From: Isoetes taiwanensis
Lineage: Eukaryota; Streptophyta; Lycopodiopsida; Isoetales; Isoetaceae
DNA: 64,000 nucleotides
Assembly (NCBI GenBank): GCA_021234155.1
Contig: JAJEKV010000053.1
Coordinates: 2,712,077-2,776,076, forward strand
Direction of reading: 5' to 3'
Shown: piece after piece, positions 1 through 64,000 of the stretch
Position numbering within the stretch: position 1 is the stretch's first letter
Layout of the letters: each line of letters begins with the position of its first letter
Made by a program: the position numbers and the translations under genes
Notes under the pieces: generated by a model
What the model saw: the letters and a program-made list of their open reading frames with translations, nothing else
What the model was told of the DNA's origin: nothing
The model's database searches: none

Positions 1-3000
1 TGTGCATTTTGGTCGAGGGTTCCAAACCTTGCCAATGTATGTTTATCTTTGGGAGTTAGTTCTTGGGGAGTTATCTGATGATGATCCCGGCGTGGTAGAA
101 CTTAAGCCTATCACGTGTGTCCTCCACTTTAGTAGCAGAAAGCGATGGGATATAGCTAGCTAGTCTAGCATGGACCTTAAACAAAAATAAAAAATGCTAG
201 AAGTGACTTCCTGAAGTAGAATATCCGCCTACAAAGTGTGCATGAGCAAAAGTTTGCCCAACCGGATGTGTGGTGAGTTGAGTATAGGCCTATTAATGCC
301 AATAAATGTGCATTTGGTCGAGGGTTCAAACCTTGCCAATGTATGTTTATCTTTAGGAGTTAGTTCTTGGGGTTATCTGATGATGATCCAAGCGTGGTAG
401 AACTTAAAAGCCTATCGTGTCCTCCACTTTAGCAGGCTGCTTGCCAAAGGCAGTGGGATACTCAACTAGCTAGTCTAGCATGGACCTTAAACAAAATAAA
501 AATACTCCGTGACTTCCTAAAGTAGATGTCTACTACAAAGGAGGTATTGCATATGAGCAAAAGTTTTGCCCAGGATGTGTGGTGAGTTGGTATAGGCCTA
601 GTAATGCCAAAATAAATGTGCATTTGGTCGAGGGGGTTCAAACCTTATGCCAATGTATGTTTATCTTTGGGAGTTGATTCTTGGGGTTATCGATGATGAT
701 CCCAGCCGTGGTAGGGCAAAAGCCTATCACGATGTCCTCCACTTTAGGCTGCCTTAAAGCGATGGATATAACTAGCTAGTCTATGGACAATAAACAAAAT
801 AAAAATACCGTGACTTCTAAAGGCGGGAGAACCATCACCTACAAAGTGTGCATGTAGGCAAAGTTTTATATGAGGATGTGTGGTGAGAGTTGGTATAGGC
901 ACAAAGCCAATGCCAAAATAAATATTGCGCATTTAATTAGAGTTCAAACCTTGCCAATGTATGTTTATCTTTAGGAGTTGATTCTTGGGGGTTATCACGA
1001 TGATGATCCCGACATTGAGTAGAACTTAAAAGCCTATCGTGTCCTCCCTTTGGGCTGCTTGTAAAGTGGAATATAACTAGCTAGTCTAGCATGGACCTTA
1101 AACAAAAATAAAAATACCGTGACTTCCCTAGAAGTGAGATATCCACGCCTACAAAGTGTCACATGTAAGGCGGATTTGCCCAGCGGATGTGTGGTGAGTT
1201 GGTATAGGCTAGTAATGCCAAAATAAATGTGCATTTGGTCGAGGGGTTCAAACCTTGCCAATGTATGTTATCTTTGGGAGTTAGTTCTTTGAGGTTGCTC
1301 GATGATGATCCCAGAAGCGTGAGTAGAACTTAAAGCCTATCACGTGTCCTCCCACTTTGGGCTGTAGCAAAGCTTGATGGGACTCTCTTCGCTAGTCTAG
1401 CATGGACCTTAAACAAAATAAAAAATACTCAAGTGACTTCTAAAGGCGGGAGATATCACATACAAAGTGTGCATGTAAAGGCAAAGTTTTGCCCATGGAT
1501 GTGGTGAGTTGGTATAGGCCTAGTAATGCCAAAATAAATGTGCATTTGATGGGGGTTTCAAGCCTGCCAATGTATGTTTATCTTTGGGAGTTAGTTCTTG
1601 AGGTTACTCGATGATAATCCCAGTGGTAGAACTTAAAAGCTATATTCCATACACTGACAGGCGATGGGATATCTCAACTAACTAATACAGCGTAGATAAG
1701 CAAAATAAAAAATACCGTGACCTAAGATATCCACACTACAAAGTGTGCATGTAAAGGCAAAAGTTTTGCCGGATGCAATGGTGAGTTGGTATAGGCGCAG
1801 TAATGCCAAAATAAATGTCGTTTGAATTAGGGTTCAAACCTTCGCCATGTATGTTTATCTTTGGGAGTTAGTTCTGCTTGGGGTGCTCTGATGATGATCC
1901 AGAAGCGTGGTAGAACTTAAAAGCCTATCATCCTCCACTTTAGGCTGCCGCAAAGCAGTGGGATATAACTAGCTAGTCTAGCATGGATAATAGAAAACAA
2001 AATAAAAAATACTTTCGTGACTTCCCTAAAGTGGGGAGATATCCACGCCTCTGGTGTGCATGTAAAGGCAAAAGTTTTTGCCCAACGGATGTGTGTGGTG
2101 AGTTGGTATAGGCCTAGTAATGCCAAAATAAATGTGCATTTGGTCGAGTTTCAAGCCTTGCCAATGTATGTTTATCTTTGGGAGTTGATTCTGCGGGGTT
2201 ATCGATGATGATCCCAAATGGTAAAGGGCAAAACTATCGTGTCCTCCCTTTTAGTGCATAAATGATGGGATATAACTAGCTAGTCTAGCATGGACTGTAA
2301 AATAAAAAACACTAGAAGTGACTTCCCTAAAATGAGAGATATCCACCTTCAAGTGTACATGTAAGGTAAAAGTTTGCTAGCGGATGTGTGGTGAGTTGGT
2401 ATAGGCCTAGTAATGCCAAAATAAATGTGCATTTGGTGGGGGTTCAAACCTTGCCAATGTATGTTTATCTTTGGGATTTAGTTCTTGAGATTCTCTGATG
2501 ATGATCCCCGTGATGGTAGAACTTAAAGCCTATCGTGTTTTTCCACTGGCTGCATGAAACGTGGGATATAACTAGCTAGTCTAGCATATATAAAAATAAA
2601 AAATACTTTTAGAAATTTGACACCACACAAAAGAGTAGGAGATATCCTTACAAAGTGTGCATATGGAGGCCAAAAGTTTTGCCCAAGCGGATGTGTGGTG
2701 GTTAGTATAGGCCTAGTAATGCCAAAATAAATGTGCATTTGGTGGGGTTCAAACCTTGCCAATGTATGTTTATCTTTGGGAGTTAGTTCTTGGGGTTATC
2801 TGATGATGATCCGGCGTGAGTAGAACTTAAAAGCCTATCGTGTGTCACTCCACTTTATTTTACATAAGGCGATGGGATATAACTAGCTAGTCTAGCATGG
2901 ACCTTAAACAAAAATAAAAAATACTCGTGACTTCCTAAAGGCGGGAGATATCACGCCTACAAAGTGTGCATATGAGCAAAGTTTTGCCCAACGGATGTGG

Positions 3001-6000
3001 TGAGTGGTATAGGCCCTAGTAATGCCAAAATAAATGTGCATTTGGTCAGGGGTTCAAACCTTGCCAATGTATGTTTATCTTTGGGAGTTAGTTCTTGGGG
3101 TTGCTCAGTGATGATCCCGACGTGAGGTAGAACTTAAGCTATCGTGTCATCCCACTTTAGGCTGCCGCTTGAAAAGCGTGGGATATAATAGCTAGTCTAG
3201 CATGGACCTTAAACAAAATAAAAAATACTGAAGTGACTTCCTAAAACGGGATATCCCTGCCTACAAAGTGTGCATGTAAGGCAAAGTTTTGCCCAGGATG
3301 TGTGGTAGTTTAGTATGGCCTAGTAATGCCAAAATAAATGTGCATTCCCAGTCGGGGTTTCAAACCTTGCCAATGTATGTTTTATCTTTGGGAGTTGATT
3401 CTTGGGGTTATCACGATGATGATCCAGGCGTGGTAGAACTTAAAAGCCTATCACGTGTGTCCTCCACTTTGAGCTGCTTGGCTTGATGGGATCTCTTCAA
3501 CTGATCTAGCATGGTTGTAAACAAAAATAAAAATACTTCGTGACTTCTAAGGCGGAATCACGCCTACAAGTGTGCATGTAAGGCAAAAGTTTTGCCATAG
3601 GATGTGTGGTGAGTTGGTATAGGCCTAGTATTGCCAAAATAAATGTGCATTTAATTAGGGGTTCAAACTTGCCAATGTATGTTTATCTTTGGGAGTTGGA
3701 TTCTCTTGAGGGTTATCGATGATGATGATCCACGGCGTGGTAGAACTTAAAAGCCTATCGTGTCCTCCCACTGGCTGCCGCGTGGGATATAGCTAGCTAG
3801 TCTAGCATGGACCCAGCAACAAAAAATAAAATACTACGTGATGACAAAGTGGGAGATATCTGCTAGGAGGTATGCATGTAAAGGCAAAAGTTTTGCCCAG
3901 CGGATGTGTGGTGAGGTTGGTATAGGCCTAGTAATGCCAAAATAAATGTGTGCATTTGGTCGGGGTTCAAACCTTGCCAATATTTATCTTTGGGAGTTAG
4001 TTCTTGAGGTTATCGATGGTGATCCAGAGCGTGAGTAGGAACTTAAAAGCCTATCGTGTCCTCCACTTTAGGCTGCCCGAAAGCGATGGGATATAGCTAG
4101 CTAGTCTAGCATGGACCTTAAACAAGAAAATAAAAATACCGTGACTTCTAAGGCGGGAGATACCCTGCCACAAAGTGTGCATGTAAGGCAAAAGTTTTGT
4201 AGGTCGTGGTGAGTTGGTATAGGCCTAGTAATGCCAAAATAAATGTGCATTTGGTGGGGGGTTCAAACCTTGCCAATGTATGTTTATCTTTGGGAGTTGG
4301 ATTCTTTGAGGTTATCGATGATGATCCCGGCGATGGTAGGAACTTAAAAGCCTATCTGATGTCCTCCACTAGGCACTTGCCAAAGGCGATGGGATATAAT
4401 AGCTAGTCTAGCATGGACCTTAAACAAAAATAAAATGCTAAGTGACTTCCTAAAGGCGGAGATATCACGCCTACAAAGGAGTGTGCATGTAAGGCCAAAA
4501 GTTTTGCCCAGCAGTGTGTGTGGTGGCGAGTTGGTATAGGCCTAGTAATGCCAAAATAAATGTGCATTTGGTCAGGGTTCAAACCTTGCCAATGTATGTT
4601 TATCTTTTGGGAGTTAGTTCTTGGGGTTATCATGATGATGATCCCACAGGCGTGGTAGGGTACAAAACCTATCGCATTCTCACTTTTGGTAGCAAAGGCG
4701 GTGGGGGATATAACTAGCTAATCTATGGACGCCAACAAAAATAAAAATACTGGTGACTTCCTAAAAGGCGGAGATATCCACGCCTACAAAGTGTGCATGT
4801 AAGGCAAAAGTTTTAGCGGATGTGTGGTGAGTTGGTATAGGCTTTGAAGTATTAATGCCAAAATAAATGTGCATTTGGTGAGGTTCCAAGCCTTGCCAAT
4901 GTATTTTATCTTTGGGAGTTAGTTCTTGGGGTTATCGATGATGATCCCAAATGGTAGAACTTAAAAGCCTATCACGTGTCTTCCACTTTAGCTGCATGGC
5001 TTGATGAGTGGGATATAACTAGCTAGCTAGTTAGCATGGACCTTAAACAAAAATAAAAATACCGTGACTTCCCTAAATTATCCGCCTACAAAGTGTGCGT
5101 GTAAAGGCAAAAGTTTGCCCAACGGATGTATTGGTGGCAGTTGGTATAGGCCTAGTAATACCCATAAATGTGCATTTGGTGGGGTTCAAACCTTGCCGGC
5201 ATGTTTTATCTTTGGGAGTTGATTCTTGGGGTTATCACGATGATGATCCCGACGTGGTAGAACTAAAGCCTATCGTGTCCTCCACTTTGGCTGCCCGCCA
5301 AAGCGTGGGACCTCAACTAGCTAGTCTAGCATGGACCTTAAACAAAATAAAAATACTCGTGACTTCCTAAAGGCGGGAGAATATCACCTTTATAAAAATA
5401 CTCGTGACTTCTAAAGCGGAGATATCTGCCTACAAAGTGTCATGTAAGGCAAAAGTTTTGCCCAGCCGGATGTGTGAGTTGAGTATAGGCCTAATGCCAA
5501 AATAAATGTGCATTTGGTGGGGTTCAAACCTTGCCAATGTATGTTTCTTTGGGAAGTTGATTCTTGAGATTTATCACGATGATGATCCCACAGGCTGATG
5601 GTAGAACTTAAAGCTATCGTGTCCTCCCTTTAGGCTGCCTTGAAGCGATGGGATATAACTAGCTAGTCTAGCATGGACTAAACAAAAATAAAAAATACCG
5701 TGACTTCCTAAAGCGGGAGATATCCTGCCTACAAAGTGTGCATGTAAAGGCAAAAGTTTTGCCCAACGGATGCAATGGTGAGTTGGTATAGGCTAAGTAA
5801 TGCCAAAATAAATGTGCATTTAATTAGGGGTTCAAACCTTGCCAATGTATGTTTATCTTTGGGAGTTGGATCTTGGTTATCTGATGATCCCAGAAGCGTG
5901 GTAAGAACTTAAAAGCTATCACGGTGTCCTCCCACTTTAAGGCTGCCCATGAGGCGGTGGGATATAACTAGCTAGTCTAGCATGGACCTTAAACAAAAAT

Positions 6001-9000
6001 AACGTGACTTCTAAAGGCGGGAGATATCACCTTACAAAGTGTGCATGTAAGTAGTTTTGCCCAGCAGGATGTGTGGTGAGTTGGTATAGGCCTAGTAATG
6101 CCAAAATAAATGTGCATTTGGTCAGGAGGTTCAAACCTTGCCAATGTATGTTTATCTTTGGGAGTTGGTCACTGGGGTTATCGATGATGATCGGCGTGGT
6201 AGAACTTAAAAGCCTATCGTGTCCTCCACTTTATTTCCCTTGAAGCAGTGGGACTCTCTTCAACTAGTCTAGCATGGACCTTAAACAAAAATAAAAATGC
6301 TGCATTGACTTCCTAAAATGGGAGATATCACGCCTACAAAGTGTGCATGTAAGGCAAAGAAGTTTTGCCCAGCGGATGTGTTGAGTTGGTATGGTAGTAA
6401 TGCGAAAATAAATGTGCATTTTAATTGGGGTTCAAACCTTGCCAATATGCTTATCTTTGGGAGTTGGTTCTTGGGGTTATCACGATGATGATCCCGTGGT
6501 AAGGCAAAGCTATCGTGTCCTCACTTTAGGCTGCTTAAAGCAGTGGGATATAACTAGCTAGTCTAGCATGGACCTTAAACAAAAATAAAAAATACCATTG
6601 ACTTCCTAGGCGGGAGATATCTGCCCTATAAAATACTCGTGACTTCTAAGTGAGAGATATCACATACCACAAAGAGATGTGCATGTAAGGCAAAGTTTTT
6701 AGCGGATGTGTGGTGAGTTGGTATAGGCCTAAGTAATGCAAAATAAATGTGCATTTGGTGGGGTTCAAACCTTGCCGATGTATGTTTATCTTTTGGGAGT
6801 TAGTTCAGGGTTATCGATGATGATCCCGGCGTGGTAGAACTTAAGCCTATCGTGTCCTCCACTTTAGTGCCTTGAAGCGATGGATATAACTAGCTAGTCT
6901 AGCATGGACCTTAAAGCAAAATAAAAATGCACAAATGACTTCTAAGAAGTGGGAGATATCCACATACAAAGTGTGCATGTGAGCAAAAGTTTTGCCCATA
7001 CCGGATGTGTGGTGAGGTTGGTATAGGCCTAATGTGCAAAATAAATGTGCATTTTAATTAGGAGTTCAAACCTTGCCAATGTATGTTTATCTTTGGGAGT
7101 TGATTCTTGAGGTTATCGATGATGATCCGACGTGGTAGAGACAAAAGCTTTATCGTGTCCTCCACTTTGGCTGCCACTTAGTGATGGGATACTCAACTAG
7201 CTAGTCTAGCATGGACCTTAAACAAAAATAAAATACTAGAAGTGACTTCCTAAAGGCGGGGAGATATCACACTTACAAAGTGTGCATGTAAGGCAAAAGT
7301 TTTGCCCAACCCGGATATGGTGAGAGTTGGTACTAGGCCTAGTAATGCCAAAATAAATGTGCGGCAGTGGGGGTTCAAACCTTGCCAATGTATGTTTATC
7401 TTTGGGAGTTGATTCTTGAGGGTTATCGATGATGATCCCCGGCGTGGTAGAACTTAAAAGCCTATCACGTGTCCTCCACTTTAACCACTTAAAGCCTTTG
7501 ATGGGATATAGCTAGCTAGTCTAGCATGGACCTTAAACAAAAATAAAAAATACTTCGTGACTTCCAAGAAGTAGGAGATATCACCTACAAAGGGAATGTG
7601 CATGTAAAGGCAAAAGTTTTTGCCCATGGATGTGTGGTGAGTTGGTATAGGCCTAGCAAGTAATGCCAAAATAAATGTGCATTTGAGTGGGGGTTCAAAC
7701 CTTGCCAATGTATGTTTATCTTTGGGAGTTTTGTTCTTTGGGGTTATCACGATGATGATCCCAGGCGATGGTAGAACTTAAAACCTATCATTATCCTCCA
7801 CTTTGGCTGCCCATGAAGGCTTGATGGGATATAACTAGCTAATAGTCTAGCATGGACCTTAAACAAAAATAAAAATACTGTTTCGTGACTTCTAAAGTAG
7901 GAGATATCCTGCCTACAAAGTGTGCATGTAAGGCAAAAGTTTGCCCAGGATGTGTGTTGAGAGTTGGTATAGGCCTAGTAATGCCAAAAGAATAAGTATT
8001 GCATTTGGTCAAGGGTTCAAACCTTGCCAATGTATGTTTATCTTTGGGAGTTGATTCTTGGGGTTATCTGATGATGATCGACGTGAGTAGAACTTAAAAG
8101 CCTATATCACGTGTCCTCACTTTAGGCTGCCATGGCGATGGGATCTCAACTAGCTAGTCTATGGACTATGCTCAAAAATAAAAATACCATTGACTTCCTA
8201 GGCGGAGATATCCTGCCACAAAAGTGTGCATGTAAAGGTAAAGTTTTGCCAGCGGATGTGTGGTGAGTTGGTATAGGCCTAGTAATGCCAAAATAAATGT
8301 GCATTTGGTGGGGTTCAAACCTTTGCCAATGTATGTTTATCTTTTGGGAGTTGATTCTTGGGGTTATCGATGATGATCGGCGTGGTAGGAGCAAAAGCCT
8401 ATCACGTGTCCTCCACTTTAGTTCTTAAAGGCAGTGGGATATAGCTAGCTAGTCTAGCATGGACCTTAAACAAAAATAAAAAATACTCGTGACTTCCTAA
8501 GGCGGGAGATATCCTGCCTACAAAGTGTGCATGTAAGGCAAAAGTTTTGCCCAACGGATGTGTGGTGAGTTGGTATAGGCCTAGTAATGCCAAAATAAAT
8601 GTGCATTTGGTCAGGGGTTCAAACCTTGCCAATGTATGTTTATCTTTGGGAGTTGATTCTTGGGGTTATCGATGATGATCCCGGCGTGGTAGAACTTAAA
8701 AAGCCTATCGTGTCCTCCACTTTAGGCTGCCCAAAGGCAGTGGGATATAACTAGCTAGTCTAGCATGGACCTTAAACAAAAATAAAAATACTAAGTGACT
8801 TCCTAAAGGCGGGAGATATCCTGCCTACAAAGTGTGCATGTAAGGCAAAAGTTTTGCCCAACGGATGTGTGGTGAGTTGGTATAGGCCTAGTAATGCCAA
8901 AATAAATGTGCATTTGGTCAGGGTTCAAACCTTGCCAATGTATGTTTATCTTTGGGAGTTGATTCTTGGGGTTATCGATGATGATCCCAAAGCGTGGTAG

Positions 9001-11515
9001 AACTTAAAAGCCTATCGTGTCCTCCACTTTGGCTGCCGCCAAGCGATGGGATATAACTAGCTAGTCTAGCATGGACCTTAAACAAAAATAAAAAATACTG
9101 CGTGACTTCCTAAAAGGCGGGAGATATCCACGCCTACAAAGTGTGCATGTAAGGCAAAAGTTTTGCCCAGCGGATGTGTGGTGAGTTGGTATAGGCCTAG
9201 TAATGCCAAAATAAATGTGCATTTGGTCGGGGTTCAAACCTTGCCAATGTATGTTTATCTTTGGGAGTTAGTTCTTGGGGTTATCGATGATGATCCCGGC
9301 GTGGTTATCCCGGCGTGGTAGAACTTAAAAGCCTATCGTGTCCTCCACTTTGGCTGCCGCCAAAGGCGATGGGATATAACTAGCTAGTCTAGCATGGACC
9401 TTAAACAAAAATAAAAATACTTGTGACTTCCTAAAGCGGGAGATATCACACTTACAAAGTGTGCATGTAAGGCAAAAGTTTTGCCCAGCGGATGTGTGGT
9501 GAGTTGGTATAGGCCTAGTAATGCCAAAATAAATGTGCATTTGGTCAAGGGTTCAAACCTTGCCAATGTATGTTTATCTTTGGGAGTTGATTCTTGGGGT
9601 TATCACGATGATGATCCCGGCGTGGTAGAACTTAAAAGCCTATCACGTGTCCTCCACTTTGGTTGCCGCCAAAGGCGATGGGATATAACTAGCTAGTCTA
9701 GCATGGACCTTAAACAAAAATAAAAATACTAAGTGACTTCCCTAAAAGTGGAGATATCCACACCAAAAGTGTGCATGTAAGGCAAAAGTTTTGCCCAGCG
9801 GATGTGTGGTGAGTTGGTATAGGCCTAGTAATGCCAAAATAAATGTGCATTTGGTGGGGGGTTCAAACCTTGCCAATGTATGTTTATCTTTGGGAGTTAG
9901 TTCTTGGGGTTATCGATGATGATCCCGGCGTGGTAGAACTTAAAAACCTATCGTGTCCTCCACTTTGGTTTGCCCAAAAATAAAAAATACGATGGGATAT
10001 AACTAGCTAGTCTAGCATGGACCTTAAACAAAAATAAAAAAATACATTTGGTGACTTCCTAAAAGTTGGTTCTTGGGAGATATCCACCCGCCTACAAAGT
10101 GTGCATGTAAGGCAAAGTTTTGCCCAAAATAAAAATACGGATGTGTGGTGAGTTGGTATAGGCCTAGTAATGCCAAAATAAATGTGCATTTGGTCATGGG
10201 TTCAAACCTTGCCAATGTATGTTTATCTTTGGGGGAGTTAGTTCTTGGGGTTATCGATGATGATCCCCGGCGTGGTAGAACTTAAAAGCCTATCGTGTCC
10301 TCCACTTTGGGCTGCCCGCAAAGCGATGGGATATAACTAGCTAGTCTAGCATGGACCTTAAACAAAATAAAAATACTAAAGTGACTTCCTAAAAGGCGGG
10401 AGATATCCGCCTACAAAGTGTGCATGTAAGGCAAAAGTTTTGCCCAGCGGATGTGTGGTGAGTTGGTATAGGCCTAGTAATGCCAAAATAAATGTGCATT
10501 TGGTGGGGGGGTTCAAACCTTGCCAATGTATGTTTATCTTTGGGAGTTGATTCTTGGGGTTATCACGATGATGATCCCGGCGTGGTAGAACTTAAAAACC
10601 TATCGTGTCCTCCACTTTAGGCCCCCAAGGCGATGGGATATAACTAGCTAGTCTAGCATGGACCTTAAACAAAAATAAAAAAAATACTAGAGTGACTTCC
10701 TAAGGCGGGGAGATATCCACGCCTACAAAGTGTGCATGTAAGGCAAAAAAGTTTTGCCCAGCGGATGTGTGGTGAGTTGGTATAGGCCTAGTAATGCCAA
10801 AATAAATGTGCATTTGGTCGGGGGTTCAAACCTTGCCAATGTATGTTTATCTTTGGGAGTTGATTCTTGGGGTTATCGATGATGATCCCGACGTGGTAGA
10901 ACTTAAAAGCCTATCGTGTCCTCCACTTTGGCTGCCGCCAAAGCGAGTGGGATATAACTAGCTAGTCTAGCATGGACCTTAAACAAAAATAAAAAATACT
11001 GTGACTTCCTAAGGCGGAGATATCCACGCCTACAAAGTGTGCATGTAAGGCAAAAGTTTTTTTGCCCAACGGATGTGTGGTGAGTTGGTATAGGCCTAGT
11101 GATGCCAAAATAAATGTGCATTTGGTCAGGGGTTCAAACCTTGCCAATGTATGTTTATCTTTGGGAGTTGGTTACTGGGGTTATCGATGATGATCCCGGC
11201 GTGGTAGAACTTAAAAGCCTATCGTGTCCTCCACTTTAGGTAGCAAAAGCGATGGGATATAACTAGCTAGTCTAGCATGGACCTTAAACAAAAATAAAAA
11301 TACTAAGTGACTTCCTAAGGCGGGAGATATCCACGCCTACAAAGTATGCATGTAAGGCAAAGTTTTGCCCAGCGGATGTGTGGTGAGTTGGTATAGGCCT
11401 AAATGCCAAAAATAAATGTGCATTTGGTCAGGGGTTCAAACCTTGCCAATGTATGTTTATCTTTGGGAGTTGGTTCTTGGGGTTATCGATGATGATCCCC
11501 GGCGTGGTAGAACTT
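1..11515. repeat. Tandem satellite array, about 306-bp monomer
   Basis: About 37 head-to-tail monomers fill this stretch. The anchor TCTAGCATGG recurs at 8453, 8759, 9065, 9388, 9697, 10011, 10345, 10652, 10966 and 11271, so the usual spacing is 305-309 bp with a few longer units. Units right of about 8.4 kb are very alike; those to the left carry many more indels. Each monomer holds GTGAGTTGGTATAGG and, about 52 bp later, GGTTCAAACC, plus a GGCAAAAGTTTTGCC palindrome and AGGCG..CGCCT arms. The array ends abruptly at 11,515 in mid-monomer. The short reading frames in the array repeat with the monomer and shift with each indel, so I do not call them genes. The array runs off the left edge of the window. 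Confidence 0.97.
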
Positions 11516-13285
11516 TGGTGTTTTATTACCTTTTTTTTTTTTTTTTCCTTTGGTGGATTGGTTATGGCGTAGTTATGGTCGGGGTTATGATGGAGGATAT
11601 GACCATGGGCGTGGGGGTTATGGTTAAGTAGTGTGTATGGTGCGATGATTATAATGGTCGCCATGATTATAACACTTTTTGTCGTAGTGGATATGGGCGT
11701 GGTGGGTGGGTCACGTGGATATCAATCTAGATATCAATCTATTGTGTGTGAATATGTAGTGCGTGATGGTCATGGCATTGCAAGATGCTTTGATAGAAAA
11801 GAGGATGAAAGCGAGATATGGAAGCTAATTGTGTTAATCGTCCGTGATAGTGAGCGATTATGGTGTGGAAAGAACAATTGGACATCTGTACAAGCTAGTA
11901 CAAATGTTTTTTTAGATGCCGACAACATGATGATAGATTCGGTGTGCATCACGCTAATGATGGTATTGTGTGTTAAGCAATGGTGTTGAGCTTTGTTATG
12001 GTGTTGGGCATGTGTGTATACAGCATGTTCCTTATTCATGTGTTATTGTGTGTTTGCACTATGGTGTCAACTTCTACATATAGTGTTGGAATTTATTTCT
12101 TATATATATTGTTGAGCATTGATATTGTGTGTGGTATTGAAATATTAAGTTCTAACTTATAGTATTATCTTGAGTTTATATGGTGTTGTCTAGCTATTAT
12201 GTTTTACACTTTGTGCAATTTTTCATCTAGGTGCAACAACATATGGTATATAGAAAATCCTTGCTCAAAAATTACCATCCCTTGAAAATATGTTTTATAT
12301 GGGAGATGGCGATCGTCAACAAATTCTTGGTATTGGTGATCTACCATTCTGAGCTCATTCGAGAATTCATTTTTTTTTGTGGTGTTTTACATGTTCTTGC
12401 TTTACATCGTCATTTACTTTACGTTTCTCGATTAAGCGATGTTGGTATTCATCTTTACTTTGATGAGTTATTTTGCTACCTTTTTGAAAGATGGCTTAAT
12501 ACTTGAATGCTTGGCATCGCCATCCCAATTTATATGAGTACCGAATTACGGATGGTCTAATCTATGCTCTTCTTTGCCACATCGATGGAGATTTATGGCA
12601 TGGGCGCTTTTGTCATGCCTCTTTTTCAATCTTGTTGGACATGAAAGCGACATGGTGTGGATTAATGGCTTCTCGATGGATTCTCGGGCACTCTTGGCAC
12701 CATGTGAGGCTTGTGTACTTGGTAAGCCTTGTCGGCGTTCTTTTAATCATGTTGGACCTCGTGCATCTTCTATTTTGGAGTTGGTCCATATGGACCTTTG
12801 TGGACCATTGCCACGGTCACTTGGTGGTGCCATATATTTTCTCTTAATCATTGATGATTACTCCGTTATTCTTTCATCTTTTCTCTCAAGAAGAAATCGA
12901 TGTTTTCTCAGCGTTACGTAAGTGGAAGGCAATGGTGGAATTGCGGATGGATGTGCCCTTAAAAGCATTAGCGGTGACAATGGTGGTGAATTTAAGAATC
13001 ATGTATTTGACTCTTTTTTGTACTAATCTTTGGCATTACGAGAAATTCTGATTACCACATACACCACGACATAATGGAGTGGCGAGCGTAAAACGGGACC
13101 GTCTTGAATGCTATTGATTATGTTGCTTCATTACGGTTTAAATACACAATTTTGGGCTGAAGCGGCGAAATTTCTGGTTTATGTTCAAAATTGTATATCT
13201 TCTTCATCTGTCGCTGGTTTCACACCTTTTGAGATATGGTCTTGCAAGAAGCCCACAGTAGCACATTTTAAAGTAAAAAAAAAAA
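11516..13285 (+). mobile_element. Degenerate Ty1/copia retrotransposon, gag end to integrase
   Basis: Starts at the satellite edge after a T-run (11,529-11,546) and ends at an A-run (13,275-13,285). In shifting plus frames I can read, in order: a glycine-rich stretch (about 11,560-11,630); a gag zinc knuckle (about 11,744-11,790) with Cys, GH and the last Cys but the second Cys replaced by Val; a pre-integrase region at about 12,240-12,660 (LWH, then CEACVLGK at about 12,700-12,730); and the start of the integrase core (HMDLCGPLPRSLGG, then LIIDDYS). It stops at AHFKV before the reverse transcriptase. No LTRs are seen. Frameshifts and stops make it a pseudogene. Confidence 0.88.
12574..13269 (+). 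pseudogene. Copia pre-integrase and integrase core, broken
   Basis: This is the best preserved part of the copia remnant. The frame from 12,574 to 12,921 encodes the pre-integrase Cys motif followed by the integrase start with HMDLCGPLP and an IDDYS match, which includes the first catalytic Asp region. Later pieces lie in other frames: FRKWKAMVE near 12,920, SGDNGGEFKNHVFDS near 12,970-13,015 and LNTQFWAEAAKF..VYVQN near 13,137-13,195. The second catalytic Asp (DNGGEF) is present but frame-shifted. No reverse transcriptase or RNase H follows, so the product could not support transposition. Confidence 0.85.
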
Positions 13286-13289
13286 CCTT

Positions 13290-14452
13290 TAAGTCTGGTA
13301 CAGACCAGACCATTAATCTTAATCAAGACATTTGTCTAAATCAAGATTCAATTTGCAGTTCTCAATACATACAGGTGTATATGCATTAAGACATAGACCT
13401 GGTCACATTTTTTAGCATTAAACCATCTCCTTTTTTTCTTGTCATTCATATATTCAATACTTTGTGAAGAACAAAACATATACCAGTTTTTTCCTTTCAA
13501 AAAGTTCTCTTTATTCCAGTAACAACTCCAAAATATTCAAATGACTATAATTTACCTTATAATTAGTGGATGTACCACCAAAGATACAATCATCATTGCA
13601 AGTTTCCAAATGTAACCATTGTAGCTCCACTATAAATAATAGCACAGCCCAAACGCTTCAAAGTCATCATGCATTGAAAACAAAAGCGCGAGGCGAGGAC
13701 CACATTACTGCGGTAGAACCAAAGGACGGTTAGCCAAGTTCATGGGTAAGAGCCTAAGCTACTAGCAGGTGTCATGGGGTCCTCTAAGGTTATCCCCCTT
13801 CACACTGCTTGTAATCAGAAAAATATCCAAAATAAAAGGTTAATCACCATATACACTATAAAGTTGGCACAAGATATTTTCATTACAAAGATCTTGCAAA
13901 AATTCATAACAAGGCTTATGTAATCAAAGCAAATCAAACAAGTGTGCCTCAGCCATATTATCCCCTGTTATAAGCTCAAATTTTAGTTCGGATCAACTTT
14001 TATTATCTATATTAAGCAGCATATGACTTTAATCTACATGTTCTGCTGCATAAGCCAATTTTTCACTCCTTTAAGCCCATTACATCAGGAGTACATGATC
14101 ATCATATGTCCAAGACTATTTTAATTTTATCCAAACTGGATCTGTTTACTAGTAAAAACACAAATGCATTGACCAGTGGTCACTGCAAGCAAGCATAGAT
14201 TACATGCTAGAAATTTACATGGTACTTCTGGTTATGCACAATTTTTTGTCTCATATTTACTAGATCAGTGGAGTTTAACTATACATTAGTAACAGAAATA
14301 TCAATCTGAACTCTGTTTGTAAAACAAAGATTCCAATCAAAGCACGAAATGTCAAACGCAACACTAAAGCAATAGTGAAGCTAACAATCATATACTGATC
14401 ATGCAGAAGTTCATATTGTATACTACACAAATGCCAAATGGCCAAATAAACC
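13290..14452. other. AT-rich non-coding stretch
   Basis: I see no supported gene here. The stretch is AT-rich with scattered short frames. A somewhat more GC-rich patch at about 13,680-13,810 has no recognisable coding or RNA structure. Confidence 0.6.
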
Positions 14453-14710
14453 TCAAACCTGAATAGATTGTGCGATCATATGATTTGCCTTGGACTCCAT
14501 CGCTCTTTTCTCCACATGGATGCGTATCATTTGAATCTCCCTGGACCTTATTATGAGTTCCAACAATATTGCTGTTTCTCCAGAGTTTTCATCCATAGGC
14601 AGCTCAGAATCAGAACCAAGCACCATAGCATGCCATAGCCGTCTCTTGCATTTATGCTCAAGAGTCTTGCGCTTTAAGGAATCGGCAAGAATATGTTGCC
14701 TTACAAGCAT
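14453..14710 (-). CDS. Possible single exon of an unknown plant protein
   Basis: An 85-codon minus-strand open frame rich in charged residues (Lys/Arg near its start, then LPMDENSGE and IRSREIQMIRIHVEKRAME). The coding end is followed by a GT that could be a splice donor (CAG|GTTTGAGG, read on the minus strand). The upstream side holds a near-duplicate of about 24 bp (14,680-14,740). I do not recognise the family. It could be an exon of a decayed gene or chance; no partner exons were identified nearby. Confidence 0.3.
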   Translation of the reverse strand: MLVRQHILADSLKRKTLEHKCKRRLWHAMVLGSDSELPMDENSGETAILLELIIRSREIQMIRIHVEKRAMESKANHMIAQSIQV

Positions 14711-14771
14711 GTTTTACAAGAATCGGCAAGCAAGATATGTTGCCGGATTTCTCCAATTGGTTTTACCCTAG

Positions 14772-15365
14772 ATATTTAGCCATTTGCCCTAAATTCCCTT
14801 TTCCTCCAATATTGCATGTCAAGAAAAATATAAATTCCTTTAAGGTCACATCATTAAAATTAAAGTATCTTTTTGGCCCCACATCTTGCACGGTCCACCA
14901 TATCCCATAGTCTTATCCCATATGGTGTGATACTACACGTCCATTGTTAGCATATGAAAATCTTACACCCTTGTCTCAAGAATGTCCAATGTTAGCACAT
15001 GCAAAATTTAGACCCTTGTCTCAAAAATATGAAAACATGAATGCATACAAGCACTCATTTGTTTCAAACTGCCTTTGTTAACCCATCCATCCTTGTCTTG
15101 TATAATGTAACAACATATGTTCACACATACTCTTGTTCATATGCCACTAGCATAATAGCACTTAGCCCATAGCAAACAAGCTATCTTCTCATCTTAGAGC
15201 ACTACAAGGTATCTTAGAGCACTACATGGTACAACTGTCTCAAGAACTACACCATTGCCCCAAAAATATGAAATCATGCATCTACACATGCCACTTCATG
15301 AACTTATATTGTGTAGGTTACCATGTCATATTAATTAAAAAAAAAAAATATATATATATAACATT
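14772..15365. other. Non-coding stretch with AT microsatellite
   Basis: No gene seen. Near 15,336-15,360 a run of A is followed by TA dinucleotides, just left of the start of the duplicated segment. Confidence 0.6.
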
Positions 15366-17350
15366 ATTAAGAATGGTAGCTAACGCTCATCCAATTTAGG
15401 AGAGATTACTCTATCGTCACTTAAAGTCGATTGATTCAACATTCAAGTGTGCTAGGCAAGTTCCTGAGAAGTCGGTTCATTGCTTGAAACCGTACATAGG
15501 TAAGGTGCACTGCAATGGCAACTATACACATAAACATATTTTTGATCCATAGAAAATAAGAATAGAATAGAATAGATTTTTTAGAAGAGAAAACATCAAA
15601 AACGTAGTACCATAGACCAAAGACATGGGAAAACTTGTTACATTAATCCATGTTTGCAAGCAAATTAGAGTTAAGCTACTTCGCTTTTGCAAGTTCAAGA
15701 TGCATGGACATACGATTGGCATGTATTTTAACCTGATCTTTGCAAGTTCCTCATATTAAGTGAAAAAAGAATGACTATGAGTTCCCCCCTTATAAAATTG
15801 CTTGCACAAAACTCGTCTCCTTTCTAAAAAGTGTAGCTTCTGTATTTATTGTCTTTGAAGTGTTTCAAGAATGTCTTTCAACCCAATAACACTTCAAAAA
15901 CTGTATTGCCTCTGCAAGCATACACCATCATTAACATAAGAGCTATAACCTGGGATCATGTATGGTGCCAAAAATTTATTCAATAAATCAAAGCTTCAAT
16001 GATCAGCTTTAAGTACATATGGGTTTATCCATGGCATGCTCACACAAGTTTGAAATAAAAGTCTTTGCAATAGGCTTCCTTCCATTATCAAGCTTACATC
16101 TTGATGACTTTGCAATGGCTCTGTTAAACACAAACACATTTTCTACTTATCTTTGTAACACGGGATCACATATAGAAAATGCATAAGTAGGTGCATGTGC
16201 TTCTACTTTATCCATTTTTTCATAATCATAGCAAATTACTTAGGCCTGCCAATATTACAACTTGTTGACGAACACTTATTAGTGTGAATGGACACTAATA
16301 ATTTATTTTATCCTATAAGGTGCACTAACAAATTACCTTGTCTTGAATTGCAACGATTTACCTTGTTTTGAATTGCTACATATGAATCAAAAGATGATAG
16401 TATGCTTTGGATAAACATGAACACGATACTATAAAAAATTTCAAGGACATTAGAATGTGGATAGAAGGGAAGAATGCCATCTCGATGAGCTAGCCATTGA
16501 ATACCTTTGTGGTAGATAAGTTATGACGTACCATAGGTCTCTCTTTGCATTTCTTGCATTCCAAAACAACACCATGCAATTTCGTCAATAAACATATCGA
16601 ATACTTTTGTAATAAGTTATGGCATACCGTCAATCTCTCTTTGCATTTCTTGCTTATTCATTGCTTATTCCAAATAACACCATGCATTTCATTCAATAAA
16701 TATGGATTCTCTCAAGTTAAGGCCTTTGATCCTAACACGTACAATCATCCAGCATTGAAATGTTTTAGAATCAGGCTTATTTTGTGTAAAAGGATACAAC
16801 AGAACCAAAATACATGGGAAATCATGAGAGAAAGAATTTATGAGGTAAAAAATCACGAGGTAAAAAACTTAAATGCTAAATGGATAAATTATCTATGCTA
16901 AGATTGATATCATCTAATTTATGTTGGCAAACCAAAAACCAGACCCAAGCTTCAAAAACGATACATTATGTGCACACAAGATATGGGAATTCATATAATA
17001 ATGGAGGCAAATTCAAAAGAGGAATAGCGTAAAAATGTGATAGCGAAATGCTCCTTATCAAGTCCAACACATTGAAAACTTCCAGTTTCAAGCACTTCTT
17101 TTACAATTGCCGATGCTGACTGATACTCTATAAGTGGCTTCAAGTCTTCATTCCAAATAGGAAGAAATGTTGGATTCCTGAACTACCTCTTCTTTGTCAA
17201 ACTCCTTGCTTCTTTTCTCATCCTGCTTCCTCATGACCTGTTGAACTGCCTTTCCACAATATTATCTTGATTAAAGACAATGAAGCACAATGGTGATTGA
17301 ATTTAAAGACAAATCCATGGCAATTACATGATATCCAAGACGTTGGGATA

Positions 17351-17572
17351 CTAATGCCTTATGTTGCCCATTGGGAGTAGTGTAAGAATAAGAATGCAAG
17401 TGTCGGCCATGGCTCCATCCCAACAATGCCATTTGAGTATAACCTCCATCTTCATATGGTGACGTCCTACTTCTTTCAGAAACAAATACAAAATTGTGTA
17501 TTCAATATCCACTCCAAAGTGGAGCATGGGATTTGAATCAACAACATGCAAAAGGTGCATAGGGCTTCGCAC
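17351..17572 (-). pseudogene. Exon-like segment of an unknown conserved gene, copy 1
   Basis: Minus-strand open stretch with HFGVDIEYTILYLFLKEVGRHH and WHCWDGAMADTCILILTLL-type hydrophobic text. The same segment at 32,989-33,258 keeps a longer frame because it has an extra GCT relative to this copy. A second open stretch on the same strand at about 17,090-17,220 reads FLPIWNEDLKPLIEY and SAIVKEVLETGSFQ. These look like exons of one plant gene, but I cannot name the family. Confidence 0.35.
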
Positions 17573-18374
17573 ATCCTTGCAGACAACTCAAGTTTCCAAT
17601 AATGGATTTGTTTCATTCAAGTACTAAATTTTTTTCAACATCAAGTGAGAAAGAGCACGATAGTACAGAATTTCAGTTACACACATAAGCAACCCATCCT
17701 TAACAGTGCACATACTCCATCCATCTGTCATAAATTATAATGCCAAGTTAGAATCTCCATCGTGACAAAAGCCAAAAGCAATCCTAATAATTACAATAAG
17801 TACCCCAGCCATATCCACTTCCAGGAAAAGTTGAAGATCCAAGAAATAGAGTTATTCAAAAAACATCAATAGGGTTGCCAACGTTTGGAGTAAAGAACGA
17901 CCAACTGGTTACTCAATCATTCCCGCGCATGTAGAGGGCATGCTCAATTAAAGAAACATGTTGCAAATCTTTGATATAGTTATTGCTACTTTGTAAATGA
18001 AGTCAATTGGGTTAAAAAGCATTTGGGGTAATCTTGGACATAACTGTTTATTGTGGAGCCAATTTTGGAGCCGCTAGAATTAACATGCTCAAAAAGCCGA
18101 CAACAAAATTATAACCAAGGCAAAATCCATTTACAAAAACTACCAAGCAACCCATTACCAAGAAGCTCCAATAGTCAATTAGAAGTAACCTCCAAACCAA
18201 ATGCAATGGAAAGCTTCAAATTCAGCTAACTGACAATTGCAAACAATGTTAAAGGGACATACCTTAGGTCTTCCCATCTCACTAGGACCTGAATTGTCCT
18301 GAGTAGACTTCACCTATTGTTGGTGTATAGAAACACTTATTCTTGGTGTATAAATAATGTTTTGTAGTTAGAAC

Positions 18375-18378
18375 ACAA
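18375..18378. repeat. Target site duplication ACAA (left) of E0
   Basis: ACAA lies directly before the left inverted repeat and again directly after the right one (29,436-29,439). The uninterrupted second duplication copy has a single ACAA at 34,004-34,007. Confidence 0.93.
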
Positions 18379-18405
18379 GGGTCAAAGCACAATATTGGGG
18401 GGCAA
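18379..18405 (+). repeat. Left terminal inverted repeat of E0
   Basis: Twenty-seven bases starting GGGTCAAAGCAC, ending in a G-run and CAA; exact inverse of 29,409-29,435. Confidence 0.95.
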
Positions 18406-18793
18406 TTTTACGGACCTTGAGCATTGGGTCTTTGGGGGTGCTTTTGGCCTTTTTCCTAATTTTAGACTCCATTATCGAATTAGGTTTTATGGCGTAAGCT
18501 GCTCGAGCAATTTGAGGAGAGATCGTTGGCCGCCAAAGAGCATCCTCTCAAAATGATCATACCATAAATCCGTCTTCCCCATTCGAAGATGCACTTCTTC
18601 CTATTTTTTCAAGAAGAGATGGATTTGGTTGAGCGTTTTCTTTGCCGAATTTGAAGCAAAAATTCGAATCTTGATCGAACTGGTGGCAAAGGACACAGGC
18701 TTCGATTTGGAGTCTGAAATTCGGATATAAAGGCGCGAGTTTGTGCCATCCAACTGTCGTTGCCCGGGATGAATTAACGATTTAGGAGAAGGA

Positions 18794-19171
18794 TTGCCTT
18801 CCCCTTCAATTTCGCTGTTAAAAGAGTTTCATCTCCCATTTCGGTTTGAGAAAGTGTCGTTGGACACACTTGTTGTGGCTGCATTAAGTGTTAAATGCAA
18901 ATGTTTATCACCAAATCACGACTTACCGGGAAGATTATATGCGCCAAAGAAGAATGCAAAGGAAAAGAAAGAGCGAAAGATTGGCACAAGAATCATTTTG
19001 CAACCCCTCATAGATTGGCCACTAGAACCAAGCGAAATTGGCAAAGATATTTTGGATAATATTGAGAATGTGTGCAAAAATTTGTTTCAAGATGATAGGG
19101 ATGAGATATTAGCAAGAAACGGGTCAAGGATTACCTCAAATTGGCATCATGGGCCACAAAAGAATTTTTAG
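18794..19171 (+). pseudogene. Unknown E0 open frame, 125 codons
   Basis: The longest open frame near the left end of E0. It has LPGRLYAPKKN, a basic KEKKERKIGTR patch and an acidic stretch around DILDNIENVCKNLFQDDRDE. I do not recognise it. Its position and strand would suit a 5' exon of the transposon protein whose better known domains lie at 23.5-25.05 kb, but no splice path was traced. A start at 18,794 is only the first ATG in frame. Confidence 0.35.
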
Positions 19172-20460
19172 CGGTCGGGGATCTTGTTGATAATGTTAAA
19201 GCGGTCTTCAAAGCAACAAGCTAAGAAGGAATCATGACATTACTCATGCAAGATCATCTACACTTTTAATGGTATCAACAATTCCAACAATAAGTCTCGT
19301 ATTGCAAAGACATTGAACATAAAGAAAAGGTTGTTTATCTTTGCTTTGGACAAGAAGAAGCGGTACAATTGGTGGACCTTGGTCCATGTTTAAAAAGGAA
19401 AAATAGGAGTGACAAACTTTATTTGGTGATCGAGAGAAGGTATACAACTCTTTGGTTTCCAACACGGGGTTTCCCCTAACAAGAAGCAAGTTGTGAAGCT
19501 TAGAAGATGCAATGAAGGCTTGAAGACTTCGAAACCCTACAGTTTGCATCGATTCATTTTTGGAAGAATCTCGGGTTTTGAGATCTCTAACTCGATTTTT
19601 ATTCAATTCCAATGCTTTGTCTTCTTTATTTTCTTCTTCACTATGTTGCATATTACATGCATTTCCTACATGCAAATTCTAAGCACATGCATTTAACGGT
19701 TACGCAAACAAAGTTCCTACTTGAGTTCATTTTTTTCATTTAGGTTGTATTTTACAAAAATTTGAAAAAGAGCACCGACATGAAGATTGGATTGAGGAAG
19801 TTTGAATCTTTGAAACCTTTGTTTGTTAGGAGATTGAAAGATCGAAAACTTGCATGTGCATTTACCACATGAAGATGGAATTTGTAAAGGCTTTTGAATA
19901 GAATTAGAAGAGATCCAAACACACATGAGCCAAATTGTGCTTGCAAGTGTAATATGGTTTGTGGTAAGGGAGACCTTTGTGAAGCAAAAGACAAAACATT
20001 TAACGGTGTAAGTGAACTATGGAGGTCACTAGTGCATTTGTAAAGCGAAGGAGGAGATTTGGCACAAGGCAAAATGCCTTAAACTTGGTTGCACTTTTGT
20101 GGTATCAAGAAACTAAGAAGATGTCCAAGGGAGAAAGAGTGCATTGAGAACTATCGATTGGAAGAACTTTGAGAAGGTGTACCAATTGTTTTCCAATTGT
20201 TTACTTGCCAATTGAATGGTAGTGCTCAAAACAGATTTTTGGGCTCTGTTTGGTGGTATTCATCTTGTTTTTGTCAACACGGGGTTAAGGAGACAATAAA
20301 AAAGTCACGTAGGCAAAGGGAAAAATCATAGAAGACAAAAGACATTATGAGGCTTGTGTACAAGACAACTACCTTGAAGGAGTTCATGACACATGCTGAT
20401 GGTGTTATCAAACAGTTTATCCCACACAAACAACACATATCTACTATTAATATAACAAAC
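19172..20460. other. E0 interior without a recognised gene
   Basis: Contains overlapping short frames on both strands (for example minus 19,244-19,675) with no family I know and no repeat of note until the inverted repeat near 20.47 kb. Confidence 0.5.
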
Positions 20461-20465
20461 AACAC

Positions 20466-20915
20466 ATATAACAAACAACACATATCTACTATTAATATTA
20501 ATTAACACAAACTATTGCATTTAACACATTTAAATTAAAATCCCCACAGAAACCCCCTTTGGTTTGGGTGCATATTCCCCTGCGGGGGTGACTTGGACAT
20601 CGAGAGACATTGGATAGGCATATTCACCCTTTATTCCTTAATCTACACCGTACATAAAGTTCCTCGTTTGTGGGGTATCCATGTACAAAATTTGCTATAC
20701 TGTATAACAAGATTTGCAAAATACTATAAGATTTGAGGTAATATACTACATGGTGTTGATTTCGTACATGCGAAACATAATTTTAGGGGCTCTCGCCCTA
20801 TGTCACCCAGGTGTGAATATGCACCCAAACCAAAGGGGTTTCGGGGGATTTTAATTAAATGTGTTAAATGCAATAGTTTGTGTTAATTAATATTAATAGT
20901 AGATATGTGTTTGAT
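20466..20915. repeat. Inverted repeat (fold-back), about 105-bp arms
   Basis: The left arm (about 20,466-20,577) is the inverse of the right arm (about 20,814-20,915). Shared text includes TTAATTAACACAAACTATTG and CCCTTTGGTTTGGGTGCATA. The arms are separated by about 235 bp. Left of the arm the unit AACAACACATAT with TCTACTATTAATAT is repeated two to three times. This could be a fold-back or MITE-type insertion in E0; no clear target duplication was identified. Confidence 0.75.
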
Positions 20916-21220
20916 ATATAAAAATTTTTGGGCCCTTGGGCCCCTAACAACAAACTCCCGAGGAATCAAGCATGGGCTAATCAAAAGCAATGCACATTCA
21001 GCCTTAGAAAGGTATTGCATATAAACAAGCCGTTTAAATTATAATGATATATAGTAAAAATGTTTGAAACAATGAGAGGCGTATTAAATGAGGTAATGTG
21101 TATTTTTGGGCCCGAACACAACATGGTTTTATAGTAGGACATCTTAACACATTTACAATATTGTAGAAACATCATTACACACATTAAAAAAATATACAAG
21201 CAGTGAAACCCCCCTGGGAA

Positions 21221-21418
21221 TCGAATCTGGGTACTCCAAGCCTCCTCTATCCCTTCTCTACCAATAAATCTCTCCTTCTCGCCTTTGGAGAACGAATGCA
21301 ACAATGCAACGCTATCAATCATGGGCACATCCGCACATATACTTTCCAACATCGGATTCCAACCACAATGGCTTAAAAATCCCGCAAGAGCCTCATCCTC
21401 ATGATCCAAATGACACAT
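21221..21418 (-). pseudogene. UDP-glycosyltransferase PSPG-box fragment
   Basis: The minus-strand frame starting at 21,418 reads DEALAGFLSHCGWNPMLES then ICADVPMI, which matches the plant secondary product glycosyltransferase (PSPG) box: the HCGWN core and the following Glu and VPM are present. Family members use this box to bind the UDP-sugar. Only the first half of the box is recognisable; the expected W-x-x-DQ segment is missing and the text becomes unrelated. Upstream coding (higher coordinates) is replaced by a 38-bp tandem duplicate. It is most simply a gene scrap carried by E0. Confidence 0.75.
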
Positions 21419-21489
21419 GTAATACTGACATTGTTTTTTATTTATCTAACCACATGTAATACTGACATTGTTTTTTATTTATCTAACCA
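21414..21489. repeat. 38-bp tandem duplicate
   Basis: Two adjacent copies of a 38-bp unit starting CATGTAATACTGACATTG. Confidence 0.9.
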
Positions 21490-21617
21490 CTCTAGGTACC
21501 TTTTGTATGATATTCTCATTTCTTCTTCATTATCTCCTAAGCCCAAAAATGAAGATGGTAATAATGGTCTCACTCCCAATGCAAACAAGAGAAGAAGTTA
21601 TTTATCAACATATAATA

Positions 21618-22850
21618 TAATACATGTCACTTGGTCTTGCCATCATTTCTTTAAGCAGCATAGCATATGAAGTTTAACACCGCTTCCAAATATGCAAAGG
21701 TAATCCGTGAGCTGCATATCAGTTTTATTGGAAGCCACGACTGCAGATGCCGGCATAATATTTTCAAAGGGACTGCAACAATTCTTCATGACTCAGGGCT
21801 CAGCCGCCCTTTCTTTATATTCTCTATCATTCTTAACCACATTAACTACTCTACATAAAATTCCCCTAACTACTCTACATAAAATTCCTGTCATAAAATT
21901 CCATATCATTCTTACCATTGCCCAACTGCCTTTGCGTTCACAGATAAGAGGAATTTTAGCTTATTGCTATTGGGCCTTGTGCAAAATAAGAGGAATTTCA
22001 GCTTATTGCTAATGGGCCTTGTGGAAAATGACAAAGGCAAACAAGAAGCACATCTGATTTTGCCCGAGTTCAAACTACGAGAGAGCCCAAGTCCTGAACT
22101 CCAAGTTTTGATTGACCAAAACATCAAATACTATAGGTTGTGGAGCTTGGTTTGACATAATGTCATCAATTTCATATTTAACAAGCTTTCATGTACAGCG
22201 GCTTTGCCCGAGTCATGTTTAATTGAATGTATAGCACAAATAAAATGAGACAAAGATCATACATAACTAAATTGGCAAATGCATAACCCGAATAAGTAAA
22301 TAAAATAGAGATCATACATAAAAAAATCAAGCCACGGCATTTTTAAAAATACATACATTTTCAATCGATTATGATTACATCATTTGGTCTTGCCATCATT
22401 TCTTAAAAGCGGCATAGTATATAAAGTTCACTTGCTTCCAAATATAAGGTCGGAATGCAAAGGTAATCATGGTAACATATCAGTTTATTGGAAGCCACAA
22501 TTGCGGATGCCCGTATAATGTTCTCAAAAAGGGCTGCATGACTTCGGGGGCCCGGCCGCCCTTTCTTTATATTCTCTATCATTCTTAACCAACGCCAACT
22601 ACTTTACATAAAATTCCTGTCATAGATTCCTTATCATTCTTACCATTGCCCAAGCTGCCTTTGCATTCCACGGATCAGAGGAATTTTAGCTTATTGCTAA
22701 TGGGCCTTGTGGAGATAAGAGGAATTTCAGCTTATTGCTAATGGGCCTTGTGGAAAATGACAAAAGGCAAACAAAGCACACATCACGGTATCCGGTTCAA
22801 CTACACGAAAAACCCAAGTCTGAACTCCAAGTTTTGATTGACCAAAACAT
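21618..22850. repeat. Diverged direct duplication, two copies about 760 bp apart
   Basis: Copy a (about 21,618-22,135) and copy b (about 22,383-22,850) share TTGGTCTTGCCATCATTTCT, GCCGCCCTTTCTTTATATTC and GTTTTGATTGACCAAAACAT in the same order, with indels. Inside each copy a shorter element (AAGAGGAATTT.AGCTTATTGCTA.TGGGCCTTGTG) is itself repeated twice. No convincing protein is seen. Confidence 0.85.
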
Positions 22851-23481
22851 CAAAGGAAGGAAATTAACTGGAGCTTGGAATTATCGGCACAAGATCGGAT
22901 GCCGCGGTTCAATTTCTACTACTAAACTTGAGTCAATTCTAGGAATGGTGAACACTTGGCCAATGATGTTTTAGCTCAGGACACTTGTTCGGGATTTGGA
23001 ATATAGTGAACTAGCCTTGTTTCAATAGAAAACTCTTTCTTGCTTTATCCGAGATGGCTTGGGACATTGCTCTTTCTTCACCTACTTTCCTTGAAACCCG
23101 GGGCTTTTCACAGTGGTGCATCGAGAACATTTGGTTATTTGAATCATGCATGAATTAAATTTACCTGGAAAATGCCATGCGCGCCAGAGGAGAAAAGAAG
23201 CTCAAACCTAATCCTTTGAAGTAAGCGCTCTGAAATGCCCATGCCTTCAACAATACGATTACGTTGCGATTACCGATTCGGAAGAAGATCTTCATCTTTC
23301 CATGACCGCCATAGGCATTTCAAAGCATAGCTTGCAGCAAATGAATCCTTAATTCCAAAGATGGGGCCGGAGCGAGAAAACAAGAAGGAATGAATAAAAG
23401 AACAAAGAAACCCTAGAATAGAAGAATCGAGCTTTGCATCGCTTTCGACTTTTCCGCGAAGGAAAGTTGAAGAGGTAAACC

Positions 23482-25050
23482 ATGGAGAAATGGATTTTTA
23501 ATCAAAAAAATACTAGGAACACTCTAGATATCTTGATTAGTGCGCCTCGCTGTCGCCCATCAAATCATATGAAAACCATAGCAAAAAGCGTACAAAAAAT
23601 ACAAAAACAACCCCCTATTATTATGGTACATATTTACACAGCCAGATGGCAAGCGGATCAGTTCAAGAACTGTCGTCAATCTTTTCAAAAGGTACTATGG
23701 TTTTGTCATAGACTTTCTTTAGAAATTTCTCTTTCAAAGTTCGTGAGGAAATCGAGCATGCATTGGCATAACGACCACATATTACATACGGGCATGCTTT
23801 AGATGGAGATCCCCCAAATATCAAGGTTGGGGATAGAAAGATTGTCAAAGAGACACATTTCTACATATCGATGACAAGAAACATGATAGTTTGTTTGTCC
23901 GGCCACGGTTTACAAAGTCATCATGACTTTTATTGAGCAAGGGAGTACACTTGTCTAAACATGTGTTACAGTGCGATGGATGTGCTTCCAGTTCAAATCT
24001 TCTAGGGCTTTTTTTCTTCTTAGGCAGATTCTATAAGTTGGCGGGGATTAAGATCACGGTGGAACTTTTTCACTTCATCACATGGGAAAAGGGAACATGG
24101 CGGTCTTTGGAGCTGTCATAAAGAGAATTTTGACAAGTGAAATGCTCAAAGCGAGGCAGCACTCCCCTTGAGGAATGCACAAGATGTTGTGAACTTCACG
24201 AGTTGGTATTTTAGCTCAAAGCTGTCTTTGAAAGAGACTAACATAAAAGCGAGGTCAATACTTTTTTCTTTCCTTTTTTTTTGTTTGCTTATTACTTCTC
24301 AAAGCTGCTACTAAGCTGTTTGGAACTCCAACATTAGGTTCTTTTGGCTTGTGAAGCTAGGTGATGTTAATAGGGACATGCAATATGATTGTGAGACTCT
24401 CAAAGGCACAACAAAGATACATACAATCGAGCCATCTTGCAAAACCAGGGTCTTTTGAAGTGGCACCTGAGGGCATCTGTCATGTTTTCTGCGGTACATT
24501 TGGGCGAGCGTGGTCAAGTGTAAACATGCATCTCGGCTTGGAGGTATGCACATGAAACTTTACTTCCTATGGAGGTGGTAGAAGAGGCATCACGTAACTC
24601 ATATATGCGGTATGAAGGGACAATCGATTGGAAGGCGAAAATGGTTGATGTAGGTGACAACTTTGTTGTCAATCTTGAGAGGGGCAATAAAGATAATGTT
24701 GATTTACGGATCATTAAGTGCGAACCTAAACACCTTTGTGGAGCGTGCATTTAAGGACTCTTGGGGCTCTAAATTCAACAAGCGAGAAAATTGTATTGTC
24801 GGTCGGTATTACAAGAGCATTGGAGATGGTAAATCTGTTGTTACACAACATGCACGAGGTAACACACTATTCCCACCTTGTAGTGTGTGTGCAAAGTTGG
24901 TCTGAGGCGTGGCTGATGAGGAACATGTATACTTCCTTTCAAATGAGGCACATGAACAAATTGTTGAGTATTTGCCTCCTCCAACATCAGAGGTACTTCT
25001 TTGCCGGCCCAAACCACAGAAGGGTTTGATGCCACAATAAAGGGTTCTTG
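23482..25050 (+). pseudogene. Broken RNase H-like/BAH-like transposon protein of E0
   Basis: Read across frames, this region shows CDGCAS (about 23,974) then a frame change to GRFYKLAGIKIT, followed by SHGKR.H (about 24,080), resembling the SDGCA-QFKS ... GHGKG-x-DG signature of a eukaryotic RNase H-like transposon domain. A second part (about 24,600-24,900) has VGDNFVVNLERGN, IIKCE, FKDSWGSKF and GRYYKSIGDGKS, like a BAH-type reader that follows this domain in related plant elements, then EEHVYFLSNEAHEQIVEYLPPP (24,920-24,985). Stops and shifts break it many times. I name the domains from memory of family patterns; a profile search should settle them. This is the likely former transposase of E0. 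Confidence 0.6.
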
Positions 25051-25629
25051 CCTTGGACTTAGATTAAACCATTTGCGATTCTTGAGATCTTAAGTACAAA
25101 ACTGTACTTACTTTAGGGTTCTTTGAGCAAAGGCTCAAACAATGTACTGGAATCTGATATACATTGCAGTGGAAGCAATTTCTTCAACTCTTGTCTGTTT
25201 CTATAAAATTTTTTGGTACTATTTGCTCAGACATAAATTTTTATCTCTTAATGACATGATTGAACCCTTTGTTTTAACATATTTACGCCTTTCTAGTAGT
25301 GGGCTTGCTTGTAATGGAATTTCTTGAGATGCCTTGTACTTTCGAATTACTTGCATCCACATTATTGTGGATTTTTTAGATGTGCATTTGGCTACATGCT
25401 AAAAAGACAAGCTCCAGTGAAGAACATATCGACCAGAATCTTATCCTCTTGGAAAATGTGTAAAACTTAGCTAATTGTGCAAGGTATGTAATCAGTTAAC
25501 CCTCTTTGTGTGTGTTGCTAGACTACCCTTGATTTAGACTAAAGAATGTTTACTTTGTAAACTTGACAAACAGATCTGACATTGAAAGAACATTAAATGA
25601 CTCCAACTTGGTAAAGAGACCAAGCCAAG

Positions 25630-25860
25630 AGTCTACCTAGCTTTGTTGGGACTTAGGCAATTGGCAATTGGCATTGTTGGGACTTAGGCAATTTGAGCAC
25701 ACTAAAGCAAATTTTCACACTTAAGCAATTTGCACTATCTTAAGCAAATTTGCACATTAGCACTACACTTAAGCAAATTTGCACTACACTTAAGCAAATT
25801 TGCACATTAACACTACACTTAAGATATTTGCACTACACTTAAGCAAATTCAAAGGTTCAA
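25630..25860. repeat. Short tandem repeat, ACACTTAAGCAAATTTGCACTA unit family
   Basis: About six to eight imperfect copies of a unit of about 21-30 bp built on CTTAAGCAAATTTGCAC, followed at 25,858-25,980 by two copies of about 65 bp sharing GTGAAATTCAGTTT and AACGTTTGCAA. Confidence 0.85.
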
Positions 25861-26517
25861 AGTGAAATTCAGTTTCATATATTGCATTAACGTTTGCAAG
25901 TTCATCAGATTCAAAGCTTGGAAGTGAAATTCAGTTTGCTTATTGCATATATTGCAATAACGTTTGCAAATTCAGCTTTCAGTTTCACACAGTTTCACGT
26001 GTGTGAATCTAGAACTGTATGTTCCTAAAAGCATGCGAATCTAACAACATGTCATGTTGACATTCGAACACATTTTGTAAAAGCATAGAAAGTACAAATT
26101 CATTCCTTGAAAAGCTTTGTTTTCATTCATTAAAAATTGTATGTACATTGTAAAAAAAAAAACGGACTTCTTCAAAAAGATCCGTAGAGGCGAAAATGAA
26201 GCTTCATAGCCTAGCCATATTAGGTCTCCATCGGTCTGCGGTGAAAAAGATGCACAATTGTTAACAAACACGGTTGGTAAACATCTGAGAATAAACATTT
26301 GCCTAACTTTGGTATGTTTAGAGTAGCTGTCTTCTCTACATATTGTTCAAGAGTCATGTCTTCTTCATCACTTTCCTCGTCGATTTGGGAAGCTCAAGTG
26401 TGGGATCTTCATGTGGGGATCTTCGAGTTTATTTGCGAGATCTGACACCTTTAGAAACATCACTTGCTTGCACAAGGGCATGCTTTGATCAAAGTGCATC
26501 TCGAAAGAGATTGGCTG

Positions 26518-26640
26518 GGGAATGATTGGCATTTCGGGGAACAATTGGCATTGGTGGAATGATTGGCATTTCGGGGAACAATGGGCATTGGTGGAATGAT
26601 TGGCATCTCGGGAACAATGGGCATTGGTGGAATGATTGGT
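26518..26640 (-). repeat. 36-37-bp minisatellite coding a PIIPPMPIVPEM repeat
   Basis: Three full units and part of a fourth. Read on the minus strand each codes PMPIVPEMPIIP-type text. One unit is exactly 36 bp (in frame). The other two are 37 bp because they have GGGG where the first has GGG, which is the direct cause of the frame switches. Confidence 0.9.
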
Positions 26641-27229
26641 ATTCGAGGCGGTGTAGCGAAATAGATGGCATGGTAGGAATAGTTGCCATTGCAAGAATAG
26701 ATGGCATTGTAGGCAGCGCTTTCGTATTGATTCAAATGCGGCATTAGCGGCACCTAAATCTATCTGAGGAGGTCTTCAATTTGGCTTCCACATGCTACGC
26801 ATTTTGCACCAAACCACCTGGCGGCCTTGCGAGAATCGAACCACATGTTTGCAATCAAATTTGGAGTTAAAACTTCGGTTTGGATTGCTCAATGTAAACT
26901 GGATTGTTAAAAGACTCTCTAGCGGAGTCTCTTTGGCGATTTTCTTCAAAGCACAGCTTAGCACACACCCTTCTTATAAGGACCTCTCTTCTTTCCACTT
27001 TTGGCACATCTGAAAGTAAAACATGTGGTTAAACTTGATTCATTTCACAAAAACACCTCTCATTAAAAAGGGCAACAAAAATAACCTTTAGTTTACCAGC
27101 AGGGAGGTCGCGTGCACTACACTTTTTAGGCTTGCCTTTTCTCTCATTTGGAAGCTTGGCCACAATAACTACATCACTAACGGCAGGTGCGACATTTGCC
27201 CCTTCCTTTTCAAGCCCCGGTGGGATATT

Positions 27230-27690
27230 TTCAAGATCAACATCATCTGCGGCCGGTTGTCTTGTCTTCTCCTCTTCTCCTTCTTGTGGAAACTCTTTGC
27301 AACAAGAATAAAAATGTTAAGAAGAAAGTTTTAAATTACAGAATGCAAGTTGACATTTGCTTGCCTTTTACGTGGCGAGGTGTTTTGAAGATCAAGATCA
27401 TCTGCGACATCGTATTGTCTTCTCCTCTTCTCTTTTCACGGGTGGAAACAAGCGCAATAAGAATAAAAATGTTAAGAAGAAAGTTTTTGAAATCTGAAAT
27501 GCAAGTTGACATTTGCTTGCCTTTACGTGGCGAGTTGTTTTGAAGATCAAGATCTTCTGCGGCATCTTGGTGTCATGCAGTCTTCTCCTCTTCTCTTCGG
27601 CTGGAAACTCTTGCAATAACAAAAAAATAAATTAAGAAGAAAGTTTTACAATTACAAATTGAAATTGACATTTGCTTGCCTTTACGTGGT
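27230..27690 (-). repeat. Tandem exon duplication, about 155-160 bp, three copies
   Basis: AAAATGTTAAGAAGAAAGTT recurs at 27,311 and 27,466, and a close variant near 27,627. Each unit also carries an acidic coding piece on the minus strand (EEKRR.. then DLDLQN.SPRK) and TTGACATTTGCTTGCCTTT. The parts look like an exon and its flanking intron duplicated together. Confidence 0.85.
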
Positions 27691-28870
27691 GATGTCATTG
27701 ACCTAGGTTAAAGGTCTCTTACCACGACCACATACAATATCGGCATCTTCCTCTTCTTCTTGACATCATCTTGATTTGGATCTTACGCACTCTCCTTAAT
27801 AGGTAAAAGTCTAGGTATCCAAGTTCAACATACAACTCTCTCGGTATATCTAGTTTTGCAAACCATGCATTGTAGGTTTTCCACACATTCTTTGGAAACA
27901 AAAGAGGTGATATTTGTGTCCACAAACCAATTGGACAAACATGCTATAAGATGGACTAAAAGCAAAGCCACAAACTTGGCAACCATCTTCAAAATTGATA
28001 ACAAAGCGTTTGCTGGACTAGGTTTTACAATGCTTGTGCTCATAAAATTATCCCCAAAATCTTTTTGATTTTTAACCTTCACCTTGTAATCATCAACATT
28101 ACAAATCTTAGCACGCAAAGTCAGGTTCTTAGATCTGTTAGTTGCTGGTCCAAATCTGCACTATTATCGACTTGCCTCTTCCTTTTCAAAATCGTGAGCA
28201 ATGACAAACCAAGCTTTGATTCATCTTGACAAAGCTTTCCAAGGGCTTTGGTCTTCATCTGGACAAACCTCTACAAGGTCTTCAATCATTACTTTAGTCT
28301 TCTTCAATCTATCCAAGGCGAAGCGGTTTGCCTCATCAAAGCACGCCATCAAGCCCTCAACTCGATTTTTAAAACTCCAGCTCTCGTCTTGTTTTGTATC
28401 GTGAAATTGATTCTTCAAAACCTAACATGTCGGTCTCTAAAGAAGAAACACCCATACTAATGTTCTTCAAAGCAATCTCCTCCATATCTGTTTTATGTCT
28501 CTTGTTTCTATTGGAAATCTTAATTCTTTCAAAGGCAAATGTAGCCCAATCCAACATATATTTACCGGGGTTTTCTTGACTCTTACAGTGTCATGCCATG
28601 CAAATGCGGGCAAAAATAGTTCTAGCTTCATTGTTCTTGGACCAAAGCCGATAGATTTTCTTGATCAATACCTTGATCGATTCTCAAACTCGGCCTAATG
28701 CAAGACACTTTTATTTTGTTATCCTTCTTTACTTCTTGAGACCAAAGCGTCAAAAAATCTGACTTAGGGCAATCTGTCCAAGTGATCTGCAAAGGATCTT
28801 TGCCCTCATTACACAAAAGCCACGATATTGGACAAACTCCTCACTATGTAAGCTATCTTCATCACGCAAA

Positions 28871-29408
28871 ATAAATAGAAGGTAAATCGGAGAAATGAGG
28901 TCGGATCATAACGGATAAATAAGAACATTAAGCATCAAAATTGAAAAGCCCGGTAACTTAAAGAATCGAGAATGGAGGCCTTTATTAGACTTTTAGCCTA
29001 AAAGATCATTGGAAACTAAAAAATGATCCCGGATCATAAAGACTTCAAAAATTAACCATTGTCATCATCCTTTCACATAAAGGAGCGAAAAAGATCGGCC
29101 TTTATCTATCTTTACCGAAAATATAGAATGCAAAAGAATACCTCACGGTTCTTTGCAAATCCGGTATCTGTCTCTTCACTTAGGCTCCTCATAGAACGGA
29201 CTATCGGTTCGTAGCCCGTAAGGGACAATCATGGGAAGCATGGCAATGATGAAGATGGAGTAGAGAATCATAGCTCGGCCTAATTGCGGCACGAAAAACT
29301 GCGCCCTAGGGTTCCGTTCGAGTCGAGAAAAGTAATTACAATTAAAAAAAAATTGGAGGGAAAAAAGGGTTGGGGGGGGTGCTGGAGGGGTGCTTGCCAT
29401 GCGCGTTT
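28871..29408. other. E0 right subterminal region, no gene
   Basis: No supported coding. Just inside the right TIR there is a short G-run/T-run area (29,340-29,400) that resembles the left subterminal sequence only weakly. Confidence 0.6.
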
Positions 29409-29435
29409 TTGCCCCCCAATATTGTGCTTTGACCC
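29409..29435 (-). repeat. Right terminal inverted repeat of E0
   Basis: Exact inverse of 18,379-18,405; ends GTGCTTTGACCC. Confidence 0.95.
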
Positions 29436-30478
29436 ACAAAGTAAAGGGAGGATGGACAGACTAAAAACCTAACTACAAAGCAATATAGAAGAAATTGTGT
29501 CAAGCTAAATGAACAAAGCGTGGCAATCATGGCAGAACATGGGGAGACATAACATGTTATTACTAGGATTATATTGAACTTGAAACTTTATGTCTGAAGG
29601 AAAAATGGTGGCCAGTGCATCAAGTAGTACTTTTGCCCTTGATTAGATTGAGCTAATAAAGCTTTATGTGTTTAATGACTTTCATGCTACTCTTGAACAA
29701 CGCAATGCAAATACCAACATCAAGCGGGCTGACCTGGAAAATTCTCTACAATGTTATGGAGTATTATTCATCAAGGAGAGAGAATTACAACTTAACAAAC
29801 ATGTAGTGATTATTTAAGAATTTCTTGTTTGTTTTGATTCTAAGCACAATCTAAAAAGCATGTGGCAAAACAAAACTTCTTGTTGCAATAACTTCGCCAT
29901 CTCAGAATATTTAGGTCCAAAGATTGGATTATCAAATTTTTGGTCACCTATCTGCATACTACATACATCTCTGCACATGCCCCTCGTGTCCTAATCATGT
30001 CTATTTCTTTTGCATTGCCAATGAGGCAAATCGCTTGTACGATGAAAACATAAAGCACCACCGAAAACATCTTGAAACCTCGCAATTTCACATAGTTGCC
30101 GAAGATTAGAATATCTAGGCAACATGCTAGTTTCTGAGGTTAGAATAGCCACAAAAGCTAAGCAACATGCTATATTCTGTTTGAGGGGATGATTTCATAA
30201 AAACGATGTTAATGAAAATAACAAAGATGGGAGAGAAGAAGTTCAATATCTAAAAAGGGATGGGCAACACAGTTTGACTCGCATCAACTCTCTATTTTCT
30301 TCTCAAAAATATTGGTGGAGCTTCTCATTCAAGGCATGGCTGATTGCATGCAAATTTTGGTGCTCCAGCAAGAAAAACGAACATCGCATTTTTATGACTC
30401 AAAGTGTCCTCAACATGGCGGGATGTGCATGTCGAGATGAAAAATTCAGACCCAACAAAAATAAAACATCTTGAGAAC
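29436..30478. repeat. Segmental duplication copy 1, right part
   Basis: Matches 34,004-35,026, with the second copy lacking a few bases near 29,552 and 29,707. It begins with the right ACAA target duplicate of E0. It includes two plus-strand open stretches (29,924-30,109 and 30,274-30,474) that are also present in copy 2, but I do not recognise either and do not call them genes. Homology ends in CATCTTGAGAA. Confidence 0.93.
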
Positions 30479-30984
30479 ATCTTTTCCTACATCTAGCTAC
30501 ATCTTTTCCTCTATATTGATATGAACTCTCAATGGTTCAACAAGCACGAAAACCCCCTTTTTTTTTGAATAAATCTTTTTTCCCTACCAAAAAACTTGTA
30601 AAGACCATTTGCCATTGCAAAAAAAAAAAGGAGAAAAAAAAAAAGTCATGACCATTGGAAATAATCTACTCAAATAAAAACCAACTAGTAACTGGTGCTC
30701 CGCATTGCCGGGCATAGATACAATTTTATTATAGGTATCTATAAAGTTGTAGACATCTATACAATGCTATTTTTGAAAGAATGAGATGTGACACACATGA
30801 GCAAAGATCATGTGTCACAATTGGTATGAAACATATACCAACTTGCATTTGACAACCTAAATATCATAAATACTACATTGTGGATTTGGAGTGCAACATT
30901 ATTAATTTGCATTAAGTGCAAGTGTTGTGTTTTTAATCATTGGCTGGATAACATTATTACTTTCAACATTTCTTTTTAAGAATG
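30479..30984. other. Spacer between the two duplication copies
   Basis: About 506 bp, AT-rich, with two A-runs at about 30,620-30,642. No gene seen. The junction into copy 2 is at TAAGAATGGTAGC. Confidence 0.8.
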
Positions 30985-33900
30985 GTAGCTAACGCTCATC
31001 CAATTTAGGAGAGATTACTCTATCGTCATTTAAAGTCGATTGATTCAACATTCAAGTGTGCTAGGCAAGTTCCTGAGAAGTCGGTTCATTGCTTGAAACC
31101 TTACATAGGTAAGGTGCACTGCAATGGCAACTATACACATAAACATATTTTTGATCCATAGAAAATAAGAATAGAATAGAATAGATTTTTTAGAAGAGAA
31201 AACATCAAAAACGTAGTACCATAGACCAAAGACATGGGAAAACGTGTTACATTAATCTATGTTTGCAAGCAAATTAGAGTTAACCTACTTCGCTTTTGCA
31301 AGTTCAAGATGCATGGACATACGATTGGCATGTATTTTAACCTGATCTTTGCAAGTTCCTCATATTAAGTGAAAAAAGAATGACTATGAGTTCCCCCTTA
31401 TAAAATTGCTTGCACAAAACTCGTCTCCTTTCTAGAAAGTGTAGCTTCTATATTTATTGTCTTTGAAGTGTTTCAAGAATGTCTTTCAACCCAATAACAC
31501 TTCAAAAACTGTATTGCCTCTGCAAGCATACACCATCATTAACATAAGAGCTATAACCTGGGATCATGTATGGTGCCAAAAATTTATTCAATAAATCAAA
31601 GCTTCAATGATCAACTTTAAGTACATATGGGTTTATCCATGGCATGCTCACCAAGTTTGAAAGGTCCATAAAAGTCTCAATTATGATATAGTTGATATAT
31701 ACATTCCTTCCATTATCAAGCTTCCTGCATCTTGATGACTTTGCAATGGCTCTGTTACACCTGCAATACGTACAAACACATTTTCTACTTATGCTGTAAC
31801 CTGGGATCACATATAGAAAATGCATAAGTAGGTGCATGTGCTTCTACTTTATCCATTTTTTCATAATCATAGCAAATTACTTAGGCCAGCCAATATTACA
31901 ACTTGTTGACGAACACTTATTAGTGTGAATGGGCACTAATAATTTATTTTATCCTATAAGGTGCACTAACAAATTACCTTGTCTTGAATTGCAATGATTT
32001 ACCTTGTTTTGAATTGCTACATATGAATCAAAAGATGATAGTATGTTTTGGATAAACATGAACACGATACTATAAAAAATTTCAAGGACATTAGAATGTG
32101 GATAGAAGGGAAGAATGCCATTTCGATGAGCTAGCCATTGAATACCTTTGTGGTAGATAAGTTATGGCGTACCATAGGTCTCTCTTTGCATTTCTTGCAT
32201 TCCAAAACAACACCATGCAATTTAGTCAATAAACATATTGAATACTTTTGTAATAAGTTATGGCATACCGTCAATCTCTCTTTGCATTTCTTGCTTATTC
32301 ATTGCTTATTCCAAATAACACCATGCATTTCATTCAATAAATATGGATTCTCTCAAGTTAAGGCCTTTGATCCTAACACGTACAATCATCCAGCATTGAA
32401 ATGTTTTAGAATCATGCTTATTTTGTGTAAAAGGATACAACAGAACCAAAATACATGGGAAATCATGAGAGAAAGAATTTATGAGGTAAAAAATCACGAG
32501 GTAAAAAACTTAAATGCTAAATGGATAAATTATCTATGCTAAGATTGATATCATCTAATTTATGTTGACAAACCAAAAACCAGACCCAAGCTTCAAAAAC
32601 GATACATTATGTGCACACAAGATATGGGAATTCATATAATAATGGAGGCAAATTCAAAAGAGGAATAGCGTAAAAATGTGATAGCGAAATGCTCCTTATC
32701 AAGTCCAACACATTGAAAACTTCCAGTTTCAAGCACTTCTTTTACAATTGCCGATGCTGCCTGATACTCTATAAGTGGCTTCAAGTCTTCATTCCAAATA
32801 GGAAGAAATGTTGGATTCTTGAACTACCTCTTCTTTGTCAAACTCCTTGCTTCTTTTCTCATCCCTCCTCATGACCTGTTGAACTGCCTTTCCACAATAT
32901 TATCTTGATTAAAGACAATGAAGCACAATGGTGATTGAATTTAAAGACAAATCCATGGCAATTACATGATATCCAAGACGTTGGGATACTAATGCCTTAT
33001 GTTGCCCATTGGGAGTAGTGTAAGAATAAGAATGCAAGTGTCGGCCATGGCTCCATCCCAACAATGCCATTTGAGTATAACCTCCATCTTCATATGGTGA
33101 CGTCCTACTTCTTTCAGAAACAAATACAAAATTGTGTATTCAATATCCACTCCAAAGTGGAGCATGGGATTTGCTTGAATCAACAACATGCAAAAGGTGC
33201 GTAGGGCTTCGCACATCCTTGCAGACAACTCAAGTTTCCAATAATGGATTTGTTTCATTCAAGTACTAAATTTTTTTCAGCATCAAGTGAGTACAGAATT
33301 TCAGTTACACACATAAGCAACCCATCCTTAACAGTGCACATACTCCATCCATCTGTCATAAATTATAATGCCAAGTTAGAATCTCCATCATGACAAAAGC
33401 CAAAAGCAATCCTAATAATTACAATAAGTACCCCAGCCATATCCACTTCCAGGAAAAGTTGAAGATCCAAGAAATAGAGTTATTCAAAAAACATCAATAG
33501 GGTTGCCAAAGTTTGGAGTAAAGAACGACCAACTGGTTACTCAATCATTCCCGCGCATGTAGAGGGCATGCTCAATTAAAGAAACATGTTGCAAATCTTT
33601 GATATAGTTATTGCTACTTTGTAAATGGAGTCAATTGGGTTAAAGACAGATTTGGGGTAAGCTTGGACATAACTGTTTATTGTGGAGCCAATTTTGGAGC
33701 CGCTAGAATTAACATGCTCAAAAAGCTGACAACAAAATTATAACCAAGGCAAAATCCATTTACAAAAACTACCAAGCAACCCATTACCAAGAAGCTCCAA
33801 TAGTCAATTAGAAGTAACCTCCAAACCAAATGCAACGGAGAGCTTCAAATTCAGCTAACTGACAATTGCAAACAATGTTAAAGGGACATACCTTAGGTCT

Positions 33901-35026
33901 TCCCATCTCACTAGGACCTGAATTGTCCTGAGTAGACTTCACCTATTGTTGGTGTGTAGAAACACTTATTCTTGGTGTATAAATAATGTTTTGTAGTTAG
34001 AACACAAAGTAAAGGGAGGATGGACAGACTAAAAACCTAACTACAAAGCAATATAGAAGAAATTGTGTCAAGCTAAATGAACAAAGCGTGGCAATCATGG
34101 CAGAACATGGGGAGACATAAGGATTATATTGAACTTGAAACTTTATGTCTGAAGGAAAAATGGTGGCCAGTGCATCAAGTAGTACTTTTGCCCTTGATTA
34201 GATTGAGCTAATAATGCTTTATGTGTTTGACGACTTTCATGCTACTCTTGAACAATGCAATGCAACATCAAGCGGGCTGACCTGGAAAATTCTCTACAAT
34301 GTTATGGAGTATTATTCATCAAGGAGAGAGAATTACAACTTAACAAACATGTAGTGATTATTTAAGAATTTCTTGTTTGTTCTGATTCTAAGCACAATCT
34401 AAAAAGCATGTGGCAAAACAAAACTTCTTGTTGCAATAACTTCGCCATCTCAGAATATTTAGGTCCAAAGATTGGATTATCAAATTTTTGGTCACCTATC
34501 TGCATACTACATACATCTCTGCACATGCCCCTCGTGTCCTAATCATGTCTATTTCTTTTGCATTGCCAATGAGGCAAATCGCTTGTACGATGAAAACATA
34601 AAGCACCACCGAAAACATCTTGAAACCTCGCAATTTCACATAGTTGCCGAAGATTAGAATATCTAGGCAACATGCTAGTTTCTGAGGTTAGAATAGCCAC
34701 AAAAGCTAAGCAACATGCTATATTCTGTTTGAGGGGATGATTTCATAAAAACGATGTTAATGAAAATAACAAAGATGGGAGAGAAGAAGTTCAATATCTA
34801 AAAAGGGATGGACAACACAGTTTGACTCGCATCGACTCTCTATTTTCTTCTCAAAAATATTGGTGGAGCTTCTCATTCAAGGCATGGCTGATTGCATGCA
34901 AATTTTGCTGCTCCAGCAAGAAAAACGAACATCGCATTTTTATGACTCAAAGTGTCCTCAACATGGCGGGATGTGCATGTCGAGATGAAAAATTCAGACC
35001 CAACAAAAATAAAACATCTTGAGAAG
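30985..35026. repeat. Segmental duplication copy 2 (empty site for E0)
   Basis: Continuous version of copy 1: 30,985-34,007 equals 15,366-18,378 and 34,004-35,026 equals 29,436-30,478. The junction at 34,001-34,010 has one ACAA and no insertion. The longest open frame (32,138-32,542, +) comes from an imperfect repeat of about 100 bp and is not supported as a gene. An exon-like minus segment lies at 32,989-33,258. Confidence 0.95.
32989..33258 (-). CDS. Exon-like segment of an unknown conserved gene, copy 2
   Basis: An 89-codon minus-strand open frame with ELSARMCEALRTF and then the same GVDIEYTILYLFLKEVG text as 17,351-17,572. It is intact across a point where copy 1 is shifted, which suggests real former coding. 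Likely one exon of a larger gene; no family recognised. A neighbouring open stretch in the copy (about 32,740-32,850) reads FLPIWNEDLKPLIEY-like text. Confidence 0.35.
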   Translation of the reverse strand: MKQIHYWKLELSARMCEALRTFCMLLIQANPMLHFGVDIEYTILYLFLKEVGRHHMKMEVILKWHCWDGAMADTCILILTLLPMGNIRH

Positions 35027-35355
35027 CAAAAATCCATTCAAGAACGATATGGAAAGGTAGCAAGTGCATGACACAAGCATGCGGCCTTCCACCCATCCGC
35101 ATGCTGCGATTCCATGTGAGAGGAGCACTGCAGTATAAAGTCGAAATTTCGATATGGCCTATCAGAAAAATTTTCGGCATCATAAAAGCTTCAAAAGCTT
35201 AGGCCTACCTGAATAAAAAAAATCTAAAAAGGTTTTCCACTTGCTGGAAAAACCAAATTTAAACAACAGATATATTACAAACGTGTTGCATTCAGAAGAC
35301 GAGCAACATAATTACAAGAGAAGCCAGCTTCATGTACAAGCTAGCACAATCCACT

Positions 35356-38300
35356 TCACATATCTACATACACACGAAAAACAAAACAGCATGACACCAT
35401 CACACGAAGAGACACAAAACTAGGCATGCATCGTACTCTCGTGGTGAGAGCAAGAGATTTAAAGTCCCTAAGCTTCCGACAGAGAAGGCCCCACACATGG
35501 TTCATCTCAGCACGAAAGGTCCTCCTTTCCTTCTGAGGGACATGGATTCCAGGATCATCCATTGCGCACAGACACTCCTCCAAAATATCAAATGCATTCG
35601 TCAGAGCAATCTGCAAGTCATAGATTATACGCATTGTATGTGTGGCCATTCCTTGAGGATCAAAAAAAGGATCTCCACGTGTAGCATTGAACAAGAACCT
35701 CGATTTTTCTTCGCACATCAGTGCTCTCAGATTCACTGTCTAAAGAAACAAGCGACGAAAATAAGTCCACAAACCTTCCTTCATGATCTTCCTCGCGACC
35801 TACATCAGAGAATCAAAGAGTCAGTGTCTTTCAAGCACAAACTAGCATAAAGCATAACATACGATCAAGAGATGGCAAGCGTATGAATCCAACTAGATGT
35901 AATCTTGAAACAAGAGCACGTTAGCGTTCTCGGGAGGAATAAAACCAGACATTTCCTCTCTATATTCCTCATTCTCTTCCTCCTCATCTCCTCCACTCTC
36001 CTCCTCTCCCACACTATCAGGACCATCCAACTCATCAAGCTCTTGGGACGCAATACAATCATTCCAATATATGTGCCTCTTCTTACCGACACGCTCAACA
36101 GGAGCATTCCCATCTGGAGTGCCATAGACTACGCATTGCACATCCTTGATGGAAGTGTGAGAAGGATCCAAAGCGAGCCGCAACAAATACAACTCGGTTA
36201 CAACCAGGTTATTACCTGCCATAAAGATCCACTAAGCGGCTACTCATTTTAGAGTTAGTTGCACATAAAATTGCTATGTCAGATGCAACCACTTTCAATT
36301 CAGCCGGTGGACATTTCTTGAATGGCGTGAATTCCATAAGTTTATCCTTGTCATCATTTCTGTTATCAGATCCAAGATGTTAGTGTCATATTAACAATTG
36401 ATCCATGACAATAAAGCATAAATTGATACCTTCCAATCTCTGCTTCCAGTGGTTTAGACCTGCAAAACGAGTAAAATCTAATAAGCTACTGAAGTATAAC
36501 TAAGTAAATGTAAGCTAGCAATTACCGTTTTGCAGCGGATGTCCCTGCTCTGGTTTGCACTCTCTTTTTTCCAGCTGTTTTGGCATCAGCTTTGACCATA
36601 AATTTTTTTGTTGCCTTGACTGCAATCTCCAAGGCTTCTTCAACATCATCTGGCTCCATTGAATCGTCACAAGTCTCTAAGGTAAAGAAAGTGCTTCATT
36701 TTAATGTTTTGAAAGCAAGACAAAAAAAGAAACACGTACCTGCCAAAGAACAAGACTTTTCCTCAACTTGAACTTCAACAGCAGCTTCATGACTGTTTTC
36801 AATGTCGTCACCAACATGTTCAGTAATTTTATCTGTAAACACGTCAATGTAAGTTTCAAAATACAAAAAAAAAAAAAAAGAAACCCTGAAAAGGAGAAAG
36901 AATTACTTTCTGGGCTTTCAGCTTGTTGCTACAATAGTAGCAGCTCGGCTTCAACAGGTGGGATGTCTTTTTGGAAAACAACCTCTTCTGCAAAATATTG
37001 AACATTAGTGAACTCTAACTACAACAGATATAATCTTAATGTAATCAGACTGTAATCACCCTACCTTCCACAATTTCTGAAGTTTTATCCAAGTACCCCT
37101 CGGTCTCCAAATCCTGCACTGATTGCTTATGAGTTGTTGCAATTCTCAAAGGTGATGTAGATGTGGATGGACTTCCAACATTGATAGCAGCAGCATCTTT
37201 TGTGCCAGGTTCAGCAACTGGGATGTCTAAGAATGGTAAATGCAACCCCTTCCCAACAACATTCTTCTTTTCACCTACAACATAAGATTTTGCTATATTC
37301 AGAACTTAAGCATAGTGCATAAACATGGGTTTTAGTTTACACTGCGGTTTTAGAAACATGAATTGTTTAGTTTACACTTGATTTAGAATCTGAGTTTTAG
37401 TTCTTGCTTTCTTCATACTACCCATATCTGCATTGACACAATTAGGCTCATAAGCAAATAAGAAATGTAAACACTTGATTTAGAATCAAGGGGAGATGTA
37501 GAGTACATAGAAGCAAAATCTGCAGAAAAACAATCAAATGCAAATCAAAACAGAACAAATGTTAATTAGATGCAAGTAGGTTTTTATTACAGGCAAACTT
37601 TATCTTCATTGGCTAATGTAAATTTACAAAATAGAAGTACATTAGTGTGCATAGCTATCGAGAATGTAAAGGAAAACCAAATACTAAATTCAAATACATT
37701 TCCGAACATATGTAAAATGTAAAGAACAAAATATTTTATCAATACACCCTATCAAATACATCATTGAAATTGAATGTAAAGGAAAGTCAAATACTAAATT
37801 CATATGCATTTGAGATCACATGTAAATGCAAAGTAATACCATATGCAATACACCCTATCAATACACCACAAAAGGAATTCGGAAAAGCACTTCATGGCAC
37901 ATGTAAATGTAAAGAAACGAAATATATATTTAGTCTTTACAAAAAGACAAAACCACGCCAAATCAAATGCTAATACGATTTATGTACATGATGGAAACTA
38001 ACTACATCTAAGTACACTCAAACTAATTATGTAATGAAAATAGAAATAGATGTACCTTGAGAAGAGATTCCTAAAGCGATTACGCAGTCCCCTCGGACCA
38101 TGAACAATCATGTACACATGTATTAAAATCGTTGAAACCACGAATACAAGACAAAATAGACAATATGTATGACCACAAAGTGGAGATATTACCATGGTCG
38201 AGTCAAGGCAATCATTGCAAATTGTTGCAAGTATTGGTGATATGTGAGGATGAAGCGCCCGCCTTCTTTCTGCGAGTATGGGGAGCGGGCTGCAGCCTAT

Positions 38301-39284
38301 CGGTCTCTGATCTTTCCAAATGCTTAGTCATCTCCTTTATTCTATTCTCACAATTGGAATTAACTTCCAAATCCTTACTGATTTTTTCAATGGCAGCTTC
38401 TAATTCTTGCAAATCAGCCTTTAAACAATCAATGTGAATCATTAGAGCATCTGAGTCAGCAATATAACTTGATTTCTCCTCCTCTAAGTGGGATGCCAAA
38501 GCCATTTGCACATCAGTTGGCTTCCCGCTTGCTTTTACACCTGCCATAATGCTAAACTGCTCACATATTTGTGCATCTTTATTCAGCACAAGTCTTGTCA
38601 AGAACCTCTTATCACTCTCATGCTTCAACAGTTCAATTTCCATTGTTTTCCTTTTCTCTTTTAAAGTCTGTATTTCATCAAGCATGGAGGCAAAATCTAA
38701 TGCTCTTCTTTCCCTCCACCTTTTCATCATTTCCAACTGCTGCCCCAATTCTACTGAGGCATACATTTAGTAGCTTTAACAATTGGAAGACTTTTATCAG
38801 TAGCTAATTCAATGGTCGATTCTTTTTGAGAGCCTTTTGAATGAAGACTTGCACTTGCTTTCACCTCATCCCAATCAATGCTTACTCCTTTGTAATGAAG
38901 TGCATATGCTCGGGCAAAATACAATGGAATGTGATGATTTGCAATGTCCTTCCTACAAAAAACGTGCTCATCAAAAGAAAAAAAATCTGCCATCCAAATA
39001 GGCTTAATCCTGCACTCTTGATAACCCCTAATAGTAGGGGCTTCAGAACCCCAAACATCCTGCACTATTTGCACTAGCCCTGAAAACATGCTATCAAAAT
39101 TGTTGCTCCTAAGCTGCCTGATGCTTACCTTGTCAAACTCGGGCGGCAAGACCTCCCGATCTGAAGAAGACCCACTCTTGAGTTTTTGGGCGGCAGTTCC
39201 AGTGGGAGACCTTGGCATGGGCTTTACAGATTTGTTGCGAGGAGATTTCCTTGGAGATGTCTTTGTTCCAAGCTGTTTCGTCAT
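35356..39284 (-). CDS. Multi-exon gene: coiled coil plus Cys-rich motif, unknown function
   Basis: The first exon starts at 39,284 with a basic Ser/Pro region (KTSPRKSPRNKS), then SDREVLPPEFDKVSIRQL, a folded region with FSFDEHVFCRKDIANHH and YFARAYALHY, and, after one frame change near 38,760, about 180 residues of charged coiled coil (MMKRWRERRALDF to HLERSETDRL) down to 38,212. Next come CNDC and LCGHTYCLFC (about 38,225-38,140), a RING-like set of Cys/His. Downstream exons with good GT/AG borders lie at about 37,275-37,065, 36,835-36,740, 36,672-36,535, 36,360-36,215, then an acidic exon (36,222-35,893, DEEEENEEYREE) and a C-terminal part to 35,356. One in-frame TAG sits in the small exon at about 36,945. 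Likely a nuclear protein; similar in plan to the E0 minus-strand gene, so it may itself derive from an element. Confidence 0.55.
37640..37870. repeat. Imperfect intronic tandem repeat, about 100 bp
   Basis: Within a long intron of the coiled-coil gene. Shared text: AATGTAAAGGAAA, CAAATACTAAATTCA, and ACACCCTATCAA in two copies. Confidence 0.7.
38212..38766 (-). CDS. Coiled-coil exon of the 35.4-39.3 kb gene
   Basis: One open frame of 184 codons dominated by Leu/Glu/Lys heptads (for example MLDEIQTLKEKRKTMEIELL and LKADLQELEAAIEKISKDLE). It overlaps the end of the preceding 177-codon frame (38,751-39,284); one base in or near 38,755-38,770 would join the two. The C-terminal text turns basic and Ser-rich (PHTRRKKAGASSS) before the Cys/His motif. 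Confidence 0.7.
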   Translation of the reverse strand: MYASVELGQQLEMMKRWRERRALDFASMLDEIQTLKEKRKTMEIELLKHESDKRFLTRLVLNKDAQICEQFSIMAGVKASGKPTDVQMALASHLEEEKSSYIADSDALMIHIDCLKADLQELEAAIEKISKDLEVNSNCENRIKEMTKHLERSETDRLQPAPHTRRKKAGASSSHITNTCNNLQ

Positions 39285-39529
39285 GATCTCTTCCCTGGTG
39301 CGTCAGCTCTCTGAAAATGCAAGCTTTTGGCTATGGAGGTCCTGATCTTGGCTATGGAGGTTTGAATATGGATGTCAAGCTTTCGGCTATGGAGGTTCGA
39401 GCGGGAGAGAGGTTGAACAGAGAGCGGGAGGAGAGTTCAAAATTATTTGCCCTATTAATGATTCATTCCAAGAATAATAATTTCTGGGGGGAGGGATTTT
39501 CTTACACTTTGAATTTGTAAATGTAAAAT

Positions 39530-41770
39530 ACTGGCACTTTTTTTGCCCACCCTTTCATGCTTCTACCCAGATAGAAAGCTAAATAAACTCCGGAAGTAGA
39601 CAATTACCAAAGGTTTCAAAAGGAAAAGAGGTAAGCCACAATGAAACTCAAAGTCAGAGATCATTGAATAAAAACCCCACCCTTTCGGGTTTTCGGGGAA
39701 CCCATGGAGATAAATAACAGACTAGGAGCCACACAAGTGCATCATCCATCCATCATTTGACAGTTGCCATAGAATCATTGCATTCTTGGGAAGACTCATC
39801 TTGCAAAATCAACAACAACATATGGCCGAACATAAACCCTAGGTGCAATGGTAGATGGCAGAAAAAACTAGCAAGAAAGGAAAAGATGAGATGCAAGACA
39901 AGACAAATGGAGAAAAAGAAGTCAACAAACGTCAAGAAAGAAAAAGGGAAAGAGAGTGAAAAATAACTATGGAATATAAATGGGATAAAACCTCCAAATG
40001 ACCCCATTTGTAGCCATGAGGATAGATAGAGTAGGCCAAACATGAACATTATGCAAGGAAGAACAAGTACTTAGTATTGTCAAAAAACCCAAAGTACTGC
40101 ATTGCCCCAAAAAAAGAACCAAAGGAATAGAATAGAATAGACGCCAATATACACATCACTTAAGATGTACACGTAAGTACTGCCTTGGCCATAGGCTATA
40201 AAGAATGTAACATCAAATGTGTTAGTGCACAAAAGAACGAAAATTATTGAAATGGGCATGAAAAGTATGCCTGTTGGAAGTGTGAAGCACAAGCAAAAAA
40301 AGGATGAAACCAAATCAAACTTACGCCTCAATAAATAATATCTATCAATGCCTATTAGCATTACTTTGAACCTACCTATTGTTTATCTAGGCCTAATGCA
40401 TGATGTTCAAAAGAATCGAGAAGTATAATGTATGAATAAAGAAGAGATACCAAGAGTAACATTAAGCAACAGGCAAATTCAAAGAAAATTGCCTAAAAGA
40501 CTAGAAAGAACGAAATGATAGTATGAGCTAATTTAAAAATAAAAATCCAAACCAAAAGACATGGCAAAAAGAAAAGCAAAGAATGAAGACTCAAGAAGTG
40601 ATTGTCTATGGTTAAAAGGCCGGCTTCAGACTACATCTTGCAAGCAAAGAGTGAATTAGATAGTTTAGACAAAAGGTCAGCCATGGAACCATTAAAATAA
40701 AATAAAATGGAAAACTAAGAATGGTTCTAATAACCATTATGGAAAAAATCGAGTGGCTCACCACAGACTGTTGGAAATAGTGAAGAGTGCAGCGGGAGCT
40801 GCTGCAAACAAATCGCCCACTGCCGATTGAATAGTCTGGCCTGTCTTTTACAGAGAGGCGGTGGCAGGTGCCTTCTACAAAGAGGCGAGTGGCAGTTCAG
40901 ATGGACACCTACAGAACACAGAGGAAAAAATAGTGAACACCAAACAAACATAGGGAGAGGAGAGAATACATATGATTATGGAGTAATAACAAAATGTTTG
41001 AAAGAATGGTGCATGGAAACTATCAAACATAGAGGCAAACAGTAAAAAGGTGATATTAAAGAAAAAACAGAAGATACCATAGAAAGATCAACTTCTGTAG
41101 ATATCTCAGGTTCAAGAGGAGGTTCAAGAGGTCCATCTTGCTCTAAGATACCTACATGAAGCTTTAAAATGTAATCAACGTCTGCTTGGACCAGATCACA
41201 TTTAGGTAGAAACAAACTCATTAATAACAACTCTATGACTCACTTTCATTTGCACTGCTTTATAGGCTATTAGCAATACATGTCCAACTATTCTTTTTGC
41301 ATGTCTCCAACAACTTCTTGAAAAATTGACAAATATGATGAACCTTATAGACTGCAGCTAAGATCTAACCAAAGCTAAATCAAGCTTTAAGCAGCTAAGC
41401 TTCTGCTATTTCGTAAGCCTCTTTTTCAGTCAAATCTAGAATGAAAGCTGAAGGGGCGGAAAATCGAAGAACAGTTGGGAAACACCAAAGAGGATGCATA
41501 GAAGACAATGATTACTGACAAACCTTGTACAGATCACCGTGGTATTGTTAAAGGTACGCTCTAAATAGTTGCTATTGCTGCAGTCTATCTTCATAGATGA
41601 TCTGAACCATAAGTAGAATTATTTTGCTCAACATAATATGATACTGAATACAAATATGTTAAACAAGCTCACTTGAACACATCATATTCAATATACAGCC
41701 AGAAAGCATTATTGCCTTGGCTTGTCAGTGCCGCATTTCCAGATTTATTCCATATGCAAGATACAAGAAT
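39530..41770. other. Long AT-rich stretch without a convincing gene
   Basis: Frames here are short or low complexity. On the minus strand near 41,060-41,220 there is exon-like text ([17 protein letters not shown], then [17 protein letters not shown]) with possible splice borders, but no family is recognised. Confidence 0.45.
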
Positions 41771-41774
41771 AATT

Positions 41775-42116
41775 TTAAGAAGATGGGCATTGTTTGTCAC
41801 AGAGGCGAACCCAGTCAGGGACATTAACACAGCTTGTGGGGAGCTGTTTGCTGCAGAGGCAATGCATTGGGTGGCTGAGTAACAGGTTACAGCAGGCATT
41901 TAATTGGCGACCAATGCGGTTGACAATAGGGGAGAAATCTGTGGAGGAATTGACGCCGCCCGCAATGGGCTGCAGAATGCGCACCAATCCTCCACTGCAG
42001 CGAGTTGCAACATCGAGCACAGATGCCGTGTCGCAGCCACTCGGCGGCGACTTGGCATCTGTGCACACCAAGCTCAAGCTCACTACCAGCAGCACCCACA
42101 CCTTCTAAGCCTCCAT
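41775..42116 (-). CDS. Small secreted Cys-rich protein, lipid-transfer-like (8CM), with early stop
   Basis: The minus-strand frame runs to a TAA at 41,775. It opens with a signal-peptide-like hydrophobic run (VWVLLVVSLSLVCTDA), then Cys residues in the order C, C, CC, C-x-C, C, C, C (TRC, ACC, HCLC, SC, LC, QC), which resembles the eight-cysteine fold of plant non-specific lipid transfer proteins; those act in the apoplast on lipids. The C2-to-CC gap is long (34 residues), and an LQPI sits where a Cys often is, so it is a divergent member or a broken one. The nearest in-frame ATG (42,114-42,116) is followed three codons later by TAG (42,105-42,107). Either this is a pseudogene, the stop is an error, or translation begins elsewhere. 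Confidence 0.55.
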
Positions 42117-42199
42117 TGCTCGCTATTCCTCTTCCTCCCCCTTCCCAACCCGATTGGGTTCCGTGGACGTTAAAATTTCTTCCTTCCTTCCAACCTTAA

Positions 42200-44389
42200 G
42201 CACACCTTCATATTCTCATACCCCCATATGACACGCTTTTCTCATCTCACACGTTCTTCTTTTTCCTGCTTTGACCAGTCATAACTGGCATGGCCTCGCC
42301 AGTTGTTGAAAATAATGGACTCCCCAGCGTTCCCACTTTGATGCCTTTGATTTTTTTATGCCTTTCTTTTCTTGTCATCATTCATACACATGCTGCAAAT
42401 TATATTCTAAGGCATGGTTCCATTGTCCTTTTCTCAACAAGGCATGGATGCAACTGTTACTTCTGCCAATCCATTTAGCTTATTAGGCTTGTGGATAACA
42501 ATTACATGTATATGTTAGAATTGTCCAACAATGAGTTTTATCTTCACCAGAGCTTGCATTTGTATTGCGCCTGCACTGAGCTGAAGCATATTTGGCCAGC
42601 GTTGTAAACCCATCTTTGTCCTTTTCGCACTTCTTTGGTTTGCCATGAAGGGACACCAGCATTGCAATTGCTGGGCTATAGGAGGTGATCCCAGTGTATA
42701 GCTCGATCAGGTATTCTCTTATCTCTTTCTTCTTATAGCGGTTGCAAAACACAGAGACATTTTGTGAATATTTGGAAGCATTCACATTTATGTCTTGAAA
42801 AAGCTTTTACAAACCCAAGACAAAGATGAAGGCTATTATTTTCTTCAAATCCGTTTCAACCTACTGCTGACATATTTTGTTTTACAAATAAGATCTGACC
42901 TATTTTTGGCTTAGTCCAAAAAAATTTTGAGAAAATAATCCGGTTTTGCCAAAGCCCAGTGTGTCCTCCAAAGAATATATTTGCAAAGAGCCATTCTTTA
43001 TTCGTTGCCTTGTATGTTCTTTTTCTATTTGTGATCAACAAAAATGATATAGAATGCTTTCTTTGATAAGCAGTCATGTCTCTTCTCCAACAACATTTGA
43101 ATAAAGCTATTGTTTATCCCTAGAGCTTAAGATATAAGTGAAAGCTTAGCTTAGATATTTGTGTTTCTGTAGATGCACATGTTGGCGAGCATTTCAATGA
43201 AAAGTCGCTAAGGAATAATTCTTAAAACTGGAATTTTTTACGACTCTACTATTTCAAACCAATTATTCATCTACTATTGCAGATTTACACCGTCTGGGGG
43301 TAAGTCTCTTATCTATGGGTTCAAGATGTGCCTAGAGTCATTCTTTAATCTGAACATGATAGTTTGCAGCTTCATGGCCTAGAACTAGAGCGCTTAGACA
43401 AATTTCATGGTTTTCGCTGCTTCCATAATAAAATCATGGCAGATGCATGTCAGAGTGGTTACTTGTTCATAATAAGCTATTGATCCATGCTTTTCTCAAA
43501 ACTAATGATATCCTTTTCCGCAGTTCCAAGCAGCCTTTGTAATGGGGCCAAGTTAGGGCCTCTAAGCTTTTTCTCATTTGTGTTTATTAATCTTTGGGCT
43601 TGCAGTGCATCATACCTTCCTAGGGCACATGGCTAATTACGTCTAAGACTAACCATTTTTAAGACTGGAACATGCAACAGTCAGATCAAGCTATGAACTA
43701 TAATGCTAAAGCATCTTGAAGTTAGAAAATACAATTTTCTATTGTAACACCATATGGAGGAAAGCAACAGGAGCATGGTTGAACTAAGCTAGTAAGAATG
43801 TTTTGAAAATTGCAACGCTAAATGTTTGCCATTCATGTGAATGTTCATGCCATTTTTACTATGAAAGTGCATTTGATCTAATATCGGCTTCAATCTAGCT
43901 TTAGGAAAACACTATGGACTTTATAATGTTGCATGTTTGTGAGTCTGATGGATGGGAACATTTGGATCAATAGTGATGGCCCTCGTAAAAGGACCCTTCA
44001 ACTAAAGTGAACACTAGCTTATTCCATCCATACAAGCAAGTTGTAGTCAAATGGATTTCACTAGATTCAAAGCCTTTGCTTGTGGATGGCCATAGGTAAT
44101 ACGTGGTTGACGTGTAAGGGACATAGTTTTTGTCTACCTTTTTAGATATCTAAGAACTAGTTCATTCCTTCTTAGTGTAGTGTGAGTGAAATGAAAGAAC
44201 AATCTCATCTCCTTGCAACCTACAAAACTTAAATATGAATATCAAATCCCACAAGTCACCTTGCTATCCTCCCAACCGAATTTGCCAGGAAAGCCTCTAA
44301 TGAGGTCCCTATCTCAGTCTTGCACTTTCTTTAACACAATTCAATGACAGTCAGGCTAATAGAAGATAATAGCTTTTAGTAGAACTTAG
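42200..44389. other. Intergenic stretch
   Basis: About 2.2 kb with no coding that I can support and no strong repeats. Confidence 0.6.
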
Positions 44390-46396
44390 AGTTTTAGAAC
44401 TCCACCTCCCATCCATGTTGCTAAACCTAATGTTGATGCCAATCTTGATCCTCAATCCCTATCTGCTGCACCTAGGAAGAAGAAATCAGGCCATGCAAAC
44501 CTCCAAACTAGACCAAAAAGAAGTCAGCCCAAAGATCTTGTTAGAAATGCAGCAAGGGGGGCTTGGACTGTGAAAGTTATGGAGGAAGCCATTGATGCAA
44601 TAGATGATGTTCTCATGTCTATTAGAGCTGCTGCTATTCATTATGGCATCCTCCAAACCACACTTAGAAACCATCTGTCAGGTTTAACCCAACACAAGCA
44701 TGGTTGCATTCCTAGGGCCTTGACTATTGATGAGGAAAATAGTCTTGCTGCTTGGGCTTTGCAGCAAGCTAATAATGGAAGGGCCATCACTTTAGAAATA
44801 TTTAGGGAAAGAGTGGCTGAGCTTGCAATTAACAGGCCTACAACTTTTGCAGATGGCTTGCCCGGCCAAAAATGGTGGAGAGGGTTCAAGAGAAGACACC
44901 CTGAGATCAGGCTCAGATCTGCCCAGCCAATTGAGGTGCTTAGAACCCGGGCCTTGACAACATCTAACCTGAACAACTTCTATGGCACCCTACAAAACAT
45001 TTACCGTAGTGTGCAGTTGGACTCCAGCCGAATTTGGAACTGTGATGAGACTGGGATCCAAGCTGGAGATAGGACTGGAATTAAGATGCTTGCCAAGTCC
45101 ACTAATCGATATGTTGGTGGCACTATTCCCAATAGTAGAGAGTGGGTGACACTCTTATGCTGTGTCAATGCTGCAGGCCAAAGAATACCTAACCTTTATG
45201 TCTTTTAAGGGAAGAGGATGAGGGACTGTAATGTGTTGGCAGGCTGTGAACCTGGTGCAGTCTGGTCATATAAAAAAAAAGCATGGATTACTGATGTCTT
45301 GTTTGCAGGTTGGCTTGATCACTTCAAAGCTTCAGTTCCAGGGGGGATTAGTCCACAAAGACCACACTTGTTGGTGTGTGATGGCCATGGCAGCCATGTG
45401 ACCATGGAGGCGATGTCCAAAGCTAGGGATATGGCTGCACAGTGTGCTACTCCCTCCACACACTTCTCACAAACTCCAGCCTCTAGATGTGTCTTGCTTC
45501 TCCCCATTCAAGCAAGCCTTCAGAAGATTAAGAGCCAAACTGATGCATACAACCAATTATGTTGAGCCATCCAAGCCAGATCTTGCTACTCTTGTTTACA
45601 AAGCTTGTGATGCAGCACTTACCCCTGAAAACATCAAAGCAGGATTCCAAGCAACTGGAATTTGGCCCTTTCTTGCTGATATGGTGCTACCAGACCCTAC
45701 TGCTGATCAGTATGCAGCAGAACATCCAGATGAGGAGGGGACTAGTGATGGGATTCTGACGTTGTATATGATAGAGTTGATCCCCCAGCCAATGAGGCTG
45801 AAACTAACAGTGACAATGTTGTTCCTGATTCTGAAGCACCTGCAGATGGCTTGCATGCACTAGCTGCTGCAATTGAGCAAGATAAAATCACTGAAATAGC
45901 TGCAGCAAATGAGGCAGTGGTAGTTGCAACACATGAAGATACAAGCAAGAAGGGAAAAGGTAAGCTTCCTCCTACTCTCAAAAAGAAGCTTTACATTACT
46001 AGTGATGAGTTTATGGCTGCAAAGAGAGATTACTTAAAGCAATTAGAGGAGGCAAAGGAAATTAGAAAGAAGCAAGTTGAAGAGAAGGCTAGGATAAGGG
46101 AGGAGAAGGCCAAAAAGAAAGAGGAAGAGAAGTTGAGGAAGGAGAAGGTAAGGTTGGAGAGAGATGAGAGGAGAAAGGCCAATGGGCCCGAGAAGAGAAA
46201 GAGAAAGAAGGGTAGGAAATTTGCTGAAAGTGATGATAGTGAAACTGATGAAGAAATTGAGATTGCCAACATAGAGGTTGCCTATCAAATGAGGAGCGGC
46301 AAACGTGTGAGGAAGTCAAGTTCAAAGGTCATTGAGGCTGCTGAGGCCAATGAAAGTGCTAAGGTACACTTAATTTGTGCTTACTATTATCTTTAG
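44390..46396 (+). pseudogene. Pogo-like (Tc1/mariner superfamily) DDE transposase, frame-broken
   Basis: The open frame starts at 44,390 (a stop precedes it) but its first ATG is 44,570, so the N-terminus may be spliced. Order: HTH psq-like segment (IRAAAIHYGILQTTLRNHLSG), a CENP-B/Tc5-type DNA-binding stretch (LPGQKWWRGFKRRHPEIRLR), then the catalytic core with NCDETG (Asp at 45,044), LLVCDGHGSHVT (Asp at 45,380) and LQPLDVS (Asp at about 45,486), giving roughly DD35D, then GFQATGIWPF and a long Lys/Glu-rich tail (45,980-46,220). An in-frame TAA (45,206) arises from TTTT with GGGAAG where YVFKGKR is expected; further shifts lie near 45,440 and 45,755. E2 begins 6 bp after the last stop. No TIRs for this element were identified. 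Confidence 0.85.
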
Positions 46397-46402
46397 GATA
46401 AT

Positions 46403-46432
46403 AACAAAGTTTAAATTGAAACGCACTTATTT
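46403..46432 (+). repeat. Terminal inverted repeat of E2 (inner partner outside the window)
   Basis: Starts AACAAAGTTTAAATTG and continues ACGCACTTATTT; differs from the E1 termini by one or two bases. Subterminal GAATCTTTGAAAGATTCC follows, as in E1. Confidence 0.9.
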
Positions 46433-47080
46433 GCTCCAAACGCACTTCAAAAGGAATCTTTGAAAGATTCCCTAAAATTCCCTTAAAAAGTCCATTTTTA
46501 AGGTTTTTTCGTGACAGATGTAGGTACCCTTTTTGAGGGGTTGATTGAACATACCATCCATGCAAAAATTTTAAATAGCAATTTTCATCCTCCCAATTTA
46601 GAACAAAAAATAGTTACTTATATAAAGTGTAGCAAAAAGGGGGCAATAAAAAAAATAGCAAGGGTAGTAGAGTGACAAGGAAGTGATATATTCAAGGTTG
46701 TGAAAATTGTACAAAATTATGAACAAAATTGTAAAAAATATAGGACATTTTGACAAACCCTCATCACCTGCACTTTCTGTTCTTTACATGTTCGAGTCAT
46801 CGGACAAACTTACATTTTGCAGCAATATCAGGATGCATCTCATCCTCAGACTCATTTAATCCCTGATCACTTGAGCCTTCATCCTCAGCTTCACTCTCAA
46901 AACTGGATGTACTCGAACGATCTTCTTCCTCACTGTCTACAAGTGAGTCTTCATCATCATCTTTTTTGGCCACCTTTCTAGGTTGTTTGTCTAATCCACA
47001 TGCCGACCTTATTAAAGTTTGAGTGACCATACGTAACTTATTAGCGGCCGGTCGACAAAGTCATGTGCAAGAACCTTTAC

Positions 47081-49348
47081 TTTTTTTTTTTTTTTTTTTT
47101 TTTTGAAGAAACGGCAGAGATTGTATTAGTATATGAGAAAATTACATGATCATACATACAAAAAAACCATTGTAGGGATCAACCTTGCAATGGAAAAATG
47201 GTGATGGCTAGAGGACCACCACAAACCTTTTTTAGGGGAAGGATACCCGCTCAAAACAAAGGAAAAAGCACTTTTAAAAAATAGTTCGAGCATAGAGAAA
47301 GTCCAAAAGCTGGTCAACATTTTACGTAATATCGGGGACCCCTTCGAGATTGATTATAGCAAAGGCCTCCTCTCAGATGGACAAGCATCAGTCGTCAAGT
47401 TCATTCGCCCATAACCTCGTTGAATCCGGAGATACATAACCCAAGCATCACGAGCATCTTCATGAATTTTCAGCTTTGCTTGGAAGTAAGGTTTAATCTC
47501 CTGGATGAACCTCCGAAGATCTTCATCATTCAAATGGCCGGGTAAAGGTAATGCGGTGATAACCTCGCTTTTAAGCCGAGAAAAGTGCATCAATGGTTTC
47601 CAAAGGCGAGAGAGGAACAGTAGCAGGGATCAACCTCGCGGGCATGTCCTCCCTCATGGTGCCTCCTCAGCAGAAGCTCTGTCAAACAAAGAATCCACAT
47701 CATTAAAGAGCAAAGTGAAAAACTGAAAGAAACCATTGAAGTTTCCTAAGGAATCCCAGCGTCTGTTATAATTCAAGCCCTGCTTTGCCTTATGAGCCAT
47801 GGCAGCTTCAGCTAGGAGGACCTGAAAGGAAGCTTTGAGTTTATTCAGACTTGGGGCCGATCCAGAGATAGCAACTTCATTTCTATGTTTCCATATGGCC
47901 CAGCAAGAAAGGATCCGAATGGTTCCTTTGAAAGGGGAATTCTGATTTAAGTATTGTAGCAAGGAAGCCTCATCAATAGGAGTATGTTGCACCAGAGGTT
48001 GAATCCACTGCCAAAAAAGAGAAAGCCAAGGACAGAGGAAGACGTGTGAACTTGTTTCTGTGGAGCCACAGTCCATTGGACATAAATCAGAGATTTGATT
48101 GTTGAATTGGGCTCTGAAACCATTTGTTTTTAAACTTTTGTTCAACAGTAACCATCTAAAGAGCCCGATTTTGCTAGCACATTGAAGTTTCCACCCCTGT
48201 CTTATGATTTCAATAGCAAGATCCTGTTGGCAATTCCAAGCTCTGCTCACTTTTAATTGAGACCTGTCCAAAAGCATACTATAAATTTTAGAAACCTTAT
48301 ATGGACGCCCACCACAGGTCCAATTCTGAGCTTCATTTGCTTGTCCAACTGGGTTTCGGGTTAGAGTGGCATAGATGTTTCTGTTTGTATCCGTGTCAGG
48401 CAGGATTGAGGTGAGGTCTCCCCAATCTTTCCATTTGTCACCATTTTTCATGGAACCAATGGTATGCAGATCTGCATAGCACCATTCCTTATACTTAAGA
48501 GGATGTTTAAGGGCTAAACATCCCTCCTCTTCCTCGGTCAGGTCCTGATGCCAGAAGAAACTAAAATTATTACTAACAGAAGTCAAAGGCCGAGCTCTGA
48601 AGCAGGGAGATGCTTGGTTCCATGCAGAGAGAATTCTTCTCAAAATTTTGGATGTGCCTGGGGCAGCTTTAAGTTGAAAGAAAAGCCGAGTCGGGAAGAT
48701 GATGAGGGAGTGAAGGAGACCCTTCTAGAGATGTAACCCCGGCCGAAGACTTTTACCAATTTCAAAGGTCGAGAGAGGGGGCAAAGAGCATTAAAGATCT
48801 CCACTACTAGCTTTGCTTTGCGGGGCTTGTGCTTGGACAAAAAGGTCTTTTGCAGCCCGGACCTCCTTCTTTCCTAGGCGGTCAGACACTCCAGGAGACC
48901 ATTCTCGCACCTTGCGGATATAATCCCTCATGGCTGATTCTAGCTTCCTATAGGAGGATTTATCAGCAATGATGGCTGAAGAGAAAAAAATGTGTGTACT
49001 TGCAATCACACTATTAACAATCTCGACTCTTCCTGCAAGGGAAAGGGATTTAGGATACATTTGTATTTTTTTCCTCATCCTATTGACTATGGGATCCCAT
49101 AACCCTGCCAGATTCATATTAACTGCCAAAGGTAAGCCAAGTAATTTGGTGGCAGTTTTGTGACCTGTGACCTTTATTCCATGGATCTCGTCTTCCTCAG
49201 ATTGCAGGATAATTGTGCTTTTACTTTTATTCAAATGGACTCCTGATGCACCCCCAAAAAGATTTAGCATCTCCAGAAACTTTGGCAAACTGGAACCATC
49301 ATTTTGAAGGAAGGTAAAAGTATCATCTGCATACTGCATTATAGAGAA
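47081..49348 (-). mobile_element. 5'-truncated LINE (non-LTR retrotransposon)
   Basis: Read on the minus strand, it starts inside the reverse transcriptase just before the catalytic MQYADDTF motif (about 49,340) and runs through the RT thumb/connection region (LNLFGGASGVHLNKSKS, LLGLPLAVN, LSLAGRVEIVNSVI), a C-terminal zinc-binding domain (LCPMDCGSTETSSHVFLCPW), and a 3' region ending in a 24-base T-run (47,081-47,104, i.e. the A-tail). It is flanked by AAGAACCTTTAC at 47,069-47,080 and 49,349-49,360, a 12-bp target duplication. About 2.27 kb remains. Confidence 0.95.
47654..48643 (-). pseudogene. LINE C-terminal domain with zf-RVT
   Basis: A 329-codon open frame. The middle holds the plant-LINE zinc-binding region: CQ, KLQCASKIGLFRWLLLNKSL, LCPMDCG, SSHVFLCPW, then LFWQWI, with paired Cys and a His-Cys pair. 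It follows the RT-containing frame (to 48,791), with a frame break between 48,640 and 48,840. The protein would bind RNA or DNA during target-primed reverse transcription, but this copy lacks the endonuclease and most of RT. Confidence 0.85.
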
Positions 49349-49871
49349 AAGAACCTTTACTTCAGCTAGATCTATGACAGCAGTGTTTGCTTTGGACTTT
49401 GCTCTCTTTCCCACTCTTGTTCTTACCGTCTCCAAAGTATAACTCCCACTGAAAGCATTGGCAGCATTTGTTCTCATCCAGTGCACTTTTAATTGAGTGG
49501 GAATTCCATCCCCTCTTGTTACCTCCAGTACTTTAGCTAGCCAGAATGGCTTCCCAGATTCATCATTATCAGCTGGGACAGCTATGAGCATTCCTATCTG
49601 AATCTCTGAGACTGAACCAGATACTCGAGCAACTTGTTGTGCCGTGCGTCTGGGGCCAGTGTACATGACTCTGTCATCTTCATCTGAGCTAGCCATTATC
49701 TCTACATGTTCCTCTTGATTCTCAACTTGCACAGGGAGAGTTGGCCTAGATGGCCAGTTGAATGTAACTGGTCTTCGACCTTGTAATGAAGCTTGCAACA
49801 TGTCACGTTGCCGAGAAAAAAACTGAGGCCACCATAAAGCATCTACCTCCCCAAAGTGGTTAGAGCATGAC

Positions 49872-51497
49872 TGAAGCAAACCATCTCTTTGACACTGAGC
49901 ACGATTAAGAGGCCACCAAAAAATGAAGATGGGGTCAGAGTGCTTCAGGTCCGAAAGCTGTACGCGGCACATGTGGCTATCCTCAAGCAAAGAATGAGAA
50001 GGAATCCTCATGCCCATGTGTCGCCACTAGTTGTGATGGTAGACAGAAGTCAGTGCAACCAATTAAAAGATTATAGGAAGGCATATTTCGAAGATTACAC
50101 CTATTATGTTCTTGGAGGCACACATAGTTATAAAGCAAGAAAAGAACTTTCACAAGAAGAAAGCCGTAATGAAGTCTGGAAGAGCGTGGAAGCACATATC
50201 TACGTGGGGCTGACAGACGAAGAAGCAAAGGTCATTGCCGTGAGTCACAATCTCGACAATGACTTCAGATTAAAAATGAGCCTGATAGACAAGATCCGCT
50301 TTATGCACCGAGCGTGGAGTTCAAACAAATGCATGGAGAGGACTTTAAGAAGCAAAAGAACAAGCTCCAAGAGCTTCGAGAAGCTTGTGTCACATAGTGC
50401 TGCCTTAGTTACGATTCCGATAAGAAGCCTATAATGGCTGTAAAGCAGTACGACAATTACTTCCAGCTTGCCTTCCGAGATGGTCAAGTAAGTAAAACTT
50501 TTAATTATCTTTTAGTATGTTTAATGCGGAGTGAACTGTGCAGTGGCCTCAGACTGTATAAACTTATACCAACCTTGAAAGCAGGGCTCGGTATAAATTT
50601 ATACCATGCCTTGGCACGGTATAGACATGGTATAAATTTATACCGATACAACGCACGGTATAAATTTATACTGAGCCCTATACCGAACCTTGGCTCGGTA
50701 TAAATTTATACCGTGCTTTGGATCGGTATAAATTTATACCGTGCCTTGGCTCGGCATAAATTTAAGCCGAGCCCTGCTTTCAAGGTTAGGCTTTCAAGTT
50801 ACGCTACTCAACACTAAATTATTTGACTTCGACCATTAACAGGTTTGGGATCTTCAAGATGGTGAGCTTAAAGAACAAGCTAGCTCCACCGGAAGGAAAC
50901 CAAAAAAAAAATATTGAAGGAAAATAGAAAAACATGAGCATTGTACCCTGGACTCAGCTACAGGGTCTAAAAAGCAAAGAAATTTTCGTACGTCTCCTGG
51001 AGAAGGTTATGGCCAAGGAATTTACTCTGGATGAAATGGCCAAGGAAGCTAAAACGTAAGCCTTTTGTACTATGTTCTTTATTCCTCACTTCGTCTTACA
51101 ACCTCTTTCCTTTTGCAGTCAGAAAGACATTGTCACCTGCCAGTCGGAACTAATGAAGCAACTAAACTTAGAAGACTGGGAGGAGTGCAAGCTTCTTTAC
51201 CCAGTTTGTACGACAGACAGTACAATCAGGGAGCACGCAGTTAACTTCAGTGGCTGGGTAAGTTTTGCAGAAAACATGTTTTGTCTTTGTGCCTTTGTCT
51301 CACTGTTCTCTTACAGAACAAGAAGAAAGGGCTACCAGCAGGCTTTTTGAACCTGGTTCGTAGGGCCAAAGAGGAAAGGCAGAGACTTAAGGCCATTGAA
51401 CAGGGAAAAGAAGTTGGCCCCAGCAGTTTTGACACTAGCTATGAAAGATTTACAATGTTTGATCAGGACTGCTTGTACAAGGTTTCAGGGTGATTGC
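49872..51497 (+). pseudogene. ParB-methyltransferase gene of E2, first part
   Basis: Matches E1 exons 2 to 5 (minus strand) in inverse orientation. It begins inside exon 2 at the deletion junction and reads through a ParB-like domain (NPHAHVSPLVVMVDRSQ, YYVLGGTHSYKA, LTDEEAKVIAVSHNLDND; 50,002-50,270) without the 7-bp loss seen in E1, then shifts frame near 50,312. The intron at about 50,485-50,840 contains palindromes. Further exons: 50,843-51,055, 51,118-51,256 and 51,319-51,497. The last is broken by E1. The gene resumes at 60,264. Confidence 0.8.
50560..50770. repeat. Palindrome array in E2 intron
   Basis: Six copies of GGTATAAATTTATACC or near variants at about 50,590, 50,629, 50,657, 50,696, 50,725 and 50,753 (last is GGCATAAATTTAAGCC), with spacers of about 12-24 bp that are themselves nearly self-complementary. 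Confidence 0.9.
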
Positions 51498-51501
51498 ACT
51501 A
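51498..51501. repeat. Target site duplication ACTA (left) of E1
   Basis: ACTA precedes the left terminus and recurs at 60,260-60,263. The E1 methyltransferase exon gives the aligned uninterrupted sequence, so the borders are well fixed. Confidence 0.9.
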
Positions 51502-51531
51502 AACAAGGTTTAAAATGAAACGCACTTATTT
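51502..51531 (+). repeat. Left terminal inverted repeat of E1
   Basis: Thirty bases, one mismatch to the inverse of 60,230-60,259. Directly inside it, ACGCACTT..AAGTGCGTT makes a small hairpin. Confidence 0.93.
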
Positions 51532-51979
51532 AAGAAGTGCGTTTGAAAGATTCCTTTATAAAAATTGGAAACTTGAAAAAAACAGACAAAATAGGGAGCA
51601 AAATAGATTGTTAAGCAATTAGCATTCGAAATACCCCCAAAAAAGCAACATTTTTGAAGCCTTTTCATTTTTTAAAGAGGAGAAAAAAAAAAAAGCTTGT
51701 TTTGAGGAGGGAGACATTAAATTTAAAAGCTGAATAAGTATTTATTGCTGAAAATAGAAGGAAATATAGTTTGTCTTTTTGCAAGCTTAATATAAGTACT
51801 AAGAAAATTAAACATAGGGAAGACAAAGAGTGTGAAATCATGGAGCAAGAAAGAGTTGCTCTAATTAAGCACTGTTGAAGAGACAAAGCTTTCAGATTAA
51901 AAATCATCATCAAAATATGTTATATTTCTTAGCACATAGTTTACAATGAAAGTTAGTTTGTAATCTTGACTGTATAAAT

Positions 51980-54900
51980 TTATACAACTGGTGGAGGAGG
52001 TGGTTCTTCCCAGTCCACAGGACTCTCGTACCCCTTAGGATCTGACTCTTGTGAGGGTATGATAGCAGAGATGCCTGCTTCTGATTCCAATGGCACAGGT
52101 ACAGGCTGTTTCTCTGGCTCGGGCACCACAGGCTCTAAGTCGACGAACTCCACCTCCTCATCTTTTCTTCCTGTAAGTGGAGGCTGGATTTCTGTGTAAG
52201 TGCCCTTAGCATCGCTAGCACCGTTCTTTGCTCCCAGTTCCTCGTTTTCATCAGGAAAGGATTCACAAGAGCTTATCCCGGTCCCCGATGAAACTTACTT
52301 TATTTGGGTCTATGTCGATCGAGAGGCGACATTGCGGCCCTCGCTTAAGGGCGCAAATCTGGCACATGGTGCCCGATCCGAGAAAAGGCATCTAAGATCC
52401 GGTCTCGAGGCGAAAACCATCAGATCAAATTATTAATAAGCCCATTTGTGGCTTGATAATGGGACACCACGGCGCCTTGTCATTTGTGGGTCTCTTAATT
52501 TCTGCGTAACAATTTGGGAACCGAAATGCATTGCGGGGAGGAGTCTTCTCATTCTGCGTGTTGAAATGAACCATGGTTTTTGGTGTCCGCTACCGTGTAA
52601 AACCTATATGAAAATGCTCAAAACAACTCACTAAGCGCGGACCACCACCATGACCCTTGACGTTTGTTTTAAGCCTGCCAAGCAAAGCAGCAATAAAAAA
52701 TTAGTAGAAAGAAAACAAGGAAAATAAGTTACCCCAGTGGTGTGGCGGTATAAACTTATACCACGGTTTCCTTGCTGTATAAATTTATACCACGCGGCAA
52801 GCCAGTATAAATTTATCTCTGAACATTGCTAATTTGTATAAATTTATACCACGGTTGTTCCAGCCTTTAAAATTCAAACCTTAAGACAGATGTGGTATAA
52901 ATTTATACCTAGGAGTTAATGTAAAAAAAAAAAGCGTTAAATGTAAAGCTTACCAAACGCAGTTTTCGAAGCCAGCGTTGCAGACAGCTCCCATAGGTTT
53001 AAGCACCGACATCGTCTGCAGGTCGGAATGAAAAATAATGACCCTCCAGTTTTCAGATGTCGTGACTTCTTTTAGGCCATCCAAGAAAGAACGGACTTGC
53101 ACGTGAGTGAAAGCCTCCTCGTCAAAAGCGCTATCCTTGATTTTGAAGCCATAAGGAATATCTGCAATGCATAATGTAAAATTTTGTTTGTCTAAAAGAG
53201 TCCCCAATCTTGTGCAGTCACCCTGAACAACCCTGTACTGGACGTCCTGATTAAATGTAGTAAATCTCTCGTAAGTAGTGTCAAAACTGGAAGTGGCGAC
53301 CTCTTTACCCTGTTCAATTGCCTTAAGCCTTTGCCTCTCCTCCTTGGCCCTACGAACCAGGTTTAAGAATCCAGTTGGTAGCCCCTTCTTCTTGTTCTGT
53401 AAGAATAATGTGAGACAAAGGCACATAGACAGAACATATTTTATGCAAAACCTACCCAGCCACTGAAGTTAACAGCGTGCTCTCTGATGATACTATCTGT
53501 GGTGCAACTTGGGTACAAAAGCTTGCACTCCTCCCAGTCCTCTAGGTTGAGCTGCTTCATTAACTCAGCCTGGCAGGTGACAATATCTTTTTGACTGCAA
53601 AGAAAATAATATTGTAAGACAAAAAAAGGTAGAAACAACACGGCAAAGCAAGTGGGGCTTACGTCTTAGCTTCCTTAGCCATCTCGTCCAATGTGAATTC
53701 TTTGGCAACTACTTTTTCCAACAGGCGAACAAATATTTCTTTGCTTTTGAGACCCTGTAACTGCGTCCAGGGTACAATGCTCATATTTTTTTGTTTTGAT
53801 TCACCACCTTTCTTTGGTTTCTTTCCTGCGGCGCTAGCTTGTTCTTTAAGCTCATTATCCTCGAACATACAGAAAATCCTCTCTTGAAGATCCCACACCT
53901 GAAAATGGTCAGACGAAGTTTAGTGTTGATTGGCGTAAGAGAAAGGACATTGGATCGAGTCGGCGGTATAAATTTATCTGTGTGCGGTCGCAGGTATAAA
54001 TTTATCGCGTGCCGTCGCGGTATAAATTTATACCGCGTGCTCGGCCGCAGATAAATTTATACCCCGGAGGGCACCGGTACAAATTTAGACCGCGACCGAA
54101 TGGTATAAATTTATACCGGCCAGACGCGGTATAAATTTATCCCGCGACACGGCGCAGGTATAAATTTATATGCGGGGCCCGACGCGGTATAAATTTATAC
54201 CGTGACTCGTCACTTGTAACCACGCTAAACAAACTACAAAAGACAGAAAGAAAGCATTTACTCACTTGACCATCTCTAAATGCGAGCTGAAAGTAGTTAT
54301 CGTATTGTTTTACTGCCATAATGGGCTTCTTATCAGAGTCATAACTGAGGCAGCACTCTGTCACGCAGGCTTCTCGAAGTTCCTGCAGCTTGTTCTTTTG
54401 CTTTTTAAAATCCTCTCCATGCGCTTGTTTAAATTCCACGTACTCACGGTGCATGAAGCGGATCTTGTCTATCAAACTCATCTTCAATCTAAAGTCATTG
54501 TCGAGATTATGACTCACGGCAATGACTTTTGCTTCTTCATCTGTTACACCCACGTAGATGTGCGCTTCCACACTCTTCCACACTTCGTTACGGCTTTCTT
54601 CCTTTGCTAGTTCTTTTCTTGCCTTGTAACTATGTGTGCCACCAAGAACGTAGTATGTGTAATCTTCAAAGTCAGCCTTCTTATAATCTTTTAGTTGGTT
54701 GCACTGACTCCTGTCCACCATAACAACTAGTGGCGACACATGGGCATGAGGATTCCTTCTCATTCTTTGTTAGCCACATGTGCCGCATACAGCTTCCGGA
54801 CCTGTAGCACTCTAACCCCATCTTCATTTTTAGGTGGCCTCTTAATAGTGCTCAATGTCAAAGATATAGTTTGCTTAAGCAGTTTAGTTTCATTCACCCG

Positions 54901-55686
54901 CTTAAGAATAGCACTTGATTTATCTGTGGGCTTCACAACAATATCTGCACCAGGAGCCTTCTGAAGTGCTTCTGCTGACTCCTCTATAGTCAATTGCTTT
55001 GTGGTTCTAGACCTTTTTTTTGTGGGAGCCTGTGTATCTACTACCAGGGAATGCTTCCTACCCTTTCCCTTTGGTATTACTATATCCTCCTCTTCCTCTT
55101 CTTCTTCTACTTCCTCAATTTTTTCTTCCTCATCGTTAGGAGTGGGGTACCACAGACCTTTGACCAACACCTTGTCTTCGCAAAGCACCACTGACATCAA
55201 AATGTCCACCAGGATCCCCCCTATCTGAATGTCTGCGGGGTTAAGTTAGGAGGATGACGGTATAAATTTATACGCAAGCCACTAAGAATAACTTACATAG
55301 CCGCCCTTGTAATTTTCAGATATGTACTCATGCACGTCTTTGGGCTTGCACATGCTTAATCTAAGCATTTTACTGTTAAGAACATAAAAGACTTCCCCTT
55401 TGTCATGCATGCACTTCATTAAAATTTCATCTTCGTTTTCTGTAGTAGCCAGGTTTATAATTTCGCCGGCAGGATAATAATCATCGGCCTTGTACTTGCC
55501 CTTCCCTGACTGATGGCACAAGTACAGGTACGCCTCAGTTGGTTTGCTCTCTCTTGCTCCCCTGTGGACGTACCACGTCTGGTCTGTTAGTTCGTACGTC
55601 TGTGGCTCTATTGGTGCAGCCTTTGAAGATTGGCCTTTCTGTACAAATTTTATCCTTGGGCCGGAACTGTGCGTTAAAAAACCCAT
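51980..55686 (-). CDS. ParB-like domain fused to beta-class amino-DNA methyltransferase, six exons
   Basis: Exons, from 5' to 3': 55,686-55,297; 55,232-54,266; 53,898-53,663; 53,594-53,456; 53,396-52,954; 52,674-51,980, all with GT/AG borders. Exon 1 is unrecognised (YVHRGARESK, YYPAGEIINL). Exon 2 has an acidic/basic linker, then a ParB-like fold (YYVLGGTHSYKA, LTDEEAKVIAVSHNLDND). Exon 5 has the methyltransferase motif IV region (VVQGDCTRLGTLL, ADIPYGF). Exon 6 has the AdoMet-binding region near its middle (ILDAF, then IDIDPNKVSFIGD) and an acidic Pro-rich end. Catalytic motif before AdoMet motif is the beta order, typical of N4-cytosine or N6-adenine enzymes. A 7-bp loss near 54,768 and breaks in exon 6 interrupt it. 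The stop codon lies in a palindrome. Transfer from a phage or bacterial ParB-methylase is an inference. Confidence 0.75.
52745..52925. repeat. Palindrome array in E1 methyltransferase intron 5
   Basis: Five copies of the palindrome or variants; the equivalent E2 intron (62,885-63,050) has its own version with different spacers. Confidence 0.9.
53960..54215. repeat. Palindrome array in E1 methyltransferase intron 2
   Basis: About nine copies of the 16-bp palindrome or close variants at 25-30-bp spacing; spacers are GC-rich and share CGCG/GTCG text with local inverse complementarity. Confidence 0.92.
54266..54763 (-). CDS. ParB-like domain segment of the E1 methyltransferase gene
   Basis: Continuous open frame in exon 2 from MRRNPHAHVSP. 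It shows an early hydrophobic strand (PLVVMVDRSQ), the GG-x-H-S-Y-KA segment where ParB/Srx proteins carry their GG-x-R/H motif, a strand (SVEAHIYVGL), and D-EEA followed by SHNLDND where ParB has EEA..NL-R. Then a long Lys/Gln-rich helix and FQLAFRDGQ at the splice donor. In ParB proteins this fold binds CTP or acts as a nuclease; whether that holds here cannot be told from sequence alone. Confidence 0.75.
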
Positions 55687-56707
55687 TTTTTAAGTAAGAA
55701 AGCGAAACATTTTTCGACTTTTTGACACACAAAAACAGTAAAAACAGAGGCTAGAAGGGCATAAAATCCACAATAAATTAACACTTCTTTTGTCTTATTT
55801 AAGCTTAAAACACAACAATGTTACTAAAATATTAAGGTTCAGGTCCATATTTTAAGCGCTAGACACCAATTTTCCGAAACTATTTTGAAACGGTATAAAT
55901 TTATATAAGCCGAGCAAAGCGGTATAAATTTATCTTGAGAGATGGCTCGGATCGATATAAATTTAGACGCCTTGTGCTCGAGCGGTATAAATTTATACCG
56001 TTCCAGAACACATTCGGTATAAATTTATACCGCAAGTGTTCTTGAACGGTAAAAATTTAGACCGCTCGTGTATCCAATGCAGATAAATTTATACCGCTCA
56101 AGAACACTAGCGGTATAAATTTATACACGAATGTGTTCGAACGGTATAAATTTATACCGCCGAAAGCACAAAAGTGCGTATAAATTTATACCGATCCAGA
56201 GCCATCTCGGTATAAATTTATACCGTGGGGGCTTACACTCTAACAGATTAAAACAAAATGGAAACTAATACGATGCGGAAAGTAGACTTACGTGGCCATG
56301 ACCGTATGAACTAAGCGTATAGACGCGTTAGGAGAGCAAATAAGAAGGGGTATATAAATTTTTTGGACCATGACATGGCCTATCTCGACTCGAATTCATC
56401 TTTGCGTATATGGAAAATAGGGTGGCGGTCTTGCGGGCTTAAGTACCCCATATATCTAAGTGCCGCTAAGTATAAGCGTTTCTCCATAAAGTTTCTAATA
56501 CAAGTGTCTGTGAGTTTTAGGTATAAATTTATACGTTTTACGTTCTATGTTGCCCTCCTCTGTAAAAAATTTATACCATCTTATAAATTTTTTTCTTTTT
56601 TTTTTTTTCCCTTTCTGTATAAATTTATACCATCTATATAAATTTATACCGTCTGTTCTTACGTGTAGTATAAATTTATACACGATTATGCCGCTAACTT
56701 TCTGAGT
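55687..56707. promoter_or_regulatory. Divergent promoter region of E1 with palindrome array
   Basis: Lies between the two divergent genes. From about 55,890 to 56,225 there are about twelve palindromes at about 28-30-bp spacing, and more at 56,520-56,680. Several spacers are inverses of each other (for example GTTCTTGAACGG and GTGTTCGAACGG forms). No TATA box was singled out because the palindrome core TATAAAT itself resembles one. A role as a shared control or transposase-binding site is inference. Confidence 0.6.
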
Positions 56708-59700
56708 ATGGCTCGAGAGAAAAGAACCGCAGAGCCTCCAACTCCTGTTCGCAGGCTCCCTCCTGCAATGACTTTCACACCTCCTCAACAGACACCAGGA
56801 AGTAGTCACGAATATTCTAGCTCCGACATTCCAACACCCAGCTCTGTTGAGCTTACTCCAGCACGACCACCTCGGCTTCCACCACCAGTTCAATTTACTC
56901 CACCACACCACCTCCCTCACGAGCGTCGTTTGCCCCCACCAATGCGTTTTACTCCACCACAGGCTAGAGAGCTCGGACTACCTACTCCAGTTCATTTTAG
57001 TACATTAAGCCCATAGTCCACAAGTAGGCTCCCTCCACGGAGGCAAATCACACCAACTCCATCCATTTCGCTAAATGGTACTACAACAAGTGGGAGCAGT
57101 CAGCGACACGCAACTCCTGTGTTCTACGACACTTCAGGAGCTGGTCAACTACGTCACCAACCTCGATTACTTTTTCCCAGAGAGAGGGAAAGCACCTCCC
57201 CCCAGGACTTGACCACATCAAACCTCTCAGCATCTACAAGCACACCTCATGTTGATCTTTCAGACGAAGAAACACCTCATGTTGATGTCTCAAACGAGGA
57301 CCTACCAAAGCCACAAGACTCCATGTTCGAATTCAAAGCCCCTGCAAGTAAGAATCTTAAGCGTAACTTACACAAGAAAGCATGTATACAACCGTTAGAA
57401 GAAAGAAACTCATGGACGAGGCTCACTTGCGGGCAACACATACAAAGCACTGTTGTTCTCAACGTTGTTTGCTTAAGATTGGACTAAAGGAATTGAGGTT
57501 GATTAAATGATAGTTCTGAGTTCAATGACTCGCTAGACCAAAGGGGCTACTTAGCCTTCAATATTAGGCCGATGATGGTGAGAAGTTTACTTACACATTG
57601 GTGGCCACACCACAATCAAAACGACCTTCAAATTGATTCATGCTTTAGGCGTGACGACTTGACCGCTGAAGAAAAGGCTTGACAAGAATCCGGGCATCAA
57701 TGACTCTTGCCATTCGGGGAGGCATAACCGAAATTCATGCCCTTCAATGTGTTTTCTGGATGGAAGGTTTCTTTAAGGAGTCTTGTGAGAAACTCCCTAA
57801 CAGCCCTATATACCACTTGAGTGACAATTTCCGCGAAACAAGAAGTCTACGATAATTATAAGGAGATGTGTGTTGAGGCTTGGAGAACGGCTTTATGCTG
57901 CTACTCTTACTTTCTTGTGCTCGGAAAAAGAGTTTTCTCGGCGTGTCCATTCCTAGAAAGCATAGGATGTCTGTTTGTGCTACATGCTCAATTAAAAGCT
58001 TCGAGACAAAATGCAAGGACACTTCACACACTAAAAGTAAGCTTCGGGGACGTGTTCTTGCCTAGTTCTACTTAAAAGTAGGTTCTTTCCTAAACATATT
58101 TTCATTTTAGGATGCATTGAAGGAGAAACCCGAACAAACCACAGAGAGAACAACAATCTTTGGAAAGGAGAAAATTGACAAAACATAGGAAGAAAAGACC
58201 GGAACAACCACTCAACTACATATCGGTTGTTATTGATGGAATGGACGGAAGAAGACCACCCTACCACATTTTGTCAATGTGCCTAAGGATCTTCTTGAAG
58301 AAGATTTCATACATCCGCATGTTGTTGGTGCTATGGTATTTAATGGAAAACTCTCTTGCAAGGCATTTTTGAATTATCCAAATATTCATGCTGATCCAAA
58401 TCTCACTATCACAATATTGAATAAGCTTCTTTCCAATCTAGAACATATACCCACCGTTCTCAGATCTTGACTAGACAACACGACAAGGGAAAATAAGAAT
58501 CAGTTGTTTGCTTACATTGCTATGCTAGTAGTAGAAACAAATCTTCAAGAAGGTGAAGATTGGTTTCACCGCTTGTTGGTCATACACACGATCAAATTGA
58601 TCGGATGTTCAAGTGGGTTCTCTAAGCGTCTTGCTTTCGAAAAAAGCTCTCGACCTACCAAAGAATGATTGAGGTTATCCAAGATTCCTACAATCCTCGT
58701 CCGGACATCGAGTTATTGGAAGAAACTTATGATTTCAAAGAATGGATTTTTCTGAGAGATCAACTGGTCACCGTGCTATTGAGCCCTTGAGAAACATTAC
58801 ATTTCAGCATCGGATCAAAATTTCACTTGAAGATGGCAAGGCCATCTTACAAGGAAAGAAATATGCCACATCCTTGCGATGGCGACCAAAGTATTATTCA
58901 ATTCATTAGCACCATCCCCAATACTAGTTCCATGCTCTCTGCCCGAAAAAATGCCTCTAAAAAGCTTGAAAGAAATCACAAAGAGTAAAAAGGAGGGAAG
59001 AGCATTTGACTCAAACAAATCATTGGATTATATTGAGACAAGTATTGGTCATGCTCTAACCACTTTGGGGGAGGCGAGATGCTTTATGGTGGCCTCAGTT
59101 TTTTTCTCGACAGCGTGACATGTTGCAAGCTTCATTACAAGGTCGAAGAACGGTTACATTCAAGCGGCCATCTAGGCAAACTCTCCACTGTGCAAGTTGA
59201 GAATCAAGAGGAACATGTAGAGATATTGGCTAGCTCGGATGAAGATAATGAGTCATGTACAGCGGCCCCAGGCATACGGCACAACAAGTTGCTAGAGTAT
59301 CTGGTTCGGTCCGGAGATTGAAAAAGGAATGCTCATAGCTGTCCCAGTGATAATGATGAATCTGGGGAAGCCATTCGGCTAGCTAAAGTACTGGAGGTAA
59401 CAAGAGAGGATGGAATTCCCACTCAACTAAAGGTGCACTGGATGAGAACAAATGCTGCCAGTGCTTTTAGTGGGAGTTATACTTTGGAGATGGTAAAAAC
59501 AGGAGTGGGAAAGAGAGCAAAGTCAAAGCAAAGCAACTTTGTCATAGATCTAGCCAAGTAAAGGTTCTTGCATATGGCTTTGTTACATTGCTTTGCTAAT
59601 AAGTTACGTATGGTCACTCAAACTTTAATAAGGTCGGCATGTGGATTAGACAAACAACCTAGAAAGGTGGCAAAAAAAGATGATGATGAAGACTCACTTG

Positions 59701-59870
59701 TAGACAGTGAGGAAGAAGATCGTTCGAGTACATCCGATCTTTGAGAGTGAAGCCGGGATGAAGGCTCAAGTGATCGGGGGATTAAATGAGTCTGAGGATG
59801 AGATGCATTCTGATCTTCTTTCGCAAAATGTAAGTTTGTCCGATGACTTCGAACATGTAAAGAACGAAAG
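56708..59870 (+). CDS. E1 plus-strand protein: Pro-rich N-terminus, DUF7869-like domain, reader-like domain, acidic tail
   Basis: Begins at 56,708 with Arg/Pro repeats (LPPAMTFTPP, LPPPVQFTPP, LPPPMRFTPP; about 57,015 has a stop), continues at 57,119-57,487 (SDEETPHVDVSNED), then exons in changing frames: GYLAFNIRPMM (about 57,550), AEEKAW (about 57,670), a helical segment with EAWRTALCCYSYF (57,870). At 58,250-58,760 it has VPKDLLEEDFIHPHVVGAM, LDNTTRENKN and GHTHDQID, a pattern I associate with DUF7869, probably an RNase H-like fold. Near 59,330 comes GMLIAV, then KVHWMRTNA, and a KKDDDEDS acidic tail. Candidate mobilising enzyme of E1 by elimination. Multiple breaks; exon borders only partly resolved. 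Confidence 0.6.
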
Positions 59871-60229
59871 TCACGAGTGATGAGTGTTTGTCAAAATGTC
59901 CTATATTTTTGACAATTTTGTTCATAATTTTGTACAATTTTCACAACCTTGAATATATCACTTCTTTGTCACTCTACTACCCTTGCTATTTTTTTTATTG
60001 CCCCATTTTTTCTACACTTTATAATAGTAACTATTTTTTGTTCTAGTTTAGGAGGATGAAAATTGCTATTTAAAATTTTTGCACGAAAGTTATGTTCAAT
60101 CAACCCCTCAAAAATGGTACCTAAATTACTTAAATTGTCACACCTGTCACAAAAAAATCTTAAAAATGGACTTTTTAAAGGGAATTTTAGGGAATCTTTC
60201 AAAGATTCCTTTTGAAGTGTGTTTCCAGC

Positions 60230-60259
60230 AAATAAGTGCGTTTCATTTTAAACTTTGTT
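60230..60259 (-). repeat. Right terminal inverted repeat of E1
   Basis: Inverse of the left repeat except for one base; ends TTTTAAACTTTGTT, followed by ACTA. Confidence 0.93.
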
Positions 60260-60263
60260 ACTA

Positions 60264-60414
60264 GGCTGGGGACACTTTTGGACAAGCAAAATTTTACTTT
60301 GTGCATAGCAGATATGCCATACGGCTTCAAAATTAAAGATAGCACCTTCGATGATGAAGCCTTCACGCACGTGCAAGTTCGTGCTTTTTTGGACGGGCTA
60401 AAGGATATCACGAT
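60264..60414 (+). pseudogene. ParB-methyltransferase gene of E2, second part (motif IV exon)
   Basis: Directly continues the exon interrupted at 51,497. It contains LGTLLDKQNFTLCIADMPYGF; the E1 copy has ADIPYGF at the same place, so the motif IV catalytic loop is conserved in both copies. It then reads FLDGLKDI before being cut by the hAT-like element. Confidence 0.85.
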
Positions 60415-61464
60415 CAGGGATCGGTTCAATACTGTATACGTTTTATACTCAATACGTATTATTCGAATAATACGGCACTAATTTGAAATATAATACATCA
60501 AAAATATGGCAAAAAAAAATTCCGGCGTCGGAAATTTTTTGGCGTAAAACAAAACCGGTTTAAACTACGCTGAAACTCTTCGGCGATAGCTTAAACCTTG
60601 TTTCCCTTATTTTTACGTAAAGCGAAACTGAAGGTTTAAACTACAAAACTTCCATAGCATAGCGAAGGTTCGGCATCTCAGCTCTCCTCTGCACTTGCTA
60701 TACGTGATTCTGATCCTTCTGCTGCATGTGGTCGCTTTGCTCCACTTCAGTGGGCTGATTTAGCTGAAGATAATACTGTCTTGTCGAAGGACCAAGTTAC
60801 ATCTTCAAACTCTCCTGAGATTCCGGTAATTATATCGGATTTGACGCCATTACAGATTGAGTGCGGTTAGACTCTTAAGCAGACCTTATCTCCTTTTACT
60901 TATCTAGTATGGAGTAAGCACATGGTGTCGCAGGCTCGTGTTCCAGCAGCATCTTCTTGTGTTTACACAACTAGATGAGAAATATTCATTTTGTACTTAT
61001 TCTTGCTCATTAATAAACTTTTTGTTCGTCCTTCAAAAAAAATAAAAATAAAAAATAAAAAAAAATTGGCATTTCCTTTTTTTTTTTTTATTTTCCTTGT
61101 AAAGCAGTTATTTAAACTTCTGCTGAAGAAGATTTTGCTTACGCGAAAAAAAAAAATTCAAAAAAAAAGATTTGAATTTCGGCGTTTAAACCCAAAAACT
61201 TTTTTTCGTTTAGCAAAAGCTGAAGGTTTTGCTTATCACGATCTTCGGTTGCTTATCGCGATTTTTTTTTTTTTTTTAAGTTTCGCGTACGCTTACGCGA
61301 AAAAAGTTTCGCGTAAGCGAAACTAAAGGTTTCGCTTACGCAAAAAAAAATTTTTCCGGCCGGTAGGTTAAAAATACAAAAAATACATATTTAACCTAAA
61401 AATACGTATTTTTGGACTTTATACATCTGGAAAAATAATTTTGTACGTACAGAACCTATCCCTG
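60415..61464 (+). mobile_element. Non-autonomous hAT-like element with embedded LINE scrap
   Basis: Ends CAGGGATCGGTTC and its inverse GAACCTATCCCTG (12 of 13 matching). The flanks are ATCACGAT (60,407-60,414) and GTCACGAT (61,465-61,472), an 8-bp duplication with one difference. CAGGG termini plus 8 bp are the hAT rule. No transposase is present. The middle has repeated TTCGCTTACGCGAAA hairpins and, at about 60,670-61,075, a sequence with an A-rich end (FAPLQWADLAED in one frame) that looks like a small LINE fragment. Confidence 0.8.
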
Positions 61465-61472
61465 GTCACGAT

Positions 61473-61580
61473 ATCAGCAAACTGGAGGGTTATCATTTTT
61501 CATTCCGACCTGCAGACGATGTCGGTGCTTAAACCTATGGGAGCGGTCTGTAACGCCGGCTTCGAAAACTGCGTTTGGTA
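61473..61580 (+). pseudogene. ParB-methyltransferase gene of E2, third part
   Basis: Resumes after the hAT-like element and covers NWRVI-like text to SVLKPMGAVCNAGFENCVW, ending at GTTTG|GTAAGC, the same donor as E1 exon 5. Confidence 0.85.
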
Positions 61581-61596
61581 AGCTTTAAATTTATTA

Positions 61597-62856
61597 GCAT
61601 TCTGCAGGATGGAGCATCTTCTCCTGCGGCGCTGTTGTTGCAGTCTCTTCGCCATTGTGTGGCATTCGGGAAGCCGTCTGTGCATGTGGAGTTGCCTTTG
61701 GCACTGTTGTATGGTCTCTGGCCTTTCCCACATGCATCCCCTTTTCTCACAGGAGTGTTGCGGGCTTGGGATCATGTGTGTGTGCTCTTCTTGCTAGATT
61801 ATGCCTCAGTTTATCACCACTCTTCTCCTTTCTTGTGGGTTCCTCTACCCCCTGCGCACTTGCCCGTGCATGCTTTCCTTGGCGCGAGCCCGTTGGGCGG
61901 ACTCTTTGTGCTCACCTTGGAGGATTGGTATTGGGGTGGTCAGCTAGCCGTGGGAGTTCTTTTGAGCTGGCTTTACGCTGAGGCGTGGCCAGGGCTATCA
62001 CGGGAACCGCGTGGCGGTATTCAACTTCACATACCTATAGTCCCTCGGGGATGATGTGGTGGTGCGGGTTTGGAAGGTTCATCCTGATGTTGTGTCTTCT
62101 TGCTTTGTGCGGTCTTCTTCACCAGGGTCTGGCCATTCATGACACCACTTGCCCCCTTCCAGCAAGCGGTCTCTGCGACTTCGGGGTTCGATGGCCTTCG
62201 GTTTGGGCGTGGACATGGAGCTCACTTCCCCACCAAAGTTAGGGTGCTTACGTGGCGGGGTGATGCCTGCATTGTATCGGGGGTGAATGCCCTTGTGAGT
62301 CGGTTTAGGCGGGTGTGAGCCCTCTCGCCCTTGTTGTGGCCTTCATCATGAGGCGTGGGCATTATGCGGTTTTATGCCCTCACTTGCCCGGTGCACAGGG
62401 GATTGGGTTAGGGCTCTCTGTTTGAATTGAGATTGACTAGCCGGCGATTCTTTTGCTTCATATTATCACGGTGCTTGGCAGCTCTTGCGGCGAAAGAAAC
62501 CTACATCTGTCGCGTGGCTTGGTTGGTGTAGCTGATTTGGAAGCGGCGGTTGTGGATCTTTTAGGGGATTCGGCGACTGCGGCCTCTCGATTCTAGACTC
62601 ATGTACAAGCTATTTCAAAGCTTTCTGGTGTTCCCGGGAGTAGTAGAGCGGAAGTTTGCCATTTGGCGGGACTTCTTGGGTGTTGTAGATGGTGATGGTC
62701 GGTTTGTACAGCAATAGAGTTGCAGTTTTTCTGTGAGTTTGTTGTGGAGTGTCGAGGTATCGCTGTCTCTTTGGGGCAGTTCTCCTTCCTCCTCACTTGC
62801 TTTGTAACATTACCATTCTTTTAATATATTGATGACACAGTTCTTCAAAAAAAAAA
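61597..62856 (+). mobile_element. GC-rich retroposon with A-tail in an E2 intron
   Basis: Absent from the corresponding E1 intron. Much richer in G and C than its surroundings. It ends with an A-run (62,847-62,856) preceded by CTTTTAATATATTGATGACA, and the flanks resemble each other (AAATTTATTAGC left, AAATTTTATTGC right), which suggests an imperfect target duplication. Overlapping open frames exist on the plus strand (61,575-62,054, 61,985-62,242) but none shows a known motif. A LINE 3' end or a processed transcript copy are the two options. Confidence 0.6.
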
Positions 62857-62884
62857 TTTTATTGCTTTTCTATTTACTGTAACT

Positions 62885-63060
62885 CCATGGTATAAATTTA
62901 TACCACAGTTGCCTTAAGGTTTAAATTCATACGGATGGATCAATCGTGGTATAAGTTTACACAGCAAAGCAACCTTCGTATAAATTCATACGACATGGCA
63001 CCGTGGTATAAATTTATACAGCAAGGCAACCGTGGTATAAATTTATACCTCCACACCACT
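62885..63060. repeat. Palindrome array in E2 methyltransferase intron
   Basis: About six copies or degenerate copies of the 16-bp palindrome, several in the form GTATAAATTCATAC, at the same intron position as 52,745-52,925 in E1. Confidence 0.9.
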
Positions 63061-63121
63061 GGGCTAACTTATTTTTATTGTTTTCTTCCTACTAATTTTT
63101 AATTGATGTATTGTTTGGCAG

Positions 63122-63787
63122 GCTAAAAACGAACGTCAAGGGTCATGGTGGTGGTCCGCGCTTAGTGAGCTGTTTTGAGCATTTCCATATAGGTTTTTAC
63201 AGCACGGACGCCAAAAAGACCATGGCTCATTTCAATATACAGAATGAGAAGATCCCTCCCTGCAATGCTTTTTCAAGACCGGCTGTTTACGCAAAAGTTA
63301 AGAGACCCACGAGACAAAGGCGTTGTGGTGTCCCATTATCGAAAACCACGAGGCTTATTAATAACTTAATACGATGGTTTTCGCCCGACCGGATTTTGGA
63401 TGCTTTTTTCGAACAGGCACCACGGCAATTTATTTATATAAAGCGGTGGGCTATAATGTTGTCTCTGTCGACATACACCCTAATAAAATAAGTTTCATCA
63501 GGACCAGGATAAGCTCTTGTGAATCCTTTCCTGATGAAAACGAGGAACCGGGAGCAAAGAACGGTGCTGGCGATGTTAAAGGCACTTATACAGAAATCTA
63601 GCCTCCTATTACGGGGAGAAAAGACGAGGAGGTGGAGTTTGTCGACCTGGAGCCTGTGCCGGAGAAACTGCCTGCGCCAATAGGATTGGAATCAGAAGTA
63701 GGCGTCTCCGCTGTTGTGTCCTCGCAAGAGCCAGATCCTAAGGGGTACGAGAGTCCTGTGGACTGGGAAGAGCCACCTCCCGTATGA
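63122..63787 (+). pseudogene. ParB-methyltransferase gene of E2, last exon with AdoMet-binding motif
   Basis: Begins after a CAG acceptor with LKTNVKGHGGGPRLVS, equivalent to E1 exon 6. Read over a frame change at about 63,400, it gives NLIRWFSPDRILD, then a F-x-TGTTAIYLYKA segment and VVSVDIHPNK, which fits methyltransferase motif I (D-x-F-x-GTG-T) and the acidic end of the next strand. It is clearer here than in E1. The acidic tail ends with DWEEPPPV and a TGA at 63,785, again within a palindrome variant. Confidence 0.8.
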
Positions 63788-64000
63788 GTTTATACAGACA
63801 GAATTATAAACTTCTTTCATTGTAAACTATGTGCTAAGAATTATAATATATTTTGATGAAAATTTTTAAACTGAAAGCTTTGTCTCTTCAACAATGCTTA
63901 ATTAGAACAACTCTTTCTTGCTCCATGATTTCACACTCTTTGTCTTTCATATGTTTGATTTTATTAGTACTTATATTAAGCTTGCAAAAAGACAAACTAT
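63788..64000. other. E2 subterminal region
   Basis: Inverse of E1 51,770-51,975 with small differences; no gene expected. Confidence 0.85.

Follow-up and report, generated by a model that had tools for sequence, protein, structure and literature searches.

The window, a 64,000-nucleotide stretch of the Isoetes taiwanensis genome that was analysed as a whole, holds a transposon that seems to carry a ParB-like DNA methyltransferase gene. It was asked whether this gene belongs to the element and on which DNA its product might act.

Borders, copies and families

The element, E1, is a DNA transposon of the cut-and-paste type with terminal inverted repeats (TIRs), and is Sola-like in its TIRs and its 4-bp target-site duplication. 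It sits inside a second copy, E2.

51502..60259: E1, whole transposon, 8,758 bp; TIRs and duplication computed, 12 sister copies
51502..51531, plus strand: left TIR of E1, AACAAGGTTTAAAATGAAACGCACTTATTT, from the TIR comparison
60230..60259, minus strand: right TIR of E1, 29/30 to the left TIR; counted genome-wide
51498..51501: left target-site duplication, ACTA
60260..60263: right target-site duplication, ACTA
46403..64000: E2, which belongs to the family of E1 but faces the other way, continuing to 64262; duplication TAAT at both ends

The similarity of the two E1 ends stops after 30 bp, as only 1 of the next 15 positions matches. The clean borders and the two independent copies claimed in a preliminary description of this DNA were thus recovered on recomputation, but E1 is nested in E2, where it is inserted within the methyltransferase gene. 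Reading by eye showed LINE-like and other inserts in E2 and an internal deletion near 49870.

A genome search with the 30-bp terminus, as suggested in that description, gave 2,193 ends with at most 3 mismatches (1104 on the plus and 1089 on the minus strand) in the 1.66-Gb assembly, while the reversed pattern gave 0 matches. Twelve further copies were picked by their match to a methyltransferase exon. Both ends were present in 8 of these 12 in the first scan, and 7 of the 8 showed an exact 4-bp duplication, the remaining copy having TTCC/TTCT. TIRs with a 4-bp duplication, a feature of Sola1, were found in E1 and E2, and 4-bp duplications were also read from the scan output at L013, L014, L016 and L020. 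The ends of L017, L024 and L027 were found by a search that required such a duplication. The searches did not resolve both ends at L001, L004, L007, L012, L015, L018, L019, L025 and L026. A 4-bp duplication is also given for Sola2 (PMC3627910). The Lanisha superfamily was dropped, as it is described as CMCT-like with mostly 5'-CA ends.

Three families (A, B and C) were sampled; their ends are related and they have 4-bp duplications, with the ends of family C known from one copy only, L024. The ends of families A and B are very numerous in the genome. Bacterial contamination was ruled out by the GT/AG introns, the TIR and duplication borders and the very many copies. LEAFY is present in the host.

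The two genes of the element

The genes of E1 are divergent, with the methyltransferase gene on the left and the DUF7869 gene on the right. Exons and intron were read by hand.

51977..55686, minus strand: ParB-methyltransferase gene, degenerate in E1; from GT/AG sites, stops and sister copies, with the same exon pieces in other families
about 55297-55686, minus strand: exon, N-terminal domain
about 54266-55224, minus strand: exon, linker and ParB fold
about 53663-53898 and 53456-53594, minus strand: exons, helical middle
about 52954-53396, minus strand: exon, motif IV, ADIPYGF
about 51977-52674, minus strand: exon, motif I region, reading FSGSGTT in the sister copies
56708..59850 (end approximate), plus strand: degenerate DUF7869 gene of E1, encoding the probable transposase
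near 58050-58112, plus strand: intron of the DUF7869 gene

Both genes of E1 have frameshifts and many stops; this decay, like the palindrome arrays given below, had been missed before. Profile searches were made with pieces from sister copies. PF01555 (N6_N4_Mtase) was matched at 1.4e-15, with 58.3 bits against a gathering cut-off of 26.7, and at L013 the match covered positions 3-219 of 221, reading through 2 stops. The exon with motif IV (D[IL]PYGF) precedes that with motif I (FSGSGTT), which is the order of the beta class. The closest solved relative by sequence was CcrM (1.1e-9). Adenine N6 is weakly favoured over cytosine N4 as the probable target, judging by motif IV and by the closest relatives of solved structure. 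A total of 397 phage records matched the query; none covered 80% of it, and in the 20 listed of these 397 the match began no earlier than query residue 257 and so left out the ParB part.

In Pfam scans of the pieces examined, the ParB part gave no match to ParBc (PF02195) up to E=1 and only sub-cut-off matches to other profiles (IgA0_D2, DUF6551 and others), and PHROG 723, a ParB-like partition protein, was matched at 0.016 only. In the predicted model this region has a pLDDT of mostly 70-89, and the ParB fold is succeeded by a helical domain. VIA-align placed ParB, Noc, KorB or PadC at ranks 1-12, with Z from 9.8 to 7.5 (above 8 at ranks 1-9) over 94-129 aligned residues; two other ParB entries scored only 4.8 and 3.1. 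The best Foldseek E-values were 0.029 (PDB) and 4.5e-4 (a ParB in BFVD). On the basis of the model a ParB fold is claimed, membership of the Pfam ParBc family is not. The minus-strand gene thus encodes a predicted ParB fold with a beta-class amino-methyltransferase, as described before, and an intact copy of the enzyme is presumed to be catalytic; of the two profiles named for it earlier, the methyltransferase matched and ParBc did not.

PF25273 (DUF7869) was matched at 6.2e-54, above its cut-off, in agreement with the earlier gene call. The DUF7869 protein is most likely an RNase H-type transposase, a reading drawn from predicted strand order and D/D/E-like motifs, with VIDGMD, LQLDN and GHTHDQID as the candidate positions. 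An RNase H fold was not claimed from structure: the model was too poor (pLDDT 44.2), and its C-terminal barrel had only weak, Tudor/BAH-like matches in VIA-align (Z at most 5.7). The sequences of solved structures gave no match to DUF7869 up to E=1, and the name was absent from the papers searched.

The two genes recur together. Between the top 150 DUF7869 and the top 150 PF01555 matches 24 pairs lay at most 15 kb apart, with 0.41 expected, and the family A exon list added 15 pairs, again with 0.41 expected; 37 of the 39 pairs were divergent. Loci chosen by DUF7869 alone (L019, L020 and L024-L027) had ParB and methyltransferase pieces in 5 of 6 cases, L019 giving no match to either, and those chosen by the methyltransferase exon alone had DUF7869 in 11 of 12, with no match inside the stretch examined at L012. 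Both genes were found in all three families sampled, the methyltransferase gene with the same exon pieces, which rules out chance capture and bears out the earlier view of the gene as a standing part of the element.

Median dN/dS within families was below 1 throughout; these estimates, from few unsaturated pairs, more weakly suggest purifying selection on the element genes. In family B, 2/10 and 9/10 pairs were usable for the methyltransferase exons, 3/10 for ParB and 10/10 for DUF7869. At dS below 1.5 the medians were 0.08 (1 pair) and 0.16 (4) for the methyltransferase exons, 0.23 (2) for ParB and 0.08 (10) for DUF7869; equal constraint on the methyltransferase part and DUF7869 was not upheld on this recount. 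It is highly improbable that the element merely picked up the methyltransferase as a passenger that does nothing for it. Giant transposons do often carry accessory genes of unknown use (PMC12477816), and one pair of family C gave a dN/dS of 0.57 for one methyltransferase exon, but all three families keep the gene with the same exon pieces and catalytic motifs, and the medians below 1 hold for every family.

Family-specific palindromes

Each of the three families repeats its own palindrome outside coding matches, and this is the new observation made here. A constant TAT...ATA surrounds a 6-bp core, which is AAATTT in family A, TCCGGA in B and GCGCGC in C. The arrays in the window are as follows.

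55894..56222: 7 exact TATAAATTTATA palindromes (16-bp form GGTATAAATTTATACC), divergent intergenic region of E1
56522..56680: 4 palindromes of E1, a short way upstream of where the DUF7869 gene begins
54021..54199: 4 palindromes of E1, intron after the ParB exon
52778..52907: 3 palindromes of E1, intron between two methyltransferase exons
55261..55272: 1 palindrome of E1, first intron
51973..51984: 1 palindrome of E1, overlapping the methyltransferase stop codon
50592..50738: 5 palindromes of E2
62891-63047: 3 further palindromes of E2

Over 25 loci the cores segregated completely, with counts for families A, B and C of 314/0/0 (AAATTT), 0/50/0 (TCCGGA) and 0/0/26 (GCGCGC). Genome-wide, 7,218 exact sites of A, 3,392 of B and 1,551 of C were found, and none of the reversed controls. 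At 24 loci 0 of 374 palindromes overlapped a coding match; 16 of the 374 lay outside the gene span, and most were intronic or in the stretch that separates the two genes. In B and C the gaps below 70 bp measured 40-43 bp (with one of 66 in B), and those in A ranged over 19-68 bp and peaked at 28, 30 and 32. Helical phasing was dropped because of this spread in family A, and TATA boxes were ruled out, as the palindromes of B and C contain none.

Since the family labels of L024-L027 had first been set with the palindromes in view, the association was tested again on proteins alone. Four gene pieces were compared, and with each of them the nearest protein neighbour had the same palindrome type in 24/24 loci. 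Palindrome type follows relatedness of DUF7869 as closely as that of the ParB-methyltransferase; the association therefore favours neither protein as the one that binds the sites, and a host factor may do so instead.

On balance we consider it somewhat probable that the ParB-methyltransferase binds these parS-like palindromes and methylates its own element for anti-silencing or self-marking. The transposase would act on the AACAAGG... ends, and the ParB-methyltransferase would bind the 14-16 bp palindromes of its family in its own introns and the shared promoter region. DNA there would be methylated, more probably at adenine N6 than at cytosine N4, and the mark might label or open the element against host silencing. 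Methylation may also tune transcription of both genes.

Binding to repeated motifs is known from the transposases of other superfamilies, and the palindromes might likewise be binding sites of the DUF7869 transposase, comparable to the subterminal repeats of many DNA transposons, with the methyltransferase acting elsewhere or without sequence preference. DUF7869 relatedness does predict the palindrome type in 24/24 loci. This explanation is rather unlikely, as the sites are mainly intronic or intergenic and not next to the TIRs, with the 16 of 374 mentioned above outside the gene span. Palindromes of 16 bp are moreover classical ParB binding sites, and the model has a helical domain after the ParB fold.

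Dam methylation limits transposition of IS10 and couples it to replication. The methyltransferase might similarly be a brake or timing switch, methylation of promoter or ends limiting transcription or transposition or tying it to replication. The concentration of palindromes between the two genes would suit such a switch, and self-regulation would likewise maintain purifying selection. We regard it as unlikely: the ends of families A and B are very numerous, arrays across several introns exceed the needs of a promoter switch, and VANC, the nearest studied parallel, is anti-silencing.

Comparison with known systems

According to PMC12477816, Sola1-1_Ec32 of the brown alga Ectocarpus is a transposon with an opposite-strand gene for ParB-like and N4C/N6A methyltransferase domains, and similar transposon-borne ParB-methyltransferases are given for green and red algae, citing Iyer et al. 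2011 and Petroll et al. 2025. The preliminary description had taken the element as an undescribed, new type; the kind is on record from a brown alga and, through those citations, from green and red algae, and what stands is a new, richer variant. The literature matches listed, with subscription papers mostly outside the search, held no report of a ParB-methyltransferase transposon in a land plant. Sola1-1_Ec32 resembles E1 as a DNA transposon with an opposite-strand ParB-methyltransferase gene, but is 21.5 kb long; the likeness is one of gene content and not of compared transposase sequences. Its authors suggest that the protein binds and epigenetically modifies its own element, naming no target site in the available text, and 'palindrom' is absent from the main text (PMC12477816). 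The three families with their own palindromes and thousands of exact sites offer candidate targets, which makes this idea directly testable.

Other DNA-modifying enzymes on mobile elements are found in the TET/JBP transposons of fungi (PMC12730594) and the DNMT-carrying retrotransposons (PMC5890265); both enzyme and element differ, and the available accounts of these two show no family-specific target arrays. DIRS retroelements are on record with adenine methyltransferases, and viral Mariner elements also carry methyltransferases. The N4CMT of bdelloid rotifers (PMC8885841) is a bacterial amino-methyltransferase acting on eukaryotic DNA, as is proposed here, but it is a chromodomain-fused host gene and helps to silence transposons.

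VANC of the Arabidopsis VANDAL (MuDR) elements is a sequence-specific element-encoded protein that causes loss of methylation, and its motifs are tandemly arrayed, both within introns and upstream, and differ between related families (PMC5735166). The present elements likewise have short motifs, particular to each family, in arrays within their noncoding parts. VANC differs in having DUF1985/DUF287, which Pfam scans of the element pieces did not find, in its motif YAGTATTAY instead of a 16-bp palindrome, and in that no methyltransferase is described in the available text (PMC5735166). It is quite possible, if somewhat less likely than not, that a ParB-parS-like self-recognition operates in the plant nucleus, the specificity of the ParB-methyltransferase diversifying with the transposon family, and 6mA or 4mC being written on the element itself as a writer-type anti-silencing. 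The genome would then contain thousands of amino-methylated islands and a naturally evolved set of DNA methylases, each specific for its palindrome, and the elements would provide, beside VANC, a second sequence-specific self-recognition of plant transposons, built from parts of a bacterial partition protein and using a mark other than 5mC.

Elements in the window and their copies in the assembly

The preliminary description had placed the transposon E1 at 51502-60259, and these borders were borne out by 30-bp terminal inverted repeats (TIRs) matching at 29 of 30 positions and by ACTA duplications. E1 lies within E2, an opposite-facing copy of the same family, and interrupts the methyltransferase gene of the latter. 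The features of the window are:

51502-60259: E1, with the ParB-methyltransferase gene on the minus strand and the DUF7869 gene (probable transposase) on the plus strand
46403-64262, opposite to E1 and extending past the end of the window: E2, flanked by TAAT at either end
about 47070-49357: LINE-like insert in E2, recognised by eye, with a minus-strand frame, a poly(A) tail and GTAAAGGTTCTT flanking both sides
about 49870: internal deletion in E2, likewise recognised by eye, after which the 3' portion of its DUF7869 gene directly adjoins methyltransferase exon 2
about 60410-61450 and 61600-62860: two further inserts in E2
1-5373 and 6678-11514: satellite array of diverged units of about 305-309 bp, roughly 33 copies

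The reading frames of E1 are broken. The spliced methyltransferase gene loses its frame in exon 2, most of the downstream sequence being misread, and the DUF7869 region contains 51, 43 and 49 stops in the three frames.

Genome-wide counts were taken over an assembly of 1,658,258,908 bases in 1110 contigs. Of 8 candidates for the LEAFY SAM domain in it, 4 matched, which indicates a plant from the lineage that has LEAFY. The E1 terminus was found 1104 and 1089 times by strand (up to 3 mismatches), with 0 occurrences of the reversed control. Twelve copies were retrieved by a match to the methyltransferase motif-IV exon; both ends were present in 8 of the 12 in the first scan and exact 4-bp duplications in 7 of these 8. 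In a protein search with this exon the best 150 of 2400 candidates were scored, and the top ones showed 91-98% identity and were mostly stop-free.

E1 and E2 belong to family A of three families sharing the gene pair. Family B comprised eight loci (L013-L020), chosen for paired matches or long DUF7869 frames, with the TIR AACAAGGTTGCAAATTAAACGGGAG and the target-site duplications (TSDs) AATG, GTTT, AATT and TTAA; its ends occurred 899 and 913 times genome-wide (control 0). Four loci picked on DUF7869 alone (L024-L027) yielded family C (L024-L026) and one family-A-like element (L027). The ends of family C were resolved in L024 only (AACAAGGTGACC...). A search in which a TSD was a requirement gave ATAT in L017 of family B, GACC in L024 and AAGT in L027.

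The DUF7869 profile gave 9908 first-look candidates, of which the best 150 were scored, all above the cut-off; this protein family may represent a sizeable repeat component of the genome. PF01555 (N6_N4_Mtase) gave 1444 candidates, and the best 150 were likewise all above the cut-off. Among the matches listed (150 each), at least 24 DUF7869/PF01555 pairs lay less than 15 kb apart, compared with 0.41 expected by uniform placement, and the DUF7869 and family-A exon lists gave at least 15 further pairs among the matches listed (0.41 expected). The orientation was divergent in 22 of the 24 and in all 15 pairs. DUF7869 was matched in 23 of 24 transposon loci, the exception being L012, whose stretch may stop too early. 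ParB and methyltransferase were also matched in 23, the exception being L019, which keeps of this gene the N-terminal domain alone, followed by other reading frames. Since 12 loci had been chosen via the methyltransferase and six (L013-L018) via both genes, two counts are informative: DUF7869 in 11 of 12 loci picked on the methyltransferase exon, and ParB and methyltransferase in 5 of 6 picked on DUF7869 alone.

The two proteins

The minus-strand gene encodes an N-terminal domain, a charged linker, a ParB fold (GG[NT]HS[FY]KAR...), a helical middle, a motif IV exon (AD[IL]PYGF) and a motif I exon (DAFSGSGTT). The methyltransferase assignment held, PF01555 matching at 58.3 bits. The ParBc profile (PF02195), also expected to match, gave zero matches in Pfam scans of the pieces given, and a PHROG ParB match reached 0.016 only. 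In a structure model based on 9 native sequences (mean pLDDT 52.8 overall, mostly 70-89 in the ParB part), the predicted ParB part resembled Myxococcus ParB (Z 9.8 over 94 residues, at 3.2 A). Further chains of ParB, Noc, PadC and KorB ranked ahead of sulfiredoxin.

Among solved structures CcrM was the best relative (1.1e-9), then MboIIA and RsrI, all three adenine enzymes; PvuII, an N4-cytosine enzyme, followed at 0.005. N6-adenine is the better guess for the target than N4-cytosine because of D-x-P-Y in motif IV and the adenine enzymes as nearest solved relatives.

Within family B the N-terminal domain varies more (mean 61% identity) than the other pieces (81-94%). It is hypervariable in L013-L020 (40-52% identity to L013), despite conservation of the ParB and methyltransferase parts, of DUF7869 and of the palindrome; this domain is perhaps host-facing.

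The DUF7869 gene has the conserved motifs VIDGMD/VVDGMD, LQLDN/IQLDN and GHTHDQID. VIDGMD, LQLDN and GHTHDQID were read as a candidate D/D/E-type triad; the pLDDT of the predicted structure (44.2) was too low to confirm it. The modelled C-terminus (about 85 residues; L019:1049-3172) is a small beta barrel, weakly Tudor/BAH-like (Z 5.7 at most), and a possible chromatin reader.

All median dN/dS values within families were below 1. For the two methyltransferase exons, ParB and DUF7869 they were 0.21, 0.08, 0.08 and 0.25 in family A (3 pairs each), 0.08 (1 pair), 0.16 (4), 0.23 (2) and 0.08 (10) in family B (dS <1.5), and 0.29, 0.57, 0.17 and 0.25 in family C (1 pair each). Most remaining family-B methyltransferase/ParB pairs and nearly all between-family pairs were saturated. 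The values support purifying selection on both genes and give no ranking between them.

Family-specific palindromes

All perfect 12-bp palindromes were counted in 25 loci, with 20 Markov resamples per locus as a control. Each of the 25 loci had one outstanding palindrome: TATAAATTTATA with 15-38 copies per locus in family A, TATTCCGGAATA with 5-7 in family B and TATGCGCGCATA with 5-11 in family C. The top count for any palindrome in the resamples was 1 or 2. The cores segregated fully by family A/B/C (314/0/0, 0/50/0 and 0/0/26), and the palindromes extended symmetrically to GGTATAAATTTATACC, TGTATTCCGGAATACA and at least CTATGCGCGCATAG, respectively. Genome-wide there were 7218, 3392 and 1551 exact sites, and 0 of each reversed pattern.

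As four loci had first been labelled with the palindromes in view, the match to family was rechecked with proteins alone. For each of four pieces (DUF7869, ParB and the two methyltransferase exons), the nearest neighbour carried the same type of palindrome in 24 of 24 loci. Palindrome type tracks the DUF7869 protein as closely as the ParB-methyltransferase, so the sites may belong to either of the two proteins or to a host factor.

The 46.4 kb of the window ahead of E2 contained zero palindromes. Of the 20 copies in E1, 19 are located outside exons. The remaining copy (51973-51984) spans the methyltransferase stop codon, and the gene end in L003 is arranged likewise. None of 374 sites in 24 loci (L012 excluded) overlapped coding matches; 152 fell between methyltransferase-gene pieces, 206 in the interval separating the matches to the two genes, an interval that takes in the 5' end of the DUF7869 gene left without a match, and 16 outside the gene span.

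Proposed working and known systems

The preliminary description had considered a plant transposon of this kind undescribed, which was not supported. According to PMC12477816, the Ectocarpus element Sola1-1_Ec32 carries a ParB-like and N4C/N6A methyltransferase gene opposite a transposase, and green and red algal cases are cited; the gene pair is therefore known in kind. Binding of the element by its own protein, with modification, is also suggested there, and the string 'palindrom' is absent from the main text. A literature search of open-licence papers gave, among the papers listed, no land-plant host, family series or family-specific palindromes.

The palindromes have constant outer TAT/ATA and a core varying by family, a pattern resembled by bacterial ParB-parS and Noc sites. 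Because of this likeness and, in arrangement, that to VANC targets, we favour the reading that the ParB-methyltransferase would recognise its own element via the family-specific palindromes and would then methylate it, the proposed outcome being anti-silencing. The VANC targets of Arabidopsis, as described in PMC5735166, are likewise arrayed within introns and upstream regions, and they differ from one related element to another.
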